64,000 nt of DNA, taken from the NCBI GenBank assembly GCA_023382385.1, contig JAHDVH010000001.1:924616-988615 (forward strand), in the 5' to 3' direction. The position numbers and the translations under genes were made by a program. Numbering within the stretch: the first letter of the stretch is position 1; each line of letters begins with the position of its first letter. The notes below the pieces were generated by a model that saw nothing but the letters and a program-made list of their open reading frames with translations, searched no databases and was not told the DNA's origin. This stretch comes from a bacterium (GTDB taxonomy: Bacteria > Electryoneota > RPQS01). Positions 1 to 64,000 of the stretch are shown in pieces.

Positions 1-157
1 AGGCCGCGTTCGGCACGAATTCGACTTTCTTGACGATACAAGCGACCGGTGCGCGAAACACCGGGAAGGCAATCGTCGCAGCATCGGCGGCCAGCGCAGG
101 CGTCGAATAGGAGTGCGGAATCGGCCCGGGAATGTCGCCGTAACGAGTATTGCTCAT
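1..157 (-). CDS. Phage structural protein, N-terminal part only
   Basis: An open frame starts at ATG 157 and runs off the left edge; 52 codons are visible. The start is well placed behind an AGGAG ribosome site about eight bases upstream. The visible residues (MSNTRYGDIPGPIP at the start, later an Ala-rich stretch and a Val-rich strand) contain no catalytic motif. The gene follows the major capsid gene in the same direction, 97 bases away, where head-decoration or head-completion proteins usually lie. A decoration or stabilising protein is therefore the best guess from position. Composition fits but does not prove it. Confidence 0.6.
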   Translation of the reverse strand, partial: MSNTRYGDIPGPIPHSYSTPALAADAATIAFPVFRAPVACIVKKVEFVPNAA

Positions 158-254
158 GGGAATATCTCCTAATTGAAAGCGTGGATGGAAAGGTCATCCG
201 AGGGCGGGCAGGCACCACGGAAGGGAAGCACCTGACCCGCCCAGACGGATGATG

Positions 255-2648
255 TTAGCTCGTGTATCCGGCAATCGGGCGATAGTCGACGCACTTCACG
301 CCAACGTCCCAGCGCACGCGGTAAGAAACCTTGTCCGCCGTAAAGTTCGAGCCGCTCCCTGCGACTTCCTGCATCAGTTCCGGTTCAGACTCGCCCTTCA
401 GCGTCGCCACGGCGATGCCTTCAACTTTGCGCGGGTCGGCAATCGCCCACCAGTGTGAGGAGTTGCTGATGCGCGGACACAGAATGTAATCCATGCCGTA
501 CTGAGCATGGACGTTCGGCGCACCGCCATTCGGTAACAGGTCACCGGCATTGTAACCACCCGCCGTGAGAGCAATCTGCACCGTGGACTGCGCCTTGCAC
601 AACGCGAGCGCCATGTCTTCCTTGTCCGGATGGACGACCAGCCACTTCGGCCAGTTCACTTCCATCAGATACTCGGGATTCGTGGCATCGCTTCCGTACG
701 CCTTCTGATTGTACATCTTGTTGCGTACGTCCTTCATGGTCGTCGGCGAGAGGGCGCCAGACGTCAAGTTGCCATGGCTCGCCGAATGCAGCAGCGCAAC
801 GGAGTCGTAAATCACGCTGTTGCCAATCAGCATATCAAAGACCGCACGATACGGTCGCAGTTTCAGAGCACGCGCCGCCCGAATCGGCAGTAAGCGAATT
901 GCTTTCATGTCGTCGTTAACGATCATCTTGCGAGTAATCGAGAAGATGCCGCCGCGCGTTTCGAGGTTCAATGCAACCGACTCGTCCGTCAGTCCGGGCA
1001 TCGGCAGGAACGTTCCGCCATCCGGATCCACGATCGGCAATTCGCCCCAGTAACCGAGTCGAGTGAAGTTGTGATCGCGGAAGTCGTTGACTTGCTCCTT
1101 GACCGTGATCTTCTCATAATCGCGGTAATCCGGAAGCAGATACTCACGCATCAGCGCGCGGTGCATGGCGTCGCCAAACACCTGATCGAAGCTCGCGGTC
1201 GTAAACGACTCTTTGAAGTTCCGGCGAACGATCGAGTTGTATTGATTCCCCGCGAGCAGTCCGAGGAACAAGTCAGCGTTATCTACACGGTCGCGGTCAA
1301 TGCGCCAGCCCTTGTAGGCCGCTTCCTTGATCGAAGAGAATCTGCGCACGGTGCGCTTCTTGTCGTCCTTCAGGTCTTCACCGGCAAAGAAGCCGTCCAG
1401 CGCAAGCATGGCATCGGAGATACCGACGTCATTCAGCCCGCGAATCGTACCGCCGGCAAAGCCGTAGCCCAGGGCTTCGAGCGCCTTCTGCTCGGCGCTG
1501 ATCGCTTCCTTGACCTTCATGAGTTCAAGGCCGCGTCCTTTGACCGATTCCTTGAGCTTTTCCTTCACAGGCGCAGGCAGGTTCGAGCCGTCGATTTCGG
1601 CAACCGCCTTCTCATCGGCAAGTTCGCGCTTCATAGCGTCAACCTGCTCCTTCAGCGCATTAACGTCTTCCGGCTTGACGGCTGAACCGCCGTTCAAGTC
1701 CGGATTGTTCTGCGGCTGCTGGTCGTTGTTCTTCTGCGGTTCGACGTTTGGCTTCGGATCCGTGTTCTTCTGCGCGGCCTGAGCGGTTTCGTACTCAAGA
1801 AGCTTCTTGAGCGCCGCGGTTGCAGCTTCAACATTTCCTGATTCGAGCGCGGTCAACGCTTCCTTTGCGAACGTCTTCCACTGCGCGTCAGTCGTCTCTT
1901 CGCTTTGCTCTTGCAGCACTTCGGCGGCGACCGTCGTCGCAGCGTCGCCTTCGGCTTCGAGAAAGCGCGTGATTCGAGCTTCGACCTTCTCAGCGTTCTT
2001 GGACGCCGCAGCGCGCGCCTCAAGCACTCTGAACAGTAGTCGCTTGGTGTGTGCTTTCATGTTTGTCTTTCCCTTATTTTGAATTGCGGCAGCAATGCGA
2101 AGTATCTTTCCGCCAGCAGCTGCGCTGTCTACGATGTCGCAAGAATGAACAGACTCGATATAGCCGTTCGCAACGTCAATCCCGTCCACACGGGCGAGTT
2201 CATACGCCCCGTCGCCGTCAATCGATAACTCGGCAAAGTCCTTGAATCCGCTGTCCCACGCGTTCTTGATGCGGTTTGCAAGGTCAGTATCGACCAGATG
2301 TAAATCGCAAATGACGCCTTCATTCCCTTCGGCGTCCTTTCCCCAACGCGGGTTCTTGTAGACGCCGACTTTGTTCTTGACAAAGCCAGTCGCGCGCTTC
2401 GCGTCGTCCGAAAAATCGGCAACGTGCCCCTTCGACCCGTCAGGATTCTCGAACACGTATGCCGGAAGATTCTCGAACTGCGGCATAAGCGTCTGAAGCA
2501 TTTCCTTGCCGTAATAAAACGGCACACCTTCCGGAGACCGGTTCTTCGACAGGCCGACCTTGATCGCCATGACTTCGAGGACCCTGCCGGTCTTGTCTGC
2601 GGCGAGGATTCGGCTTTCGCGTGAACGAGTGAGTTTGAGCCTGCTCAT
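255..2648 (-). CDS. Fused prohead protease, scaffold and Mu-like major capsid protein
   Basis: This 797-residue protein joins three head functions. About residues 1-190 look like a phage prohead protease domain (a globular part with KGHVADF and the late VHSCDIVDSAA). About residues 200-390 are Ala/Glu/Lys-rich, low-complexity and helical, like a scaffold or delta domain. The remainder resembles the Mu gpT-type major head subunit, with FTRLGYWGELP, a conserved ITRKMIVNDD segment and a late DPRKVEGIAV strand. The start at 2648 (MSRLKL) is chosen because the longer frame to 2831 would overlap a terminator and the next gene; its ribosome site is weak. A second in-frame start at 2060 has a better ribosome site and would give a 601-residue scaffold-capsid form. 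Order after the gp7-like gene fits head assembly. Confidence 0.85.
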   Translation of the reverse strand: MSRLKLTRSRESRILAADKTGRVLEVMAIKVGLSKNRSPEGVPFYYGKEMLQTLMPQFENLPAYVFENPDGSKGHVADFSDDAKRATGFVKNKVGVYKNPRWGKDAEGNEGVICDLHLVDTDLANRIKNAWDSGFKDFAELSIDGDGAYELARVDGIDVANGYIESVHSCDIVDSAAAGGKILRIAAAIQNKGKTNMKAHTKRLLFRVLEARAAASKNAEKVEARITRFLEAEGDAATTVAAEVLQEQSEETTDAQWKTFAKEALTALESGNVEAATAALKKLLEYETAQAAQKNTDPKPNVEPQKNNDQQPQNNPDLNGGSAVKPEDVNALKEQVDAMKRELADEKAVAEIDGSNLPAPVKEKLKESVKGRGLELMKVKEAISAEQKALEALGYGFAGGTIRGLNDVGISDAMLALDGFFAGEDLKDDKKRTVRRFSSIKEAAYKGWRIDRDRVDNADLFLGLLAGNQYNSIVRRNFKESFTTASFDQVFGDAMHRALMREYLLPDYRDYEKITVKEQVNDFRDHNFTRLGYWGELPIVDPDGGTFLPMPGLTDESVALNLETRGGIFSITRKMIVNDDMKAIRLLPIRAARALKLRPYRAVFDMLIGNSVIYDSVALLHSASHGNLTSGALSPTTMKDVRNKMYNQKAYGSDATNPEYLMEVNWPKWLVVHPDKEDMALALCKAQSTVQIALTAGGYNAGDLLPNGGAPNVHAQYGMDYILCPRISNSSHWWAIADPRKVEGIAVATLKGESEPELMQEVAGSGSNFTADKVSYRVRWDVGVKCVDYRPIAGYTS
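2058..2076 (-). promoter_or_regulatory. Internal ribosome site inside the capsid fusion gene
   Basis: On the minus strand an AGGGAAAG sequence lies about seven bases before an in-frame ATG (codon MKAHTKRL, start at 2060). It lies at the junction between the protease-like and scaffold-like parts, where an internal restart would yield scaffold plus capsid without protease. Nested in-frame starts are known in phage head genes such as lambda C/Nu3. Use of this one is inferred. Confidence 0.45.
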
Positions 2649-2689
2649 GCGATTAAGTTCAGAAATTGCCTGAGCGATTACAACGGCGC

Positions 2690-2738
2690 AAAACAGAAAA
2701 CCCTGCAACCTTTCCGGAAATGTTGCAGGGTTTTTTAC
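2690..2738 (-). terminator. Intrinsic terminator-like hairpin before the capsid gene
   Basis: Nine-base arms CCCTGCAAC and GTTGCAGGG (2701-2709 and 2722-2730), extended by A-T pairs, flank a 12-base loop. Read leftward, the stem is followed by TTTTCTGTTTT. The plus strand also carries six T after the stem, so it could work in both directions. It stands between the gp7-like gene and the capsid fusion, within one apparent late transcription unit. Confidence 0.6.
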
Positions 2739-2770
2739 ATTCAGGCTTGACCTATGCCGCTTTGCCACGA

Positions 2771-3634
2771 TTACAGGTTCATAATCGTGTCCCGCACAAG
2801 GTCTTCCATGGAATCGACGACCGTTACCCATTGACAGCCGCAGTTGATTGTCTCTTCCGGCGGTCCAGCAGGATCGCGGGGATACATTAAACCATTGGAA
2901 AACGGTTCATTAAACGGTACAATCTCGCCGTCCATCTCCTGATGCCACCACCTTCTACCGGGTCTATCGCCTCCGCTCACCCACTTCTTCTTCACGACCT
3001 TTCCGGCATCAGGCACCATGCTCACGAACTGCTGCATCTGGGCATCGAGCGTGATGCTGTAAATCCTCTGTACTTCGGTTCTTACGATTCGTTCAGCCTG
3101 ATAGGAAACACCTTCCGCACCGGCCTTGCCGATCAGCGAATCAATGGCTTGCATCGCTTCAAAGGGCGACTTTCCGCCTAGCGCGGCGCGTGACAACTCG
3201 CCGTTGACTTTGGGCATCAGATCACTCGGAATTGAGCGCACAAGGTCAGCCGTGTAGTTCATGGCGACGGCAATCAAGTCCGTGCTTGGACCGAAGAACA
3301 CGCCGGAGATTCCTAGCGCCGCGGCCGTCTCCGCTCCGGCCGCGATCCCCACTTCGTACGCTCCGCGCTGCGCCTCGTTTATCAGCGCGATGCTGTCGTT
3401 CAAGGCGGCGTTCGCCTGGGCCTGAATCAGCGCTGAGAGCCGAGGCACGTCACCGGCGGGAAGCTTCGTCACGTCTTTCGGATAACTGGTAATCAGGTCT
3501 TTCACCTGCAATCTGCTCTGCTCAATTCGTTTCATCACTTTGACGCGTACATCATTCGACAACGCGTTTGCCGACTGCTGCAGCGCTCTGATTCTCGACT
3601 CAAACGCCTTAACGTCTTTCGCAGTGACGGGCAT
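2771..3634 (-). CDS. SPP1 gp7 / Mu F-like phage head morphogenesis protein
   Basis: The C-terminal half has the signature of this minor head protein family in order: RTE (185-187), a Trp-rich segment ending in His231, DG (235-236), DP-G (254-257) and NCGC (264-267). The N-terminal half is helical and polar. Proteins of this family sit at the portal inside the procapsid and affect head assembly or early DNA entry. At 287 residues the length is normal. It starts two bases after the stop of the preceding gene and follows portal and methyltransferase genes, matching the common terminase-portal-gp7-capsid order. Confidence 0.9.
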   Translation of the reverse strand: MPVTAKDVKAFESRIRALQQSANALSNDVRVKVMKRIEQSRLQVKDLITSYPKDVTKLPAGDVPRLSALIQAQANAALNDSIALINEAQRGAYEVGIAAGAETAAALGISGVFFGPSTDLIAVAMNYTADLVRSIPSDLMPKVNGELSRAALGGKSPFEAMQAIDSLIGKAGAEGVSYQAERIVRTEVQRIYSITLDAQMQQFVSMVPDAGKVVKKKWVSGGDRPGRRWWHQEMDGEIVPFNEPFSNGLMYPRDPAGPPEETINCGCQWVTVVDSMEDLVRDTIMNL

Positions 3635-3636
3635 AG

Positions 3637-4047
3637 CTACGTTCCTTTCCGGTCGCCTTTGGCGAGTCTGGCAATAGTCGTCTTGGCTAATTTGAGCGCG
3701 GTGTCAGATACGGTTCCATCCGGCCACACCCAACCGAATGTCTGAGCTTCGCGAACATGTTGTTCAACATACGTCATCGGGATTCGCGCGGCGGCCGATA
3801 CTTCTTCGTAATCAACTTCGACGCCATACCAAATTTGTTCCATTTCCGTCAAATCATCCGGCGCCTCCAAGTCATCTGATGGAACACCGACTTTCAGCAG
3901 CGGCCACGAGATCACGAGACGCATCAGCGGCAGTGCGCCAACGAGCGTCGCTACATGGTCGCTTTCGCGCGGCGTGCCTTTGAGCATACCCTGCTCTTTC
4001 TTCATACGTGAAAGGAGCTTTGCCCTGTCCTCGGGTTTGAGTTTCAT
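3637..4047 (-). CDS. Phage protein of unknown function in the head module
   Basis: This 136-residue protein is not recognised. It begins with a Lys-rich helix (MKLKPEDRAKLLSRMKKEQG) and its second half reads like a small helix-turn-helix or winged-helix unit (VSAAARIPMTYVEQHVREAQTFG followed by WVWPDG). A DNA-binding or adaptor role would fit but is only inferred. Its ATG overlaps the stop of the ParB-methyltransferase gene as ATGA, and the gp7-like gene starts two bases after its own stop, so the three are translationally coupled. Confidence 0.75.
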   Translation of the reverse strand: MKLKPEDRAKLLSRMKKEQGMLKGTPRESDHVATLVGALPLMRLVISWPLLKVGVPSDDLEAPDDLTEMEQIWYGVEVDYEEVSAAARIPMTYVEQHVREAQTFGWVWPDGTVSDTALKLAKTTIARLAKGDRKGT

Positions 4048-5456
4048 AATCCAATCTTCTGGAACAAGACCACGACCTCACCTTCGTCTTCCGGTGTCTC
4101 GGTCCAGTTGTTAATCATACCAGAAGCGCGCGTCTCAACATACTCCAACCCACAGCTTTTCGCGTGGTCTTTGGCTCTCTTTTCAAGCGGATGCGTCTGA
4201 TTGCCCACTTGCAGAGCGAACACGGCGTTGGGTTTCAGCGCCTTAGCTGTTCTGTGAATGAGTTCATGGTAGAAACCGTTATCCCAAGCATCGAACTTCT
4301 TGAACTTGCGAAAGCTGGAGTTTTCGCCTTCGTACTTCTCTACGTTGAAGTAGGGCGGCGAAGTGAGTGCGAAGTCAAAGGACTCAGCTTCAAGTTGGCT
4401 GTCTTCAAAGCATTGACAGAAGAACTTTGCCTCTTTGCCCGGTGTGTACCGCGAATAGTTCTCGAAGAGCGCCTTCGTGCCCGCGTGTGTGGACTCAGCC
4501 GGATCAAATCCTGTGTAGGAAGAAGCTCTACTCAACAGAAATCCCACGAGCCGCCCGCCCCACCCGTGACATGGATCGAGCACTGCACCGCCTACAGGAC
4601 AGAATTCATTGATAAGGTCAAGCGCGAGTTCAGCCGGAAAGTCCGGCGCGGTTCGGCTGCCCCCGATGGGCAGACTTTGTGCGAGAATCATGTCAATGGA
4701 CGGTTTGTCCTTGAGACAAAATCGGAACGAATCGCCGTACTTTAAGTCTTCCGTGAAGGATTTGAGCGCATCAATCATGCTGTGCGCATGACCCGCGACG
4801 TGAATCTGTCTCGGATGGAAGGCATGCGAAGTCCAGCGAGGATAGCGCTCACCGAGATAAAGTGCTCTCAGAAAATAGATACGCGCAATGGCCCTGGTGC
4901 AATTGTGCGACACGACGCCGTGCGGCGAAAGCAACTCGATGAACTTCAGCGTGTCGCGAGCCCACTCTTGCCACGCCTGATTCAAGTTGAGAGTCTGCTC
5001 TTCCGAAAGTTCGCGCTCGATGGTGACGGCTTCCATGTCATCCAGCAGATCTGAAATCTCGTCGTCATCGAATCCCGTAAGTGATAGGTCGGCGTTGTGT
5101 TCCTGAAGGCTTTGTATCAGTTCGCGGAGCGCGTCTTCGTCCCAATCGCCGCTGATTCGATTGAGCGAGAGGTTTAGTTGGCTCTCCTGCAATTCGTCAA
5201 GGTCTACGACAATCACGTCGGTCTCTGCCGTGCCAGCGGCGAGCAATACCTTCACACGCTGGTGACCGCCCACGATCTGACCAGAGCGCTCATTCCAGAT
5301 AATCGGCTCCACGAGACCGAACGTCTCGACAGACCTGCGCAGCTTGTCCAATTCCGCTGCTTTCATCATGCGCGGGTTCCAGTCGGCAGGCTTCAATCTT
5401 GACAGCGGCATCCGCTTCACGGGAAAGCCGTTCACTATCCTCGCTCCCCGAGTCAT
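4044..5456 (-). CDS. ParB-domain DNA methyltransferase (fusion)
   Basis: Residues 10-100 form a ParB/Srx-type nuclease-like domain with the family signature IVGGHQRV at 61-68 and an upstream LKPADWNPR. A linker of about 100 residues, with an acidic stretch near 130-150, leads to a methyltransferase domain. There VLDPCHGWGG (292-301) is the S-adenosylmethionine loop and TSPPY (365-369) the catalytic motif, a form most often seen in N4-cytosine and some N6-adenine enzymes. ParB-methyltransferase fusions occur in many phages and may modify phage DNA against host restriction. The gene lies between portal and head genes, overlapping the portal stop by ATGA, with a strong GGAGGGG ribosome site. Confidence 0.88.
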   Translation of the reverse strand: MTRGARIVNGFPVKRMPLSRLKPADWNPRMMKAAELDKLRRSVETFGLVEPIIWNERSGQIVGGHQRVKVLLAAGTAETDVIVVDLDELQESQLNLSLNRISGDWDEDALRELIQSLQEHNADLSLTGFDDDEISDLLDDMEAVTIERELSEEQTLNLNQAWQEWARDTLKFIELLSPHGVVSHNCTRAIARIYFLRALYLGERYPRWTSHAFHPRQIHVAGHAHSMIDALKSFTEDLKYGDSFRFCLKDKPSIDMILAQSLPIGGSRTAPDFPAELALDLINEFCPVGGAVLDPCHGWGGRLVGFLLSRASSYTGFDPAESTHAGTKALFENYSRYTPGKEAKFFCQCFEDSQLEAESFDFALTSPPYFNVEKYEGENSSFRKFKKFDAWDNGFYHELIHRTAKALKPNAVFALQVGNQTHPLEKRAKDHAKSCGLEYVETRASGMINNWTETPEDEGEVVVLFQKIGL

Positions 5457-6892
5457 TTCCCCTCCCTGATTCGTCTTAACTCACGTGCCTTCCAGTCTTC
5501 CTTCACGTCGTTCCCGTCCGGAGCGATCACTTCTTCGATCGGGAGCTTGGCTTCAGCGGCGATTGTGCGGACGAGCTGCGATGCCTGCGTGTCGTCGATC
5601 CAGTTGTTCACGCGCCAAATCGCAACGACTTCGGACATGCCCTTTGCAATTTCGACGATAAGCTTCTTGTCGTCCACGGCAATTGGCGGCGCCTTCACGG
5701 TGACGCCAAAGTCCGTTACGCCATCCAGTTCGCTGGTGAAAATGCGCTTCTGATCTACTGCAAATCCGGCGATGTCCTCCCAGAATTGCACGAACTGCTT
5801 CTGCCCCGACTCCATCATCTGGAAGAACGGGGACATCGTTTCGCGGGCGCTCGCCCACGTCGCTTCTTCCGCCTGTCCAAACACGACCGCTGGATTCCCG
5901 CTTCCAATCTGAATCAAGCTCTTGATCACCTTGCTGAACGTTTCAATGTCAGTTGCTTTGATGTCCGGCGAAATGAAGTCGAACTTGACCTTCTCGTTCG
6001 CGTAGGCCCAGGACGTTTCTTCGTTAGGGTTGAAGCGCCTGGGCGGCGGAATGTAATTAGCGGATTCGGGGTTGCGATACTCGTTCAATTGCTTTGGCGT
6101 CGCGCCTTCGACTGTGATCACGCCGACAATCGCGCTCTGGTCTTCGACGCGCTGCTTGTTGATCCACAGGATGTCTTCCAAACCCGCGCACCAATCGATG
6201 ATTGGCAACAGCTCGGTGGTGCCGCGCTGAGAGCCGATCACGGTATTGAACTGCAGCAGCATCGCGCGGCCCGTTCTCTTGCCGAGAGTGTTGAGCGCCT
6301 TATTCCCGATCACGGCGCGTTGCTCGCCGTAGAACTCGGGTATTCTCACCGCCGCATCGCCGCGTTCGTCCACGGTGACCAGCGGCAGATTGAAACGTCC
6401 GTCGACCGTCCGGATTTCGATGGACGTGGGTGTGTCTCCGTCGAACGGATCGAATTGTACTTTCTCGATGTTGAGCGGGTCCGCGAAGCCGAGCCGGACG
6501 TTTCCGGAGATCGTGTTAACGTTCGGAATCGCGAACAATTCGCCGAATAGGTAAGCTTCCCGGGCTCGCTTCTTCATTTTCAGTCCGACTTTGTTCTGCG
6601 CAAGGAAAGCGTCCAAAGTCGCTTGAACCCGTTCGTCTTTTGCTTCGAAGGTGAGACCAGAGCCAATGACGTAGTTCACCCAAATCTCGGTAATGCGTTT
6701 CACGATCGGATTGTACAGCCATGCCTTGTAGACGCGGTCGTTCGTTTCGTAAATCTGCATCGCGGTGATGTCGCGCTGAAGCGTATATCCGCTTTGCCCG
6801 AGCCTGATCCAGCGGCTGGAACTCGAGCTTTCCTTCACGTGAATCGCGGCTGGTCTGTCCGCTCGTCTGATTTCAATTCCAAAGAGTCTCAT
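5453..6892 (-). CDS. Phage portal protein
   Basis: This 479-residue protein has the layout of portal proteins: an early segment around the phrase VYKAWLYNPIVKRI, a conserved GEL(F) turn (YLFGELFAIPN), a clip-like central part, and a C-terminal helical stretch running to a basic end (ELRRIREGK). Portals form the dodecameric ring at one head vertex through which DNA is packed. I start it at ATG 6892, one base after the terminase stop. A longer in-frame start at 6910 would overlap the terminase gene by 17 bases. Its place between the large terminase and the head genes is the standard order. Confidence 0.88.
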   Translation of the reverse strand: MRLFGIEIRRADRPAAIHVKESSSSSRWIRLGQSGYTLQRDITAMQIYETNDRVYKAWLYNPIVKRITEIWVNYVIGSGLTFEAKDERVQATLDAFLAQNKVGLKMKKRAREAYLFGELFAIPNVNTISGNVRLGFADPLNIEKVQFDPFDGDTPTSIEIRTVDGRFNLPLVTVDERGDAAVRIPEFYGEQRAVIGNKALNTLGKRTGRAMLLQFNTVIGSQRGTTELLPIIDWCAGLEDILWINKQRVEDQSAIVGVITVEGATPKQLNEYRNPESANYIPPPRRFNPNEETSWAYANEKVKFDFISPDIKATDIETFSKVIKSLIQIGSGNPAVVFGQAEEATWASARETMSPFFQMMESGQKQFVQFWEDIAGFAVDQKRIFTSELDGVTDFGVTVKAPPIAVDDKKLIVEIAKGMSEVVAIWRVNNWIDDTQASQLVRTIAAEAKLPIEEVIAPDGNDVKEDWKARELRRIREGK

Positions 6893-6893
6893 G

Positions 6894-8441
6894 TTACCAC
6901 TTTCTGCCATGCCGGCTGCGGTTAATTGACTGACTGCGTAAGGGCGTTCGCTCCTGCCCCGGAGGATCGTTCAAAGCGTACGCCGCAGCGGAGTCTTCTG
7001 TTGCAAGGGAGTAAACTGTGGCGTCCGCTCGATCCGGTGAACGGCCAAGCCGTTTCACGACTTGTTCCTTGTTTTCCATCTTGATTCGCGGCGGTACTCC
7101 GGTGGTTTCTGAGCATATCGGAAGCGCAAGTTCTTCGGCAAGCAGTTCATCGCGCGGCAGGACGTGCCGCTCGGCTTCCGGCTTGTCTGGATTCAAGCAT
7201 TCGCGCATTGTCCAGTAGAGTTCGGTGCGCCGATTCGTGAAGCCGAAGTCGCCGGTCTGATTCTGCCGATGCGAAGACTCAGCGCCTTTCACTTTCGTGA
7301 CGTCGATACCAGCGTCAGTCAGATTATCTCCGACGCCCATTCCAATTCCGGTAACGTCTACAGCGATTCTGTAACCGCGCTGATGCCGAATCGCGGCCAT
7401 ACCGACAATTTCCTGAGTCGTGAGACCGTGATGCGTTTCGAGTGGCAGATGCAAGGTTCCGATACGCGGCGCGAGAATCGTGTCGTCTTCGCCGGTGCCG
7501 GCCACGTCGATGCCCAACGACTTGTAGCCTGGCCAGCGTTCTGCCAAGACTTCAGCAGCCTGCTCTTCCGAGAGTCTGCGGTCTTGTTCGCGCACTTCTT
7601 CGATCAGCTCATCCCAACGCTGCATCGCCTTCTCAATCCATGACAGCGGAATCATCGCGTTATCGGAGGACAGCGGGAATTCCGCCATGACTCGTGAGCG
7701 GTAGAGCTGTGAATTCTCGCCCCACTTGGTGCGTTTTTCTGAAACCCACTCATGGCTGACCATGCCCGGGACAACCTGTTTTTTCAGAACCACATTCGGC
7801 GTGTCAAAGGCCGTGATCACGATTTTGCTCCAATCGAACGCCTTGAAGAGTCCGGCGTAATGACTGAGCGGATCAATGGCGTTGCCAATAGCGGCGATCC
7901 GGTCATCACTACCGACAGCCAGGCGTTCCGCCAGTTCGAAGATCGCGGCTCGGATTCCCGAAGCTTCGTCCAGCGCCACGAACACGTTTTCTCCATGATA
8001 GCCCTGGATTGCGGACTCGTTGCGCTGTGAGGCAGGCAGACCGACCGCGAACCACTTCGGACCGAGCTGAAGACGATTCTGCAGCGGTTTCCCGCCAAGC
8101 AGGATTTTCGCGTTCTGGTGAAGCGAATTGATTTCCGCCCAGAGCAGGTCGCGAACTTGTCTCATGGTCGGCGCGGTGGTGATCACGCGCGAATTGTGTC
8201 TCGTGTAGAGAAACCACAGCGCGATGCAAGCGAGGTAGAACGTCTTCGCCGACCCGTAGCAGCCGCGCGCGGCAGTCTTGCGATTTCGCGCAACGGACCA
8301 GATGAACTCCAGCGCTTTGGGAAACAGATTGCGAACGCCCAGGATGTCCCAGATGAACGCTTCGGGATCGTCCCGGTACTGTGCTTCGCATTCCTTCAGC
8401 GGCTGATTGCGAAAGACGAGAATGTCAGCGCGTTTACTCAA
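6894..8441 (-). CDS. terL: Terminase large subunit
   Basis: This is the DNA-packaging motor: an N-terminal ATPase and a C-terminal RNase H-like nuclease. The P-loop is GCYGSAKT (60-67), with Ala where Gly usually precedes the Lys. Walker B is VFVALDEA, with Asp158-Glu159. The nuclease acidic residues are visible in GIDVAG, in VDVTGIGMG and in SPDRADA near the C-terminus. At 515 residues the length is normal. The start codon is TTG at 8441, overlapping the stop of the preceding small gene by eight bases, and no clear ribosome site is seen, so translation probably depends on coupling. Confidence 0.92.
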   Translation of the reverse strand: MSKRADILVFRNQPLKECEAQYRDDPEAFIWDILGVRNLFPKALEFIWSVARNRKTAARGCYGSAKTFYLACIALWFLYTRHNSRVITTAPTMRQVRDLLWAEINSLHQNAKILLGGKPLQNRLQLGPKWFAVGLPASQRNESAIQGYHGENVFVALDEASGIRAAIFELAERLAVGSDDRIAAIGNAIDPLSHYAGLFKAFDWSKIVITAFDTPNVVLKKQVVPGMVSHEWVSEKRTKWGENSQLYRSRVMAEFPLSSDNAMIPLSWIEKAMQRWDELIEEVREQDRRLSEEQAAEVLAERWPGYKSLGIDVAGTGEDDTILAPRIGTLHLPLETHHGLTTQEIVGMAAIRHQRGYRIAVDVTGIGMGVGDNLTDAGIDVTKVKGAESSHRQNQTGDFGFTNRRTELYWTMRECLNPDKPEAERHVLPRDELLAEELALPICSETTGVPPRIKMENKEQVVKRLGRSPDRADATVYSLATEDSAAAYALNDPPGQERTPLRSQSINRSRHGRKW

Positions 8442-8697
8442 AGAGCGTGAACTTCACTTCGATTAAATTCTCAGACACTGCTTCTGCGGTTACATTCCCG
8501 CGCACAGTACCGACGTAGTTACGGCCGGCGAAGGTCACGGCAAACAGCTCACGCGATTCCCAAGCATCCTGCAGCGCCTTAAATCCGGCTTCGGTACAGG
8601 TCGCGATCACGCAGTAGCTCGCCGCGTCGTCGTCGAACGGGAACCCGTCCTCGGTGCGCAGTTCGAGCGAGGTGACGCGCAGGTCGTCATCGCTCAT
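8434..8697 (-). CDS. Small phage protein between the terminase subunits
   Basis: An 87-residue protein beginning MSDDDLRVTSLELR, rich in beta-strand-forming segments and acidic residues. I do not recognise it. The start at 8697 is preferred over a longer frame to 8766 because ATGAGCGATGA there overlaps the small-terminase stop by only 11 bases. It overlaps the large-terminase start by eight bases. The position suggests a role in packaging or head assembly, but nothing in the sequence shows a function. Confidence 0.65.
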   Translation of the reverse strand: MSDDDLRVTSLELRTEDGFPFDDDAASYCVIATCTEAGFKALQDAWESRELFAVTFAGRNYVGTVRGNVTAEAVSENLIEVKFTLFE

Positions 8698-9322
8698 GGT
8701 TCGTGACTTCCGTGAAGTCTGCCGATTCAACGCTTCTCGACTTTGCACGATCGCTCTGCTGTGCAATAGCTTCCGCGAACGTCATGCGGAACGCGTCACC
8801 GCCGCCGGCAACGCCTTCTGGCCCGATCACGTTATGCAGTTCCAGCAGCACGCGTGCGCAATCGCGGCGAGTGCGGTGATCCGGTGCAGCTGCGTAGTCC
8901 CAGATCCCGCCCGGGTATTCGATGCGCTTGATCGTCTCGGCCTTCAGTCCCTGCTTCAGCGCTTCGGTGGCAATCGCGATGCCCGCGCCCTGGATTTCCA
9001 GAATCAGCGTGAGCAGACCTTTCGCCTTCAGTCGAGACAGAATCGTCTTCCCGCTAACGTGTGCCGAGACGGGCGGCGCGTTAGGATTCAAGCAGAGATA
9101 CGCCTGCGCTGCGGTTCGCGGACCGCGATGCTTCGGGCTGACGCCGCAATAGGCGAGCAGGAACTTCACCTCCGTGTCGCTAAGTTCCGGAAGCTGCTGA
9201 TTGCCCGCTATGGCCAGAAGTTTTGAGTCGTTCGGCGTACCGTTCACGGATGTTGTGTCTTGTTTCAAGTTCAGTGAGTAGGCTGCGGCATTCGTCGTTC
9301 CAATGCGGCTCGCAATCGCCAT
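8687..9322 (-). CDS. Probable terminase small subunit
   Basis: The central part (PELSDTEVKFLLAYCGVS, then RTAAQAYLCLNPNAP and a Ser/Leu-rich helix) resembles the helix-turn-helix core of small terminases, where an opening helix is followed by an AAxxA-type helix. Small terminases recognise the packaging site and regulate the large subunit. It lies one small gene upstream of terL in the same direction, the usual order. The listed start overlaps the upstream HTH gene by 143 bases; a GTG at 9247 would cut the overlap to 68, so the exact start is uncertain. Confidence 0.7.
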   Translation of the reverse strand: MAIASRIGTTNAAAYSLNLKQDTTSVNGTPNDSKLLAIAGNQQLPELSDTEVKFLLAYCGVSPKHRGPRTAAQAYLCLNPNAPPVSAHVSGKTILSRLKAKGLLTLILEIQGAGIAIATEALKQGLKAETIKRIEYPGGIWDYAAAPDHRTRRDCARVLLELHNVIGPEGVAGGGDAFRMTFAEAIAQQSDRAKSRSVESADFTEVTNHER

Positions 9323-9455
9323 TCTGCCAATTCCAAATCGTTCTCTCCGAGCAACGAAGCGTCAACGCAAGACGTGATCTGCTCCAGCTCAGCACGAGTA
9401 ATACGCGATCAATTCGCGCTTTCCATGACTCATTTAATCCTTCCGTTTCAATCAC
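9180..9455 (-). CDS. Small helix-turn-helix protein
   Basis: This 91-residue frame starts at GTG 9455. Residues about 20-50 read as a Cro-like helix-turn-helix (SRSRLALTLRCSERTIWNWQ), with the turn at LRCSER and a plausible recognition helix TIWNWQNG. It would bind DNA, perhaps as a late-gene regulator. No ribosome site precedes the start, and the frame overlaps the small-terminase frame heavily. It is kept because the HTH pattern is good and the frame sits tightly after the preceding gene. Confidence 0.55.
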   Translation of the reverse strand: MIETEGLNESWKARIDRVLLVLSWSRSRLALTLRCSERTIWNWQNGDCEPHWNDECRSLLTELETRHNIRERYAERLKTSGHSGQSAASGT

Positions 9456-9481
9456 TTAGTTTTAACGTCTGAGTTTCAGAG

Positions 9482-9883
9482 TTACCAGCGGCGCTGCTTC
9501 TGGTTTCTAACAGACTGTTCTTGAGGTTTTTGCATCAGAATCGCAGGAGCGTTATCAGGCAGTTCGGGTTCACCGCGTTCAGCGGCTTCGAAGAGTCTAA
9601 GTCGTTCATCAGCGGCAACGAAGTTCTTGGGTTCGATCCAGTATCGTCGCAGTCGAAGAATGCCGTTCCATTCGGCAATGCCTTGGTTCAGGAATTTCCT
9701 GAGGGCTTTTCCGACCAGTGTTTGAAAGTGCCTCAGTGGTTCGCCTGTGAGACTTGGCTCGAGGATCCGTGCAACCTCTCCGGGTGCGAACTCCCGGAGA
9801 GGATTATCACGGAGCAGCTTAAGCACGCGGTGATACGTTTTATCCGCGTGAGAGCGGCGGTCAGGAGAAGCGCGCCAGGGCAT
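9482..9883 (-). CDS. Winged-helix-like phage protein
   Basis: A 133-residue protein of unknown role. Residues about 15-95 look like a winged-helix DNA-binding fold: a helix HRVLKLLRDNP, a turn with APGEVARIL, a recognition-type helix LVGKALRKFLNQG and a basic wing ILRLRRYW. The C-terminus is polar with an Arg end. It overlaps the upstream gene by 23 bases. The family is not recognised. A regulatory role near the late-gene boundary is a reasonable guess. Confidence 0.65.
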   Translation of the reverse strand: MPWRASPDRRSHADKTYHRVLKLLRDNPLREFAPGEVARILEPSLTGEPLRHFQTLVGKALRKFLNQGIAEWNGILRLRRYWIEPKNFVAADERLRLFEAAERGEPELPDNAPAILMQKPQEQSVRNQKQRRW

Positions 9884-10178
9884 TGCTGATCAGGGTTTTC
9901 TTTTCGCCAAGGCTTCTGGTGTCTTCGAGCAGGGCCTTCAGGATGCCGCAGAAGTCACGTTTGAGCAGGGTATCGGCGAGTTCGACGGCTTGGTCATCTG
10001 TCAGCGAGTGTTCAGGTTCAGGCGGCTCCTGTGAGGCCAGAATCAGCAGGTCTTCGGCTGCCTGGGCGATGTCGTCGGGGTTGGTGAAGTCAAGCGGCGG
10101 CTCATGGACTTCGGCCATGTACTTTTGCAAGGCTTCCGAGGCCTCATGGTTGAGTAGCTGCGGTATTTCTGCTTTCAT
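9861..10178 (-). CDS. Small acidic phage protein, unknown function
   Basis: This 105-residue protein is acidic and mostly helical, without a recognisable motif (LNHEASEALQKYMAEV near the start, KKTLISNALARFS at the end). Its ATG overlaps the stop of the replication-initiator-like gene as ATGA and has an AAAGGAA ribosome site. It could be a partner of the upstream replication protein, as helicase loaders often are, but nothing in the sequence shows that. Confidence 0.65.
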   Translation of the reverse strand: MKAEIPQLLNHEASEALQKYMAEVHEPPLDFTNPDDIAQAAEDLLILASQEPPEPEHSLTDDQAVELADTLLKRDFCGILKALLEDTRSLGEKKTLISNALARFS

Positions 10179-11086
10179 GTGTGTTCCTTTCGTGCTTTGG
10201 TTTCGGATTGAATTTGCTTGCGGATCCAGCCTACCGGGTTAGCGAGTCCTGGTTGACCGTCCGCGACGTTCAGTCGGCCATCGGTTTTCGTAGCCTGCAG
10301 TTGGTCGAGAATCCAGTCGAGTTCAGCGGGTGAGCCGTGCAGGGACAGGTCGAAGCGAATGCCTGCTCGGTCGTTTTCGGACAGCTTGCCGAGGAGTTGT
10401 TCAGCCCGATCGGTGAAGTCGAGCATGGCTTCGAGCTTCGGGTCGGGTGGGTATCTGCCGTTTGGTTTGGGAATCTCGGACAGGGTTCTTTGAACCGGCG
10501 ATGTCGGTGCCTCGCGCGCACGCGCGCGCTTCGGAGCAACGCTTACAACGCCAGTTGTAAGCGTTTTACTTTCTGAAGCAGAATTACCATTACAATTACC
10601 ATTCTGAAGTTGGGTTCCGCTGGATTCTTCCATAACCGGAAGCACAACGGGGGTTTTGTGCTGTTTGCTTCCGTTGAACTTGCCGGAATCGTCTTTCATT
10701 GGTTCGTAGGCTTCAGCGGTCTTCTGTCCACCCTTGGCTCCGGCAACCCGCCTATTGTGGATAAACTCGGCCAGAGGTTGATGGATAAACCAGTCCTTTA
10801 CTTCACATTCTGGAGTCAAGAATCCGGCTTTTTGAAGTGCCAGAATCATTGCGACCCCCGGTCCCTGATAGTAACAGTAGTCGGCAATAATCTCGGCGTT
10901 TTCTGGGTCGATCACAGGTTCGAACGCGTGATTTGCAGCGACGTACTGAATGAACCTCACGAGGTGCAGATACGCCAATCCTTCGGATAGTCCGAGCGTT
11001 CGTTTGAACAATGTGAACTTCGGATTGTCGTGAATGTCTATCGCGATGTTGAATCGGTCAACCCCGTTCCGCCTGGGCCGTGCCAT
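10175..11086 (-). CDS. Phage replication initiator-like protein (DnaD/O-like N-terminus)
   Basis: The first 130 residues have the pattern of phage replication organisers: a short strand FNIAIDIHDNPKF, then an alternation of helices ending in LQKAGFLTPE and a wing-like IHQPLAEFI. This resembles the N-terminal winged helix of DnaD- and O-type proteins. The middle (140-205) is low complexity and basic, the usual linker. The C-terminal 70 residues contain a conserved-looking WIRKQI, which could contact the helicase. An AGGAGA ribosome site fits ATG 11086. Sequence identity to a known family was not checked, so the name is structural inference plus position. Confidence 0.6.
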   Translation of the reverse strand: MARPRRNGVDRFNIAIDIHDNPKFTLFKRTLGLSEGLAYLHLVRFIQYVAANHAFEPVIDPENAEIIADYCYYQGPGVAMILALQKAGFLTPECEVKDWFIHQPLAEFIHNRRVAGAKGGQKTAEAYEPMKDDSGKFNGSKQHKTPVVLPVMEESSGTQLQNGNCNGNSASESKTLTTGVVSVAPKRARAREAPTSPVQRTLSEIPKPNGRYPPDPKLEAMLDFTDRAEQLLGKLSENDRAGIRFDLSLHGSPAELDWILDQLQATKTDGRLNVADGQPGLANPVGWIRKQIQSETKARKEHT

Positions 11087-11089
11087 TGG

Positions 11090-11371
11090 TTATATCTCCT
11101 GTGCAGCCATGATCCGCACGTAGTCGGTGATAAAAATGTCTTCCCTGACTATCGTATTGCGTGCCTGTTCAATGAATCCGGCGATGAGCGTCAAATCGTC
11201 CTTCCGGTGGCAAGAGATACAGATGAGCGGCGAGAACGTCCGTCCGGAGACGCGCACGTAAACGACGTAACACGGCATGGCGAATGTCAGTTGGTGGCCG
11301 CAGCATTTGCAAGGTTCCGTGGACCGCGCATGTTCCTTGCGAAAACGGCTCGATAACGTGATGTTTGTCAT
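11090..11371 (-). CDS. Small zinc-binding phage protein
   Basis: This 93-residue protein carries CKCCGH near residue 20 and CISCHR near residue 55, two Cys pairs that could hold one zinc ion. The start MTNITLSS at 11371 is chosen because it overlaps the previous stop as ATGA; the longer frame to 11476 would run inside the neighbour. The function is unknown. Small zinc-ribbon proteins of this kind are common in phage early regions and often bind nucleic acid or host enzymes. Confidence 0.65.
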   Translation of the reverse strand: MTNITLSSRFRKEHARSTEPCKCCGHQLTFAMPCYVVYVRVSGRTFSPLICISCHRKDDLTLIAGFIEQARNTIVREDIFITDYVRIMAAQEI

Positions 11372-11829
11372 TGGTAATACACGTAGAGAGGTAACCTGTT
11401 TTGACCATGTGAGAGCTGTGTCAATGCCCAATACACGAATTGAGCGAAGTGTAAGCGATCTGCGATCACAATACATCCGGCTGATCCGGGCACATTTGCG
11501 TCTCGGTGAATCCCGAAGCCAGACCGTGACCGATGACCGTCTGGATGCCGTAGTTCAACAGGATAGATACGGAAGAAGTCTCCTTCTATTCCCTTTGCTT
11601 CCTTCGGTTCAGGAAGCATCGATACCGTGTATCTCTCATAAGGTGGAATCGGCCCTTTACCTGCGTCCCAGAGGTTTGCCTGCGACTGATAGCCCATAAG
11701 TCCGCTCGTTGCAGGTAGAATGATACCGGAACCGTCAGACCCATAGCACTCCACGCGGCCCTGAGCCAAGCGGTCACAGCCCAACGCCTCAAGGTGCATG
11801 TAGAATTCAATTCTCGGAATGCTACTCAT
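11368..11829 (-). CDS. L,D-transpeptidase-like protein, possible cell-wall enzyme
   Basis: The 153-residue protein has a His-spaced-Ser-Gly-Cys arrangement (GIHRDANVPGSAGCIVI near residues 105-122) like the catalytic HxD...SxGC motif of YkuD/L,D-transpeptidase folds. Before it lie short strands and a Pro/Gly-rich PIPPYERY. Such enzymes act on peptidoglycan cross-links; related folds also occur in toxins that act on the cell wall. There is no signal peptide, so an intracellular or phage-lysis-dependent role is possible. It sits oddly among replication genes. It overlaps both neighbours by a few bases. Confidence 0.6.
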   Translation of the reverse strand: MSSIPRIEFYMHLEALGCDRLAQGRVECYGSDGSGIILPATSGLMGYQSQANLWDAGKGPIPPYERYTVSMLPEPKEAKGIEGDFFRIYPVELRHPDGHRSRSGFGIHRDANVPGSAGCIVIADRLHFAQFVYWALTQLSHGQNRLPLYVYYQ

Positions 11830-12280
11830 GGCCTTGAACTTCAGTCGTTACGTCTTCGTCCGGGTGCAAAAGCGGAAGAGCCTCCTGACGTGGATCCACC
11901 TCGTCCGCAGCGCTGCTCATTTCATCCAGCAGAAGCAACCGTGCAGAGTTCAGATAGGCCGCAACTTGTCGGCCCTTCGGCACTCGCTTGATGTGCTTTT
12001 CAATCCGGTCAGTCAGCTCGCACAAATCAGCATAGACCTCGTACGTCGTAAACGCGGATTGTGCCGCGGCGCCGTTGTTCCGCTCTTCAACGCCCTGGTT
12101 GTGCGCTTCAATCTTCTCGCTGTCCGTGCGCCGGTCCATCGTTGGGCCGTACTTCTTATGCACGGTGCAGAGCAAGTGTCCGTTAATCTCTTCAACAGCC
12201 GGCTTGCAGCATCTCTGCGGCGACTGTCCGTTCCTGCTTTTGGTCTCATACTGACAAAGACCGATTGGTGCAGAATTCAT
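11822..12280 (-). CDS. Phage protein with an N-terminal Cys/His cluster, unknown function
   Basis: A 152-residue protein. The first 45 residues have Cys9, a CC pair near 24, and a LLCTVH segment, which could bind zinc. The middle contains a helix (YEVYADLCELTDRIEKHIKR) and the end is acidic (DEVDPRQEALPLLHPDED). A good GGAAGG ribosome site precedes ATG 12280. I do not recognise the family. The gene lies between the RuvC-like resolvase and the L,D-transpeptidase-like gene in the same direction. Confidence 0.65.
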   Translation of the reverse strand: MNSAPIGLCQYETKSRNGQSPQRCCKPAVEEINGHLLCTVHKKYGPTMDRRTDSEKIEAHNQGVEERNNGAAAQSAFTTYEVYADLCELTDRIEKHIKRVPKGRQVAAYLNSARLLLLDEMSSAADEVDPRQEALPLLHPDEDVTTEVQGHE

Positions 12281-12298
12281 GTTCGTTCCTTCCGTGGG

Positions 12299-12715
12299 TT
12301 AGTTGTGCAATGCGTATTCGAGTAATAAAAGCGCATCAGCAAGATTGTCGTTCGTGACCTCACCTGCGCGCTCTTTCATTTCTGACTTATCGGCCCTACC
12401 GTTGCCGGTTGCCCACTTCTTCAGGGTTGCGGCAGGAATCATCTTAACGGGAATGCCGCGACCAGTCGCATAGAGTTCGACCACCGCACCGAATCCATGA
12501 AGCAGCCGCTTACCCTTGCCCATGCCGATCAAGACTTCATGAACAATCAGGTCGCACTTTCCCTGTGCAACCAGAAACCGCAGCAACTTCTCAAGACTTG
12601 CGCCGGGCCTTTGATTCGGCCCACGAGTGCAGTCGATTAGTCCGTAGCGCGGGAAAGGCCCGAAATTCCGAGCGAACGCGCCGTTCATGCCAATATCCAA
12701 GGCCAGTATCTTCAC
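12299..12715 (-). CDS. RuvC-like Holliday junction resolvase
   Basis: The 138-residue protein has the RNase H fold signature of RuvC-type resolvases: ALDIG at the start (Asp7), IVHEV (Glu60), and the C-terminal DNLADALLL with Asp123 and Asp127. These acidic residues would hold two metal ions to cut four-way junctions made during replication or recombination. At 138 residues it is slightly shorter than RuvC (about 170), as phage versions often are. It starts with GTG at 12715, overlapping the previous stop as GTGA. It fits the nearby YqaJ exonuclease recombination system. Confidence 0.85.
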   Translation of the reverse strand: MKILALDIGMNGAFARNFGPFPRYGLIDCTRGPNQRPGASLEKLLRFLVAQGKCDLIVHEVLIGMGKGKRLLHGFGAVVELYATGRGIPVKMIPAATLKKWATGNGRADKSEMKERAGEVTNDNLADALLLLEYALHN

Positions 12716-12936
12716 CGCTTCCTTCGCACTGCTTGAGTTGGCGCCGGAGGTGCGGGCGGTGTAAGCTCATACTCATACGGGGACGAAGGCATGACATACT
12801 CTGTGACACGCCCACTCTTTACATACTCCTGAAGCTGCGGCCACACCTCGCCTTGACCCATGCCGGTCTCCCTGAGCAGGCTGATGAAGTCAATCCTTCC
12901 GTGCTTCTTGATCGTGGACAGAATCAGGAAGCTCAT
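12712..12936 (-). CDS. Small winged-helix protein
   Basis: A 74-residue protein whose first 50 residues look like a winged helix: LSTIKKHGRID, FISLLRETGMGQGEVW and a basic wing GRVTEYVMP. The tail is Pro-rich and ends VRRKR. It probably binds DNA, but its target is unknown. Both ends overlap their neighbours by four bases (ATGA and GTGA), so it is firmly within the operon. Confidence 0.65.
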   Translation of the reverse strand: MSFLILSTIKKHGRIDFISLLRETGMGQGEVWPQLQEYVKSGRVTEYVMPSSPYEYELTPPAPPAPTQAVRRKR

Positions 12937-13325
12937 GCGAACATCGTTGCTTGGCCGTTGGCAGCATAGACAGGAGCTTTCAGTTTCTCTTCAAGGTCTG
13001 ATAGGTGGTTCAGCATATCCTTCGCGCGTTCAGCTTCGGCTTCAGCGTGGGCCTGCATCTTTTTGGCTGCGTGCTCTAAGAGCTTCAGGTCGGCTTCACG
13101 GGCCTTCGGAATCCAATAACCGCGGCGCCCAGGGCCCGACACAATCAGTCGGCCTTGCGCTTTCAGTTCAGTATTGAGAAGATTGATCTCATCCTGAATG
13201 TCCCGAACATGCAACCGCTTTCCTGTCTGCTCGAACAGCAATTCAACAATGTCTTCGCGCGAAAGCGGTGAGTCGCTGTCACGAGATTCCAGATACCGCA
13301 GAATATGTTCGCCAAGCAACGTCAC
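12933..13325 (-). CDS. Winged-helix protein with C-terminal coiled coil
   Basis: This 130-residue protein starts with GTG at 13325. Residues 1-75 form a winged-helix-like unit (ILRYLESRD, DIVELLFEQTG, VRDIQDEINLLNTEL, then a basic wing with GPGRRGYW). Residues 78-115 are a charged Ala/Glu/Lys helix likely to form a coiled coil. It is predicted to bind DNA as a dimer; the target is unknown. The neighbouring 74-residue gene has a similar fold, which may reflect duplication or a paired regulator. Confidence 0.7.
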   Translation of the reverse strand: MTLLGEHILRYLESRDSDSPLSREDIVELLFEQTGKRLHVRDIQDEINLLNTELKAQGRLIVSGPGRRGYWIPKAREADLKLLEHAAKKMQAHAEAEAERAKDMLNHLSDLEEKLKAPVYAANGQATMFA

Positions 13326-13327
13326 GA

Positions 13328-13480
13328 TCAGAGTCGTTCAACAGAATCCAGATAGTGACGAAGCGCACGCTGATTGCGAACCTTGCGCAGATACCAACGA
13401 TTGTAGCGAGGCCTGCGCAAAAGCGCGACGTGAAGGCCGTACAACAACAGCGCGAACCAGATGAGGAGGAATGGATTCAT
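13328..13480 (-). CDS. Small single-span membrane protein
   Basis: A 50-codon frame starts at ATG 13480, one base after the preceding stop, and ends two bases before the next gene, so it fills the gap exactly. Residues 3-21 (PFLLIWFALLLYGLHVALL) form one membrane helix, followed by a very basic tail (RRPRYNRWYLRKVRNQ). It could be a membrane anchor, a small holin or a pinholin. The sequence does not decide which. The exact tiling with neighbours is the main reason to believe it is real. Confidence 0.6.
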   Translation of the reverse strand: MNPFLLIWFALLLYGLHVALLRRPRYNRWYLRKVRNQRALRHYLDSVERL

Positions 13481-13481
13481 G

Positions 13482-13820
13482 TTATAACCCCAACTTCTGG
13501 AGGTTAGCTTTCCCGAAATTCAGCCAATGTCCCGTTGTTGACTGAACGTGCGTTTGTCCACATTGGCGGCAAACGCGACCACGCGGGGCCTTTTCCCACA
13601 CGGTCTTTCGTCCTATAGTTAGAAAGCCCCATCTATCCCAAATCTTTACATGCCGTTTTTTGCTGTCGCGTGTGAACGGGCCAACAAAGTCGTGGCGGCC
13701 AGTTGCACAAAGCGCGTTGGAATGGCCTGTCAGGGCTTTGCGCTTGGGTTCAGGAAATACTCCTTGCGACTTCATGAAGCGCAAGTATCTGCGCTTGAAC
13801 TTTTCCCGCTTCTCACTCAT
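13482..13820 (-). CDS. Small zinc-ribbon-like phage protein
   Basis: The 112-residue protein is basic and carries a CRQCGQTH pair near the C-terminus, plus CATGRH upstream, which together could hold a zinc ion. The start MSEKREKFKRR at 13820 has a GGAAGG ribosome site; the longer frame to 13850 lacks one. The basic N-terminus (KRRYLRFMKSQG) suggests nucleic-acid binding. The family is not recognised. It is the first gene after a 413-base gap in the early operon. Confidence 0.65.
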   Translation of the reverse strand: MSEKREKFKRRYLRFMKSQGVFPEPKRKALTGHSNALCATGRHDFVGPFTRDSKKRHVKIWDRWGFLTIGRKTVWEKAPRGRVCRQCGQTHVQSTTGHWLNFGKANLQKLGL

Positions 13821-14233
13821 GTTATAACCTTCCGTATGGTACTCTAACAATGCAAATCATATAGCAGAATTCGGCGAGGGTAGAGTGCACCGCAACTTGT
13901 AAGGATTCCTTGACAGTTGCGGCTACTCCGCCCGTGAGGGTGCCGTCTCAAGAGCTATATTTGTAGCCGGGGCCGGTCGTGAGTGCGACCTCCGGTTGTC
14001 GTCTATGTGACGGAACGTGACCGGCCCCGGCCTTAGAACTTCCTCCGCCCTTTGCTCGTGCTCCAGCACAAAGCGCCGGGCGGTAGAAATTCTCCCTTGC
14101 GCACGGGGCAGGAAGGAGTATGCCACAAACCAACCCACCCCGCCGCTGAGGGAAACGTCGGCTTCCTTGCTGTCCCGACTGGCGCACGTGTCTTCTTTTA
14201 TAGCGCATTCACGTTCGCGCTTCACCTGAGCAG
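13821..14233. other. Gap with two inverted repeats, no convincing gene
   Basis: The stretch contains a 13-base perfect inverted repeat (13966-13978 and 14019-14031, GCCGGGGCCGGTC and its complement) around a 40-base loop. A second repeat has eight-base arms CCGCAACT/AGTTGCGG (13890-13897 and 13915-13922). A 100-codon leftward frame (13923-14225, GTG start) fits the operon spacing but shows no motif, and competing frames of similar length exist on both strands. I do not call it. The hairpins may slow, stop or stabilise the early transcript. Confidence 0.5.
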
Positions 14234-15298
14234 TTATTCGTTATCGCGCTTGATGCGCAGCTCTTCCCGCGCTGAGATCAGAACCATCTCAAGAATCTCG
14301 TCGGGTGCCCGGAACAGGTCGTTGGTGTTCGTGGACTCACCCGCCGACCATGACTCAACGGCCTTACTGCGTTGGATAGACGTGTTGAGGCCGAGTTCCT
14401 TGAAGATCTGGTTAAGCTCCTGAACGGCGCGCTCACGGTCGAAAGTCGTCGGTGTCGGCTGGCTCGGAGCAGGAGGATTTTGCGGCGTGACACCCAGCGC
14501 GGCTTTCAGTCCGTTTACGCCGGTCGTTGGCTTGTCAGCGTCTTCGGATTCGAACCAGTCTTCAGGAGCGCTCATGCCGTCGCGCATACTCAGGTAAATC
14601 TTCTGCAGACTGACCACCTGCGCCGCTTGAATCGCGTCGAGCCTCCGTTGAATCCGCTTCTCGATCTGGTCCTTGGTCACGCCGTACTCCGCGAAGGTCT
14701 CCACCAGTTTCTGAATATTCTCCTTTGACGTGTCAGCTTTGGCGTGAAGCGTCACGCTGCACTGCGCCACCGCCTCGTCCACGATGTCGCCCGGGATGAT
14801 TGCAAGTATGCGCGCGCGGAGCCGCCTTGCCCCGACGTTGGCAACCATTTCGTATATATCGCGCGGGTCTTCGAGCTTGTAGGAACCCTTCTTCGTGTGC
14901 CGAATGTGCGGCACCTGAAACGTGACTTCGCTTCGAGAGTTCGTCTCAACGTCCCAAGCGTATGCCTGCACCGTACTCTCTCCGTTGCGTTGATCCAGTT
15001 CGCGGATTCCGAACTGAATGTTGCCCCAATTCTGCGCCAACACTTCCGCAAGCCGGATACTGGGCCCGGTAATGTCCGAGCCGCCGCGCGCATAGGTGTA
15101 GAGCGCGGTCTCGGCAAGTTTCTTGCGCTGGCAAGCGTTCAAGATGCGATCCAGCGCGGCGACCGGATCGCGGGGGTTCATGCGCGCGATAATCATGGCG
15201 GCCTGCACCTCTGCAACAGCGCGCTGCTGATCGGTCTTGGCGACCGCGTTCGAGGCTTGCTCAGTTGCCGTCAAGCTGTAGCCATTTGTCTCACTCAT
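14234..15298 (-). CDS. Phage recombination protein, putative single-strand annealing partner
   Basis: This 354-residue protein starts at ATG 15298 behind a GAGGAG ribosome site. A globular N-terminal part (about 1-200) contains GGSDITGPSIRLAEVLAQNW and WDVETNSRSEVTFQVPH, a pattern I associate with a common phage family found next to exonucleases. The C-terminal third is Pro/Thr-rich, then helical. Its position 13 bases after the YqaJ-type exonuclease is that of annealing proteins such as RecT or Erf, which load ssDNA made by the exonuclease. The role is inferred from this pairing; no established RecT motif was verified. Confidence 0.6.
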   Translation of the reverse strand: MSETNGYSLTATEQASNAVAKTDQQRAVAEVQAAMIIARMNPRDPVAALDRILNACQRKKLAETALYTYARGGSDITGPSIRLAEVLAQNWGNIQFGIRELDQRNGESTVQAYAWDVETNSRSEVTFQVPHIRHTKKGSYKLEDPRDIYEMVANVGARRLRARILAIIPGDIVDEAVAQCSVTLHAKADTSKENIQKLVETFAEYGVTKDQIEKRIQRRLDAIQAAQVVSLQKIYLSMRDGMSAPEDWFESEDADKPTTGVNGLKAALGVTPQNPPAPSQPTPTTFDRERAVQELNQIFKELGLNTSIQRSKAVESWSAGESTNTNDLFRAPDEILEMVLISAREELRIKRDNE

Positions 15299-15311
15299 CT
15301 TCAGATTCTCC

Positions 15312-16262
15312 TCACGCTGCAGCCACTGCGGGCCGCTTCTTTTCTTTGAACAGGAAGCGCCGGCTGCCGGGCTTCGTGACCTTGTACTTCTCAATCAATT
15401 GCCGAGGCAGTTCCGGGTCAGCCAGCAACGCCTTGGTATCCACCGACTCGCTGTCCTTCACGCTCTTCCAAGTCACCGCAAACTCCTCGGATTCGATACC
15501 GTCGTTGTCCGCGATCACTCCCTGCAAGTACGTCATGCAGTCTGTTTCCTGCGCTTCGAGCGTCTTCAGTTCCGCGCGTACCTTCGCGAGTTCCCGCATG
15601 CGTAACGCCGCCACCGAATCGGCCACGACCATTTCGCCGGTCGAGCGCGGATAGCGCGCCTTCAGAAACCTCTGGTATTCCTCTGCCGTGCGCGCTTCTG
15701 GCGGAACCTGCGGAATGACGTGCTCTTTCCAGAAGGTCACCACCGCGTCCTTGATGGCCGCTTCGAGTTCGCGGTCGCGCGGGATTTCGTACTCACGATA
15801 ATCCTGCCCTCCAATTAGCGCCGCGATGTATCCGTCGGTGACGCCTTCCAGCATCAGGTACAACGCGACCTGCGCGATATATGGGAGCGGCGCGTTGTCC
15901 GTGCCGGGTTCGCCCCAGAATCCTGCCATGTGCAGGCCTGCGGTCTTGATCTCAAGGATTGCGCTCTTGGGCTGAACGATGAAATCGGGTGTGCCAAAAA
16001 CTCTCACACCATCAATTTCAGTGCGCAAGTGTCCGGTGGGTAGGAGAGCGAGACTTCGATTGCGGCAAAACTCTTCTGCAATCGGACGCTCCAGTACTCT
16101 TCCCCAACGCATCTTCTCATTGTCCGGTTCTGGCTCTTTCAATCCGAGCTTGTCCATGTACACGTCGAGCGGCGAGCGAAACGGGTTCACACCCAGAATC
16201 GCGCCGATGTCCGAGCCGCCGATACCGGTGCGGCGATAGTTCGGGTCGAGGTGGTTCATCAT
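15312..16262 (-). CDS. YqaJ-type viral recombinase exonuclease
   Basis: The 316-residue protein has the YqaJ/lambda-exonuclease fold motifs in order: GIGGSDIGAILG near residue 14, WGRVLERPIAEEF, the metal-binding GTPDF and LEIKT pair near 90-108, and the helix PYIAQVALYLM. These residues make the nuclease centre that degrades one strand of a DNA end to give ssDNA for annealing. The C-terminal third is a helical extension. Start ATG 16262 has GGAGG directly upstream and overlaps the previous stop as ATGA. With the next gene it forms a two-component recombination system. Confidence 0.9.
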   Translation of the reverse strand: MMNHLDPNYRRTGIGGSDIGAILGVNPFRSPLDVYMDKLGLKEPEPDNEKMRWGRVLERPIAEEFCRNRSLALLPTGHLRTEIDGVRVFGTPDFIVQPKSAILEIKTAGLHMAGFWGEPGTDNAPLPYIAQVALYLMLEGVTDGYIAALIGGQDYREYEIPRDRELEAAIKDAVVTFWKEHVIPQVPPEARTAEEYQRFLKARYPRSTGEMVVADSVAALRMRELAKVRAELKTLEAQETDCMTYLQGVIADNDGIESEEFAVTWKSVKDSESVDTKALLADPELPRQLIEKYKVTKPGSRRFLFKEKKRPAVAAA

Positions 16263-16492
16263 GCCACCTCCTTGACGATGGATTCAGAGCGCTCGGCGAG
16301 TTCGCGCTTGTCCAATTCCCGTTCGAGATACTTCAGCGAGTCCGCGAGACTCTTGGCGTTGTTGCGGACCGCGTTCGCCCAGAAGGTCACGTCGCCTTCA
16401 TGAACGCTGACTTGTCCGCACAGGTTATAGAGGTCTGAAATCGCCTCCCAATACTGCCGGAGGCTCTGAGTGTTGAGTTGTCCATTGGTCAT
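16259..16492 (-). CDS. Small helical phage protein, unknown function
   Basis: A 77-residue, entirely helical, charged protein (YWEAISDLYNLCGQ, later SLKYLERELDKRELAERSE) without a known motif. It is coupled to the exonuclease gene by an ATGA overlap and has an AAGGAT ribosome site. It might help or restrain the exonuclease, but this is only position-based. Confidence 0.65.
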   Translation of the reverse strand: MTNGQLNTQSLRQYWEAISDLYNLCGQVSVHEGDVTFWANAVRNNAKSLADSLKYLERELDKRELAERSESIVKEVA

Positions 16493-16532
16493 GGCTATTT
16501 ATCCTTGTGAAGTGTGTTCAGTGAGGAATCGT

Positions 16533-16576
16533 GCGGAGCGGCGGGATACCCTTTCGGTGCTCGACCGCCGCTCCGC
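16533..16576. repeat. GC-rich inverted repeat between early genes
   Basis: Perfect 12-base arms GCGGAGCGGCGG and CCGCCGCTCCGC surround a 20-base loop. It lies in the gap between the DUF932-like gene and the 77-residue gene. No T-run follows it in either direction, so it is more likely an mRNA-stabilising or processing hairpin than an intrinsic terminator. Confidence 0.6.
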
Positions 16577-16585
16577 TGACTCTGA

Positions 16586-17737
16586 TTAGTTGTTCAGATA
16601 GCGACCGGCTGCCGTTTCGAGGTCAAGCCGCTTCTCGCCTTCTGCCTGTTGCGCGAGCCAACTGAGCGCCTGTGCGAAGCGGAGCTTGCTGTTCGGGTCC
16701 GGCGTGGAAGGAAGCACTTCGATGCGCTGCTCAGTTTGCACCAGCTTGACGAGGTTGTCGGCGTCTTCCTTCGAGAGGATGTTCTGCTTCCGAAGTCTGT
16801 CAGCCTCGCCCTGCGTGTTGATGCGCTCCATCGCCGCCGCTCGCCACGAGGCTTCAATGCGGTCGCGGTTCTCCGGTGCGAGGATCGCCCGCATCGCGTC
16901 CTTCATTTCGCTCAATGCCGTCATGCTCTGAAGGCTAACCGTTCTGCCGCTCCACTGGATCAAGCCGTCATCGTCGTTCATGCGACCGCCGAGATGAATC
17001 TCGCGGAAGACGCTTTCGCCGACGGCGAGGTTCGTGCACCACATCCGAATCTGGAAGACCGAGAGATTCAAAGCTCCGGCGCCATAGTCTGACGAGCTGA
17101 TGTGAACGCCGAGTGCGACGACTTCGTTGGGCATCGGCTCAAGCACTTGCGGAATGACCGCGCGAAGCACGTAACGGCGGTCCGTGCAGAAGCCGTCGAG
17201 TGGTAGTGCGCCCGTCTCCTGAATCGCCTTCAGGAACATCTCGATCACCCTGCCCTGATCCATCGGCTTGTAGCGGTCGGAAAGCACTGCGCGAACCGTG
17301 CCGTCCACTTCGCGGATCAAGCGGCGTGAATCCCCGAGCCGGTAGCGAAGGTCATTCATGATCGAAGCCGCGATTTGCGGGTCGTCGTCAATCACGCCCT
17401 TCAGGAACCGTTCGGGAACGCCGAGGATGCTCGCGATTTGACCAAGGCTGTAGTCATTGAAGTTCAGCCAGTCGAAGTCGTTGCCGTCCGCCCGGTCAAC
17501 CTTCATCTGCATGGCTTTGTTGAATCCTTCGAAGTCAAACTTCGAAGCGGGTACGAGGTAGTCCTTGCGGCGGTCTGCCTCGTCCATGAGGTGCGTTATG
17601 ACCTGTGCCTGCTTGGCGCGCCCGTTCTCAATCATCGCTTCGAGCTTCTGATGCGCGATGGGAAGCGCGTTGGCGACCGCGTCTTCATAGTTGCGGCGGT
17701 CGTGGTGGATCATCGTTCCGATTTGTGCTGCTTGCAT
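16586..17737 (-). CDS. DUF932-like phage/plasmid protein
   Basis: The 383-residue protein resembles the DUF932 family common in phages and plasmids: an early region with FDWLNFNDYSLGQIASILG, then RAVLSDRYKPMDQGRVIEMF, a middle beta-rich part with VHISSSDYGAGALNLSVFQIRMWCTN, and a helical end. The molecular role of the family is not established; members sit in early operons near recombination genes, as here. Start ATG 17737 has AAAGGAG upstream. It follows a terminator, so its expression may depend on readthrough or antitermination. Confidence 0.7.
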   Translation of the reverse strand: MQAAQIGTMIHHDRRNYEDAVANALPIAHQKLEAMIENGRAKQAQVITHLMDEADRRKDYLVPASKFDFEGFNKAMQMKVDRADGNDFDWLNFNDYSLGQIASILGVPERFLKGVIDDDPQIAASIMNDLRYRLGDSRRLIREVDGTVRAVLSDRYKPMDQGRVIEMFLKAIQETGALPLDGFCTDRRYVLRAVIPQVLEPMPNEVVALGVHISSSDYGAGALNLSVFQIRMWCTNLAVGESVFREIHLGGRMNDDDGLIQWSGRTVSLQSMTALSEMKDAMRAILAPENRDRIEASWRAAAMERINTQGEADRLRKQNILSKEDADNLVKLVQTEQRIEVLPSTPDPNSKLRFAQALSWLAQQAEGEKRLDLETAAGRYLNN

Positions 17738-17764
17738 GTGGCATTCTCCTTTGGGTTGTGTGTC

Positions 17765-17819
17765 CGAACAAAAACAGAAAAAGCGCGAACTACAGGGACT
17801 GCCCTGCAGCTGCGCGCTT
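17765..17819 (-). terminator. Intrinsic terminator after the first early gene
   Basis: Read leftward, arms AAGCGCG and CGCGCTT (17813-17819 and 17781-17787) enclose a smaller hairpin (CAGGG/CCCTG) and are followed by TTTCTGTTTTTG. The upstream arm overlaps the last codons of the first early gene. The site would stop most early transcripts after that gene. Confidence 0.6.
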
Positions 17820-18326
17820 CGCCTTTACTCGATTGATAATCTGCTCTACCGTCTCATGCTCTTCAACGCCGTTGCCGTTCGACTGGGACCGGAGACGCTC
17901 GAGATACTCCAGAACTGACTTCCTCTCGAACCGCACCTCACGCCCCGTGCGTCCACGTCCAGGGACGTAGTACCATTTGAAGAGGTTACGGTTCTTTGAA
18001 GCCCACGCGGGCGAACGTCCGAGTAGGACGGCCAACTCTGGAATTGCGAGGTCAGCCTGCAATGCAAAGTCACGGACTCGCTCCGATTTGACTTCTGCTA
18101 AAGCGGTTCCCTCGTATCGCTGCTTGTCTCTCCACGCTCTGATTTGGGTTGCGCGGAACATGGGAACCGGCGCGAGCCGTGCCCCCTGAACCCAATACAA
18201 ACCAAATTCTTCTGCGTGATCTTCGACCCAATCACGGGAGCGACCGAAGAGACGCATCACGTCCCGCAATGTTAAGTCATGTTCCGACTCAACTTGACTC
18301 AATATGGTTTTTGGGGTATCTTTCAA
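17790..18326 (-). CDS. First early gene: double helix-turn-helix regulator
   Basis: A 178-residue protein with two similar DNA-binding units. The first (about 18-70) has LRDVMRLFGRSRDWVEDHAEE and the second (about 95-145) IPELAVLLGRSPAWASKNRN, each followed by a basic wing ending in a Trp or Tyr, like MerR/excisionase folds. It starts with TTG at 18326, with GGGAGG seven bases upstream. Its mRNA would begin at the strong leftward promoter and a terminator lies just behind it, so it is placed to control the remaining early genes, perhaps as activator, excisionase or antiterminator. Confidence 0.7.
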   Translation of the reverse strand: MKDTPKTILSQVESEHDLTLRDVMRLFGRSRDWVEDHAEEFGLYWVQGARLAPVPMFRATQIRAWRDKQRYEGTALAEVKSERVRDFALQADLAIPELAVLLGRSPAWASKNRNLFKWYYVPGRGRTGREVRFERKSVLEYLERLRSQSNGNGVEEHETVEQIINRVKAKRAAAGQSL

Positions 18327-18363
18327 ATGAAAGCCTCCCTTTCAAGGGTGGTTATTCAGGTGC

Positions 18364-18404
18364 CCCCGCCGCTGTGGTCTGGCAGGATTGTCAGCGGCGC
18401 GGGG
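18364..18404. repeat. Inverted repeat in the early-operon leader
   Basis: Arms CCCCGCCGCTG (18364-18374) and CAGCGGCG-C-GGGG (18392-18404) can pair with one bulged base. The site lies between the leftward promoter and the first early gene, so the hairpin would form in the 5' leader. No T-run follows on the minus strand. Confidence 0.5.
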
Positions 18405-18424
18405 TTGTTTAATTCAATGGCCTA

Positions 18425-18453
18425 AAAATACGCTATTTGTTTCTATTTGTCAA
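18425..18453 (-). promoter_or_regulatory. Leftward early promoter with repeated half-sites
   Basis: On the minus strand TTGACA (18448-18453) and TATTTT (18425-18430) are separated by exactly 17 bases, a near-ideal sigma-70 promoter. The spacer region holds two direct copies of ACAAATA ten bases apart (plus-strand TATTTGT at 18434-18440 and 18444-18450), on the same face of the helix, which are likely binding sites for the divergent repressor. Confidence 0.75.
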
Positions 18454-18481
18454 GTAAAAAGAGAACTAACATCAACTTTCT

Positions 18482-18496
18482 TATAAACGTCTGAAA
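18482..18496 (+). promoter_or_regulatory. Repressor promoter -10 giving a leaderless transcript
   Basis: TATAAA at 18482-18487 lies eight bases before the repressor ATG at 18496. With a normal -10 to +1 distance, transcription would start at or next to the A of the ATG. No ribosome site precedes that ATG. No good -35 is seen, so the promoter may need activation. Confidence 0.5.
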
Positions 18497-18849
18497 TGGA
18501 TAAGGTTAGCGAACTACGGAAGGCGCTGACCCAAAGAGGAGCCAAGGCGCGGATTGTCCGGGAGGTTGGGATTTCCCCCCAAGCACTCGGCAAGATTCAG
18601 CGTGGGGTTGCTGTTCCCACAACTGCCACCCGCCGCTTGATTGCCCAAGGCTTGGGGCTGCCGCAGGACTACTTCCTCGAGCCGGACGCTGAGTCTGAAC
18701 GCACCACCCGCCGCCGAATCGTAGTTGAGCTTGAAATCCCTGACGACTTCCGATTGGATGATGGTCGCCTTGACAAGATTCAGCGTGCGATGGTGGATGC
18801 TGGTACTCATATCGTTTCCGTAATTAAGGACTTAGATAAAACCGACTGA
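18496..18849 (+). CDS. XRE-family phage repressor (short form)
   Basis: The 117-residue protein has a Cro/CI-type helix-turn-helix in its first 60 residues (ARIVREVGISPQALGKIQRG, then PTTATRRLIAQGLGL). The C-terminal part RRRIVVELEIPDDF followed by a helix could be a dimerisation segment. It lacks the self-cleaving peptidase domain of lambda CI, so SOS-driven self-cleavage is not expected. It faces the leftward early promoter across a 169-base gap and most likely keeps it off. There is no ribosome site, in line with a leaderless message. Confidence 0.8.
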   Translation: MDKVSELRKALTQRGAKARIVREVGISPQALGKIQRGVAVPTTATRRLIAQGLGLPQDYFLEPDAESERTTRRRIVVELEIPDDFRLDDGRLDKIQRAMVDAGTHIVSVIKDLDKTD

Positions 18850-18912
18850 ACGCACGTTCAAAATAGAAACGCAAAGCTCCCGATGCAAGTGCGTTGCACG
18901 TGACACATCTCA

Positions 18913-19026
18913 ATAAGTTGAGGTAAGAACCGGGAGGATTACAAGGGTTGGTGGGTCTGGATAAGTTGAGGAGGCCTTGCCAGCTAAGTCGATGTTTTGA
19001 CTAATATGCGTTGATTTCATTAGATT
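18913..19026 (+). promoter_or_regulatory. Candidate promoter and direct repeat before the cargo genes
   Basis: TTGACT (18997-19002) and TAGATT (19021-19026) are 18 bases apart, ahead of the AAGGAGG site of the next gene. Upstream lies an 11-base direct repeat ATAAGTTGAGG (18913-18923 and 18961-18971, start to start 48 bases), a possible regulator site. The -10 is weak. Confidence 0.4.
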
Positions 19027-19055
19027 TGGGGTGCCGAAAAAATTAAGGAGGCATT

Positions 19056-19481
19056 ATGCTTCGACTGCTGTTCGCACTAATCATGTCCGCAGGTTTATCG
19101 CATGCGCAAGAGATCACGATCCAATCTCATGGTGGCGCGCACTCGTGGAACGTGTACCAAGGTCAGGAGAAGATCAGCGAAGCAAAGCTCTTTTCCTTGG
19201 CCGGTCAACCCGAGATTGCAGAACATGCATCGCATCACAGCAATAACCGCGTACGGAAGTTGGTCAATGGACCAGTGTTTATTGCATGCGGCGCCCTTCT
19301 CGCGATTAGGCCAGGCCAAGAAAGCGGCAACTTCTCCACTCCGTTTGTCGTAGCGGGAGGTGGTGTCGCGGGAGTTGGCGTTTTCTATTTTATTAAGAGA
19401 TTCTTCACTCCCAAGTGCTACGCAACACACGAAAGCGCAATGCAGGCTGCCCAACGATATAACGCCGAACTCAACCGATGA
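19056..19481 (+). CDS. Exported or membrane protein of unknown function
   Basis: The 141-residue protein begins with a clear signal peptide (LLFALIMSAGLSHA, cut likely before QEI). The middle has two hydrophobic spans (PVFIACGALLAI near 75 and PFVVAGGGVAGVGVFYFI near 97), so the mature protein may be anchored in a membrane. The C-terminus CYATHESAMQAAQRYN is polar. Ribosome site AAGGAGG is excellent. It is the first of three coupled genes right of the repressor, a place where lysogeny-expressed genes such as superinfection-exclusion proteins often lie; no homology is recognised. Confidence 0.7.
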   Translation: MLRLLFALIMSAGLSHAQEITIQSHGGAHSWNVYQGQEKISEAKLFSLAGQPEIAEHASHHSNNRVRKLVNGPVFIACGALLAIRPGQESGNFSTPFVVAGGGVAGVGVFYFIKRFFTPKCYATHESAMQAAQRYNAELNR

Positions 19482-19678
19482 AACTCGTGATCAACAAGAA
19501 CGACTTCATACGTCGGATCGCCAAAGACTTGGTGAAGTTGAAAGGATTGTCACCGCAGGAAGCGAGCGAGAAAACAGGCGTTCCGGTTGCGGAAATCCTG
19601 CGCGAGTACGAGGAGCCGTCACCGAAGTACACGACGGTAGCACCAGACGGGAAAGTGACCGAACACGGAAGGGAATAG
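19478..19678 (+). CDS. Small protein of unknown function, second of three
   Basis: A 66-residue protein coupled to the gene before it by an ATGA overlap. Residues 10-45 (FIRRIAKDLVKLKGLSPQEASEKTGVPVAEIL) could fold as a helix-turn-helix, and the tail PKYTTVAPDGKVTEHG is polar. It might bind DNA or be the small partner of its neighbours. No family is recognised. Confidence 0.6.
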   Translation: MKLVINKNDFIRRIAKDLVKLKGLSPQEASEKTGVPVAEILREYEEPSPKYTTVAPDGKVTEHGRE

Positions 19679-19680
19679 CC

Positions 19681-20151
19681 TTGGCGAAGTACTTAGTCAA
19701 GCAAGTCAAGAGTACCACCGCCAGCTTGTTTGCAACTTTGGGCTACATCAGGAATCAAGCAAGAGAAGGATTATGTGCTGATCATGTTCTGATCGCCTGC
19801 GATTCAAAGGCGCTCGTGAACATGGAACTGCGGAACGTCTTCACAGAAGCACAGGTCGACGCGCTGAAGCACGATGGGCCGCTTCTGATCGGCGGATTAC
19901 ACATAAGACTAATGGTACTGCAGGACCAAGTTGAGCATCATGACGGCGTAGTAATCGCTGTGATTCCGTCAGCAAAGATGTTGGAAAAGATTGACGCGAT
20001 ACAAGGGATTACCGATACCTACGTACTCGAAGGTTTCGCAGACGAACAGAAGCACTGGCTACAAAAGTGGACACCCGACGAAATTCGCTTCATTCCGCGC
20101 GAAGGCACCATTGACGTAGAGATTACGCCTGCGCCGAAGCGAAGCACCTAA
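19681..20151 (+). CDS. Protein of unknown function, third of three
   Basis: The 156-residue protein starts at TTG 19681, seven bases after GGAAGGG and two bases after the previous stop; the longer frame from 19360 overlaps two genes and is rejected. The sequence alternates strands and helices (VLIACDSKALV, GVVIAVIPSAKMLEKIDAI, TDTYVLEGF), an alpha/beta fold without a recognisable nucleotide loop. The C-terminus is basic (PAPKRST). It is in the same unit as the two preceding genes. Confidence 0.65.
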   Translation: MAKYLVKQVKSTTASLFATLGYIRNQAREGLCADHVLIACDSKALVNMELRNVFTEAQVDALKHDGPLLIGGLHIRLMVLQDQVEHHDGVVIAVIPSAKMLEKIDAIQGITDTYVLEGFADEQKHWLQKWTPDEIRFIPREGTIDVEITPAPKRST

Positions 20152-20251
20152 TATGCCCCTATCCGAATCCGATTCTCGCGCATTCGTTTCACTATGACGC
20201 TTTCTGACCGTCGTATGTAGCCGGTCACACCAACCGAGAAAGGTTGAAAAC

Positions 20252-21895
20252 ATGAATGCGAAGACCACGCGAATCTCACCCGCCATTCAGGCAACTCTGA
20301 AGCGGGTGGGGTTCGCGGTTTTGGTGTTGGGGGAAGTTGTCCACGCCCAGCCTTATGAGCCAATCGTTTTGTACGAAGCATTCGGCGAACCGGGTGAGCA
20401 ACTTGGCGCTTCCGTGTTACGTCACGTAGGAGACCAAGATGGGGATGGGTATGATGATATCTTAGTCAGTGTAGCGGACAGTACTCATTCAAGTGGAACC
20501 ATCCGTTACAACCATCTTCGTTTGATTTACGGCAATGACTTTCCGCCGTACAGAACACTGGATTTTGCCCACACGCTGACGGATACGACGACGGAGTGGA
20601 CATACTGGGCAGGCGCTTCGGGTTACGGACCGCCTTTGGAGATCGTTGATCTCTCTGGTGACGGATGTCCCGATATACTCATTGAATTGCATTTCAGAGA
20701 ATCTATTCTTTATCAGAGGTATCTTTTTTTGGGTGGCCCGGGCGTTTTTGACACGCTCTGGGACTGGCGGTCGGACAACGCGGAACCCCGCAAAGTACTG
20801 GAAACTCTGCCGCATTTTAACGACAATGGCATAGGCTGTTACTTGCGGGGGGGGGTAGCAGCAGAGCAACGCCTGTTGGAGTTCTATCAGGGGCAGTGGC
20901 CTGACCCGCCGTCTTCATCGACCTGGACGCACAGCGTTGCTTGGAATTGGAATTTCTTTTATCCAAACGGAGTCGGTGACATTACGGGGGATGGTTATAC
21001 GGACTTCCTGTACTCTCTCCGCTGGGGGGATGGGACCTACCATGTTCACGGCTGGTTCGGCGGTCCTGACGCGGATTCTATTCCGGACGTCACCTTCATT
21101 GAAGATACGATGGCGGTTCTGAGCACGGCGTGGTCTATCATCGGAGACATGAACGGGGATAGCGTGGATGACCTTGCTGCGCATACCATTGATCATCATG
21201 GCGTACAGCTCCGCGTCTGGTACGGCGGACAGCCGCAGGATTTCAATACGTGGGACGCGACACTCAACGGAGGAGGTGGTCTCGTTCCCTACGCTCATGC
21301 CTGTTTAGGGGATATCAACGGGGATGGATATGAAGACATGGCGTTTACGGATGCCCCAGTTCACAGAGTGTGCGTCTATCTCGGTGCGGATCACGTCGAC
21401 TCAGACATCGCGTATCAAGTCAACTTTCCCAACGAAGACGGGAATGTTCTTGGTGATTACTCCCGATCCGGTGATATTAATGGGGACGGTTTGGATGATT
21501 GGATGTACTCGTCGTTCTATGGTGATACGCTCCAGCGCGGCTACATTAGGATAATCTCCGGCGATCCGCGCTTTGGCCTGCCCGTGGGCGACGAACCGCC
21601 CCCGGTCGTGCGGGAGTTCGTGGTAGGAGATCCCTATCCGAATCCTTTCAACTCGAGTGTGACGATCCCGATAGAAGTCATCGGCAGCCCGGCGGCTGAG
21701 GCGAAGGTTGCGATCTTCGATCTGCTGGGGCGGCAGGTGTTTGCATTTCAAGACCGGAAACTTACACTCGGGCATCACGACCTCGTCTGGCACGGCGAAA
21801 CCACAACCGGCGCTTCTGTCGCAACGGGGGTGTACTTTGTTGCGGTTCAGACCACTAATTTGTCCGTTGTAAAGAAACTAGTGTATCTCAGATAG
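20252..21895 (+). CDS. Secreted FG-GAP repeat protein with T9SS sorting domain
   Basis: The 547-residue protein has a signal peptide (about 1-32, ending VVHA). It then carries six DxDGDGxxD-type calcium sites near residues 61, 132, 242, 298, 353 and 408, as in integrin-like beta-propellers. Residues from about 460 form a type IX sorting domain: PYPNPFNS, a strand KVAIFDLLGRQV and a final GVYFVAV...KKLVYLR. Such proteins cross the outer membrane through the T9SS and become attached to the surface or released. A propeller of this kind usually binds sugars or proteins. It lies within the prophage and just ahead of a second T9SS protein. Ribosome site GAAAGG. Confidence 0.88.
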   Translation: MNAKTTRISPAIQATLKRVGFAVLVLGEVVHAQPYEPIVLYEAFGEPGEQLGASVLRHVGDQDGDGYDDILVSVADSTHSSGTIRYNHLRLIYGNDFPPYRTLDFAHTLTDTTTEWTYWAGASGYGPPLEIVDLSGDGCPDILIELHFRESILYQRYLFLGGPGVFDTLWDWRSDNAEPRKVLETLPHFNDNGIGCYLRGGVAAEQRLLEFYQGQWPDPPSSSTWTHSVAWNWNFFYPNGVGDITGDGYTDFLYSLRWGDGTYHVHGWFGGPDADSIPDVTFIEDTMAVLSTAWSIIGDMNGDSVDDLAAHTIDHHGVQLRVWYGGQPQDFNTWDATLNGGGGLVPYAHACLGDINGDGYEDMAFTDAPVHRVCVYLGADHVDSDIAYQVNFPNEDGNVLGDYSRSGDINGDGLDDWMYSSFYGDTLQRGYIRIISGDPRFGLPVGDEPPPVVREFVVGDPYPNPFNSSVTIPIEVIGSPAAEAKVAIFDLLGRQVFAFQDRKLTLGHHDLVWHGETTTGASVATGVYFVAVQTTNLSVVKKLVYLR

Positions 21896-21904
21896 AGGTG
21901 TCAA

Positions 21905-24900
21905 ATGAAGAAGAGTTATTGTCTGGCCTATGCTGCAATCATCACGGCAGGAGCGCTACTTCTGACTCCAAGCGCATTAGCCAAGTCGAATACTGATTTT
22001 CCGAAAGGCATTATTGGATCACCGTGGTCCGCAATGAGACAGCACTATACAGAGAATTGGAATAATTATCCCAATGAGTCCGCTTGGTATGAGGCTAGAT
22101 ATAACGCTGTTTTCTCAAATGGGACAGGACTCCAGAATGCCATCAGTCACATGGATTCGCTCAATGTGAACTGGTTCTACGGTGACTTCGTCTCAAGCGA
22201 TTTTATCGCAAATCTTGGACGATCGGACTACTTTTTCACACTCGCCGAAGACATCCCTATTGAAGAGTCCAAGTACCTTGGCGCCGAGCGAATGCTAATG
22301 GATATCGGCTGGGAACGACCAGGTGTGAGGCAGTCGGACAACGAGCAACTTGCGTTGCGTACGCTTTGGGCACCTGGCGATACTTTTGATGTTGGCGGCA
22401 CAAGCCGCGTACTAACTGTTGGGTCGCGGGTTCAATTGGATCCACCGCTTCCGGATGGTACGAGCAACGTGATCAAGGCTACAGAGGGAACGCACAACCC
22501 CGGCTGGATACTCTGGCCAGGAGACGCAGAAAAGTACGACTATCCGGAAGACTACTCGCGAGTAGCGCAGCAGGGGACGTCCAAGACACATTGCAGATCC
22601 ACTGGAACAAATCACGATTGGTTTTTCGGCGATCCCGACGAGTCCTTCACGAGCTACTTTTTTGATTTGCTCTGTCAAGTGCCTTCTTGGGTGGACACAT
22701 CAAGCTGCGACACACTCGCAGAACTCTTCATCTTCATGTACTCCTACACTGGTGGCACGACCATGCCACTGGATAATAATGACACAAATCCCGATAGCCT
22801 CAGGACGCGACTCCAGACCGTAGAACTGAATTGGGTAGACTTCTGCTCGATACCGATCCGACTCTGCGATTTTGACAATCCAGGAGAATTTGAGACTGTT
22901 CATAAGCTTGACAGTCTCAAATACTGGTGGCCGAACGGGAGTCATATGGCGATAGGGCTTTACTGGTACGGAATCGAAGATTTTTCAGTAGCCTCTCTGG
23001 ATATTCGAGAAGAGTACTACGACGAACTTTTTGAATTGAACGGAGCGCCTAAACAAAAGTTCAATGAGGTTGTTACTACCCTATCGGGTATTCCTCAGCA
23101 AATGCCCGGCGCAGGGTTTCAGCAAGACGAGCCTTCTTGGAACCAGTGGTTCACGCTTGGAATGTTCAATCGCCACCTACCGAACGGGATTACCATCAAC
23201 GATGATGCGGTCACGGACTCAACCGCAATCTGGACCGTAGATTCGACATATCAGCGATTAACCTCGAACGATCAAGAGTACATGACCGGAGGCTGGGCTC
23301 GTCAAACACCGCATACCGGGACCTACGTTAAGACGAGAGGCTATGACCATTGGTACGACGATGATCCTAATGCGAGAGACGGCTTTGGATTCGGTGCTCG
23401 TCCGCCGGATGCAACGACATCGGAACTGTCAGGATTATCCAATAGCTACGCAGTTGTGGCAAACATTGATACATGTGTATTGAGCCTCCAGGCTTACTGG
23501 GATTTACTGATTGACAACACCGCTTTCTTAGATTGGGCTATCGCGGACGGTCAAATGCCTTCGTTCTGGCGGCGGCGCGCAGACGCAGCCGGATCGCTGC
23601 TTCTACATGCGGAAAGCGCAAGAAATTCTGGAGCGGATTGGGCCGGTTATATAGCGCACAATAAGTGTTGGGAAAACGATTCCTTGAAAATGTATTGGTA
23701 TACTGGTGGTCACCACGATAGTCTGACGATTGCGAACAGATACCATACTGTTCCTGAAATGTGGTGCCAAACGGGACTAAACTTGGCTTATGGTGCAAAG
23801 GGTATTGTCTGGGCGGAACACAATGCATTTGTTTTCGAAGATCGGCCGCTCGCTTGGGAGGCAACATCCGTGCACACAAAAGAACCATGGTTCACCGGTC
23901 TGTCAAAATTGTACGCATCGCTGGACACGGTTGGACCCACTCTAAGAGCGTGTCGATGGGACAATTCATTCTGCACGCGGAGCTTTGAGGACAATTTTGA
24001 TTATCCGTATGCAGGCCCAGGTGGCATTGCCATTGACACGGTTTATACAAAGTACTGGAACGACACGCCGTCGTTGGACTGGGTGAGTGAGGCTGCGAAC
24101 CATACCTATGTCCAGGTCAGTACATTCGAAGCTCCTAACAGCGTGGACGACGAGCTGTATCTATTCTTGGTCAATCGGAGGTGCGAAGAACACGAGCGCC
24201 GTCAAATCTATTTCACCCTTGACATGCCGCAAGCATCGTCGGAATACCGTTGCGAGCTTGCTCGCGGAGATTCAAGCTGGATCGTGATGACAGATGAAGA
24301 GGGCAAGGCCAGTTTCATGGTGCAGCTCCCGCCGGGTGAGTATGAACTCTTCCACGTATCTCCCAACGAAGATTTGATCATTTCCGATACAACATATACG
24401 ATTTATGCGCCTTATCTGCTTAACAGAAACATTCGCATTCGCAACGGCGGGGAGCTAACGATCCTGCCGGATACATCTCTGAGCGCAGGTGATACGGCAC
24501 AAGTTACCTGCTGGCCGGGAAAGGGAGTCTATTTGGACGAAGGGATAGGAAACAAGTTTAATGTTCTTGGCACTGACTCAAATGCCATTAAGTTTCGCGC
24601 ATTAAATGGATTGCATGACGTGGACAATTGGTGGATTGGGATCAGAGCGGCGGACACTACGGCATTAGACACGGTCACGCTACAGAGCACGCTAATAGAA
24701 CACGCACGATTTGGAATTGTTTGTCGAGCGGAAGACTCGAGAGTCAACTTGATGCGCTCCGCAGTTAGACATTGCCTAATAGGTCTTGTTCTTGACGATT
24801 ACGCAACAAGTGATATTCGATACAGTACGTTTTGCTTTAACAGTGCGGCAATTCAATGCGAGAGAGGAGCCTCAATAGATGTCGTTAAAACGTCTATTCT

Positions 24901-27900
24901 GAATTGTGGGTCGGGTGTTAAACTACTCAACAACTGTACTGCCTCACTTAAAGAAGTTAGAGTCGAAAAAAGCCATAACGGTGATGCACGTATCGGAACG
25001 CACGGCATATTCGGCTATAACTCTACCATAATGATGAAGTGTTGCACGATAGACAGTAATTCGTGTGATGGGTTGGAAATGGTTGGTGGCACTCTAATCA
25101 TTGCGGATTTCGACACAAGTGGTGCGCGTTTTGGGGCAAATTGGTTCTTTGAAAACAACCTGTCCGAACTGCGAGTTGACGGGCCGGCAGTCGTTTGGGC
25201 TGACAGCGGCTACAATGTGTTTTTCGAGGATTCAACCTCTGATCCACTATGGGTGCGATTTTCCAACATCTCGATGCCGGCGTACTGGCGCGCGAACTAC
25301 TGGAATGGCTTGACTGCTGACACCACAATTTGGCTCCACATTGGGTCATTGATTGAAGATAGTTTAGGTGTACCATTACTTCCGGAATGTGAACCTGCAT
25401 TTCCATCAGAGCCTGACTACTGCTACCTGCCTCTTCGGGAACCAACATTGACAGATTGCATTATAGAAGCCCTTAAGCAAGAGTTTGTACCTGATCTGTC
25501 GGCGGCTTCTGTATTGTATGAAGACGCACTTGAATCGTCTTCGACGAATTGCAAGAAAACGCCGACTGTTAGTCGCTTGTTACCGGTAAATCATTTCGGG
25601 GGAGTCGATGTTTCAACGACTCTAAGCTACCTGTTTTCGATTGCGGACACTGCTTCCAATGATGAGCTATTGCATGCGGCAACGATCGGAATGGCATTTT
25701 TGCTCGCCGAGACTGACGATAACATAGATAGTGCGCTGACGCTATACCAACAAGTTGTAGAAAGCGCTGGCGAGGACATTTACCAGAGGATTGACGGTCA
25801 AATTGGTTTGCTGATGACAAGCATACAGAAGGCCGCACAAGACACTTGCGATGGTATGACTGATGATGAGTACTTGGAATATCTCGACTCTTTAAACAGA
25901 GTTTTTGGTCAGCGTTTCGTCTGGACGCAGTACGAAATCACGGACAGCGTGGTGATGTATGCTCCGATGCGTGTGGACAGTGTGATCAACGTGCGTGGTG
26001 ACGGCGTTTTGACGATCTTACCGCATCCTGGGTACAAGAATCCCGTCGTTGAGTTTGTTGAGCAAGGGGCGATTAAGGTTTGGGGAACGGATTCGACCAA
26101 AGAGAAGGGTAAGCTGTATGTTTATGGAGACGCAGAGAATCGAGTGAAACTGCATTGGGTGGACTCAACCGGCACCAGGAATATCAAGTCTGAAAGAGGC
26201 CTTGTCAAAATGAGGCATGCGAACTTCTATGGCAACGGCATGGCCAACCAAACCTCTGACGTTGCAGGAAGTGTCCAGGGAAGGAGACGGGCTACCCTGC
26301 AATTGGACTCATGTAACTTTTCATGGTTTGAAGACGGTGTTTTGGCCTGGGCAACCGACAGCACAAGTTACATGCGGGCATGCACGTTAACACACGTAGG
26401 TGGAAGCCAATTTTATTCAGGGTTTGGTGCCGCCCTTACGCTTCTCAAATCCGACAGCTTCAAAGTTGAAGATTGCGTTTTCAGCGAGAGCAACGGGGTA
26501 AGCATTTATCAGGCGCTTGCCTACGGTGTTAAAATTAAGAACTCAATTATTAGTAACGGGGCAACATACGGTATATGGGGAGCGTCCTCAGGAGGCGGTG
26601 ACGCACGTATAGAGTGCTGCACGCTGGTGAGCAATGGCGATACACTCGCAGAGCTGTATACCCTGGGCGTTATCTACGATCTTGTAGGTGGTCATAACAG
26701 TTTTGCCGATAGCTCGGGCCCATTGATTAAGTCAGCGGATCCCTCGTATGTTGATCTTGAGAACGGCGAGAACTACTTTGATGTGTGGGATGACGGCCGC
26801 TACTTGCAATCCGGCGATACGAACAACACCTGGGATATCACGTGGAATACCTGGAGTCCCGCGATGCCGAATGACAGCAACTTCTACGACTATTTGTGGC
26901 CGGCGGCGCCCGCCAATTGGACAGTAGATTCTTCGCTAACCGATTTCTTAACGTGCGGAGAGTCTGCTACATCGTCGATAGGTGGTGGGAGTTGGCTCGT
27001 GTTGGATGACAACTCAGAATCCGGAACTATGTCGACTGGTGGTGACGAGCCGTCAAAAGTCAGCTCATTGAATCAGAAAGAAGCTGCACAAACAACCAAG
27101 GGTGGCGTTGCAAGCAAGGCAAGGGAATATACGCCGAATCATGGCACAAGGAATTCTGCTAACGCTTATGCTACGCGCAAGCAAGCCAAGTTAGAGAAAC
27201 TCGCACACCATAATCGTGAGTTGTTGGCTTGGCGAGACATGCGGTCAACAAGCAAGAGTAACGACAAGGCTCGAGCAGCCATGCAATTTCTAACTGATCA
27301 TCAGGGCTCTGAGTTCACACCGGCTGCACTGGGCATTATTGCTGGTGCCGCAAGCGACGGATCTGCGGTTCTGGCCAGTAAGTATTTGCGCGGTTTTGCA
27401 GAAGAAACTAAAAAGCATTCACTAAGAACCCTCGCACAACGACTCTCATATCAGGCTTTGGCCAATGAGGGCAAACCTGCTGAAGCGTTGTCCGGGCTTG
27501 AGGACATGATGACGGATGCCAAGACACCGTATGACTCGGTGTTGGCAGTACTGGCCGCGATGCAAATCTACTTTGACTACCATCATACAGGAAGATTGCA
27601 GGCCAGACACCCCCAAGTTGTAGTGACAGATCCTTATGACTTGGTTCGTAAGACATTGCTGCTTACCGAACGGCTTGACGATCCAGTGCTTGGCGTATCT
27701 GATAATCAACCTGCACTCCCGACCAAGTATGCTTTGTATCAAAACTACCCAAATCCCTTCAATCCGACGACGGAGATCCGTTTTGACTTACCTGAGGCTA
27801 TCCGCGTCGAACTGAAGGTCTTCAACATCCTCGGTCAGGAGGTTGCGACTCTCGTGGACGAAGTCCGCAATGCCGGTGCTTACCGCGTGCTGTGGGACGG

Positions 27901-28000
27901 CAAGAACTTGGGTGGTCAGGTTACGGCTTCTGGCGTCTACGTCTATCAGCTCAAGACGCCGACCTTCACAGATGCGAAGAAGATGGTGCTGATTAGGTAA
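21905..28000 (+). CDS. Giant secreted multidomain beta-helix protein with T9SS sorting domain
   Basis: The 2031-residue protein starts with a signal peptide (ending ALA near residue 26). Residues to about 820 form a long globular part with AYGAKGIVWAEHNAF (near 640) and an ending GEYELFHV, which resembles a TIM-barrel glycosidase with a small beta domain; this is inference. Right-handed beta-helix segments follow (about 840-1110 and 1380-1620), separated by a helical insert with TPR-like LTLYQQVVESAGEDIYQRI. A charged helical stretch (about 1740-1900) precedes the sorting domain at 1941-2031 (YQNYPNPFNP, FNILGQEVATL, GVYVYQL, KKMVLIR). It starts nine bases after the FG-GAP gene. By eye its base use is more AT-rich than the phage genes. 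It may bind or cleave surface polysaccharide. Confidence 0.85.
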   Translation: MKKSYCLAYAAIITAGALLLTPSALAKSNTDFPKGIIGSPWSAMRQHYTENWNNYPNESAWYEARYNAVFSNGTGLQNAISHMDSLNVNWFYGDFVSSDFIANLGRSDYFFTLAEDIPIEESKYLGAERMLMDIGWERPGVRQSDNEQLALRTLWAPGDTFDVGGTSRVLTVGSRVQLDPPLPDGTSNVIKATEGTHNPGWILWPGDAEKYDYPEDYSRVAQQGTSKTHCRSTGTNHDWFFGDPDESFTSYFFDLLCQVPSWVDTSSCDTLAELFIFMYSYTGGTTMPLDNNDTNPDSLRTRLQTVELNWVDFCSIPIRLCDFDNPGEFETVHKLDSLKYWWPNGSHMAIGLYWYGIEDFSVASLDIREEYYDELFELNGAPKQKFNEVVTTLSGIPQQMPGAGFQQDEPSWNQWFTLGMFNRHLPNGITINDDAVTDSTAIWTVDSTYQRLTSNDQEYMTGGWARQTPHTGTYVKTRGYDHWYDDDPNARDGFGFGARPPDATTSELSGLSNSYAVVANIDTCVLSLQAYWDLLIDNTAFLDWAIADGQMPSFWRRRADAAGSLLLHAESARNSGADWAGYIAHNKCWENDSLKMYWYTGGHHDSLTIANRYHTVPEMWCQTGLNLAYGAKGIVWAEHNAFVFEDRPLAWEATSVHTKEPWFTGLSKLYASLDTVGPTLRACRWDNSFCTRSFEDNFDYPYAGPGGIAIDTVYTKYWNDTPSLDWVSEAANHTYVQVSTFEAPNSVDDELYLFLVNRRCEEHERRQIYFTLDMPQASSEYRCELARGDSSWIVMTDEEGKASFMVQLPPGEYELFHVSPNEDLIISDTTYTIYAPYLLNRNIRIRNGGELTILPDTSLSAGDTAQVTCWPGKGVYLDEGIGNKFNVLGTDSNAIKFRALNGLHDVDNWWIGIRAADTTALDTVTLQSTLIEHARFGIVCRAEDSRVNLMRSAVRHCLIGLVLDDYATSDIRYSTFCFNSAAIQCERGASIDVVKTSILNCGSGVKLLNNCTASLKEVRVEKSHNGDARIGTHGIFGYNSTIMMKCCTIDSNSCDGLEMVGGTLIIADFDTSGARFGANWFFENNLSELRVDGPAVVWADSGYNVFFEDSTSDPLWVRFSNISMPAYWRANYWNGLTADTTIWLHIGSLIEDSLGVPLLPECEPAFPSEPDYCYLPLREPTLTDCIIEALKQEFVPDLSAASVLYEDALESSSTNCKKTPTVSRLLPVNHFGGVDVSTTLSYLFSIADTASNDELLHAATIGMAFLLAETDDNIDSALTLYQQVVESAGEDIYQRIDGQIGLLMTSIQKAAQDTCDGMTDDEYLEYLDSLNRVFGQRFVWTQYEITDSVVMYAPMRVDSVINVRGDGVLTILPHPGYKNPVVEFVEQGAIKVWGTDSTKEKGKLYVYGDAENRVKLHWVDSTGTRNIKSERGLVKMRHANFYGNGMANQTSDVAGSVQGRRRATLQLDSCNFSWFEDGVLAWATDSTSYMRACTLTHVGGSQFYSGFGAALTLLKSDSFKVEDCVFSESNGVSIYQALAYGVKIKNSIISNGATYGIWGASSGGGDARIECCTLVSNGDTLAELYTLGVIYDLVGGHNSFADSSGPLIKSADPSYVDLENGENYFDVWDDGRYLQSGDTNNTWDITWNTWSPAMPNDSNFYDYLWPAAPANWTVDSSLTDFLTCGESATSSIGGGSWLVLDDNSESGTMSTGGDEPSKVSSLNQKEAAQTTKGGVASKAREYTPNHGTRNSANAYATRKQAKLEKLAHHNRELLAWRDMRSTSKSNDKARAAMQFLTDHQGSEFTPAALGIIAGAASDGSAVLASKYLRGFAEETKKHSLRTLAQRLSYQALANEGKPAEALSGLEDMMTDAKTPYDSVLAVLAAMQIYFDYHHTGRLQARHPQVVVTDPYDLVRKTLLLTERLDDPVLGVSDNQPALPTKYALYQNYPNPFNPTTEIRFDLPEAIRVELKVFNILGQEVATLVDEVRNAGAYRVLWDGKNLGGQVTASGVYVYQLKTPTFTDAKKMVLIR

Positions 28001-28024
28001 TATGAATACCGTTGCATTTTAAGC

Positions 28025-29158
28025 ATGTCCTCCCTCTATAAGCGCAAACTAAAGAATCGCACAGTCTGGTACGTAAATCTGAAGCTTGCCAACGGCAAGC
28101 GCAAGAGCATTAACACCGGCTGTGAAACGAAGACGGCGGCCAAAGTTGTAGCCGCCGAGTTTGAACGCAAGATATTGCTGGGTCTTGATCCGACGAAGCC
28201 AACGCCGCCAAAGCAGAATGTGATCGCGCTATTCGAGCGGTTCATGGAAGAGTCAAAACGCGACTGGTCTCCAGACACGATAGACCAGTACGAAGATACG
28301 CTTGAAACCCTGAGGACCGTCGTTGGTGAAATCCCGCTTACGGAACTCTCAAGACGTCACCGCAACGCGATTGTGGATTATCTGACAGAGCGCGGTGCCG
28401 TTCACAAGAGTAGAACAGGAAATGTGAAGCGCGTCCGCGAAATCTCCGGCCACACAATAAACCGGAACATCCGCAACGTCACGCGCTTTCTGAACTGGTG
28501 TATTGAAGAAGAAGTTGTTCGCGGTTGGCAACCGCCGAGGTTCAAGCAAATAGCGGTGGTAGAGGAACCGAAGGAGAGTTTCACACCGGACGAGATTAGC
28601 CGGATATTGGACGCCGCGGCGGACTTCACGCTGAACGGCTACCCGATTCAGGCCTACTTTGCGTTTCAGGCGTTCAGCGGGTTTCGGCGCAACGAAGGCC
28701 GCCACCTGCAATGGGAAGACATTGACTTCGAACGACAGACGATACTGGTACCAGCAGGCAAGGTCACGAAGCGGATTGGCCGCCGCGAAGTCGTACCACT
28801 CACCGCACCGCTTGAACTAATCCTGCAATCGCTGCCCAGACGCGCCACAGGCCCCGTCTTCCCCGGTGTTAGCGAGAAGATTACCCACGTCTTCAAAAAG
28901 GTCTGCGAGGCCGCTGGCGTGGACTACAAGCCGCTGCACAGGCTACGGGCGACGTTCACAACTCAGCTATCCGATCTGCGCCTTCCGCCGATGGCCGTAC
29001 AGAAAATCGTCCGCCACAAGAATCTGAACACAACCTACGGGCACTACTATCTTCCGGAAGCAAACGCCCTGCGCGAAGCCGCGAATGAAGCCCTGAAAGA
29101 CTCGCCATTTGCTACGGCAATTCTACGAATATTTGATAAAGATGCGGTTGACAAGTAG
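28025..29158 (+). CDS. int: Tyrosine-type phage integrase
   Basis: The 377-residue protein has an N-terminal arm-binding domain (basic, KRKLKNRTVWYV), a core-binding SAM-like domain (about 65-165), and a catalytic domain with Arg221 or 222 (GFRRNE), Lys246 or 249, His305-xx-Arg308 (LHRLRATF), His331 (VRHKNLN) and the nucleophile Tyr338 (TTYGH). It would join phage and host DNA at the tRNA-Glu site that begins 11 bases after its stop codon. It starts 24 bases after the giant cargo gene, so it may be co-transcribed with it. Confidence 0.95.
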   Translation: MSSLYKRKLKNRTVWYVNLKLANGKRKSINTGCETKTAAKVVAAEFERKILLGLDPTKPTPPKQNVIALFERFMEESKRDWSPDTIDQYEDTLETLRTVVGEIPLTELSRRHRNAIVDYLTERGAVHKSRTGNVKRVREISGHTINRNIRNVTRFLNWCIEEEVVRGWQPPRFKQIAVVEEPKESFTPDEISRILDAAADFTLNGYPIQAYFAFQAFSGFRRNEGRHLQWEDIDFERQTILVPAGKVTKRIGRREVVPLTAPLELILQSLPRRATGPVFPGVSEKITHVFKKVCEAAGVDYKPLHRLRATFTTQLSDLRLPPMAVQKIVRHKNLNTTYGHYYLPEANALREAANEALKDSPFATAILRIFDKDAVDK

Positions 29159-29169
29159 TTAGCTCGGAA

Positions 29170-29210
29170 CTCTCACGCCGGTAACACGGGTTCGAATCCC
29201 GTACGCGCTA
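29170..29210 (+). other. Attachment site: 3' half of tRNA-Glu(CTC)
   Basis: The sequence gives an anticodon loop CTCTCAC (anticodon CTC), the 3' anticodon strand GCCGG, a TAAC variable loop, the T-arm ACGGG-TTCGAAT-CCCGT and acceptor strand ACGCGCT with discriminator A. The 5' side before C29170 cannot complete the anticodon stem, so only the 3' half is host-derived here. This is the right attachment site. The intact tRNA should lie at the left end of the prophage. Confidence 0.88.
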
Positions 29211-29220
29211 CTAAAAATCA

Positions 29221-29256
29221 ACGGGTTAGCCAATGCGGCTAACCCGTTCTTTTGTC
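29221..29256 (+). terminator. Intrinsic terminator after the attachment site
   Basis: Eleven-base arms ACGGGTTAGCC and GGCTAACCCGT enclose AATGC and are followed by TCTTTTG. It probably ended the original tRNA-Glu transcript and may also stop the integrase unit. Confidence 0.85.
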
Positions 29257-29269
29257 TGAATTCCAAAGG

Positions 29270-30637
29270 TCAGTCGACGGCATTGCGCCATTGACCTTTG
29301 AGTGGAACCAAGAAGGGTCGCTTGCCTGATGGTTCTGCAGGAATCTCCGAAACTCGCTTCCACGATATGCGAAAACCTCCGTTAGTCTGCTCTGCGAGTT
29401 TCTGCTCAACTTCAAGCATCTGCCGACTGATGTCGTCGTATTTTGAAACGTAGTGGATTTCCAGCAAGTCCGGCTCGATCTGGTATGCTTTGAAAGCTGA
29501 GATATACTCATGATAGTACTCAAGGACAATTACCAGAAAGCCTGAGTTAAGTGATTTGCCGTTTGGTGCATAGAGTATCTCAAGCAGACGGCCATCCACG
29601 CTGGTCAAGCGGGGCATGCGGTTTCCACATGGACAAGGTTGCAGCGGGTCAGCAGATGTGCCGAAGTCTCCAATCTTGTAACGGATGAAAGGCATCGCAT
29701 GATTTCGAAAAGCTGTCACCACAATTTCCCCGGACTCTCCCGGCAACGCGGGTCTTCCGTTTACCAGTACTTCAACAAAGAACCGCGACAGGTCAAGATG
29801 ATAGCCTGTGTACTCCAAGCACTCATGCCCGATGTGCATGGCTTCACTACCGCCGTAGTCGCGATAGACCTTACAGTCAAAAACGTCTTCGATGACTTTT
29901 GCTCGGGAAGGACTCAGTCCCTCGCCATAGGCCCTCACAACTTTAACAGGAAAACGCCAGCCGTTACGTTTCATTTCATCGGCGATGACCAGCAGCGCAG
30001 TCGGAAAGCCTCGAATGTTGTTGACTCGAGCCGCGCGCATCTGTGCGAGAATGCTCGGAGTATCGCCTGCGGAAAGCTTAAGCGCCGAGAATGAGATAGG
30101 CCTGATACCTGACAACCATCTCGCAAAGCTCTGAACCTTGCCCAGGTTGGCAGTTTCCGCCTTGAAAATAGCTTCTTTCCAGTCAGGCTTCCATCCGATA
30201 CTTATCAGAGTCAGTTCCTTGCTGGCAAACTCCGCCCGCAGGGAATCTTCGGTAACCGCAAACTGAAAGGGTTCTCCGCTGGATCCGGATGTGCAACTCC
30301 AGTGAAGCTTGCGGCGGTCGAGGGTCGAATTAAGCCAGCCGTCGAGTCCGCTTTGAAAATCCTTCTTGGTGAGGATGGGAAGATTCTGCCATGTGCTATA
30401 GTCTTCTGGAAGAGGTATCGAAAGGCCGAGTTCATCGAGTTTCTTTCTGTAGGCAGGCGAAACCGTTGCCATGTGATTGGCAAAGGCCACTGCTTGAGAA
30501 AAGCTATGGCGATGGACAACCGCAGGATTGGACAGGCGGAGCTTTCGCTGCGCGGCGACTTCTCGGAGATAGTCTCGCCGCAGGATTTCGCGCTCTAACG
30601 TCCGAATGAAGAGGAAAGGCCAGCGAAGAATCGCCAT
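29270..30637 (-). CDS. Adenylate-forming ligase, PaaK/CapK type
   Basis: The 455-residue protein belongs to the phenylacetate-CoA ligase/CapK group. The phosphate-binding loop CTSGSSGEP (about residue 113), the DYGGSEAM motif (about 265), RYKIGDFG and the C-terminal EPSGKRPFLV Lys motif are all visible. These enzymes activate a carboxylate with ATP as an acyl-adenylate; CapK relatives act in capsule or polysaccharide formation. A Cys cluster CPCGNRMPR near residue 325 is typical of this group. No operon partner is adjacent. The substrate cannot be told from the sequence. Confidence 0.88.
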   Translation of the reverse strand: MAILRWPFLFIRTLEREILRRDYLREVAAQRKLRLSNPAVVHRHSFSQAVAFANHMATVSPAYRKKLDELGLSIPLPEDYSTWQNLPILTKKDFQSGLDGWLNSTLDRRKLHWSCTSGSSGEPFQFAVTEDSLRAEFASKELTLISIGWKPDWKEAIFKAETANLGKVQSFARWLSGIRPISFSALKLSAGDTPSILAQMRAARVNNIRGFPTALLVIADEMKRNGWRFPVKVVRAYGEGLSPSRAKVIEDVFDCKVYRDYGGSEAMHIGHECLEYTGYHLDLSRFFVEVLVNGRPALPGESGEIVVTAFRNHAMPFIRYKIGDFGTSADPLQPCPCGNRMPRLTSVDGRLLEILYAPNGKSLNSGFLVIVLEYYHEYISAFKAYQIEPDLLEIHYVSKYDDISRQMLEVEQKLAEQTNGGFRISWKRVSEIPAEPSGKRPFLVPLKGQWRNAVD

Positions 30638-30845
30638 AACTTAAAGGTCTGCCAGGAATAGTGGATATATTTGTGACGAAGCAAATATAACGCCGTTCGG
30701 ACTTTATAGCAAGCGACCCGCGATTTGCGCCGCACCTGAGTTGAATGGGGACGCGCGAATTACTATCTTGCGGCGACTGTTCACACTCCGTCCCTCGACA
30801 CTTCCGGAGGGACACCTGAAAGTTCACCCCCTTTGAGGAACCTGC

Positions 30846-32702
30846 ATGGCCGCTGACACCCCCTCCCCGCAACCTAACAAGCCGCTGATCCACGACGAAG
30901 CCTTCAGCGAGTTGACGTTTCGTGCCCTTGCATCGGGCATTATCGTCGGATCATTGATTGGCGCCTCTAATGTCTGCATCGGGCTGAAAATCGGCTGGAC
31001 ATTTGGCGCATCGATAACTGCAGCAGTCATTTCATTTGCTTTGTTCAAGGCATTGGGCAACGTGCTCAGTAGGCCCTATAACGCCAAAGAGAATCTGATT
31101 ACAGCCACATCCGGCAGCGCAGCCGGGACCATGGCCTCCGCAGGCGGTTTTGTGGCCTGCATTCCCGCCCTCGAACTCTACCTGCGCGAAACTTCAGGTC
31201 CGGGCAACGACTTGTCGTATTTTCAGCTGGTTTTGTGGGCAATTTCAATTGCGTTTCTCGGGGTGTTTTTCGCGGTACCGCTACGCAAGCAGATGATCGT
31301 GCGAGAGAAGTTACGCTTCCCCAGCGGGACAGCCGCTGCCGAGACGATCAAGGCAATGTATTCTTCTGGAGCCGAAGCGGTCAAGAAGGCAAAACTGCTA
31401 TTCTACGCCGCTGCGGTAGCAGGCCTGATTAAGCTGCTGTTCAGCATTAAGCCGCTGGGAATCGGCCATTTTAGCGACTTTTCTTTGGACGATGTCGGCC
31501 TTGCCGGAATAGGAATTCTCGGCATATCGCTGGCATCTCTGCGCATGGGAATCAGTCTCTCGCCAATGATGATCGGAGCTGGGATTCTGGTTGGTTCCAA
31601 AGTCGGCTGGTCGCTCTTCGCAGGGGCCATACTGGCATGGGGAATCGGCGCACCGATTCTGGTAGATCAGGGGATTGTGGTGGTCAAGGACCAGAGTGGT
31701 GTCTACCTTGCGGCATTTCGCTGGCTGCTTTGGCCCGGTGTGGCGTGCATGGTGGCTGCAGGATTTGCGAGTCTTGCTCTGCAATACAAGACAATAGGCA
31801 ACACATTTGGCACGCTGAAGAGGCTGATGCAGGGCCGCAAGGTTGAAGCGGAAGCGGGCGACGAAGACGACGCGCCCGACCCGTTCCCGATCAAGTGGTG
31901 GGCCGTGGGCATGGTCCTCGCGACAACGCTTACGACGGTGTTTGCGAAGCTGTATTTCGGGATTCCGGCATGGATGGGCATCCTTGCAGTTATCCTCTCA
32001 TTCTTGATTGCCAGTATATCGGTACGCGCAACCGGCGAAACGGACATAAATCCGGTTGGCGCGATGGGCAAGATCACGCAGGTGGTGTATGGTGCACTCG
32101 ATCCGGGCAAGATTCCGACCAACCTGATGGCCGCAGGCATCACCGCAGCAGGAGCGAGTCAGTCGGGCGATTTAATGCACGATTTGAAGGCAGGATACAT
32201 CCTGAAGGTGTCCATTCGCAGGCAAGTTATCGCGCAGATCATCGGCGTAGTTGTCGGCGTGTTTGCCGCGGCGGCGGTCTATCGGCTGTTGACGGCCGCC
32301 TATCAGATCCCGGGCGACGACTTTACAGGTCCGGCCGTCATGGCTTGGCACGCAATGGCACAGTTACTGGCCAACGGCATAAAGTCATTGCCCGAATATG
32401 CGATGACTGCAGCGCTGGTGGGCGCGATAATCGGCTTCCTGATGCCCTTTGTGGCAAAGATCAAAGGTGTGGGCAAATGGCTGCCGTCGCCTATCGCGCT
32501 GGGTATCGCCTTCATGGTCACCCCCTATTCGTCACTTGCGATGTGGCTCGGCGCGGTCATCACGTCGTATTACACGAAACGCAATCCGGACGCCGTTGAC
32601 CGTTACGGGGCCTCGCTCGCATCGGGATTGATTGCAGGCGAAGGCTTGATGATGGTGGTGGTTGCGATTATGCTGATTCTCGGAGTGAGTTGGATCGGAT
32701 AA
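30846..32702 (+). CDS. OPT-family oligopeptide/metal-chelate transporter
   Basis: The 618-residue protein is almost entirely membrane spans, about 14 to 16. OPT-family hallmarks include the first span region IVGSLIGASNVCIGLKIGW, a loop with REKLRFPSGTAAAETIKAMY, and NPVGAMGKITQVVYG followed by GASQSGDLMHDLKAGYIL. Members carry oligopeptides or metal chelates into the cell with protons; the bacterial branch is less well characterised. Ribosome site GAGGAA precedes ATG 30846. It is divergent from the ligase gene across 208 bases and is followed by its own terminator. Confidence 0.92.
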   Translation: MAADTPSPQPNKPLIHDEAFSELTFRALASGIIVGSLIGASNVCIGLKIGWTFGASITAAVISFALFKALGNVLSRPYNAKENLITATSGSAAGTMASAGGFVACIPALELYLRETSGPGNDLSYFQLVLWAISIAFLGVFFAVPLRKQMIVREKLRFPSGTAAAETIKAMYSSGAEAVKKAKLLFYAAAVAGLIKLLFSIKPLGIGHFSDFSLDDVGLAGIGILGISLASLRMGISLSPMMIGAGILVGSKVGWSLFAGAILAWGIGAPILVDQGIVVVKDQSGVYLAAFRWLLWPGVACMVAAGFASLALQYKTIGNTFGTLKRLMQGRKVEAEAGDEDDAPDPFPIKWWAVGMVLATTLTTVFAKLYFGIPAWMGILAVILSFLIASISVRATGETDINPVGAMGKITQVVYGALDPGKIPTNLMAAGITAAGASQSGDLMHDLKAGYILKVSIRRQVIAQIIGVVVGVFAAAAVYRLLTAAYQIPGDDFTGPAVMAWHAMAQLLANGIKSLPEYAMTAALVGAIIGFLMPFVAKIKGVGKWLPSPIALGIAFMVTPYSSLAMWLGAVITSYYTKRNPDAVDRYGASLASGLIAGEGLMMVVVAIMLILGVSWIG

Positions 32703-33170
32703 CGACTAATTCGACCACGCAGTAATCCTTAGTGGCGGCGAAGTCCCTTAGCGACACACCGAACCTATTTAAGCGATAAGACAACAGGCCCTTGGGAGTA
32801 ATCTTGAGGGCCTTGCTTTTTGCCTGCAATGCGATAGAGGACAATTAAGTCTATGGTTTGTTGGCTCTTGACCCGTAAGGCCTCTCGGCCCCAGAGGCAG
32901 GGGAAGTTTGTGAAATTCCTCTCAATCGGCGCGATTCGGCGGAGCAAATTGCTATCCTAATGTTTAGCAAGAGGGTAGTAAGCAACCGCTCACTTTGCAG
33001 TATTGGACTACAATGTAGATTCTTCGTAAATTTTGTATAGCTGAAGGAAGCGGCGCAGATATCTGCATGAGCGCTGATCAGCTTGCACGTATCATCCTAT
33101 ACTTACAGTGCGGAAATGTGACAAGTGCAGTCCGATTTCGCACATCTACTGATTCAGGAGGAATCAAAGA
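32703..33170. other. Long gap with palindromes before glutamate dehydrogenase
   Basis: Apart from the OPT terminator, this 468-base stretch shows no convincing gene. Near the 3' side lies the perfect 12-base palindrome GCAGATATCTGC (33055-33066), followed within 10 bases by GCTGATCAGC (33072-33081). These could be regulator sites for glutamate dehydrogenase, which is usually controlled by nitrogen or carbon supply. The ribosome site TCAGGAGGAAT before ATG 33171 is strong. Confidence 0.4.
32786..32821 (+). terminator. Intrinsic terminator after the OPT gene
   Basis: Arms GGCCCT and AGGGCC (32787-32792 and 32807-32812) flank a 14-base loop and are followed by TTGCTTTTTG. The stem is short, so confidence is moderate. 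Confidence 0.55.
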
Positions 33171-34457
33171 ATGGCTGACAAGTCATTTAACGCTTTCGCC
33201 ATGGCGCAAGCACAATTTGATAACACGGCGAAGCAGATTGGACTCGACCAAGCGGCGTGTGACCTGCTGCGTTTTCCACTACGCGAGTACTCGCTGGCGA
33301 TTCCGGTGCGTATGGACAACGGCTCTGTCCACGTTTTTCGCGGTTTTCGGGTGCAACACAACGATGCGCGCGGTCCCGGCAAGGGCGGCATCCGCTTTCA
33401 TCCGATGGAAACGCTTGATACGGTACGCGCATTGGCCATGTGGATGACCTGGAAGTGCAGCGTTGTGGACATTCCACTGGGCGGCAGCAAAGGCGGTGTG
33501 ATCTGTGATCCGCACAATCTGAGTCATCGCGAGCAGGAGCAGATTTGCCGCGGCTGGGTGCGTCAGCTTGCCCGCGACATCGGACCGGTACGCGACGTTC
33601 CGGCACCGGACGTCATGACAAATTCGCAGCACATGCTTTGGATGCTCGACGAATATGAGACAATTCACGGGGCAAAGTATCCGGGATTGATTACAGGCAA
33701 GCCCGTGGGGATGGGTGGTTCGCTGGGACGCACGGAAGCGACGGGTTACGGTGTCGTATACACGTTGCGGGAAGCCCTTAAGGAAAAAGGAATTAAGCCG
33801 GGCGACACGATTGCCAGTGTTCAAGGCTTCGGAAATGTTGCGCAGTACGCCATCCGGCTTTACAATCAGTTAGGCGGAACGGTCATCGCGATTGCCTATT
33901 GGGACCAAAAGGATCAAACCGCGAGGACGTTGCGCAAGAAGGACGGTATTGACATCAACGCTCTGCTGAAGGTTACGGATCGCTTCGGAGGAGTCGACAA
34001 AGACAAGGCAAAGGACCTGGGCTACGAAGTTCTTCCGGGTGAAGCGTGGATAGAGCAGGAAGTGGACATCCTGATGCCGAATGCCATGGAGAATCAGGTG
34101 ACGGCCGCCAATGTCGGCAAAATTTCCAAGCGTGTGAAGTTTATTGCCGAAGGAGCAAACGGACCCACCACGCCGGAAGCTGATGCAGAGATTTCGAAAC
34201 GCGGAATTTTCATGCTTCCCGACTTGTTGGCCAATGCCGGTGGTGTGACGTGCAGCTATTTCGAGCAGGTTCAGTGCAACATGAACTACTATTGGGAAAA
34301 GGACGAGGTCCTGAGCAAGCTTGATCTGAAGATGACTTCAGCTTATCATGCCGTAAGCGAGCTGGCAAGCAAGAAGAAGCTCTATATGCGCGATGCCGCC
34401 TACACGATAGCCGTGGATCGCGTTGCTGCAGCGTGCCGAGATCGCGGCTGGGTGTAG
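33171..34457 (+). CDS. gdhA: Glutamate dehydrogenase (Glu/Leu/Phe/Val family)
   Basis: The 428-residue protein converts glutamate to 2-oxoglutarate and ammonia or the reverse with NAD(P). The substrate site shows RGPGKGGIRFHP and WKCSVVDIPLGGSKGGV (catalytic Lys). The cofactor fold begins at SVQGFGNVAQYA, and PDLLANAGGVTCSYFEQVQ is a conserved late segment. The length is that of the hexameric NAD-type group. An AGGAGG site lies eight bases before ATG 33171. It is followed by a terminator, so it is probably transcribed alone. Cofactor preference is not certain from sequence. Confidence 0.95.
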   Translation: MADKSFNAFAMAQAQFDNTAKQIGLDQAACDLLRFPLREYSLAIPVRMDNGSVHVFRGFRVQHNDARGPGKGGIRFHPMETLDTVRALAMWMTWKCSVVDIPLGGSKGGVICDPHNLSHREQEQICRGWVRQLARDIGPVRDVPAPDVMTNSQHMLWMLDEYETIHGAKYPGLITGKPVGMGGSLGRTEATGYGVVYTLREALKEKGIKPGDTIASVQGFGNVAQYAIRLYNQLGGTVIAIAYWDQKDQTARTLRKKDGIDINALLKVTDRFGGVDKDKAKDLGYEVLPGEAWIEQEVDILMPNAMENQVTAANVGKISKRVKFIAEGANGPTTPEADAEISKRGIFMLPDLLANAGGVTCSYFEQVQCNMNYYWEKDEVLSKLDLKMTSAYHAVSELASKKKLYMRDAAYTIAVDRVAAACRDRGWV

Positions 34458-34495
34458 ATCTAACCTCACAAGTCCGCGCATAGGTTGGAAACAAG

Positions 34496-34530
34496 TGGAA
34501 CCGGTCCGCGTGATCGGTTCCATTTTGTTC
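34496..34530 (+). terminator. Intrinsic terminator after glutamate dehydrogenase
   Basis: Arms TGGAACCG and CGGTTCCA enclose an 11-base loop and lead into TTTTGTTC. The rest of the 330-base gap to 34,787 shows no believable gene: the 93-codon frame there has no ribosome site and no family pattern. Confidence 0.75.
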
Positions 34531-34787
34531 TAAGAGGGAGGACAGTGCCTCTCTGCCCTGCAAAAAGTGCTGGGAAGGGCAGGATACCTGCGGAGACAGC
34601 ACAGATGGGAAGGGTAATCACAATTGATTTGCGAGCTCAAGAGTTGTATCTTTTGTTGTTTGGCGGTAGAATCGGGTACCCAGTCCTCGAGGGGGATCGT
34701 GTGGCCTGGAGCAGTAGTGCGATTCCCGACAAAGTTCTGACAGTCGGGCAGTCGAAATCGATCTGATGAACAATAGCATGCGGAGCA

Positions 34788-37520
34788 ATGAAACAACTTG
34801 ACGGCGAGTGGCGTTTAGCCATAGAATTACTTGAGCGCACGAATCAGGTTTTGTACTATCGTATTGCGCGCAAGCTGCTTATCCTCCTTTGCCGCGCTGG
34901 AAACGCGGAGGCATTGGAGCTATTGCATCTTCTCGGTACAGACCAAGCCTCTTCAGACGTTGACGGTTACGACAACGAGAATCAGCCCAGAGTACGCGAG
35001 AAGACCATCGACATCGCGACAATCAGCAACTCGATCTTCCTGCTTGCGGCTAACAACCTGCCGAACGCCGAGATACTGCGTCACATGCAAGACTCGATGC
35101 AGCAGGATCGCGCGGGATTCCTGCTCAAGGCGGTTTCGGATCCCGCAGCAGACCTCGCAGAAGTGATCAGCGCCGTGAGGCGCTACGTTCAGTTGTCGCC
35201 GAAGACCATAGACCTGCCGGACTTTACCAAAAAGAGCATTCGCGTTGCGCTAATCCGGCGAATCTTTTCAGACGACCTGAACTACATTCGAATCGCGAAG
35301 GAGTATGTCAATCTTTACGATTTTCACAATCTCTTGAGCCGGCTGGTGCATCCAGCCGGCAGCCGCGGAAGATTAGGCGGCAAGAGTGCCGGACTGTTTC
35401 TTGCAGAGAGTATTCTTACAAAATACTGCGACACGCACTCGAATCTTGCGGCCATTCGCGTGCCAAAGACATGGTACATCGCATCGGATGCACAAACCGG
35501 TTTTGTGCATTACAATAATCTCGAAGAAGTTGTCGAGCAGAAGTACAAAGATGTCTCGCAGGTTCGGCAGGAATATCCGCATATCATTCAGCTCTTCAAG
35601 AACTCGCAATTCCCGCTCGAGATGATTCAAGGACTGTCGATGGCACTTGACGATTTCGGCGACAAGCCGCTCGTGGTTCGCAGTTCGAGCTTGCTCGAGG
35701 ACCGTTTTGGAGCGGCATTCTCAGGGAAATACAAGAGTCTGTTTTTGGCCAATCAGGGAAGCAAACCTGAGCGGCTGAATGCCCTCATGGATGCTATCGC
35801 AGAAGTCTATTCGTCGACATTCGGTCCCGATCCAATCGAGTATCGGATTGAGCGCGGGCTGGTAGACTTCCACGAGGAAATGAGTGTGATGATTCAGGAG
35901 GTTGTAGGGACGCGGGTCGGCAAGTACTACCTTCCCTCCTGGGCAGGTGTCGCCTTCAGCAACAATGAGTTTCGCTGGTCGCCACGCATACGACGGGAAG
36001 ACGGACTGATTCGGATCGTGCCCGGATTGGGGACTCGAGCAGTGGATCGATTGAGTGATGACTATCCTGTTTTGGCGGCTCCCGGTCAACCCAGTCTACG
36101 GGTAAATGTATCTGTGGACGAAATCGTTCGCTATTCACCATCCAAGATTGACGTCATCAATCTCGAGAAGAACAGTTTTGAAACGATGGACCTCAGGCAG
36201 TTTCTTGAAGAGTGCGGCAACGAGCTTCCTGGCGTCGAGAATATGGTCTCGATCATTGATGATGACCGAATCCGCAAGCCATCACTGATCGGGATTGACT
36301 TTATGACTGACGCTTCGGTCGCGACATTCCGGTCGTTGTTTGAGAATACTCCGTTTCTTGATCAATTGCACACGATTCTCAAGACACTTGAGAACACGAT
36401 GCAGACTCCGGTGGATATTGAGTTCGCTTCAGACGGTGAGCACTTGTACCTGCTGCAATGTCGTCCGCAGAGCGCAACATTGGAAAGCGTGCCCGAAGTC
36501 ATCCCTCACGACTTGCCTAACAGCGCAGTCTTGTTTACAGCAAACAAGTACGTATCGAATGGCGTCGTGCCCGATTTGACTCATATCGTCTATGTGGATC
36601 CGACAGGGTATGCGTCGCTGGAAAGCCTGACTGCGTTACGTGACGTGGGCAGAGCTATCGGCGAACTGAACAAAATGTTGCCGAAGCGCCAGTTCATCCT
36701 GATGGGTCCGGGCCGCTGGGGCAGCCGAGGGGACATCAAGCTTGGTGTGAGCGTGACCTATTCGGACATCAACAATACAGCGGTTCTGACGGAAATAGCC
36801 CGCCGAACGGGGAAGTATACACCGGATCTATCTTTCGGCACGCACTTTTTTCAGGACTTGGTTGAGGCAGGGATTCGATACCTGCCACTTTATCCCGACG
36901 AGGAAGGAATCACGTTCAACGAGGAACTGCTATTGAGCTCGAAAAACGAACTTCCAGACTTGCTGCCGAAATACAGACAGCTTGAGCACGTTGTGCGAGT
37001 GATTGACGTGCGTGCCGCGACGGGAGGGAAGGTGTTGAAGGTGCTGATGAACGCTGAACTCAATGAAGCTGTTGGACTGTTCTCACATCCCTCCGGATCG
37101 CAGGCTCGCAGGCATCCTGCAGGTGCGCCTCAAGTAAGCTACGAGAAGTTTAACCACTGGGGTTGGAGGCGGGACATGGCCGAGAGGATAGCGCAGAACA
37201 TTAGTCCTTCCGCGTTCGGCGTGAAGGCGATGTATCTTGCGGGAAGTTCGAAGGAAAGCACGGCAGGACCGACCAGTAAGATTGAGTTAATTATTCGATT
37301 TGCGGGCAGCGATGAGCAGAAGAAATCGCTTGAACAATGGCTTAACGGCTGGAGTCTGTGTTTAGAAGAAGTGAACTTCCAAAAGACCGGCTACCGCGGC
37401 GGCGGGATGCTTGACGTGCACTTGATTTCGGATGAGGACTTGGAACGGCAATCTGAACTTGCCGTAGAGCTTGAAGCAATCACCGATTCTGCGCAAGAAC
37501 TGCCACTCGGCAAGCGATAA
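34788..37520 (+). CDS. PEP/pyruvate-binding ATP-grasp protein without phosphohistidine domain
   Basis: The 910-residue protein has a PPDK N-terminal (ATP-grasp) domain from about residue 190: RGRLGGKSAGLFLAE, PLVVRSSSLLEDRFGAAFSG, EMSVMIQEVVG, and a final YLLQCRPQS near 567. This fold normally moves a phosphate from ATP to a swivelling His domain in PEP synthase or pyruvate phosphate dikinase. That His domain (GGxxSH) and a PEP barrel are not visible. Instead residues about 640-760 form an unrecognised domain with GPGRWGSRGDIKLGV. The end (about 815-880) has AMYLAGSSKESTAGPTSKIELII, like a nucleotidyltransferase core. The N-terminal 190 residues are helical. The substrate is unknown; I give no enzyme name beyond the domain. 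Confidence 0.75.
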   Translation: MKQLDGEWRLAIELLERTNQVLYYRIARKLLILLCRAGNAEALELLHLLGTDQASSDVDGYDNENQPRVREKTIDIATISNSIFLLAANNLPNAEILRHMQDSMQQDRAGFLLKAVSDPAADLAEVISAVRRYVQLSPKTIDLPDFTKKSIRVALIRRIFSDDLNYIRIAKEYVNLYDFHNLLSRLVHPAGSRGRLGGKSAGLFLAESILTKYCDTHSNLAAIRVPKTWYIASDAQTGFVHYNNLEEVVEQKYKDVSQVRQEYPHIIQLFKNSQFPLEMIQGLSMALDDFGDKPLVVRSSSLLEDRFGAAFSGKYKSLFLANQGSKPERLNALMDAIAEVYSSTFGPDPIEYRIERGLVDFHEEMSVMIQEVVGTRVGKYYLPSWAGVAFSNNEFRWSPRIRREDGLIRIVPGLGTRAVDRLSDDYPVLAAPGQPSLRVNVSVDEIVRYSPSKIDVINLEKNSFETMDLRQFLEECGNELPGVENMVSIIDDDRIRKPSLIGIDFMTDASVATFRSLFENTPFLDQLHTILKTLENTMQTPVDIEFASDGEHLYLLQCRPQSATLESVPEVIPHDLPNSAVLFTANKYVSNGVVPDLTHIVYVDPTGYASLESLTALRDVGRAIGELNKMLPKRQFILMGPGRWGSRGDIKLGVSVTYSDINNTAVLTEIARRTGKYTPDLSFGTHFFQDLVEAGIRYLPLYPDEEGITFNEELLLSSKNELPDLLPKYRQLEHVVRVIDVRAATGGKVLKVLMNAELNEAVGLFSHPSGSQARRHPAGAPQVSYEKFNHWGWRRDMAERIAQNISPSAFGVKAMYLAGSSKESTAGPTSKIELIIRFAGSDEQKKSLEQWLNGWSLCLEEVNFQKTGYRGGGMLDVHLISDEDLERQSELAVELEAITDSAQELPLGKR

Positions 37521-37670
37521 GAGTGACCATGCGCAGCTCACGTACACAAAATTGAGAGACAGAGCCGATTGCCTTTGCCGAGACCGGATGATTGCCGCAT
37601 CCGAGCGTCAGGGCAATCGACCAGGAATACAATTGCAGCTTAGACCAACACAGGAAAGCAGGATAATACC

Positions 37671-39179
37671 ATGGCAGAGAAGAAGAAACCGCTGACGACA
37701 AGTCAGGGTGCACCAGTACCCGACGACTTGAATACAAAGACCGCAGGAGAGCGCGGACCGGCTCTCGTGCAGGACATTCATCTATTTGATAAGCTCGCAC
37801 ACTTTGACCGCGAACGGATTCCCGAACGGGTAGTGCACGCAAAAGGCGCGGGTGCGTGGGGATTCTTTGAAGTGACGCACGACATGTCAAGATACACACG
37901 CGCCAAGTTCTTGTCCAAGGTTGGAAACCGCACAGACGTATTCGCGCGATTCTCTACTGTCGGCGGCGAGAAGGGTTCAGCAGACACCGAACGGGATCCG
38001 CGAGGATTTGCAGTCAAGTTCTTTACAGAAGAAGGAAACTACGATTTCGTCGGGAACAACACTCCGGTCTTCTTCCTGCGAGATCCGTTGAAGTTTCCGG
38101 ATTTCATTCACACACAGAAGCGAAATCCGGCAACAAACCTCAAGGATCCGGACATGTTCTGGGACTTTCTCTCGCTGACTCCGGAATCCATTCATCAAGT
38201 GACGATTCTGTTTTCGGACCGTGGCACGCCTTACGGATACCGTCACATGCACGGTTTCAGCGGACACACGTTCATGTGGTATAACGAAAAGAATGAGTAT
38301 GTGTGGGTGAAGATTCACTTCAAGAGCGAATTAGGATCTAAGACGCTCACCCGTGAAGAAGCAGGCAGGCTCGCAGGAGAGGATCCGGACTTCGCGACAC
38401 GCGACCTGCACGCAGCAATCGAAAAGGGCGAGTTTCCCGCTTGGAAGGTCTACGTGCAGATCATGACTCCCGAACAGGTTGAGAAGTATCGCTTCAATTC
38501 GTTTGACATCACAAAAGTCTGGCCGCACGCGGACGCCCCGCTGCAGCCGTTGGGCCGGATGGTTCTGAATCGAAATCCAAAGAATTACTTTGCTGAAACG
38601 GAGCAAGCCGCTTTTTCGCCGGGCACCGTGGTGCCGGGGATTGCGCCATCGCCTGATAAAATGCTGCAGGGGAGGCTCTTCAGCTATCACGACACACACC
38701 GCCATCGCCTCGGCACAAACTACCACCTGATTCCGGTCAATGCGCCGCGTGTCACTGGGGAGCACAATTACCAACGCGACGGCGCGATGCGCACTGACGA
38801 CAACGGCGAAGGTGCGCCGAACTACTGGCCGAATAGCTTCGGCGGCCCGACACCTGAACCGTCGTATGCCGAGCCTCCAGTTCCTCTGACCGGAGTGATT
38901 GACCGGTTTGGCTACGAGCTGACGGAAGATGATTTTGTGCAACCCGCGGCTCTGTTTAGAAAGGTTATGACAGACACGGATCGCACACACCTGATCTCCA
39001 ACATCGTAGCACACTTGAAGAACGCTCAGGTGAGGATTCAGAAACGTCAGACGGCTCTTTTCTACAAGGTCGACAAAGAGTATGGAGAGCGAGTCGCCCA
39101 GGGATTGGGTCTGCAAGCGAACGAGATCGCGAAGCTCGCGGCCATGACTCAGAGCGAGCGTGTCAAGGCGACTTCATAA
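37671..39179 (+). CDS. Haem catalase
   Basis: The 502-residue protein has the monofunctional catalase set: the distal His within [18 protein letters not shown], the distal Asn in [29 protein letters not shown], and the proximal [14 protein letters not shown] with the haem-linked Tyr. It breaks hydrogen peroxide into water and oxygen. The length fits the small-subunit clade. AGGAAAGCAGG lies before ATG 37671. A 150-base gap separates it from the previous gene and a strong terminator follows it. Peroxide defence fits the aerobic or micro-aerobic life implied by the cbb3 oxidase. Confidence 0.95.
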
Positions 39180-39199
39180 TTGATTTTCTGATCGAACGT

Positions 39200-39235
39200 A
39201 AAGCGGGTTAGCCATTCAGCTAACCCGCTTTCATT
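39200..39235 (+). terminator. Strong intrinsic terminator between catalase and TonB receptor
   Basis: A perfect 13-base stem AAAGCGGGTTAGC / GCTAACCCGCTTT with a six-base loop, followed by CATTTC on the plus strand and preceded by a T-poor flank. It lies between converging genes and may serve both. It resembles the terminator at 29221-29256. Confidence 0.85.
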
Positions 39236-39253
39236 TCAGCAAGTGGAATCACC

Positions 39254-41647
39254 CTAAAAGTCTTCGCCGGTTTCATCGCCTCGGCCGTTTTGTTTCTTCT
39301 TGAAATTGTTAAAGGAATAACCGACGCTCAGGGTAAAGACGGGTGCATCCATTGACGAGTAGTTGTAGCTGTAAAGACCGGGGGATTCGCTGGTGGACTC
39401 ACGCTTGCCTGTGGCAAATATATCTCGGACCTGCAATGCAACGTTCAAACGGCGATCGAGAAAGTCCTGACGAATCGCTCCGTTAAGAGTGGCCGACGCT
39501 TCAGTTGTTCCTTGCGACGTCACAGAAGGTCCGCGATACTGCCCGTCCAACTGAAGTCGAGTGGACCGCAGAATTGTCGTGATGCTACTCAGTTTTCCGT
39601 CGTAAGAGAAGTCATGCTCATCAAAAGAAATCCCGTTCGCTTCACCTTTGACGCGTTGATCGTAGAAACTGCCGGACAGAGTCAAATTCCAGCCTCTTTG
39701 AACCTGAATATCCGTGCGAAGCTCCGTTCCCAATGAGAATTGCCGGCCAACGTTTTCAGGCCTTTCGAGCCTCACATTCTCCGAATAAACACTTTGCAGC
39801 CGCTCAACGTTGTTGTGCTTGACCCGATAGAAGCCTTCAACCGAAACAAACTGCTTAAGCACGCTTGTCTGATATCCAAGTTCGTAGGAGTCAATAAACT
39901 CAGGCTTCAAACCGGGGTTTCCGCTGCGCACGCTGTAGGCATCTTCCCAGCTCAAGAATGGTTCCAAATCCCACGGACGGGAATGCTGGACGCGTCTCGT
40001 GTAGCTGAGAATGGCTTGCTTACCTCCGCCGAAATTGTATGCCGAGTGAGCGGTTGGGTAAAGGTCGAATCGCGAAATTGAAAACTCCTCACTTGTCTGC
40101 ACGCGCTCGATGGTGCGATCAAGATATTCGCCGCGAAGTCCAAATTGATATTCAATCGGACCACCTTCATCCGCATACATGGTGTAGAACGCAGGAAGAT
40201 TCCGACGAAACCTCGTGGAGTTTCTTTGTTGCGGCTGATCTACGTATTGCGCGGAGATCGTGTCGAATCTGCTTTGAGCATAGTTATCGCGGTAACCGGA
40301 ACTTTGCGCGGAGGCTCCGGCTTCAAATCTACGACTGTTTCCAAGCGGTCGCACGTAGTCGAGCTTGAGCTCGCTTCGTCCGCCGGGGCCATCTTCAAAA
40401 GTCTTCAGTCCATGGACGATTGATCCGTCCTGAGCAAAGGACTCGTTGGTCGACACCTCCTCTCCGCTTCGACGGCTGATCGACAGATCCATCGTCAGGA
40501 CGTGCTTGTCTTGTGGGAACTTGTGTTTCCAGTTGGCGAATCCGGAGACATAGCGATGCTCTCGATTCGAGCGATTGTCAGAGGTCGTTAGTAACAAGGT
40601 CTCGCTCAGGTCGTCCGTTTGTCGATGCTTAAGATCCGCATCACGTCCGAACTCATAGGTTCCGAATCGGCCACCTAACGACACGTTGTTGCGCGAGTTG
40701 AGCGGCACATCGAGCTCTGCGCGCAGACCGCCGCGATCCCAGTGCCGGATCGACGATCCGTCAGACTTCAAAGTCGTCGTAGCATCGCCAAAAGTAGTCC
40801 GGGTCTCAGACCGCGATTCGCCCGGACTATTGTCCATGCCGAGGTCGCCGCCAACCGTCAGCGACGCCTTGCCGACAGGTTGCTGTAGTGAGAAATCAAG
40901 ACTTCGTTGCTCATTTACTCCGCTGCGAAGATTGATCTGTCCCGCAGTATGTTGCGTGCCACGTTTCAAAGGAATGATGTTGATGATTCCGGCCGTGCCT
41001 TCCGCACTGAATCTCGCCGAAGGATTGGTGATTATTTCAATGCGATCAATGGTCGAGGCAGGAATTTGCTGCAAGGCGTCATTAGCGTCAAGGATGGAAG
41101 GTCTTCCGTCTATCATGACCGTGAAGTTTCCGCTGCCACGCAGTTTAACATTGCCTTCGATGTCCACAGACACGCCGGGTGAGTTGGCAAGCACATCAGT
41201 GGCAGTTCCCGTTGGCACAATCTGTTGTTTGGCGACGTTGATGACTTTCTTCTCAACATGGTATTCGACCGTCATCCGCTCCCCCGTGACGGTGACTTCG
41301 TCTGCAATCAGACCCGAAGGCGCCAGTAAAATCCGGCCGAGATCGACTCGGGGAGTCTCGCGATTGAGATTGAACGAGGGTAATGTTTTGACCTCGTAGC
41401 CCAAGAAGCTGACACGCGCGTAAACGCGCCCCGGCCTAAGACTGTCCAAGACAAACCCGCCGCCAGCGGTAGTTGCCATGCCGGTCAGTAGTGAACTGTC
41501 GGCGGCGCTATGAAGCATGACGGTGGCATATTCGAGCGGTTCGCCCGAAAGCGAATCCACAACAAACCCCTGCACGGAGAAATTGGGACGCTGCCCAAAG
41601 GCGGAGGAAACAAGAAAGACGAGGAAAGCGTATCGAATGAGGGTCAT
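39254..41647 (-). CDS. TonB-dependent outer-membrane receptor
   Basis: The 797-residue protein has a signal peptide (IRYAFLVFLVSSAFG), a carboxypeptidase-regulatory-like beta domain (about 27-110: GFVVDSLSGEPLEYATVML), a plug (about 130-235: DVLANSPGVSVDIEGNVKLRG, IEIITNPSARFSAEGTAGIINII) and a C-terminal beta-barrel. The barrel is of the OMP_b-brl_3 type, with no closing T9SS signal. Such receptors bring siderophores, cobalamin or sugars through the outer membrane. The start at 41647 gives a proper signal peptide; the long frame to 41848 would overlap the flippase gene. Substrate unknown. Confidence 0.9.
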   Translation of the reverse strand: MTLIRYAFLVFLVSSAFGQRPNFSVQGFVVDSLSGEPLEYATVMLHSAADSSLLTGMATTAGGGFVLDSLRPGRVYARVSFLGYEVKTLPSFNLNRETPRVDLGRILLAPSGLIADEVTVTGERMTVEYHVEKKVINVAKQQIVPTGTATDVLANSPGVSVDIEGNVKLRGSGNFTVMIDGRPSILDANDALQQIPASTIDRIEIITNPSARFSAEGTAGIINIIPLKRGTQHTAGQINLRSGVNEQRSLDFSLQQPVGKASLTVGGDLGMDNSPGESRSETRTTFGDATTTLKSDGSSIRHWDRGGLRAELDVPLNSRNNVSLGGRFGTYEFGRDADLKHRQTDDLSETLLLTTSDNRSNREHRYVSGFANWKHKFPQDKHVLTMDLSISRRSGEEVSTNESFAQDGSIVHGLKTFEDGPGGRSELKLDYVRPLGNSRRFEAGASAQSSGYRDNYAQSRFDTISAQYVDQPQQRNSTRFRRNLPAFYTMYADEGGPIEYQFGLRGEYLDRTIERVQTSEEFSISRFDLYPTAHSAYNFGGGKQAILSYTRRVQHSRPWDLEPFLSWEDAYSVRSGNPGLKPEFIDSYELGYQTSVLKQFVSVEGFYRVKHNNVERLQSVYSENVRLERPENVGRQFSLGTELRTDIQVQRGWNLTLSGSFYDQRVKGEANGISFDEHDFSYDGKLSSITTILRSTRLQLDGQYRGPSVTSQGTTEASATLNGAIRQDFLDRRLNVALQVRDIFATGKRESTSESPGLYSYNYSSMDAPVFTLSVGYSFNNFKKKQNGRGDETGEDF

Positions 41648-41787
41648 CAAAAGTCCAATAATGTGAGTCCGTTTGTTAGACTCCGGACAGGGGCTTTCGG
41701 TTTCCGAAGTGTGCCCGAATGAGCAAGGGGCTTCCATTTTAGGTAGAATGTGCGTAGATTGGACAGTTTCAAGCTGCGAAGGTTTAA

Positions 41788-43026
41788 TTGAAGAAGCTAC
41801 TGGACCATGCAGGCGGCTTTGGTGCGCTTGGTCGCGCAGGCTGGGCACTCGCCATAAAGGGACTTCCGGCCTTGTACGGGCTGGGAGTCATTTTCGTGCT
41901 TTTGCGTGCCCTTCCTGTTGAGGAGTATGGTTCATACGGTGTCGCATGGGCATTCTTGAATGTTGCTGCCATGTGTACGCGCGGCTTGTGGGCACTGACC
42001 TTAGTTCAGAAATGGGCTTCCGGTGCGGGCGAGCGCGTTTTGGGCGCCATAGTCGGCCTTTCATTAGGAACAACATTCCTTGGTATCCTGGCAGGCTTGG
42101 TAATCATGCCTGCACTGGGACTATCAACGACTGAGACTATGTTAACCTGTGCGGCATTGCTTATTCTGGTGCCGCGGGATCTCGCGATAGCGCTGGGACA
42201 AGCCGAGAGTCGCCTGCGCCGTGTGTTTGTCATCGAAGCCTGCTACTTCATGGGCAGTCTGATCGGCTTTGTGGTGCTGGCGAAACAAAGCATGCTGATT
42301 CATGCGAGCACCGCGCTGGCTGTCAATACCGGTGCCATCGTTTTGTCATCGCTTGCGGGAGTGTTTCGTTATCCGGTCGTGTTGAAACCAACTTTCAACA
42401 TGAAAGACTACCGAGAAGCCTCCCGCTACGGCAAGTGGACAGGGGTGATGGCGGTTGGTGATATCTACTTCCAGCAGGGCGACTTGCTGGTGCTGGGTGC
42501 CGTGCTCAGCCCCGCGATTCTGGCCCCCTACATTGCTGCCAAGACTTTCCTGAGATTGTTTGCACTGGTTTCTCAAGCCATGAACTTCCTGCTCTACCCG
42601 ATGGCGGCAAGACTGGCGACGGAAGGAAACTTACCAAAACTTGCAAGCAAGATGCGGATAGCCTTGTCAGGGGTTTGGGCCATCGGGATACCTGCGGTTT
42701 TGGTCCTTTGGTGGTATGCTGACACGATCATTCCGGCTTTGCTTGGTCTGAAGTATCTCGATGCGATTCCCTATGTGCTTGCACTCCTGCTTTCGGCATT
42801 GCTCGAACCGTTGTTTAGCACGGGAGTGAATGTTTTAGTTGGACTTGGGCAGCCACGCTTCGCAATCCCCTGGATAGTCGTGGTCATGGTTCTCAATGCC
42901 GGCGCAAATCTTATACTTGCAAACTTTTACGACTTGTCGGCGGCACCATGGGTCTTGGCAGGCAGCTATCTGGTTCTCGGCATAGCCCTTCAATACCGAT
43001 TGCGGAAGGTCTTGATTGCAGCCTAA
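41788..43026 (+). CDS. Polysaccharide flippase-like membrane protein
   Basis: The 412-residue protein has about 12 membrane spans in two similar halves, as in Wzx/RfbX-type flippases of the MOP superfamily; an early segment LPVEEYGSYGVAWAFL matches the first loop of these proteins (usually EYGxYS). They move lipid-linked sugar chains across the inner membrane for capsule or O-antigen. It starts with TTG at 41788, after GAAGG, and is divergent from the TonB gene. There are no polysaccharide genes nearby except the CapK-type ligase 11 kb away. Confidence 0.82.
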   Translation: MKKLLDHAGGFGALGRAGWALAIKGLPALYGLGVIFVLLRALPVEEYGSYGVAWAFLNVAAMCTRGLWALTLVQKWASGAGERVLGAIVGLSLGTTFLGILAGLVIMPALGLSTTETMLTCAALLILVPRDLAIALGQAESRLRRVFVIEACYFMGSLIGFVVLAKQSMLIHASTALAVNTGAIVLSSLAGVFRYPVVLKPTFNMKDYREASRYGKWTGVMAVGDIYFQQGDLLVLGAVLSPAILAPYIAAKTFLRLFALVSQAMNFLLYPMAARLATEGNLPKLASKMRIALSGVWAIGIPAVLVLWWYADTIIPALLGLKYLDAIPYVLALLLSALLEPLFSTGVNVLVGLGQPRFAIPWIVVVMVLNAGANLILANFYDLSAAPWVLAGSYLVLGIALQYRLRKVLIAA

Positions 43027-43259
43027 ACTGGTCTGGCAGCGAGATTGAAAGCCGGGCGACCCAGCTTTTGCGCTCTTTGTGCCTTTGAATTGATTGATTT
43101 CATTGCGCTTATGTGATGAATAATTTTCAATAAAATGAATATAATCAAAAGCTTACGTTTTGCCGGGGGTCATTTCCGTTCTCTGGCGATGCTCCAGATC
43201 TTCTCACGAATTAAGAAAGCTTCCAGTCATAACAAAGTAAAGTAATTATAAGAAATCTC

Positions 43260-43288
43260 TTGACTGTAGTTGTAACTGTACTTAACAT
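43260..43288 (+). promoter_or_regulatory. Promoter candidate for the beta-helix gene
   Basis: TTGACT (43260-43265) and TAACAT (43283-43288) are 17 bases apart, in an AT-rich 343-base gap (43,027-43,369) that holds no gene. A transcript would begin near 43,295, about 75 bases before the GTG start at 43,370. Confidence 0.45.
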
Positions 43289-43369
43289 TTGATATTCGTG
43301 GCCAGATTATACGCGCGTACGAGGATGCAACGGCTGCGTAACGGAAAACGATGAAAAAGCGGAGTTTCT

Positions 43370-46300
43370 GTGAATTTGAGCGTCCTCCGATGGATGTGCG
43401 TTTGGAGTGTGCTTCTATGTGCCTTCACTCCCCCTGCCTCTTGCGAGACGATTGTTCCGGCTGGCAACGTGTCCGGGAATTGGTTGCTTTCAGGAAGCCC
43501 GTACGTGATACAAAGCGGGAATGTCACGGTGCCCGAAGGCAGTCGACTGAAGATCGCGGCCGGGGTTCGCGTGGAGTTCCGTGGTCATCACAAGTTCATC
43601 GTGAATGGCCATTTGAACGCTGCAGGATTGCCTACTGACTCAGTGATTTTTACCTATACCGGAACCAACCCCGATCTGGGCTGGAAGGGACTCCGGTTGA
43701 TCGGCGCAGATAGCACGATCTTTCAGTATTGTCGATTCGATCGCGGATTATCTACGAACGGCACCAGCAGCGATAGCGCAGGCGGTGCCGTTTATGTTTC
43801 GGGTGCGGGATCAATTGTCACCTTCCGGAACTGCGAGTTTTCCAGGAATTATGCGGGTACAAACGGGGGCGCGTTGTTTGCAGCACCGAACGCGTCTGTG
43901 CGCTGTTACGATTGCGTGTTCCGTGGGAATCGCGCGCGCGCAGACGGCGGCGCGGTCTTCTTGAATAATGCCCACGGTTCGCGTTTCGAACGATGCGAAT
44001 TCGACGGCAACAGTTGTGTTAAAACAGGCGGAGCTGTTCACAATCGCTATGCAAATGCAACTTACATAGACTGTCAATTCACGCAGAACAGTTCGAATGT
44101 CAGCGGCGGAGCGCTGGTGGCCAATGGTCCCCCGAGTTTCCGTCGTTGTCGTTTTGAGGGAAATACTTCACTGGGTGCACAGGGTGGTGCAGTATATCTC
44201 AACGACAGCACCTCCACAGTGAGTTTTGACTCCTGTCAGTTTCTTTACAACCGCACGCTGTTGCGAGACGCGGGTGCGGTCTACTGTTGGGAGGCGTCAC
44301 CGCGATTCAGCGACTGTCAGTTCATCGGGAATGAGTCTGCGGATGATGCGGGCGCCATCCACTCATACCGTTCCGGCGCTAATCCATTGTTCGAGAGATG
44401 CTTGTTTGAACACAACATTTCTTCTGATGAAGGGGGAGCACTCGTTATCAGCAGGTATAGCAGGGCAACCCTGGTTGATTGCACTATCCGGAACAACATT
44501 GCCAGAGGGCGCGGCGGCGGTGGACTGTATTTGCGTCTGCTGGCAGTGCCAACGATAACAAACTGCTTGATTGAAGGAAACTACTGTCCGTTTAGTGGTG
44601 GTGGGGTGCACATCCTTTCCGCAGTTCCGACCTTTACAGACTGCGAAATCGTCGATAACCGTAGTGATTCCCTGGGTGGGGGAGTTTATGCAGAAGGAAC
44701 GGGCTTCACGCTTCAACGCACAATCATCAGTAGAAATCAGGCAAGGCATGGCGGGGGACTGGCTCTTCGACAGTCTTCACCAACCGTATCAGAAACTCGA
44801 ATTCAAGATAATCAGGCCACGCATTTGGGAGGCGGGATCCATCTCAGCGCGTCATTGGTTCCGATTACCAATGCTCTCATTACGGGCAATCGCGCGGGTG
44901 TATCAGGTGGAGGAATTTATGCGGATCAATCCAATCCCCGCCTTGTGCATTGCACGATCGCAACGAATCGCGCGTCCGCCGGTCACACAATATTCTCGAG
45001 TGCCACTAACGCTGAGTTTTCGAATTGCGTGCTGACCAGCGTTACCGCGACAGGAATTGGAGAAACGCCTCATGCTGGAGCCGGGATTTCCGGTGTTTCA
45101 TCCGGCTGGACGATCCGAAACTCACTGATTTATCGTGTAGGCTCACCTAACTTCGAGGGAGAATTGCCCCCTGCAATGGGCACGCTGACGTCCGTGACGG
45201 CAAACGGTGATTCGTGCGACGGCTACAGCAACGTGTTCCTGCCGCCTCAATTTGCGCAGACTTCCGACGAACCCTACAGTTTAAGAACAACTCCGATTAG
45301 CAGTCCGGCGTTGAATGCGGGCACTCCCAATCTTGCTGGTGTCGACATTCTTGGAATGTCCCGAAGCGGAAGTGCGGCCGGGCTTCCCGACATGGGTTGT
45401 TACGAGAATTCCAGCGCAGTATCAGGCAACATCGTGTGGGGAGAGCAACACGGGGAGTTGCATGCGGACACTTATCGAGTTTACGGTGATATCATAGTTC
45501 CAGCTGGAGAAGAATTACTACTCCAGTCCGGCGTGCGGCTGAAATTCATGGGACCATTCGCCGTGATCGTGTACGGGACTCTGACGTGCAATGGCAGTGA
45601 GAACGATTCCATATTCTTCAGCACTGACACGTTGCAGAATCTCCAATCCTGGAGGGGCATTCGATTTTCCGGAAGCGAGTCTTCACAATCCTGGCTGAAG
45701 TACACAGTGATAGAAAATTGCATCGCTGGATCTGCGGACAGCAGCGGCGGCGGCGTTGGCTGTTTTTCCGATGCCTCGCCTCTACTAACAGCTTGCACGA
45801 TTCGAAACTGTCGCACGAGTAATAGTGGTGGCGGCATTCGAGTTGTTCAAGGTTCTCCTACGCTTGTGTTATGCAGAATTGAGTCGTGTACCGCCGGAAC
45901 AGGCGGTGGAGGCATTCATGTACTTGGTGCACAACAAGCCACTTTGGACAGCTGCAGAATTGAGCGGTGTAGTGCAACTACCGGCGGAGGGATATCCGCA
46001 GAAAGTGGAACAATATCAGTTGGCAACTCTGAGTACTTCGGAAATCAGGCCGTTGATGGAGGGGCAATTTTCCTACGCAATGCGATTGCCAATTTGAATG
46101 GTCTGATCATAAACGGAAGCAGTGCAAGCGGGAACGGAGGCGGACTTTACGCGTCAGGATCGACCATCAACGCTTTTCGTCTGACGATGCAAGGGAATAG
46201 TGCCATTCAAGGCGGCGGAATCTATGCAACTGACACTGGTGGCTCGATCACCCATTCGACACTTCGGAATAATGTCGGAGCAACGACAGGAGGCGGCACT

Positions 46301-47080
46301 TGCCTGATTCAATGTACTGTTGGATTCTCACGCACGTTGTTCGCATCCAACTCGTCCGGTCAAGGAGGTGGTGTTTGGGTGAGCCGGGGAGCCCCGGACT
46401 TTGAAAGGTGCACGATAGCTTTCAATGATGCGAATCAGGGAGCAGGGTTCAGATTGCAGGACACGCAGTGCAGAATAAACTCAACTCAGATAACGGACAA
46501 TCAGGACGGTATATATTTTTCGAACAGCGCTTCGGCTCTGGTTGAGTATTGTAACATTTTCAACAATCGCTCGGGTGACTTCAGATACGTGTCCGATAAC
46601 GAGATTCACGGGCCACCAAACATTGGTAGACGGATTGATCAAAACTCTCTGGGAACGCCGAGTGATGTATACAGCAATATCGTTGCCAATCCACAATTTG
46701 TCAATCCGGCTGGAGGGAATTACGCCATATTGGAGTCATCGCCCTGCCTCGACGCGGCAGATCCAAGTTTGGAATGTGATCCGGACTTATCAGTCGCGGA
46801 TATCGGGGCATTCTACACACCGCATACCTATGTCGAATGGATTCCCAGTCGACTTGCAACAAGTGTGTTGGAGTCAGGGGAACTTCGGCTCATTTGGTTT
46901 AGACCGGAGTCCCCGAGGTTGTGCAGCACCGATGGCCTGATGTATCTGATTGAAGAGTGTGGCACTGACGGGAACTGGTCCCTGATTGACGTTGTACAGG
47001 ATACAAGCTTTGTGTTTCTGCCTCAGGGACCTGCCGATGTTTTGATGCCATTAAGGGTACGATCGTTGATAGCTGAATAA
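43370..47080 (+). CDS. Secreted right-handed beta-helix protein, Pmp-like repeats
   Basis: The 1236-residue protein starts with GTG at 43370 after GGAG and has a signal peptide (WSVLLCAFTPPASC). It consists of dozens of about 23-25 residue turns of the form CxFxxNxAxxxGGAVxxxxxS, for example GGGVHILSAVPTFTDCEIVDN, in two blocks (about 80-620 and 760-1110) separated by a plain stretch. These turns fold as a long right-handed beta-helix like polymorphic membrane proteins. The C-terminus is a small FN3-like unit with no T9SS motif. It likely lies at the cell surface; adhesin or polysaccharide-binding functions are possible. Confidence 0.82.
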   Translation: MNLSVLRWMCVWSVLLCAFTPPASCETIVPAGNVSGNWLLSGSPYVIQSGNVTVPEGSRLKIAAGVRVEFRGHHKFIVNGHLNAAGLPTDSVIFTYTGTNPDLGWKGLRLIGADSTIFQYCRFDRGLSTNGTSSDSAGGAVYVSGAGSIVTFRNCEFSRNYAGTNGGALFAAPNASVRCYDCVFRGNRARADGGAVFLNNAHGSRFERCEFDGNSCVKTGGAVHNRYANATYIDCQFTQNSSNVSGGALVANGPPSFRRCRFEGNTSLGAQGGAVYLNDSTSTVSFDSCQFLYNRTLLRDAGAVYCWEASPRFSDCQFIGNESADDAGAIHSYRSGANPLFERCLFEHNISSDEGGALVISRYSRATLVDCTIRNNIARGRGGGGLYLRLLAVPTITNCLIEGNYCPFSGGGVHILSAVPTFTDCEIVDNRSDSLGGGVYAEGTGFTLQRTIISRNQARHGGGLALRQSSPTVSETRIQDNQATHLGGGIHLSASLVPITNALITGNRAGVSGGGIYADQSNPRLVHCTIATNRASAGHTIFSSATNAEFSNCVLTSVTATGIGETPHAGAGISGVSSGWTIRNSLIYRVGSPNFEGELPPAMGTLTSVTANGDSCDGYSNVFLPPQFAQTSDEPYSLRTTPISSPALNAGTPNLAGVDILGMSRSGSAAGLPDMGCYENSSAVSGNIVWGEQHGELHADTYRVYGDIIVPAGEELLLQSGVRLKFMGPFAVIVYGTLTCNGSENDSIFFSTDTLQNLQSWRGIRFSGSESSQSWLKYTVIENCIAGSADSSGGGVGCFSDASPLLTACTIRNCRTSNSGGGIRVVQGSPTLVLCRIESCTAGTGGGGIHVLGAQQATLDSCRIERCSATTGGGISAESGTISVGNSEYFGNQAVDGGAIFLRNAIANLNGLIINGSSASGNGGGLYASGSTINAFRLTMQGNSAIQGGGIYATDTGGSITHSTLRNNVGATTGGGTCLIQCTVGFSRTLFASNSSGQGGGVWVSRGAPDFERCTIAFNDANQGAGFRLQDTQCRINSTQITDNQDGIYFSNSASALVEYCNIFNNRSGDFRYVSDNEIHGPPNIGRRIDQNSLGTPSDVYSNIVANPQFVNPAGGNYAILESSPCLDAADPSLECDPDLSVADIGAFYTPHTYVEWIPSRLATSVLESGELRLIWFRPESPRLCSTDGLMYLIEECGTDGNWSLIDVVQDTSFVFLPQGPADVLMPLRVRSLIAE

Positions 47081-47101
47081 CAACCAATGAATGAATTTCT
47101 G

Positions 47102-47126
47102 AAGCCGGGTATCCCCGGCTTTTTTC
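47102..47126 (+). terminator. Intrinsic terminator after the beta-helix gene
   Basis: Arms AGCCGGG and CCCGGCT enclose TATC and are followed by six T. This is a compact, typical terminator. Confidence 0.9.
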
Positions 47127-47398
47127 GTCTCAGGCAAAACTCACAAGCCTCCTGCCTGCATTCGGGAGCGCACATCAGAACAGAATGCCGGGGTTGCATT
47201 TCCCGAATAGTTATCCTATGATACCAAAATAAATGCGAGAAGAGACCCGCGCGTGTTCTCAGCATTCAACGGCATAGTTGTCAGACAGTAGCTTGTAATG
47301 AAATCAATTATTTAAAATAAGACATTATTTGTCAGATTAAAAATTGAAAGGGCACGAATTTCGTCTGCGAAACCCCTGTCAGGATACTTCAATAGACT
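47127..47398 (+). other. AT-rich leader region of the cbb3 operon
   Basis: No gene is seen. The last 120 bases are AT-rich and hold a direct repeat TTGTCAGA (near 47,278 and 47,329), but no exact FNR box. The operon promoter is probably here but I cannot point to it confidently. Confidence 0.35.
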
Positions 47399-49861
47399 GT
47401 GCCTCCGAAACGTCCCCATCTCATGCCAACTCCTGAGTTAGTCAAGCAGCAGAAATCAGCTTTGCAGGAAAGTCCAGCGGCTTGCGCGCACTGCGGCTTA
47501 CCTGTCCCTGCGGCACGGCGGAGACTTGCCAACGTGCACTCATTTTGCTGCGCGGGCTGCGAGTCGGTTTATGCTATCCTGCATGAGTCAAATCTTGACG
47601 ACTACTATGCACTTCGGGCAGACCTCGGCAACTCGATTACCGGACCGGCAACTGTTTCAGGCAAGGAGTTCAAGTATTTTGACGAAGCAGCATTCTTGGC
47701 AAAGTTCGCCGAGCCACGCGCTGAAGGACGGTTATCCATTCGCTTCTATTTGGAAGGCGTTCACTGCGCGGCATGTTCGTGGCTCGTCGAGAAAGTTCTC
47801 ATGGAGCGTGAGAGGGCTGCTTATGCAAACCTTGACTTGGGTCGTTCGATCGTAGAGATTGTGTTTGATCCGCGGGTCGTTACACTCAGTCAGTTGGGAC
47901 GCTCGCTCGATCGAATAGGATACACACCACACCCACTCCACGAAGATAGCATCGCTGCGGCACGCAAGAAGGAGGGACGCAGTCTTCTGCTTCGAATGGG
48001 TGTTGCCGGCGCAGTCGCTGGCAACATCATGCTGCTTGCCATCGCTCTCTATGCGGGGGATTTCACAGGGATAGATCCGGACCAAGCGAGTTTGTTTCGT
48101 TGGGTCAGCTTCGGCCTCTCGCTTCCTGTCGTGATCTACTCTGCAATGCCGTTCTACAAGGGTGCTATCGGCGGATTGCGGGGAGGAATGCTGCATATGG
48201 ACTTGCCAATAAGTCTGGGAATATTGGCTGCCTTTTCAGTAAGTGTTTTGGCAACTCTGCAGAATCGAGGCGACGTCTACTATGACAGCATGGCGTTGCT
48301 AATCTTTTTGCTATTGGTGGGCAGGCTGCTGCTTAGTCGCGCGACGGCACGTGCGGCAGACGCTTCGGAGACATTGATGGAGCAGGCACCTCGGACGGTG
48401 CGCAGGGAGGTGGACGGCAGAATTGAAGAAATAGCATTGGCAGCAGCAGACGCCGGCGATTCACTGGTATTCTTGCCGGGCGACGTGGTAACTGTTGACG
48501 GCATTGCGCTGCAAAGCGGCTGGGTAACCGAAGCGCATCTGACAGGTGAATCCGCGCCGGTGATGCATTCTGCAGGCGACAGGATCTTTGCCGGTTCACA
48601 AGTCGTAACTATGCCGCTAAAGATTCAAGCAACAGCCGTCGGCGCATTTACCAGACTTGCTCAACTAAGTGACATGATGCGTCGTGCCGCAACCGAACGT
48701 GCTCCAATTGTCAGACTGCATGACCGGATAGCGGGATATTTTGTTGCTTCGGTGTTATCGCTCGCCGCGATCACTGCTCTAATATGGTGGCAAGCGGATC
48801 CGTCTCGTGCCCTTTGGAACGTCGCCGCTCTTCTCGTGGTTACCTGCCCCTGCGCATTGGGGCTTGCGACTCCGGTCGCCCTATCGGTTGCAATGGGTCG
48901 AGCAGCTAAGCACGGGATTTTCATCAAGTCTTCAGATGCCTTAGAGCGGGCCGCAAGAGTGCAGCATGCGATTCTTGATAAGACCGGGACACTAACATCC
49001 GGCAGGATGGAGTTGCTACAAACAATTTATGCTCCTGATTTGTCGCCGCGCGAACAGGAGCACGTGCTGACGATGACCGCCGCGCTGGAACAGTACTCTG
49101 TTCATCCGATCGGCGTAGCCTTGCAACATCTTCGTGCGACCACTCTGCCTGTTGAAGAAGTGCATGTAGAGACTCAAGGCATAAGCGGGTTGGTTGACAA
49201 GTTGCGTGTAGCGATCGGATCACGTCGTTGGATTCGGGAGAACGAGATTCCTATGCCAAGCTGGACTGCTGCGGTTGAATCCAATGTTTTCGTAGCTCGC
49301 GACGGGTTGGTGGTTGCGGCATTTCAGGTCGCAGATCCAATCAGTCCCGAATCAGATGAAGCAGTCAAAGCTTTGCGGTCACTCGGGATACATGTCGAAC
49401 TTCTCAGCGGAGACCGACAGGGTGAAGTTGAGCGGGTTGCTCGCGCATTGTCGCTGGAGCATGCCCATGGCGAAGCGACTCCCGAAAACAAACTTACGCG
49501 CGTGTCGGAACTTGAGCTTTCAGGTGTGGCCACCGCGATGTTCGGTGACGGCGTGAATGACGCGGCTGCTCTGTCAAGAGCGACTCTTGGTGTTTCGGCT
49601 GCCGAAGCCGCAAACGTCGCTAGAAGCGCGGCCGACGTCTTCATTTCACGCAGAGGTCCGAGGGCATTTGCTGAATTAGTTTTGGTATCGCGGAACACAC
49701 TCTTCACAATCAAACGCAATGTGGTGATCGCGCTTTCTTACAATCTTATCGGTGCGGGGTTGGCGATGGCCGGCTTGGTTTCTCCATTGTTGGCAGCTAT
49801 TCTGATGCCAATTTCCTCTATCACCGTGCTGACTTTGGCCGTCAGGGGGAGCAAGCTGTGA
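47399..49861 (+). CDS. ccoI: Copper-exporting P-type ATPase CcoI
   Basis: The 820-residue ATPase loads copper for the cbb3 oxidase. A Cys-rich N-terminus (CAHCGLP and SFCCAGC) precedes an HMA domain with GVHCAACSW (about 120). The transport motif is TCPCALG (about 480), the phosphorylated Asp lies in DKTGTL (about 527), and the ATP-binding GDGVNDAAAL lies near 715. This N-terminal pattern sets CcoI/FixI apart from ordinary CopA pumps, and it heads the oxidase operon. GTG at 47399 is used; an ATG eight codons later is possible. The stop overlaps the next start. Confidence 0.93.
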   Translation: MPPKRPHLMPTPELVKQQKSALQESPAACAHCGLPVPAARRRLANVHSFCCAGCESVYAILHESNLDDYYALRADLGNSITGPATVSGKEFKYFDEAAFLAKFAEPRAEGRLSIRFYLEGVHCAACSWLVEKVLMERERAAYANLDLGRSIVEIVFDPRVVTLSQLGRSLDRIGYTPHPLHEDSIAAARKKEGRSLLLRMGVAGAVAGNIMLLAIALYAGDFTGIDPDQASLFRWVSFGLSLPVVIYSAMPFYKGAIGGLRGGMLHMDLPISLGILAAFSVSVLATLQNRGDVYYDSMALLIFLLLVGRLLLSRATARAADASETLMEQAPRTVRREVDGRIEEIALAAADAGDSLVFLPGDVVTVDGIALQSGWVTEAHLTGESAPVMHSAGDRIFAGSQVVTMPLKIQATAVGAFTRLAQLSDMMRRAATERAPIVRLHDRIAGYFVASVLSLAAITALIWWQADPSRALWNVAALLVVTCPCALGLATPVALSVAMGRAAKHGIFIKSSDALERAARVQHAILDKTGTLTSGRMELLQTIYAPDLSPREQEHVLTMTAALEQYSVHPIGVALQHLRATTLPVEEVHVETQGISGLVDKLRVAIGSRRWIRENEIPMPSWTAAVESNVFVARDGLVVAAFQVADPISPESDEAVKALRSLGIHVELLSGDRQGEVERVARALSLEHAHGEATPENKLTRVSELELSGVATAMFGDGVNDAAALSRATLGVSAAEAANVARSAADVFISRRGPRAFAELVLVSRNTLFTIKRNVVIALSYNLIGAGLAMAGLVSPLLAAILMPISSITVLTLAVRGSKL

Positions 49862-50025
49862 ACATCATTACGTGGTTATTAGGCTTTGCAGTCGTTTTCA
49901 TTCTGGTTTTTGTCGGTTTCTATCTATGGGCAGTGCGCGGCGGGCAGTTCGACGACTTGGAAACACCTGCACACCGCATTTTGATTGACGAAACGAATTC
50001 AACTCAAGATAAAGACGGGAAATAG
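49858..50025 (+). CDS. ccoS: cbb3 oxidase maturation protein CcoS
   Basis: A 55-residue protein with one membrane span ([20 protein letters not shown]) and the family signature [18 protein letters not shown]. CcoS is needed for cofactor insertion into CcoN. It begins with GTG at 49858, overlapping the ccoI stop as GTGA, and ends four bases before ccoNO. Its small size makes it easy to miss. Confidence 0.93.
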
Positions 50026-50029
50026 CCGT

Positions 50030-52165
50030 ATGTCGATGGACACCTTTCGGTACGACTACGATATCGTACGCAAGTTCACCATAGCCACCCTGCTGTGGGG
50101 TGTTGTGGGGATGCTTGTGGGTGTTATCGTAGCCGCACAATTGGCCTTCTGGCAACTTAATTTCGACACCTCTTGGCTCACGTTCGGTCGGCTTCGTCCG
50201 CTGCACACGAACGCGGTGATTTTTGCTTTCGCGGGGAATGCAATCTTCGCCGGCGTGTACTACTCGACTCAGCGGCTACTGAAGGCGCGCATGTTTAACG
50301 ACACGCTTTCAAGAATCCACTTCTGGGGCTGGCAACTGATTATCGTTGCGGCGGCTATCACGCTGCCGCTGGGAATCTCAAGTTCCAAAGAGTATGCCGA
50401 GCTTGAGTGGCCGATTGACATCGCCGTCGCCGTGGTCTGGGTGATTTTCGGTATTAATTTCTTTGGCACGATCATCCGGCGGCGCGAGCGACACTTGTAT
50501 GTCGGCATCTGGTTTTACATTGCCACAATCGTGACAATCGCGATGCTGCACATCGTGAATAATCTTGCGATACCTGCGACCATGGTCAAGAGCTATCCCA
50601 TCTTTGCCGGAGTGCAAGACGCAATGGTCCAGTGGTGGTACGGCCACAACGCAGTGGGATTTCTGTTAACCACTCCGTTTCTCGGGATGATGTATTACTT
50701 TATGCCCAAGGCTGCGAATCGACCGGTCTATAGCTACAGACTCTCGATCATTCACTTCTGGGGCCTGGTTTTCATCTACATCTGGGCGGGCCCGCACCAT
50801 CTGCATTACACCGCTCTTCCCGATTGGGCTCAGACACTCGGCGCAGTATTCAGCATTATGCTTATCGCTCCCTCTTGGGGAGGCATGCTAAACGGATTGT
50901 TGACGCTGCGCGGCGCATGGAATAAAGTCCGGCAGGATCCGATTCTCAAGTTCTTCGTTCTTTCCGTGACGTTCTATGGAATGTCGACCTTTGAAGGACC
51001 GATGATGTCCATCAAGGCGATTAATTCTCTCACACACTATACAGACTACACGGTCGCACACGTACACGGCGGAGCACTTGGTTGGGTCGGCTTCATGGTC
51101 TTCGGCATGTTTTACTACCTCGTTCCGAGGCTGTGGAAAACCGAACTCTACTCCAAGGGACTCGCGACCACGCATTTCTGGATCGCAACGATTGGTATTC
51201 TACTCTACATTGTTCCAATTTGGACTGCGGGTATTATGCAGGCACTGATGTGGCGTGCTTTTGACGCGGACGGACTACTTCAGTATCCAAACTTCGTGGA
51301 GACGACTCAACGGATTCTGCCATTCTATCATACACGTCTTTTGGGTGGATTATTCTATCTTACAGGCATCATCCTAATGTGCTACAATGTTTGGAGGACG
51401 GTAAGATCCGCTCAAGTCTCGGAGGATGAAGAGGCAACCGCGCCATCACTTGCAAGTCTGAAACCGGCAAGCTACGCAGGGAAGGCAAATTGGCACCATG
51501 TTCTGGAAGGATCGCCGTTTGCCTTTACAATGCTGGTCTTAGTCATGATCACGGTCGGCGGAATTGTGGAGATTGTGCCGTTGATCATGCCCAAGAGTTA
51601 TGTGCCGATACACGCCAGTGCAGCAGTACCATACACGCCATTAGAGCTTGAAGGACGGGATCTGTATGTCCGTGAAGGATGTTACAACTGCCATTCACAA
51701 ATGATCCGCCCGCTGCGAGACGAAGTCCTAAGATACGGGGAGTATTCAAAGCCAGGCGAGTTCGAATACGATCATCCATTTCAGTGGGGATCGAGGAGGA
51801 TCGGCCCGGACCTCGCGCGGGTAGGTGCAAAGTATCCCGATCATTGGCACTATTTGCATATGATGGATCCACGATCGACATCGCCGGGTTCAATCATGCC
51901 ACAGTATACCTGGCTTGCTGAGAACAAGCTGAATACGACAGATATTCAAGCAAAACTGAGGGCCATGCAATTGCTGAATGTCCCGTACTCTGACCTCGAC
52001 GTTGAGAATGCGCCGGAAGCGATGCGCTCGCAGGCGGCACAGATTGCCGCTCGCCTTGCGGCAGAGGGCATCCCCGATATGGAAGATAAAGAGATGGTCG
52101 CTATCATTGCGTACTTGCAACGAATGGGCAAGCAGCCGCTGCAACTTTTGGCGGGCACACCATGA
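50030..52165 (+). CDS. ccoNO: Fused cbb3 cytochrome c oxidase subunits I and II (CcoN-CcoO)
   Basis: The 711-residue protein joins the haem-copper catalytic subunit (about 1-460) to the monohaem subunit II (about 520-700). In the CcoN part the haem and copper ligands appear in [28 protein letters not shown] and HVHGGALGW. In the CcoO part [17 protein letters not shown] binds one haem c. The enzyme reduces oxygen to water with high affinity and pumps protons. The fusion is known in Bacteroidota and relatives. The start at 50030 gives the usual N-terminus before the first helix. Confidence 0.94.
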
Positions 52166-52356
52166 TACGTGACGTGATGGAGCATGCCGGACAAACGACG
52201 TGGCCGATAATCGCACTTCTGATTATGCTGGCGGCATTCACGGCGATATTGCTTTGGACGTTTTCCGGCAAGAAGAATCGATTCGAGCACGACAGCCGTT
52301 TGCCGCTGGACGACGACGACCACGAAGTAACTCACAACAACTCTGCAAGAGGATAG
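52162..52356 (+). CDS. ccoQ: CcoQ-like small oxidase subunit
   Basis: A 64-residue protein with one span ([19 protein letters not shown]) and a polar, Asp-rich tail. The place between ccoNO (ATGA overlap) and ccoP is that of CcoQ, which steadies the complex. Sequence conservation of this subunit is low, so the name rests mostly on position and layout. Confidence 0.75.
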
Positions 52357-52362
52357 GCTCTC

Positions 52363-53025
52363 ATGAGCGAAAGACATAACGAGCAACATCGCGAGGAACT
52401 GCTGCCAGGAGACTTTATACCTGAACAGGAGTTGCTTGAGCACGACTTTGACGGTATTCAGGAGGCAGACAATCCGCTGCCGAAATGGTGGGTGAATCTG
52501 TTTCTGGTTTCGATAGTCTTCGCAGTTGTTTATACGCCTATCGTTCACATGTTCGATTTGCTTCCGAAAGACTACTTGCGACGGGATCTCGCAAGAGCAG
52601 CGATGCGGGCTGAGCAACGTGAAGCGGAGTTAATCGCCTCCGGTGCGTATGATTCAGACCCCATAGGGGCAGGGAAAAAGTATTTTGGAACATTCTGCGT
52701 TACGTGTCACGGGAGCTACGGTGAGGGCGGAATCGGACCAAACTTAACGGACAATTACTGGATTCACGGTCCGAACGAGAATCAGATTGCCGCTGTCATT
52801 GTAAACGGCGTGGCTGCGAAGGGAATGCCTCAGTGGGGACCAATTTTAGGAGAGCGTAAGATCAAGATGATTACGGCGTACGTTATGACACTGTGGGAAA
52901 CCAAGCCGCCTACTCCCGGCAAAAAGCCGGAGGGTGAGCCATTTGATATGGCATCCATTCGTGCTCCAAAGGAGGCTCCATCGGAGTCGCAGTCAGCAAC
53001 TTCAGACACGACGACAAAGATATAA
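52363..53025 (+). CDS. ccoP: CcoP-type cytochrome c subunit, single haem
   Basis: The 220-residue protein has an N-terminal span (WWVNLFLVSIVFAVVY) and one cytochrome c domain with FCVTCHG (haem site) and a later MPQWG Met ligand. CcoP in proteobacteria carries two haem c groups; here only one CxxCH exists, as in the short forms of the Bacteroidota side. The C-terminus is Pro/Ser/Thr-rich. It passes electrons to CcoO. The spacing of seven bases from ccoQ places it in the operon. Confidence 0.9.
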   Translation: MSERHNEQHREELLPGDFIPEQELLEHDFDGIQEADNPLPKWWVNLFLVSIVFAVVYTPIVHMFDLLPKDYLRRDLARAAMRAEQREAELIASGAYDSDPIGAGKKYFGTFCVTCHGSYGEGGIGPNLTDNYWIHGPNENQIAAVIVNGVAAKGMPQWGPILGERKIKMITAYVMTLWETKPPTPGKKPEGEPFDMASIRAPKEAPSESQSATSDTTTKI

Positions 53026-53062
53026 GTCAGAGGGATTGGTTTGGAGAGCGGAAAGGCGAATC

Positions 53063-54523
53063 TTGAGTAATCTGAAGGAACGGCCCGTCGTAAGTCGTGA
53101 CACGATCCCAACGACGAGCGCGACGATTGGCAAGCACGGGAAGAGAAACTGGGTTTTTCACGATCAAGCGAAGGGACGTTGGTCGGGAAGACGGAACATC
53201 GTGATGGCGATTCTGGTCGTCTTTTATCTGGCGGCCCCGTGGTTCACGATTAACGGCAATCCTTTCATGTTATTCGATCTCGTCAGCCGTCGATTCTCGT
53301 TCTTCGGCAAGACATTTTTGGCGACTGATTTGTATCTGCTTGCGTTGCTGCTTGTCCTGAGCGTGCTCGCATTGTTTTGGTTTTCCGCAATGTTTGGGAG
53401 ACTATGGTGCGGGTGGGCATGTCCACAGACGGTCTATCTGGAGAGCTTTTTTTACCGCATTGAACGCTGGATAGAAGGCAATCCCAGGGCACGTCGCGCA
53501 CTGCACGATGGTCCGCGCGACGACGCATATTGGACAAAAAAGATCAGCAAGCATGCGATATTCTGGCTTGTGTCTACGGGGATGAGTTTAAGCTTCACTG
53601 CCTACTTCATAGGGCCGGAGGCATCCTACGAGATGTTCTGGACCTTCGGGGCGGCGCATCCCGCAGCGATGGTCGTCGCTGTTTCCTTAACCGCTCTGAC
53701 GTATTTCAACTTCGCTTGGTTTCGCGAGCAGTTTTGCCACTTCGTTTGTCCTTATGCTCGAATTCAATCTGTGTTTCTGGATGAGCACAGCTTGATTATC
53801 GGATACGACACTCACCGCGGCGAACCGCGCGGCCACATTCGACCCAATGATCCGACTCCGAAGGGTGACTGCATTGCTTGTAATCGCTGTGTTCAGGTTT
53901 GCCCTGCGGGCATAGACATACGCGACGGCCTGCAACTCGAGTGTATACAATGCACGGCCTGTATTGACGCATGCGACACTGTAATGACCAAAGTCGGCAG
54001 GCCAACAGGACTGATACGCTATGATTCTCTTGCCGGAATGGAGCACAAGTCTCGAAAACTCCTTCGTCCGCGCACGTTGCTTTACCTCGGTGTATCGGCG
54101 ATCGTGCTCACACTCTTTCTGGCTCGCCTATCTTCCCGCGAGATCGTCGACTTCGCCGTTGTGCGCGCACCCGGGGCACCGTATTTGGTTCAGGAGGACG
54201 GGCTCGTGAGAAACATGCTTCAACTTCATATGACAAATACAGATGTGAGGACGCGTTCAGTGTCTGTGACGCTTGAAGGAGCTGAACATGCGGAGCTTCT
54301 CGTTCCGGGTTCGCCGTTTGAAATTTCGCCGGGCGAACGTGTCAAGGCGGAAGCGTTTGTCATGCTTCCGCGCAAATCTATAAGAAGCTCGTCAACACCT
54401 ATTCAGTTCAAACTTATGGACGGATCAGAGGTTATCAATCGAGCTTCGGCGAAATTCCTTGGCCCGGTCTACCGAGATCATGATGACGATGACGATAACA
54501 AAAAGGGGGATCACGATGACTGA
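53063..54523 (+). CDS. ccoG: CcoG (RdxA/FixG) iron-sulfur maturation protein
   Basis: A 486-residue membrane protein with two [4Fe-4S] motifs (CIACNRCVQVCPAG near 270 and CIQCTACIDACD near 294), preceded by CGWACPQTVYLESF and FCHFVCPYARIQ, as in CcoG. It reduces Cu(II) for the oxidase. An Ig-like periplasmic domain ends in a tail of Asp, His and Lys (DHDDDDDNKKGDHDD), which could bind metal. The start TTG 53063 follows GAAAGG; the longer frame from 52934 lies inside ccoP and is rejected. Confidence 0.93.
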   Translation: MSNLKERPVVSRDTIPTTSATIGKHGKRNWVFHDQAKGRWSGRRNIVMAILVVFYLAAPWFTINGNPFMLFDLVSRRFSFFGKTFLATDLYLLALLLVLSVLALFWFSAMFGRLWCGWACPQTVYLESFFYRIERWIEGNPRARRALHDGPRDDAYWTKKISKHAIFWLVSTGMSLSFTAYFIGPEASYEMFWTFGAAHPAAMVVAVSLTALTYFNFAWFREQFCHFVCPYARIQSVFLDEHSLIIGYDTHRGEPRGHIRPNDPTPKGDCIACNRCVQVCPAGIDIRDGLQLECIQCTACIDACDTVMTKVGRPTGLIRYDSLAGMEHKSRKLLRPRTLLYLGVSAIVLTLFLARLSSREIVDFAVVRAPGAPYLVQEDGLVRNMLQLHMTNTDVRTRSVSVTLEGAEHAELLVPGSPFEISPGERVKAEAFVMLPRKSIRSSSTPIQFKLMDGSEVINRASAKFLGPVYRDHDDDDDNKKGDHDD

Positions 54524-55019
54524 AGTCCAACAGAAGGATAGGCAGAAGTTTCTCGACCAGAACCTGTGGCCTATGATCATTATTGCGATTCTCGTCTCTA
54601 CGGTCGCCGCAAACATGGCCGTTTTGACAATCGCCACACAGAATCCGCCTGAGCTCATGGTAGAGAATTACTATGAGAAAGGTGCGAACCTGAAACAGGT
54701 CTTGAATGAGAAGCAGGCTACCGCACGGACCGGCTGGAAAGTCACTGCAAATGTTCCTCTCGAAGATCGGCAATTAGTGGTGTTGACGGTGGTTGATGCC
54801 GCAGGCCTGCCGTGCGACTCAATCGCGGGCACTTGCGGATTGTACCGCCCTTCAGACAAGAGTCTGGACCGCCCGATGAACAGGTTGCTTGCGATGGGTA
54901 ATGGCCAGTATGCATTGAGAACTGAAGTACCTCTGCCGCGCGGAGCGTGGGAATGTGTTGCAGAACTGTCGCAGGGTGAGAAGTGGTACCGCGACAGAAT
55001 TCCTTTGTTTGTGGATTAG
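54516..55019 (+). CDS. FixH-like cbb3 assembly protein
   Basis: A 167-residue protein with one N-terminal span (WPMIIIAILVSTVAAN) and a periplasmic beta domain, with the family's early NPPELMVENYYEKG. FixH/CcoH proteins help cbb3 assembly. The start at 54516 has AGGGGGA upstream and overlaps the ccoG stop by eight bases. The gene order after ccoG is the expected one. Confidence 0.85.
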   Translation: MTEVQQKDRQKFLDQNLWPMIIIAILVSTVAANMAVLTIATQNPPELMVENYYEKGANLKQVLNEKQATARTGWKVTANVPLEDRQLVVLTVVDAAGLPCDSIAGTCGLYRPSDKSLDRPMNRLLAMGNGQYALRTEVPLPRGAWECVAELSQGEKWYRDRIPLFVD

Positions 55020-55020
55020 T

Positions 55021-55704
55021 ATGAACTCTTTGTCTGCTGAAGTTGTTCCGGCGTTTCTTGTGGGCTTACTGAGTTCGGCTCATTGTATCGGGATGTGCGG
55101 CCCACTGGCGACTCTGGGGTGCCGTTCTAAGTTAACGGGCGGAGCGTGGGCGCCACTCGGCTTTTCATTCGGAAAGCTGATTTCGTATTCACTACTTGGA
55201 TATCTTGCAGCTCTCTTGGGATCCATGTTGCTTGACGCGGCCGGACTTCAACACGTAACTGCTTGGGTTTCCATCGGTGGAGGCGTGTTGATGCTGCTGG
55301 CTTTAGCACTTGCATACCTCCTCCCCACGTCCGGAGGATTTCTTTCGAAATTCTCGATAGCAGTTTCGAAAAGGGCGCTACGTTGGGGGAAGTTGATGTC
55401 TCCTGGATTAGGTTTTGCGGCGGCGTTTTTGCCCTGCGGCGTGCTGTACGCGATGGTCGCGCGATCGGCGGCAGTAGAATCGCCGTGGTCCGGCATGTTC
55501 ATCATGCAAGCATTTGGCTTTGGAACGATGCCTGCATTGTTAGGCATTGGAGTTGTTCTGCAGAAGCTACCTGCTCGCTGGAGCAAATACGGGAATGTCG
55601 CCGCAAGTGCATTATTGGCAATCACTGCCTTCGTACTGTTGTGGCGAGGAGTCGCTGGATTGGCTGTGGACCACGGTCCTCCGCCCTGTTGCACAGGACA
55701 TTAG
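55021..55704 (+). CDS. SafE/TauE-like membrane protein of the cbb3 operon
   Basis: A 227-residue protein of six or seven spans with SAHCIGMCGPLA near the start, the motif of the DUF2/UreH-like group found with ccoGH in many operons. It is thought to help copper or sulfur handling for the oxidase; the exact role is not settled. It ends in a metal-ligand-rich PPPCCTGH. The start at 55021 comes one base after the previous stop; the longer frame overlaps fixH and is rejected. Confidence 0.85.
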   Translation: MNSLSAEVVPAFLVGLLSSAHCIGMCGPLATLGCRSKLTGGAWAPLGFSFGKLISYSLLGYLAALLGSMLLDAAGLQHVTAWVSIGGGVLMLLALALAYLLPTSGGFLSKFSIAVSKRALRWGKLMSPGLGFAAAFLPCGVLYAMVARSAAVESPWSGMFIMQAFGFGTMPALLGIGVVLQKLPARWSKYGNVAASALLAITAFVLLWRGVAGLAVDHGPPPCCTGH

Positions 55705-55713
55705 TTGAACGAG

Positions 55714-55743
55714 AGAGGGTCAAGCATCGCTTGACCCTCTTTA
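55714..55743 (+). terminator. Intrinsic terminator after the cbb3 operon
   Basis: A perfect 12-base stem AGAGGGTCAAGC / GCTTGACCCTCT with the loop ATC leads into TTTAC. It lies between converging operons and may serve both. Confidence 0.85.
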
Positions 55744-55763
55744 CTACTGAATGCATATCTGAC

Positions 55764-57197
55764 TCACTCAACAACTGCATCCTGAATGAGATACGGCGCG
55801 GCGGCTTCAATGTCCTGGTTGACTGCCGTCACACGAAAGCCTAATCTCAATAGCAAGGACGCAACCGAAGCTGAGCGGGAACCAGTGGAACAGTAGACAG
55901 CAATTTGTACTGATTTCGGCAATTCGTTCACGCGACTCATGATTCGCGTATGCGGAATGCAAACCGCATTAGGAAAGTGACCTTCATCAAACTCGGCTTC
56001 CCCGCGCACATCGAGAACGAAGAAACTGCTATTCCTGTCTTGCAGTTCCTCGAAGCTGATGACCTCCATAGTAGCCGCACATTGCTGTGTCAGGATCCAG
56101 TCTGCAAAGTCGCTCCTGGAAACGTAACCAGACAAGTTATCCAGACCAATGCGCCAGAGCAATCGTGCGGCAGTCTCTGCTTGCGAAGAGTCGCAAATTA
56201 CGACAATCTTCCGATCTGAAGGAATCAGCGAACCCGCGTACGTCGGGAAGCTTCTGCTAAGCGGAATCCAAAGACAACCAGGAAAGTGCATAGATAAGTA
56301 TTCAGTCCGCGGAGTGCGCGTGTCAATGACCACCGTCTTGTCATCACTGACAAGCGACGCAACATGCTCGGGTTTCAGCTTTGGCACATGGATTTGGGCT
56401 GGAAGCAGAGGAGGTCCGAGCTTGTTCCATTGCTTCATTTGTGCGAAATAGAGAGGTGGTTCCGGCTGTCCGTGCAAGATCTCTCGAACAAAGCGCTCTT
56501 CCCCGCTTCGTACCGCGCGAATAGCAGGATTGAAACGCAATTCGTATCCAACAGTTGTATCAGGAATCGCACCAAGCGACTTTCCGCATGCCGAGCCTGC
56601 TCCGTGGCCTGGCCAGACTTGAAGAAATTCGGGAAGATTAAGGAATCTCGTTAAAGAGTGGTAAAGAGCGCGGGCAGAGGGTTCCTTCGCACCTGCCTGG
56701 CCTGCAGCAGACTCCAATAAGTCAGGTCTGCCCACATCACCGACAAATACAAAATCTCCGCTGATCATGCCTATCGGGCTATCGGCACCCCCGCCTCGGT
56801 CGGTGACCATGAAACACAAGTGTTCCGGCGTGTGACCGGGAGTATGAACGGCCTGAATATCAATCTTGCCGACAGAGAAAGTATCCCCGTGCCTCAACAA
56901 TTTCGTTTGGGAAGGAGGCTTCGCCTTCCATTGATACGCCCAATCCTGGCCTCCTTCGCTTGAGAGGTACACCGTTACGGGAAAGCGATGCGCGAATTCG
57001 CGGGCACCCGATACAAAATCAGCATGGATATGAGTTTCAGCGATTGCGACAATCCGCAGATTGTTGCTTTCGGCGATCTCTACATAGCGGTCGATGTCTC
57101 GCTCGGGATCAACCAAGAGAGCTTCGCCGGTCGCCTGACAGCCGATCAGGTAGGCATACTGTGCGAGAAATGGGTCTTCTATTTGTCGGAAGTACAT
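55764..57197 (-). CDS. Metallo-beta-lactamase fold with two rhodanese domains
   Basis: The 477-residue protein starts with a persulfide dioxygenase-like metallo-hydrolase: THIHADF (55-61), HTPGHTPEH and GDFVFVGD supply metal ligands. Two rhodanese domains follow (about 265-360 with VICDSSQAE, and about 375-477 with VYCSTGSRSAS, each with a candidate catalytic Cys). Such proteins oxidise glutathione or other persulfides and pass sulfane sulfur. It is the last gene of the leftward sulfur operon, eight bases after the YeeE gene. Confidence 0.87.
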   Translation of the reverse strand: MYFRQIEDPFLAQYAYLIGCQATGEALLVDPERDIDRYVEIAESNNLRIVAIAETHIHADFVSGAREFAHRFPVTVYLSSEGGQDWAYQWKAKPPSQTKLLRHGDTFSVGKIDIQAVHTPGHTPEHLCFMVTDRGGGADSPIGMISGDFVFVGDVGRPDLLESAAGQAGAKEPSARALYHSLTRFLNLPEFLQVWPGHGAGSACGKSLGAIPDTTVGYELRFNPAIRAVRSGEERFVREILHGQPEPPLYFAQMKQWNKLGPPLLPAQIHVPKLKPEHVASLVSDDKTVVIDTRTPRTEYLSMHFPGCLWIPLSRSFPTYAGSLIPSDRKIVVICDSSQAETAARLLWRIGLDNLSGYVSRSDFADWILTQQCAATMEVISFEELQDRNSSFFVLDVRGEAEFDEGHFPNAVCIPHTRIMSRVNELPKSVQIAVYCSTGSRSASVASLLLRLGFRVTAVNQDIEAAAPYLIQDAVVE

Positions 57198-57204
57198 GAA
57201 TGTT

Positions 57205-57654
57205 TTAATGCGGCAATCTCGGCTTCAGATAGCCATACGTCCAGGCACCGAGAAAGGCAAAGCAAAGCGGGACGATCATTACGGTTAAGCCTGTCCCAAT
57301 AAGTGTATACAGTGGCCCAGGGCAAGCCCCTGTAAACGCCCATCCGATGCCGAAACAGGTTCCACCCAGCAGGTAGTTTCGCCAAGTCGTAGTGTCTTTC
57401 GGTGCAAGCACCGCGGGTTCGCCGTTGATTGTCTTAAGACCAAGACTACGGATGATTTTCAGGCTGATGGCCGCGGTAATGACACCGGAAAAGAGCAATC
57501 CGTACATATGAAAGGAGTGAAAGCGGAACATTTCCTGAATGCGAAACCACGAGATTGCCTCGGACTTTGAGATAACTATCCCGAAATAGATTCCAAGCAC
57601 CAGGAAGATTAGCTTATCTCTCAGCGATAGAGTAGACGAGTTATTCTTGCTCAT
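57205..57654 (-). CDS. YeeE/YedE sulfur-transport half-protein (short)
   Basis: A 149-residue membrane protein with about four spans and the motif GWAFTGACPGP, whose Cys lies within the sulfur path of YeeE/YedE proteins. Single units pair with another half to form the thiosulfate or sulfide-type channel. It comes six bases after the other half gene, in the same direction. Confidence 0.85.
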   Translation of the reverse strand: MSKNNSSTLSLRDKLIFLVLGIYFGIVISKSEAISWFRIQEMFRFHSFHMYGLLFSGVITAAISLKIIRSLGLKTINGEPAVLAPKDTTTWRNYLLGGTCFGIGWAFTGACPGPLYTLIGTGLTVMIVPLCFAFLGAWTYGYLKPRLPH

Positions 57655-57660
57655 ATTTTT

Positions 57661-58218
57661 CTAGAAGATCAGTGGGAAGAGTAGGTGCGTCGCCAACAAG
57701 CCTCCAGCAAAGAAGCCGCAGACCGCTACGAGCGAAGGCCACTGTAAGTTTGCCATTCCGGTGATTCCGTGACCGGAAGTACACCCATTTGCCCAACGAG
57801 TTCCAAAACCTATCAGGAAACCCCCAACGGTCATGAGCAAGAGAGACGGCCATGACAAGAGGCTCGACCAACTAAAGAGCGAAGCCGGGGCGAGCCCTTG
57901 AATATCAGAAATCCCAAGGTGGGCCAAGTCATTGACAGTCTGACCGGATATCGCAACGGAACTCTCTGCTCTGAAGAGCTGGCCACCGATCCACCCGCCA
58001 ACAACCAAGCCTCCCGCAAAGATCAGCAGCCATAAGCCGTCCTTCCTCCAGTCATATCTCAGATACTCGATATCACGAGGATACACGGCAGCACACACAT
58101 GACGAAGACTACTTGAGACACCGAAGGCCCTTCCACCAAGCAGAAGCAAGAGAGGCGTTGTCAGGCCAATAAGTGGCCCACTTACGTACCACGGCCACGG
58201 TGAAAAGAGGAGTTCCAT
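57661..58218 (-). CDS. YeeE/YedE sulfur-transport half-protein (long)
   Basis: A 185-residue membrane protein with [18 protein letters not shown] near residue 143, the other conserved Cys motif of YeeE/YedE. Together with the next gene it rebuilds the full two-half transporter (PmpA/PmpB type), feeding sulfur to the metallo-hydrolase/rhodanese protein. It is the first gene of the operon, divergent from the GH172 gene. Confidence 0.87.
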
Positions 58219-58401
58219 GTAGACTTCTCTGTAAGCTATTGAAAAATTTGAACTGTCTGGTTCGGTAATCCCGTAATACTAAGCATTTCCGCCGAGAGTT
58301 ACAACGTATCAGAGTAGAAAAGGTTGCGTCAGGGAATTGCGGACTCAGGTTCAACGGTGCTATTTTGGAAAGGATCGGCTCATTAAGGATTGGCGAGGTT
58401 T

Positions 58402-61143
58402 ATGAAGAGACTACTGCAATTACTCATTTTGATTCCATTATCGGCAGCACTGGGTCAGGTCTACTGGGACCATATGCTGCATCCTGAACGACTATCCTAC
58501 CCGCTTGAGGCTGAGCTTGTGCATTTCTCCAGTTGGGCAAGAAATGATGGGAATAGCGACTTGGGCTGGTATTATGGCAATGATCCGAATGGCTGGCGGA
58601 TTCTCTGTGATATCGAAGGGCCGGGAGTCATCACAGACATGTGGTGGACGAAGGACGGCGCTACGGATGCTTGGCGCTGGCGACTGTATATTGACAACAT
58701 GTCAACAGCCTTGATTGACACACCCATTACCTATCCATTTGGCGACATGGAGCCATTTTCTCCGCCAATCGCCGACAGCTCGTCAGGAGGATATTATAGT
58801 TACGTTCCGATTCCGTTTCAAAGTAGAGCAAGGATCACGTATAACAACGCAGGTTCTATCTACTTTCATGTGAGCGTATTGAAGTATCCTCAAGGCACAC
58901 CGATCAGCTCTTTCACGATGCCACCGAGTCCCGCCTACATGGTGAAGCTTGACTCGCTTCGACAGCGCCTTGAATCTCCCAGTATACCGGTATTCACTCC
59001 GTTTCAGACACGCGTCGATTGTACATCGGTCTTGGCACCCGGAACAAAGATTTCATTCGCTACAGAACCTTTTACCGGTCGTACGCGACGGTTGTTGCTG
59101 CGAATGCAAAACCGTACTCAGCAGGTTTTTGAGAACGTATGGATTAGGGTTTACACGGATGGATACCCGCTACCGGATATTGAAGGTCCACTATCCGTCG
59201 CCATGGGCACTCCCTTGGGTTGGCGGCCGTATCAATCAGTAGTTACCGGATCAGTGGGTGATACCCTTTACTTCAACCTGCCCATTGTGGCGGATCGCGG
59301 AATCCGCATAGAATTGGAGAATCGAACGTCTCAGTTACAACCTTTCGCTGCGGCCATCGAGACCATCGCCGAAGATGTCGGGCCATTCCGACTGAACGGG
59401 CTGTATCGCGAGGGGAATCCGACACGGCTTTGGGAGAACTTCAAACTTGCTGAATTCTCCGGTGCGGGAAATTTCGTGGGAACTGTGATGGACATGCAGC
59501 AAACAGATCCCCATGTATTTGAAGGAGATGAGGTGTTCTTCATTGATGGAGAGTCTATCCCTTCCTGGCACGGCACCGGAACCGAGGATTATTTCAAAGG
59601 CGGGCGATATTGGACTCCAGTTTATGACCAAGAAGAGCTGCATGGCTGCATCGCCTACCTGGGGGACACAGCTGCTGCCTACCGATGGCACAATAACGAC
59701 GTCATCCCGTTTAATACAAGCCTACGATACGAGACAGAAGTAGGCCGATTCAATAACTTCCAGGGCCATTACCGAACGATGTCGTTTGCGTATGTGGAGC
59801 GTCCTGAATGGGAGATACTCGATGCGAGCGGCGACGGCGCTACTCACGGCGGCGAGCGCTTGCGAGTCGTCGGAGCGCAGCGTGATCCTAATGTTGCGGT
59901 ATTCGGAGTATTTATGGGCGGCGCGTTCCTCGAACTTGCAGAAGGCTCTGTCCTCCACGTGAACTCGGACTCGGTATTTGACGCGACGTTTGTTGTGCCG
60001 GATACGCTGCAAGCCGGGAACTATGAGGTGCAGTTTTGGGCAGATGACGGTTTCCAAACCATAACTCCTGAATGGCACCACCTAGGTGGACCAACTCTCT
60101 GGTTCCGGCCCGTGCGTACTGATATCGACAACACCGTTTACGCAGGGGACACCTTGGATATCGAGTTGCACGGGCTTCAGCCGGGAGAAACAGCGAGCAT
60201 CGCCATCGCCGGATGGCCATCCCCATGGTTAGGATCAACCCCGTCTGCAAATAACGTTGGTAAGCTTGCAGGGCAAGTGCGAGTTCAACATGGATTGTAC
60301 GAAGGAGAGTATCAAGTTACAGCGACCCCGATCACCAGCCTACCGGCAGTTTGTGATAGCCTGCTTCACTATCGTTACTGGTTTAGAGTCGAGGCGGAGA
60401 CGATCTACAAAGTAAGTGCTGCCGGCACTCGACTGAAGGAAGAGTGGTGTCGAGACTGGATTAGGGCGGACAATCAGGATCCGTGGGGACGATTTGCGGT
60501 TCACCAGTTGATTGGAGCAAATTCAAGCAGCTACGTAACATTCAGGTTCTACGCGCCGGCAGCCGGTACGTTTCGCGCAGCTTACTTCTTTGGAAAGACA
60601 TCCAACGCACCGTACGTTTCGATGGAGATAAATGGCCAGCCAAGTCTGCCAGCAACTGACATGTTCGCACCGACTCTCTACAGCAGTTGGATTCGCAGTG
60701 ACACACTTTGGGGAGGAGTTCACGCCCTGAATGAAGGATACAACACTGTTACCATGCGAACGGTTGGAATCAATCCAAGTTCGGGCGGCTGGCGCGCGAA
60801 CCTCGATCAGATTCTGTTTGTCGCTGATGCGCCACAACCAAAACCGCAGACAGTTGAGGAACTGACTATTCAGCGACTGGATACAACGATCGAGCTGTCA
60901 TGGCGACCGGTCATCGAAGATGTGGATGGAGCTCCTCTCGTGGTCGAAGCCTATGACGTCTTTCGCTCGCTTCCAGGAGATTCACTATGGTATTGGCAGG
61001 CAGAAGTGTCGGGAACCGAGACCTCTTGGCAGTTTCCTATTTCGCACGGAGATCAGTACGAATTCACAGTCACAGCGCGACGCGACGCAGGTGCTCCGCT
61101 GACCACGATTCCAAAACGGAAACTGCGAGTCAAGGCAGACTAA
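58402..61143 (+). CDS. Secreted DUF2961 / GH172-type glycosidase
   Basis: The 913-residue protein has a signal peptide (LLQLLILIPLSAALG). A GH172 (DUF2961) domain at about 20-470 shows EGDEVFFIDGES, GTGTEDYFKGG (near 390) and AYRWHNNDVIPF. The family hydrolyses fructofuranosides or arabinans. A beta-sandwich region (about 480-660), a carbohydrate-binding-like domain (about 670-810) and a FN3-like end (about 815-913) follow. There is no T9SS signal. The ATG 58402 is chosen over TTG 58390 because GAGG precedes it. The exact sugar cannot be told. Confidence 0.85.
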   Translation: MKRLLQLLILIPLSAALGQVYWDHMLHPERLSYPLEAELVHFSSWARNDGNSDLGWYYGNDPNGWRILCDIEGPGVITDMWWTKDGATDAWRWRLYIDNMSTALIDTPITYPFGDMEPFSPPIADSSSGGYYSYVPIPFQSRARITYNNAGSIYFHVSVLKYPQGTPISSFTMPPSPAYMVKLDSLRQRLESPSIPVFTPFQTRVDCTSVLAPGTKISFATEPFTGRTRRLLLRMQNRTQQVFENVWIRVYTDGYPLPDIEGPLSVAMGTPLGWRPYQSVVTGSVGDTLYFNLPIVADRGIRIELENRTSQLQPFAAAIETIAEDVGPFRLNGLYREGNPTRLWENFKLAEFSGAGNFVGTVMDMQQTDPHVFEGDEVFFIDGESIPSWHGTGTEDYFKGGRYWTPVYDQEELHGCIAYLGDTAAAYRWHNNDVIPFNTSLRYETEVGRFNNFQGHYRTMSFAYVERPEWEILDASGDGATHGGERLRVVGAQRDPNVAVFGVFMGGAFLELAEGSVLHVNSDSVFDATFVVPDTLQAGNYEVQFWADDGFQTITPEWHHLGGPTLWFRPVRTDIDNTVYAGDTLDIELHGLQPGETASIAIAGWPSPWLGSTPSANNVGKLAGQVRVQHGLYEGEYQVTATPITSLPAVCDSLLHYRYWFRVEAETIYKVSAAGTRLKEEWCRDWIRADNQDPWGRFAVHQLIGANSSSYVTFRFYAPAAGTFRAAYFFGKTSNAPYVSMEINGQPSLPATDMFAPTLYSSWIRSDTLWGGVHALNEGYNTVTMRTVGINPSSGGWRANLDQILFVADAPQPKPQTVEELTIQRLDTTIELSWRPVIEDVDGAPLVVEAYDVFRSLPGDSLWYWQAEVSGTETSWQFPISHGDQYEFTVTARRDAGAPLTTIPKRKLRVKAD

Positions 61144-61172
61144 GTTGTTCATCTATCGGTTTACTTCTAACA

Positions 61173-61203
61173 AAAGAGCCTCCGCATTAGCGGAGGCTCT
61201 TTA
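61173..61203. terminator. Bidirectional terminator between GH172 and subtilisin genes
   Basis: A perfect 13-base stem AAAGAGCCTCCGC / GCGGAGGCTCTTT encloses a four-base loop, with A-rich and T-rich flanks that suit both directions. The genes converge here. Confidence 0.88.
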
Positions 61204-61223
61204 CTAACTACATTGCGCAGGAG

Positions 61224-63791
61224 TTATCTGGCGCTCATTCCTACGGGTCTTGAAGGAACCGAAATGGCTGCTCCATTTGTGGCAACGACCACGTAGTAAG
61301 TCTGATCCGCAACAGGGAATGGTATTCTGAGGGAATTACTTGCCGTAGAGCCCTCAAGCGTGCCGAACGGGCCGTTGTAATTTAGCGAGCTCCAAAGTTG
61401 GAATATCGGCGCCGTGCCAAGCCAATTGAATTCAAGCTCATTCGTTTCAGAATCATAGAGGACCGTTAGGTCTGTTGGAGCAGTAAGTGATGCGTTACTG
61501 TACCCCGTTCCCACAACGTCATCAATATACCACCCTTCTCGAGCCACGCCGGCGTCTGAACCGAATCGGAAACGAACTTGTACGTTATCACCTTCATACG
61601 CAGATAAATCGATCGTGTATGCAGTCCACGAAGCGACTGTTCCGCTGAGACAAGGCACGCCGGGCACCGGACCGCTGTAAGGATTTCCCCCTCCCGCGCT
61701 ATGGCGGAAAGTTCGGTCGTAGTTCGGCGAGACGCTCACCTGAGTCCACGGGCCGGCATTCACGGAAATCTCCACAAAGCCGCCGTCATATGCAGAATCT
61801 GCAAATGCACCGGAGACTTCCGCTTCAATCTGCGATACAAATGTCAGCGTTGCAAAACTCGGCAAATTCGTCATTACAGGGGACGTCAGACGTGCATCAC
61901 ATAGATTTGAATACGTGCCTGCGCCTGCATCTCCGCACTTATACGATTGCGTTCCAGAACTTGCCCGCTCGGTTGAAACGTGCCAGTTGTCCACCCAGCC
62001 TGCCGCCGCGTCATGCGTCCAACCTGGTGCACCTGCTTCGAAATTCTCATTGATGAAAGAGATTGCCTGCAGTGCATTCAATTGAACATTTACGTATACG
62101 GTATCTCCAACCACAACCGCCACGTCGTTTACCGTAACCGGAGCAAACCCAAGCTTCCAGAATTCGAGATCATACGTTCCACTCGACAGCGGAAGATAGT
62201 ACTGGCCGTTCACGTCGGTTAACGTTTGATTTGGCCCAGAGGTGATCTTCACACGTGCGCCCTGAATCGGATTGACGCCGTCTGTAACCACGCCTGCAAT
62301 TCTGCCGAGATTGGAGACCGCAATGACAGCCTCGTAGGCCTGAATGACTCCGTGCCCGTACGTGTTATCCTGCCCTGCCGGGCCTTGATCGAGCGCCGTC
62401 TGCATGATGGCACTCTTGATCGTGATGTGATCGCAATTCGGGCAGGCTTCGCGCATGAGCGCAACGACACCGGCGACGTGCGGGCCGGCCATCGAAGTGC
62501 CCGAATAGCTGCTGCTATAGCCACCGCCGGGAACGGAAGAGTACACATTCACACCGGGTGCGGAAATCTCCGGTTTGATATTGTCCGGAATCGCAGGGGT
62601 ACAAGGTGTCGGTCCCAAGCTTGAGAAACTGGCAATCGGGTACGGTGGCAATCCGTCTTGCGCGTCAACTGCTCCAACAGAGAAGATCTGGTATGCGCTC
62701 ATTGAGTGAATGGCAGGCGTTCGAAGACCTGACGACGCTTCATTCCCCGCAGACCATGTCACGACCGGACCTGCGGCTTCACAGTTTAGAATAAACGTAT
62801 TCCAACGTGTATCGCATTGAGTATAGCCAGAGAATCCTGAATTGACTCCCCAGGAATTCTGGATCACGTCGGGGAGATCTTCAGTCGTATTGATATCTCC
62901 ATCCGGATTTGCGAACCACTGGTAGTCGGCGATGATGTCATTGTCAAATGCCGACCCGGTACCTTGATTTATCGAGTTAGTTGCAATCCAGCGTGCATTC
63001 GGTGCGCTGCCGACTGTGTTGGTATCGTTTCCAGAAATAGCACGTCCCGTAATCGTCCCCATCACATGCGTGCCATGGCCATTGCCATCGGACGGAAAGT
63101 TAGGCGCTGAACCCAATGCATCACGCCAGCACTGTGCGACAGGAGCAAAGTTTCCCCGCCAGCGGGATGCCAATGCCGGATGGTTGCCATCGACACCCGT
63201 GTCGCAATTGGCAACGAGTACTCCCTGTCCGGTAATACCGAGTTCCCTGTTCACGCGGGTTGCACCAATCGCGTTCTGCCCGGAGGTCGTGGATTCGGTA
63301 TCAAGTGGATTTCGCGGAGGCCGAACGCTATCATTCTCCGGAGTGCGAATCGGTTCGATGAGTTCCGGAGTGAAGTTGGTCGTGACATATTCCACATCAC
63401 CGCGTTCACGTAGGGACTCAATGTAACTCTTGTTCGCGTAAACAACAAAGAGGTTATCAATCCAGTACGAAGTGTAGCCTTTGACCGTCCCTTTGCCGAG
63501 CTCAACGTCTAACTCGGCCTGGAACGCAGGTTGGTTCTGAGCGGCGTTGTAGAGAAGCGATTCTATGACTTCACGATTGCGGTCAGCGAGGCTTGCACGC
63601 CGTTCATGCAAAGTGAAATCGAGAGTTCGAATATCAATCGCATTAGGCAAGAAGACAAGTGCGCTGATAAAATCTTGTTCCTTGGCTTGCGCCAATTCAT
63701 CATCAATAGCCTGCGAGAATTCGGCGGCGTAGAGTGTCGAAAATACGGCTACGCCCACGAGTGTACACAGAAGTCGAGACCAGAGGTTCAT
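61224..63791 (-). CDS. Secreted subtilisin-family serine protease
   Basis: The 855-residue protein has a signal peptide (LLCTLVGVAVFSTLYA) and a propeptide to about residue 165. An S8 catalytic domain follows with Asp197 (VANCDTGVDG), His242 (GNGHGTHVMG), the oxyanion Asn in QNSWG and Ser near 432 (GTSMAGPHVAG), resembling bacillopeptidase F. After it come a carboxypeptidase-regulatory beta domain (about 495-580) and a galactose-binding or MAM-like domain (about 590-770). The C-terminus lacks a T9SS signal. It is a secreted protein-degrading enzyme. Confidence 0.92.
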   Translation of the reverse strand: MNLWSRLLCTLVGVAVFSTLYAAEFSQAIDDELAQAKEQDFISALVFLPNAIDIRTLDFTLHERRASLADRNREVIESLLYNAAQNQPAFQAELDVELGKGTVKGYTSYWIDNLFVVYANKSYIESLRERGDVEYVTTNFTPELIEPIRTPENDSVRPPRNPLDTESTTSGQNAIGATRVNRELGITGQGVLVANCDTGVDGNHPALASRWRGNFAPVAQCWRDALGSAPNFPSDGNGHGTHVMGTITGRAISGNDTNTVGSAPNARWIATNSINQGTGSAFDNDIIADYQWFANPDGDINTTEDLPDVIQNSWGVNSGFSGYTQCDTRWNTFILNCEAAGPVVTWSAGNEASSGLRTPAIHSMSAYQIFSVGAVDAQDGLPPYPIASFSSLGPTPCTPAIPDNIKPEISAPGVNVYSSVPGGGYSSSYSGTSMAGPHVAGVVALMREACPNCDHITIKSAIMQTALDQGPAGQDNTYGHGVIQAYEAVIAVSNLGRIAGVVTDGVNPIQGARVKITSGPNQTLTDVNGQYYLPLSSGTYDLEFWKLGFAPVTVNDVAVVVGDTVYVNVQLNALQAISFINENFEAGAPGWTHDAAAGWVDNWHVSTERASSGTQSYKCGDAGAGTYSNLCDARLTSPVMTNLPSFATLTFVSQIEAEVSGAFADSAYDGGFVEISVNAGPWTQVSVSPNYDRTFRHSAGGGNPYSGPVPGVPCLSGTVASWTAYTIDLSAYEGDNVQVRFRFGSDAGVAREGWYIDDVVGTGYSNASLTAPTDLTVLYDSETNELEFNWLGTAPIFQLWSSLNYNGPFGTLEGSTASNSLRIPFPVADQTYYVVVATNGAAISVPSRPVGMSAR

Positions 63792-63948
63792 GATGCATCC
63801 CTGTAATTACACAAAAGCGGACTCACTCTTAAGTGAGAAGAATAGATAAATTTACACTCATTTTTGGGCGAAAACAAGTGCCTTCTACGTGAACATAAAT
63901 TCAACGATTGTTTGTTGGACGGTTCTCTCGCTATACTTTCCTCAAGAC

Positions 63949-63976
63949 AGCGGGCCTCCCGGAAGGGAGGCCCGCT
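63949..63976. terminator. Strong hairpin at the right edge
   Basis: Perfect 12-base arms AGCGGGCCTCCC / GGGAGGCCCGCT with the loop GGAA. No T-run follows in either direction, so it could be a terminator of an unseen neighbour or a stabilising hairpin. The 209 bases right of the subtilisin start hold no gene. Confidence 0.5.
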
Positions 63977-64000
63977 GCAAGGGTAACGAACCGGTCAGAA

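Follow-up and report, generated by a model that had tools for sequence, protein, structure and literature searches.

Between the repressor-like gene and the integrase gene of a prophage in this bacterial genome (2.9 Mb in 7 contigs) lie two genes whose products end in type IX sorting domains. Their position raises the question whether a temperate phage carries clients of its host's type IX secretion system (T9SS), how such genes came to be there and what they might do. The window is the whole stretch of DNA that was analysed, 64,000 nucleotides corresponding to C1:924616-988615; positions without a contig name are those of the window.

Boundaries of the prophage

The prophage (element 1) is inserted at the gene for tRNA-Glu(CTC). 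Its left attachment site, attL, is the 3' end of that gene (C1:911324-911365) and lies 13.3 kb to the left of the window; attR is a 42-bp copy of the same 3' end on the plus strand at 29170-29211 (C1:953785-953826); 42.5 kb separate the two. The repeat is perfect; a search of 104 kb gave exactly two exact copies, and the closest other match had 18 mismatches. To the right of attR stands the native tRNA-Glu terminator (29212-29248, plus strand), displaced there by the prophage. In the congeneric genome G001 the site is empty: an intact tRNA-Glu gene is followed directly by the terminator that flanks attR here, and it lies near homologues of the genes to the left of the prophage insertion. Both genes of interest therefore lie inside the att-bounded 42.5-kb prophage, given that there are two att copies and no third and that the site is empty in G001. 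The earlier note had placed them there from the window, and the attL now located agrees with it; a second attachment site within the cargo region, between 20.2 and 28 kb, is ruled out by the presence of the 42-mer at two places only.

Element 1 encodes a terminase, a portal protein, a fused head protease/major head protein, and head morphogenesis, neck and tape-measure proteins. The terminase large subunit (6894-8441), the portal protein (5453-6910), the head morphogenesis protein (2771-3634), the fused head protease/major head protein (255-2831) and a RecE-like exonuclease (15312-16262) are all encoded on the minus strand. Close kin of its integrase and capsid were not found among GenBank phages, where the matches are distant relatives, all below 60% identity.

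Lysogeny region and cargo proteins

The lysogeny and cargo genes occupy the strand opposite to the early and structural genes. In plus-strand order they are a repressor-like helix-turn-helix (HTH) gene, the FG-GAP gene, the beta-helix gene and a tyrosine integrase gene, and this order together with the mapped attL and attR bears out the earlier claim of a position between repressor and integrase within the attachment boundaries. The repressor-like protein (18496-18849, 117 aa) has 85% identity to its counterpart in element 2 of the same genome and 50% to that of a sister prophage in G001, both described below. It is followed on the plus strand by the gene of a secreted-looking protein of 141 aa (19056-19481), at whose position element 2 also has a 141-aa gene, and by that of a small conserved lysogeny-region protein of 66 aa (19478-19678), likewise found in element 2. 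The early region starts with a divergent HTH gene (17790-18326, minus strand) common to element 2, the G001 prophage and an element of the genome G008. Only 9 bp separate the FG-GAP gene from the beta-helix gene and 24 bp the latter from the integrase gene, all three being on the plus strand. The integrase (28025-29158, 377 aa) has the canonical catalytic residues of tyrosine integrases, with R221, K246, H305, R308, H331 and Y341 all present. A promoter scan gave no excess of promoter-like sites over shuffled sequence.

The first cargo gene (20252-21895, plus strand) encodes an FG-GAP (integrin-alpha-like) beta-propeller protein of 547 aa and the second (21905-28000, plus strand) a giant beta-helix protein of 2031 aa; the Pfam matches are FG-GAP repeats and Beta_helix, respectively. 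That both carry type IX sorting domains, as had been read from their C-termini, is confirmed by TIGR04183, whose curated cutoff is 23 bits: the FG-GAP protein scores 35.0 bits over residues 462-544 (window 21635-21883) and ends in KKLVYLR, and the beta-helix protein scores 29.5 bits over residues 1948-2028 (window 27746-27988) and ends in KKMVLIR. Judged by eye, each begins with a Sec-type signal peptide (...VGFAVLVLGEVVHA/QP in the FG-GAP protein and ...AGALLLTPSALA/KS in the beta-helix protein, the slash marking its end). The FG-GAP profile resembles integrin-alpha propellers and a secreted esterase. In the N-terminal domain of the giant proteins an acidic DE[P/W] motif is present in 8/8 aligned copies from host and viral sources; acidic motifs of this kind occur in some glycoside hydrolases, and the motif could be part of an enzyme site. 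One member of the beta-helix family weakly matches a GH20 domain. The window protein itself matches no catalytic family, and the structure model of its N-terminal domain (pLDDT 27) is unusable. The GC content of the beta-helix gene is 0.497, against 0.559 for the phage structural genes.

Probable exchange of the cargo among related elements

The host genome contains five matches to the integrase, of which three belong to elements with sorting-domain pairs and two have no such pair nearby. Element 2 (C1:462178-473291) is 11.1 kb long, is bounded by a 47-bp tRNA-Arg repeat and has about 90% DNA identity to the prophage at both ends and at the repressor. Shared between the two are the HTH genes, the repressor, the 66-aa gene, a cargo leader, the beginning of the integrase gene and, at 90%, the left end; element 2 lacks all of the structural genes. 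After this shared start the integrase of element 2 diverges, to 36-38% protein identity overall, which is in line with its different tRNA target. The cargo of element 2 includes two different sorting-domain genes, the last of which stops 24 bp before the integrase. Element 3 (C5:157666-173712), 16.0 kb long with a 57-bp tRNA-Asp repeat, encodes, besides an integrase and a sorting-domain pair, a sigma-54 activator and one ThiS-like and one ThiF-like protein. In the gene lists of element 2, element 3 and the G008 element, no homologues of the terminase, portal or capsid genes of element 1 were seen.

The conserved cargo leader (20153-20323, plus strand) comprises the DNA upstream of the FG-GAP gene and its signal-peptide codons; it has 87% identity in element 2, and 26 nt of it are identical in element 3. 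In element 2 the leader ORF is truncated, stopping after about 40 codons, and by its sequence this remnant is the front of a gene that was replaced. At the other end of the cargo, a conserved 3' joint (27926-28192, plus strand) made up of the last 25 sorting-domain codons, the spacer and the first integrase codons has 93% identity to that of element 2. Since leader and joint are conserved in both elements, the cargo has most likely been swapped by recombination between these ends, so that the complete prophage and the small integrative element in this genome would have in common one precise, swappable cargo slot. One of the conserved exchange ends consists of sorting-domain DNA itself.

A sister prophage in G001, located at tRNA-Asp with a 53-bp repeat, has 77% identity to element 1 in the terminase, 81% in the capsid, 68% in the portal protein and 61% in the integrase. 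It contains no sorting-domain genes; where element 1 has its cargo, between repressor and integrase, it encodes a restriction-like protein with an HSDR_N domain. Comparison with this cargo-free relative, as the earlier note had proposed for strains with and without the element, indicates that the cargo is dispensable for the phage.

The FG-GAP/beta-helix pair in other genomes and in viral contigs

In G008, which belongs to another genus of the same family, an integrase element of 18.3 kb is inserted at tRNA-Gly and includes a DnaB-like gene. This element carries an FG-GAP and a beta-helix gene in the same order as here, the beta-helix protein having 33% identity over 1447 aa. G008 has two further such pairs beyond this element; no integrase was seen with them, and no att repeat was found at the tmRNA beside one of them. 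G011 contains a pair without visible phage genes, contig C6 of G001 and the genome G004 contain arrays of FG-GAP genes and truncated beta-helix N-termini, and in G003 a beta-helix gene adjoins sorting-domain genes among which pieces of phage head genes are interspersed. Homologous pairs thus stand without a visible integrase in G011, in C6 of G001 and in two copies in G008, and the module is therefore not phage-specific. An integrase search of the genome contigs with a five-sequence alignment returned only two loci, both already known. The genome G022, with an integrase and two sorting-domain genes upstream of it, was dropped as a candidate element, there being no att repeat in 36 kb.

In IMG/VR, whose contigs are called viral here from that database and from a few hallmark genes, a motif scan gave 60 stretches, and the sorting domain was confirmed in 51 of the 61 viral loci examined. 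Two contigs, L155 and L175, each encode an FG-GAP homologue of full length (E about 1e-50) and, after it, a giant protein with a sorting domain; both pairs adjoin a phage endolysin, and L175 also has a terminase. Neither cargo protein matched any of 50,697 GenBank phage records by tblastn, and a scan of viral contigs with the beta-helix protein alone gave no match. The two genes are accordingly not confined to chromosomal places in the relatives, a possibility that the earlier note had raised: homologous pairs occur in mobile and viral contexts as well as in copies without visible phage genes. That they recur in viral contigs from other lineages suggests that they form an accessory module open to reuse by phages.

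Host type IX secretion

The host encodes parts of the T9SS translocon. Our search covered SprA and PorV; SprA is encoded in one frame at C2:117351-123344 (714 bits), and the PorV family has several matches over the cutoff. TIGR04183 has 127 matches in the 2.9-Mb genome, by estimate about 5% of its genes. Because the host has so many sorting domains, the presence of such cargo alone is not statistically surprising: the 42.5-kb prophage contains two, with about 1.9 expected and hence no enrichment, and the three elements together (69.7 kb) contain six sorting-domain genes with 3.05 expected (P = 0.089, not significant). The case is carried not by these numbers but by the mapping of the att sites, by the conserved leader and joint, by the G008 element with its pair and by recurrence among viral contigs.

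Proposed role of the cassette

We propose, with a probability of about 0.7, that the region from repressor to integrase is an exchangeable cargo slot of a temperate phage, which here holds a two-gene cassette of clients of the host T9SS. The cassette would be transcribed in the same sense as the lysogeny genes, which its orientation fits, and would be made in lysogens. Its products would pass the Sec pathway, then be exported by the host T9SS, and be anchored or released at the cell surface. There they may serve the lysogen, and hence the phage, by altering adhesion or glycan interactions or by excluding competing phages.

An ordinary lysogenic conversion, in which the pair provides an ecological trait unrelated to phages such as adhesion to particles or the binding or cleavage of polysaccharides, stands in our estimate at slightly below even odds. 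The match of the FG-GAP profile to integrin-alpha propellers and a secreted esterase, the DE[P/W] motif common to the eight aligned N-terminal domains, the weak GH20 match and the T9SS cargo of Cryophage (an endoglucanase, a GH39 and a PA14 protein; PMC7468147) all favour it, against which stand the missing catalytic family match and the unusable structure model of the window beta-helix protein. The genes that fill related slots suggest a different use. Upstream of related integrases lie a Type I methyltransferase (Type I restriction-modification) in G002 and a Druantia DruE helicase in the IMG/VR contig L078. In G005, DarTG and a CRISPR array stand on the contig with the repressor, and the contig with the integrase has Cas1, Cas9 and an array whose repeat is the same; from this shared repeat we infer that the two contigs probably join. 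With the HSDR_N protein of the G001 prophage included, the slot looks, by its gene content, like a hotspot of defence and cargo genes. In three genomes, moreover, a sorting-domain pair comes after an operon containing a ThiF/E1-like gene, a kind that is catalogued with candidate defence systems, and viral genes adjoin the FG-GAP/giant pair in the two IMG/VR contigs. Such neighbours would suit a surface module for superinfection exclusion, in which propeller and beta-helix coat or modify a receptor and block adsorption. We regard this as doubtful, the argument being one of guilt by association: neither window protein matched the PADLOC-DB models, and FG-GAP/beta-helix pairs are also found without visible mobile genes. 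That the pair is a T9SS-exported two-protein system which resides in a defence slot of phages and small elements and excludes competing phages at the surface seems improbable to us.

A chance capture of host chromosomal genes that benefits neither phage nor host would agree with the 127 sorting domains of the genome, with the non-significant enrichment in the elements and with the lower GC content of the beta-helix gene, which is consistent with recent capture. It is nevertheless very unlikely: homologues of both genes, with their order preserved, occur in an integrase element from a different genus and next to viral genes in two contigs of IMG/VR, the 7.7 kb of open reading frame remain intact, and comparable cargo fills the slot in a related element of the same genome. 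An exchangeable slot with a T9SS client cassette therefore remains our preferred reading. Related viruses and mobile elements would swap genes for exported proteins or for anti-virus functions in it, and may thereby remodel or protect the host surface.

Comparison with known systems

As in other T9SS type A cargo (TIGR04183/PF18962), the window proteins combine a signal peptide, recognized by eye, with a C-terminal YPNPFN...KKxV domain above the cutoff; unlike the usual cargo, they are encoded in a prophage and not in the host's own repertoire. They resemble lysogenic-conversion (moron) genes in being accessory, in lying inside the att sites, in their absence from the sister prophage and in following the direction of the repressor. 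The moron genes known to us do not depend on the T9SS, unlike the present cargo, whose export would need that of the host, so that any benefit would be tied to hosts with a T9SS. Lysogenic conversion would in this way come to include type IX export, in a genome with many T9SS clients.

Elements 2 and 3 and the G008 element (11.1, 16.0 and 18.3 kb, respectively) are integrated at tRNA genes and, as in phage satellites and PICI-like islands, have an integrase and small regulators with no capsid or terminase gene seen. Element 2 could also have arisen by deletion from a phage like element 1.

The closest precedent is Cryophage, a metagenomic phage pan-genome with phage-encoded T9SS clients bearing type A sorting domains, namely an endoglucanase, a GH39 and a PA14 protein (Bellas et al. 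2020, PMC7468147); in the open papers we found no other report of phage-borne T9SS clients. The earlier note's view that such cargo is unusual holds as far as previous reports go, Cryophage being the only one; it is weakened by the 127 sorting domains of the host and by the roughly 50 viral loci with a confirmed sorting domain. In both cases the phage encodes type A sorting domains, the cargo differs among phage variants and export by the host is presumed. Unlike in Cryophage, the cargo here, whose Pfam domains do not include the endoglucanase, GH39 or PA14 families, is an FG-GAP/giant beta-helix pair in the repressor-integrase slot of an att-bounded prophage, and such cargo is also found in elements without phage structural genes. 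New here are thus an integrated prophage with mapped att sites, a slot in its lysogeny region, a conserved pair, and small tRNA-integrated elements with similar cargo, with which it becomes testable whether phages use the surface-export machine of the host to reshape or protect the lysogen.

Relatives of the beta-helix and FG-GAP genes

The N-terminal domain of the giant beta-helix protein (residues 27-860, window 21983-24500) matched no known family; its DE[P/W] motif is kept in eight copies of the domain, two of them viral. In two other genomes, FG-GAP genes alternate with truncated beta-helix N-terminal fragments in arrays, at L109 (G001:C6:26001-46000, positions 2128-13365) and L115 (G004:C194), and the last piece of the G001 array is the C-terminal portion of a beta-helix protein, which has 52% identity to the one in the window. 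These arrays look like either a cassette reservoir or the products of decay. At L113 (G003:C187), three genes with type IX sorting domains, one encoding a 2257-aa beta-helix protein, are interleaved with pieces of phage genes for capsid and head-morphogenesis proteins, whose homologues lie in element 1, the prophage that carries the pair in the window; the sorting-domain genes are possibly cargo inserted in a decayed prophage, or left by one. An FG-GAP/beta-helix pair at L117 (G011:C16, positions 9847-16832) adjoins an OPT transporter, homologues of which also lie near tRNA-Glu in the host genome (G000) and in G001; this pair has no integrase, and its beta-helix copy has no sorting domain.

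Integrases and slot contents

The integrase genes of elements 1 and 2 share about 93% DNA identity at the gene start (window 28025-28192 versus C1:472139-472306) and are diverged beyond it, and their tRNA targets differ; the two integrases are mosaic. In G022, a genome of another family, two related sorting-domain genes lie immediately 5' of an integrase that adjoins tRNA-Arg (L065, G022:C9, positions 11480-16989); no att repeat was found for this integrase within 36 kb. In G005, DarTG and a CRISPR array lie on C494, the repressor contig of a related prophage (L055, positions 674-2407), and Cas1, Cas9 and a CRISPR array lie on the integrase contig C148 (L054, positions 1171-5101). Both arrays have the same repeat and, if the contigs are joined, the slot between repressor and integrase would hold DarTG and a type II CRISPR-Cas system.

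A ThiF/E1-like operon

The order of a 365-379-aa protein, a ThiF/E1-like protein and a sorting-domain pair is conserved at three loci (G000:C5:160967-172127, L014/L016; G001:C10, L110; G008:C10, L112), headed in G000 and G008 by a ThiS-like Ubl. Possibly, the genes at these loci form one antiviral cassette with surface clients. The E1 of these loci matches the E1-E2 models of PADLOC, and the G000 locus has a divergently oriented sigma-54 activator similar to RtcR-type regulators.
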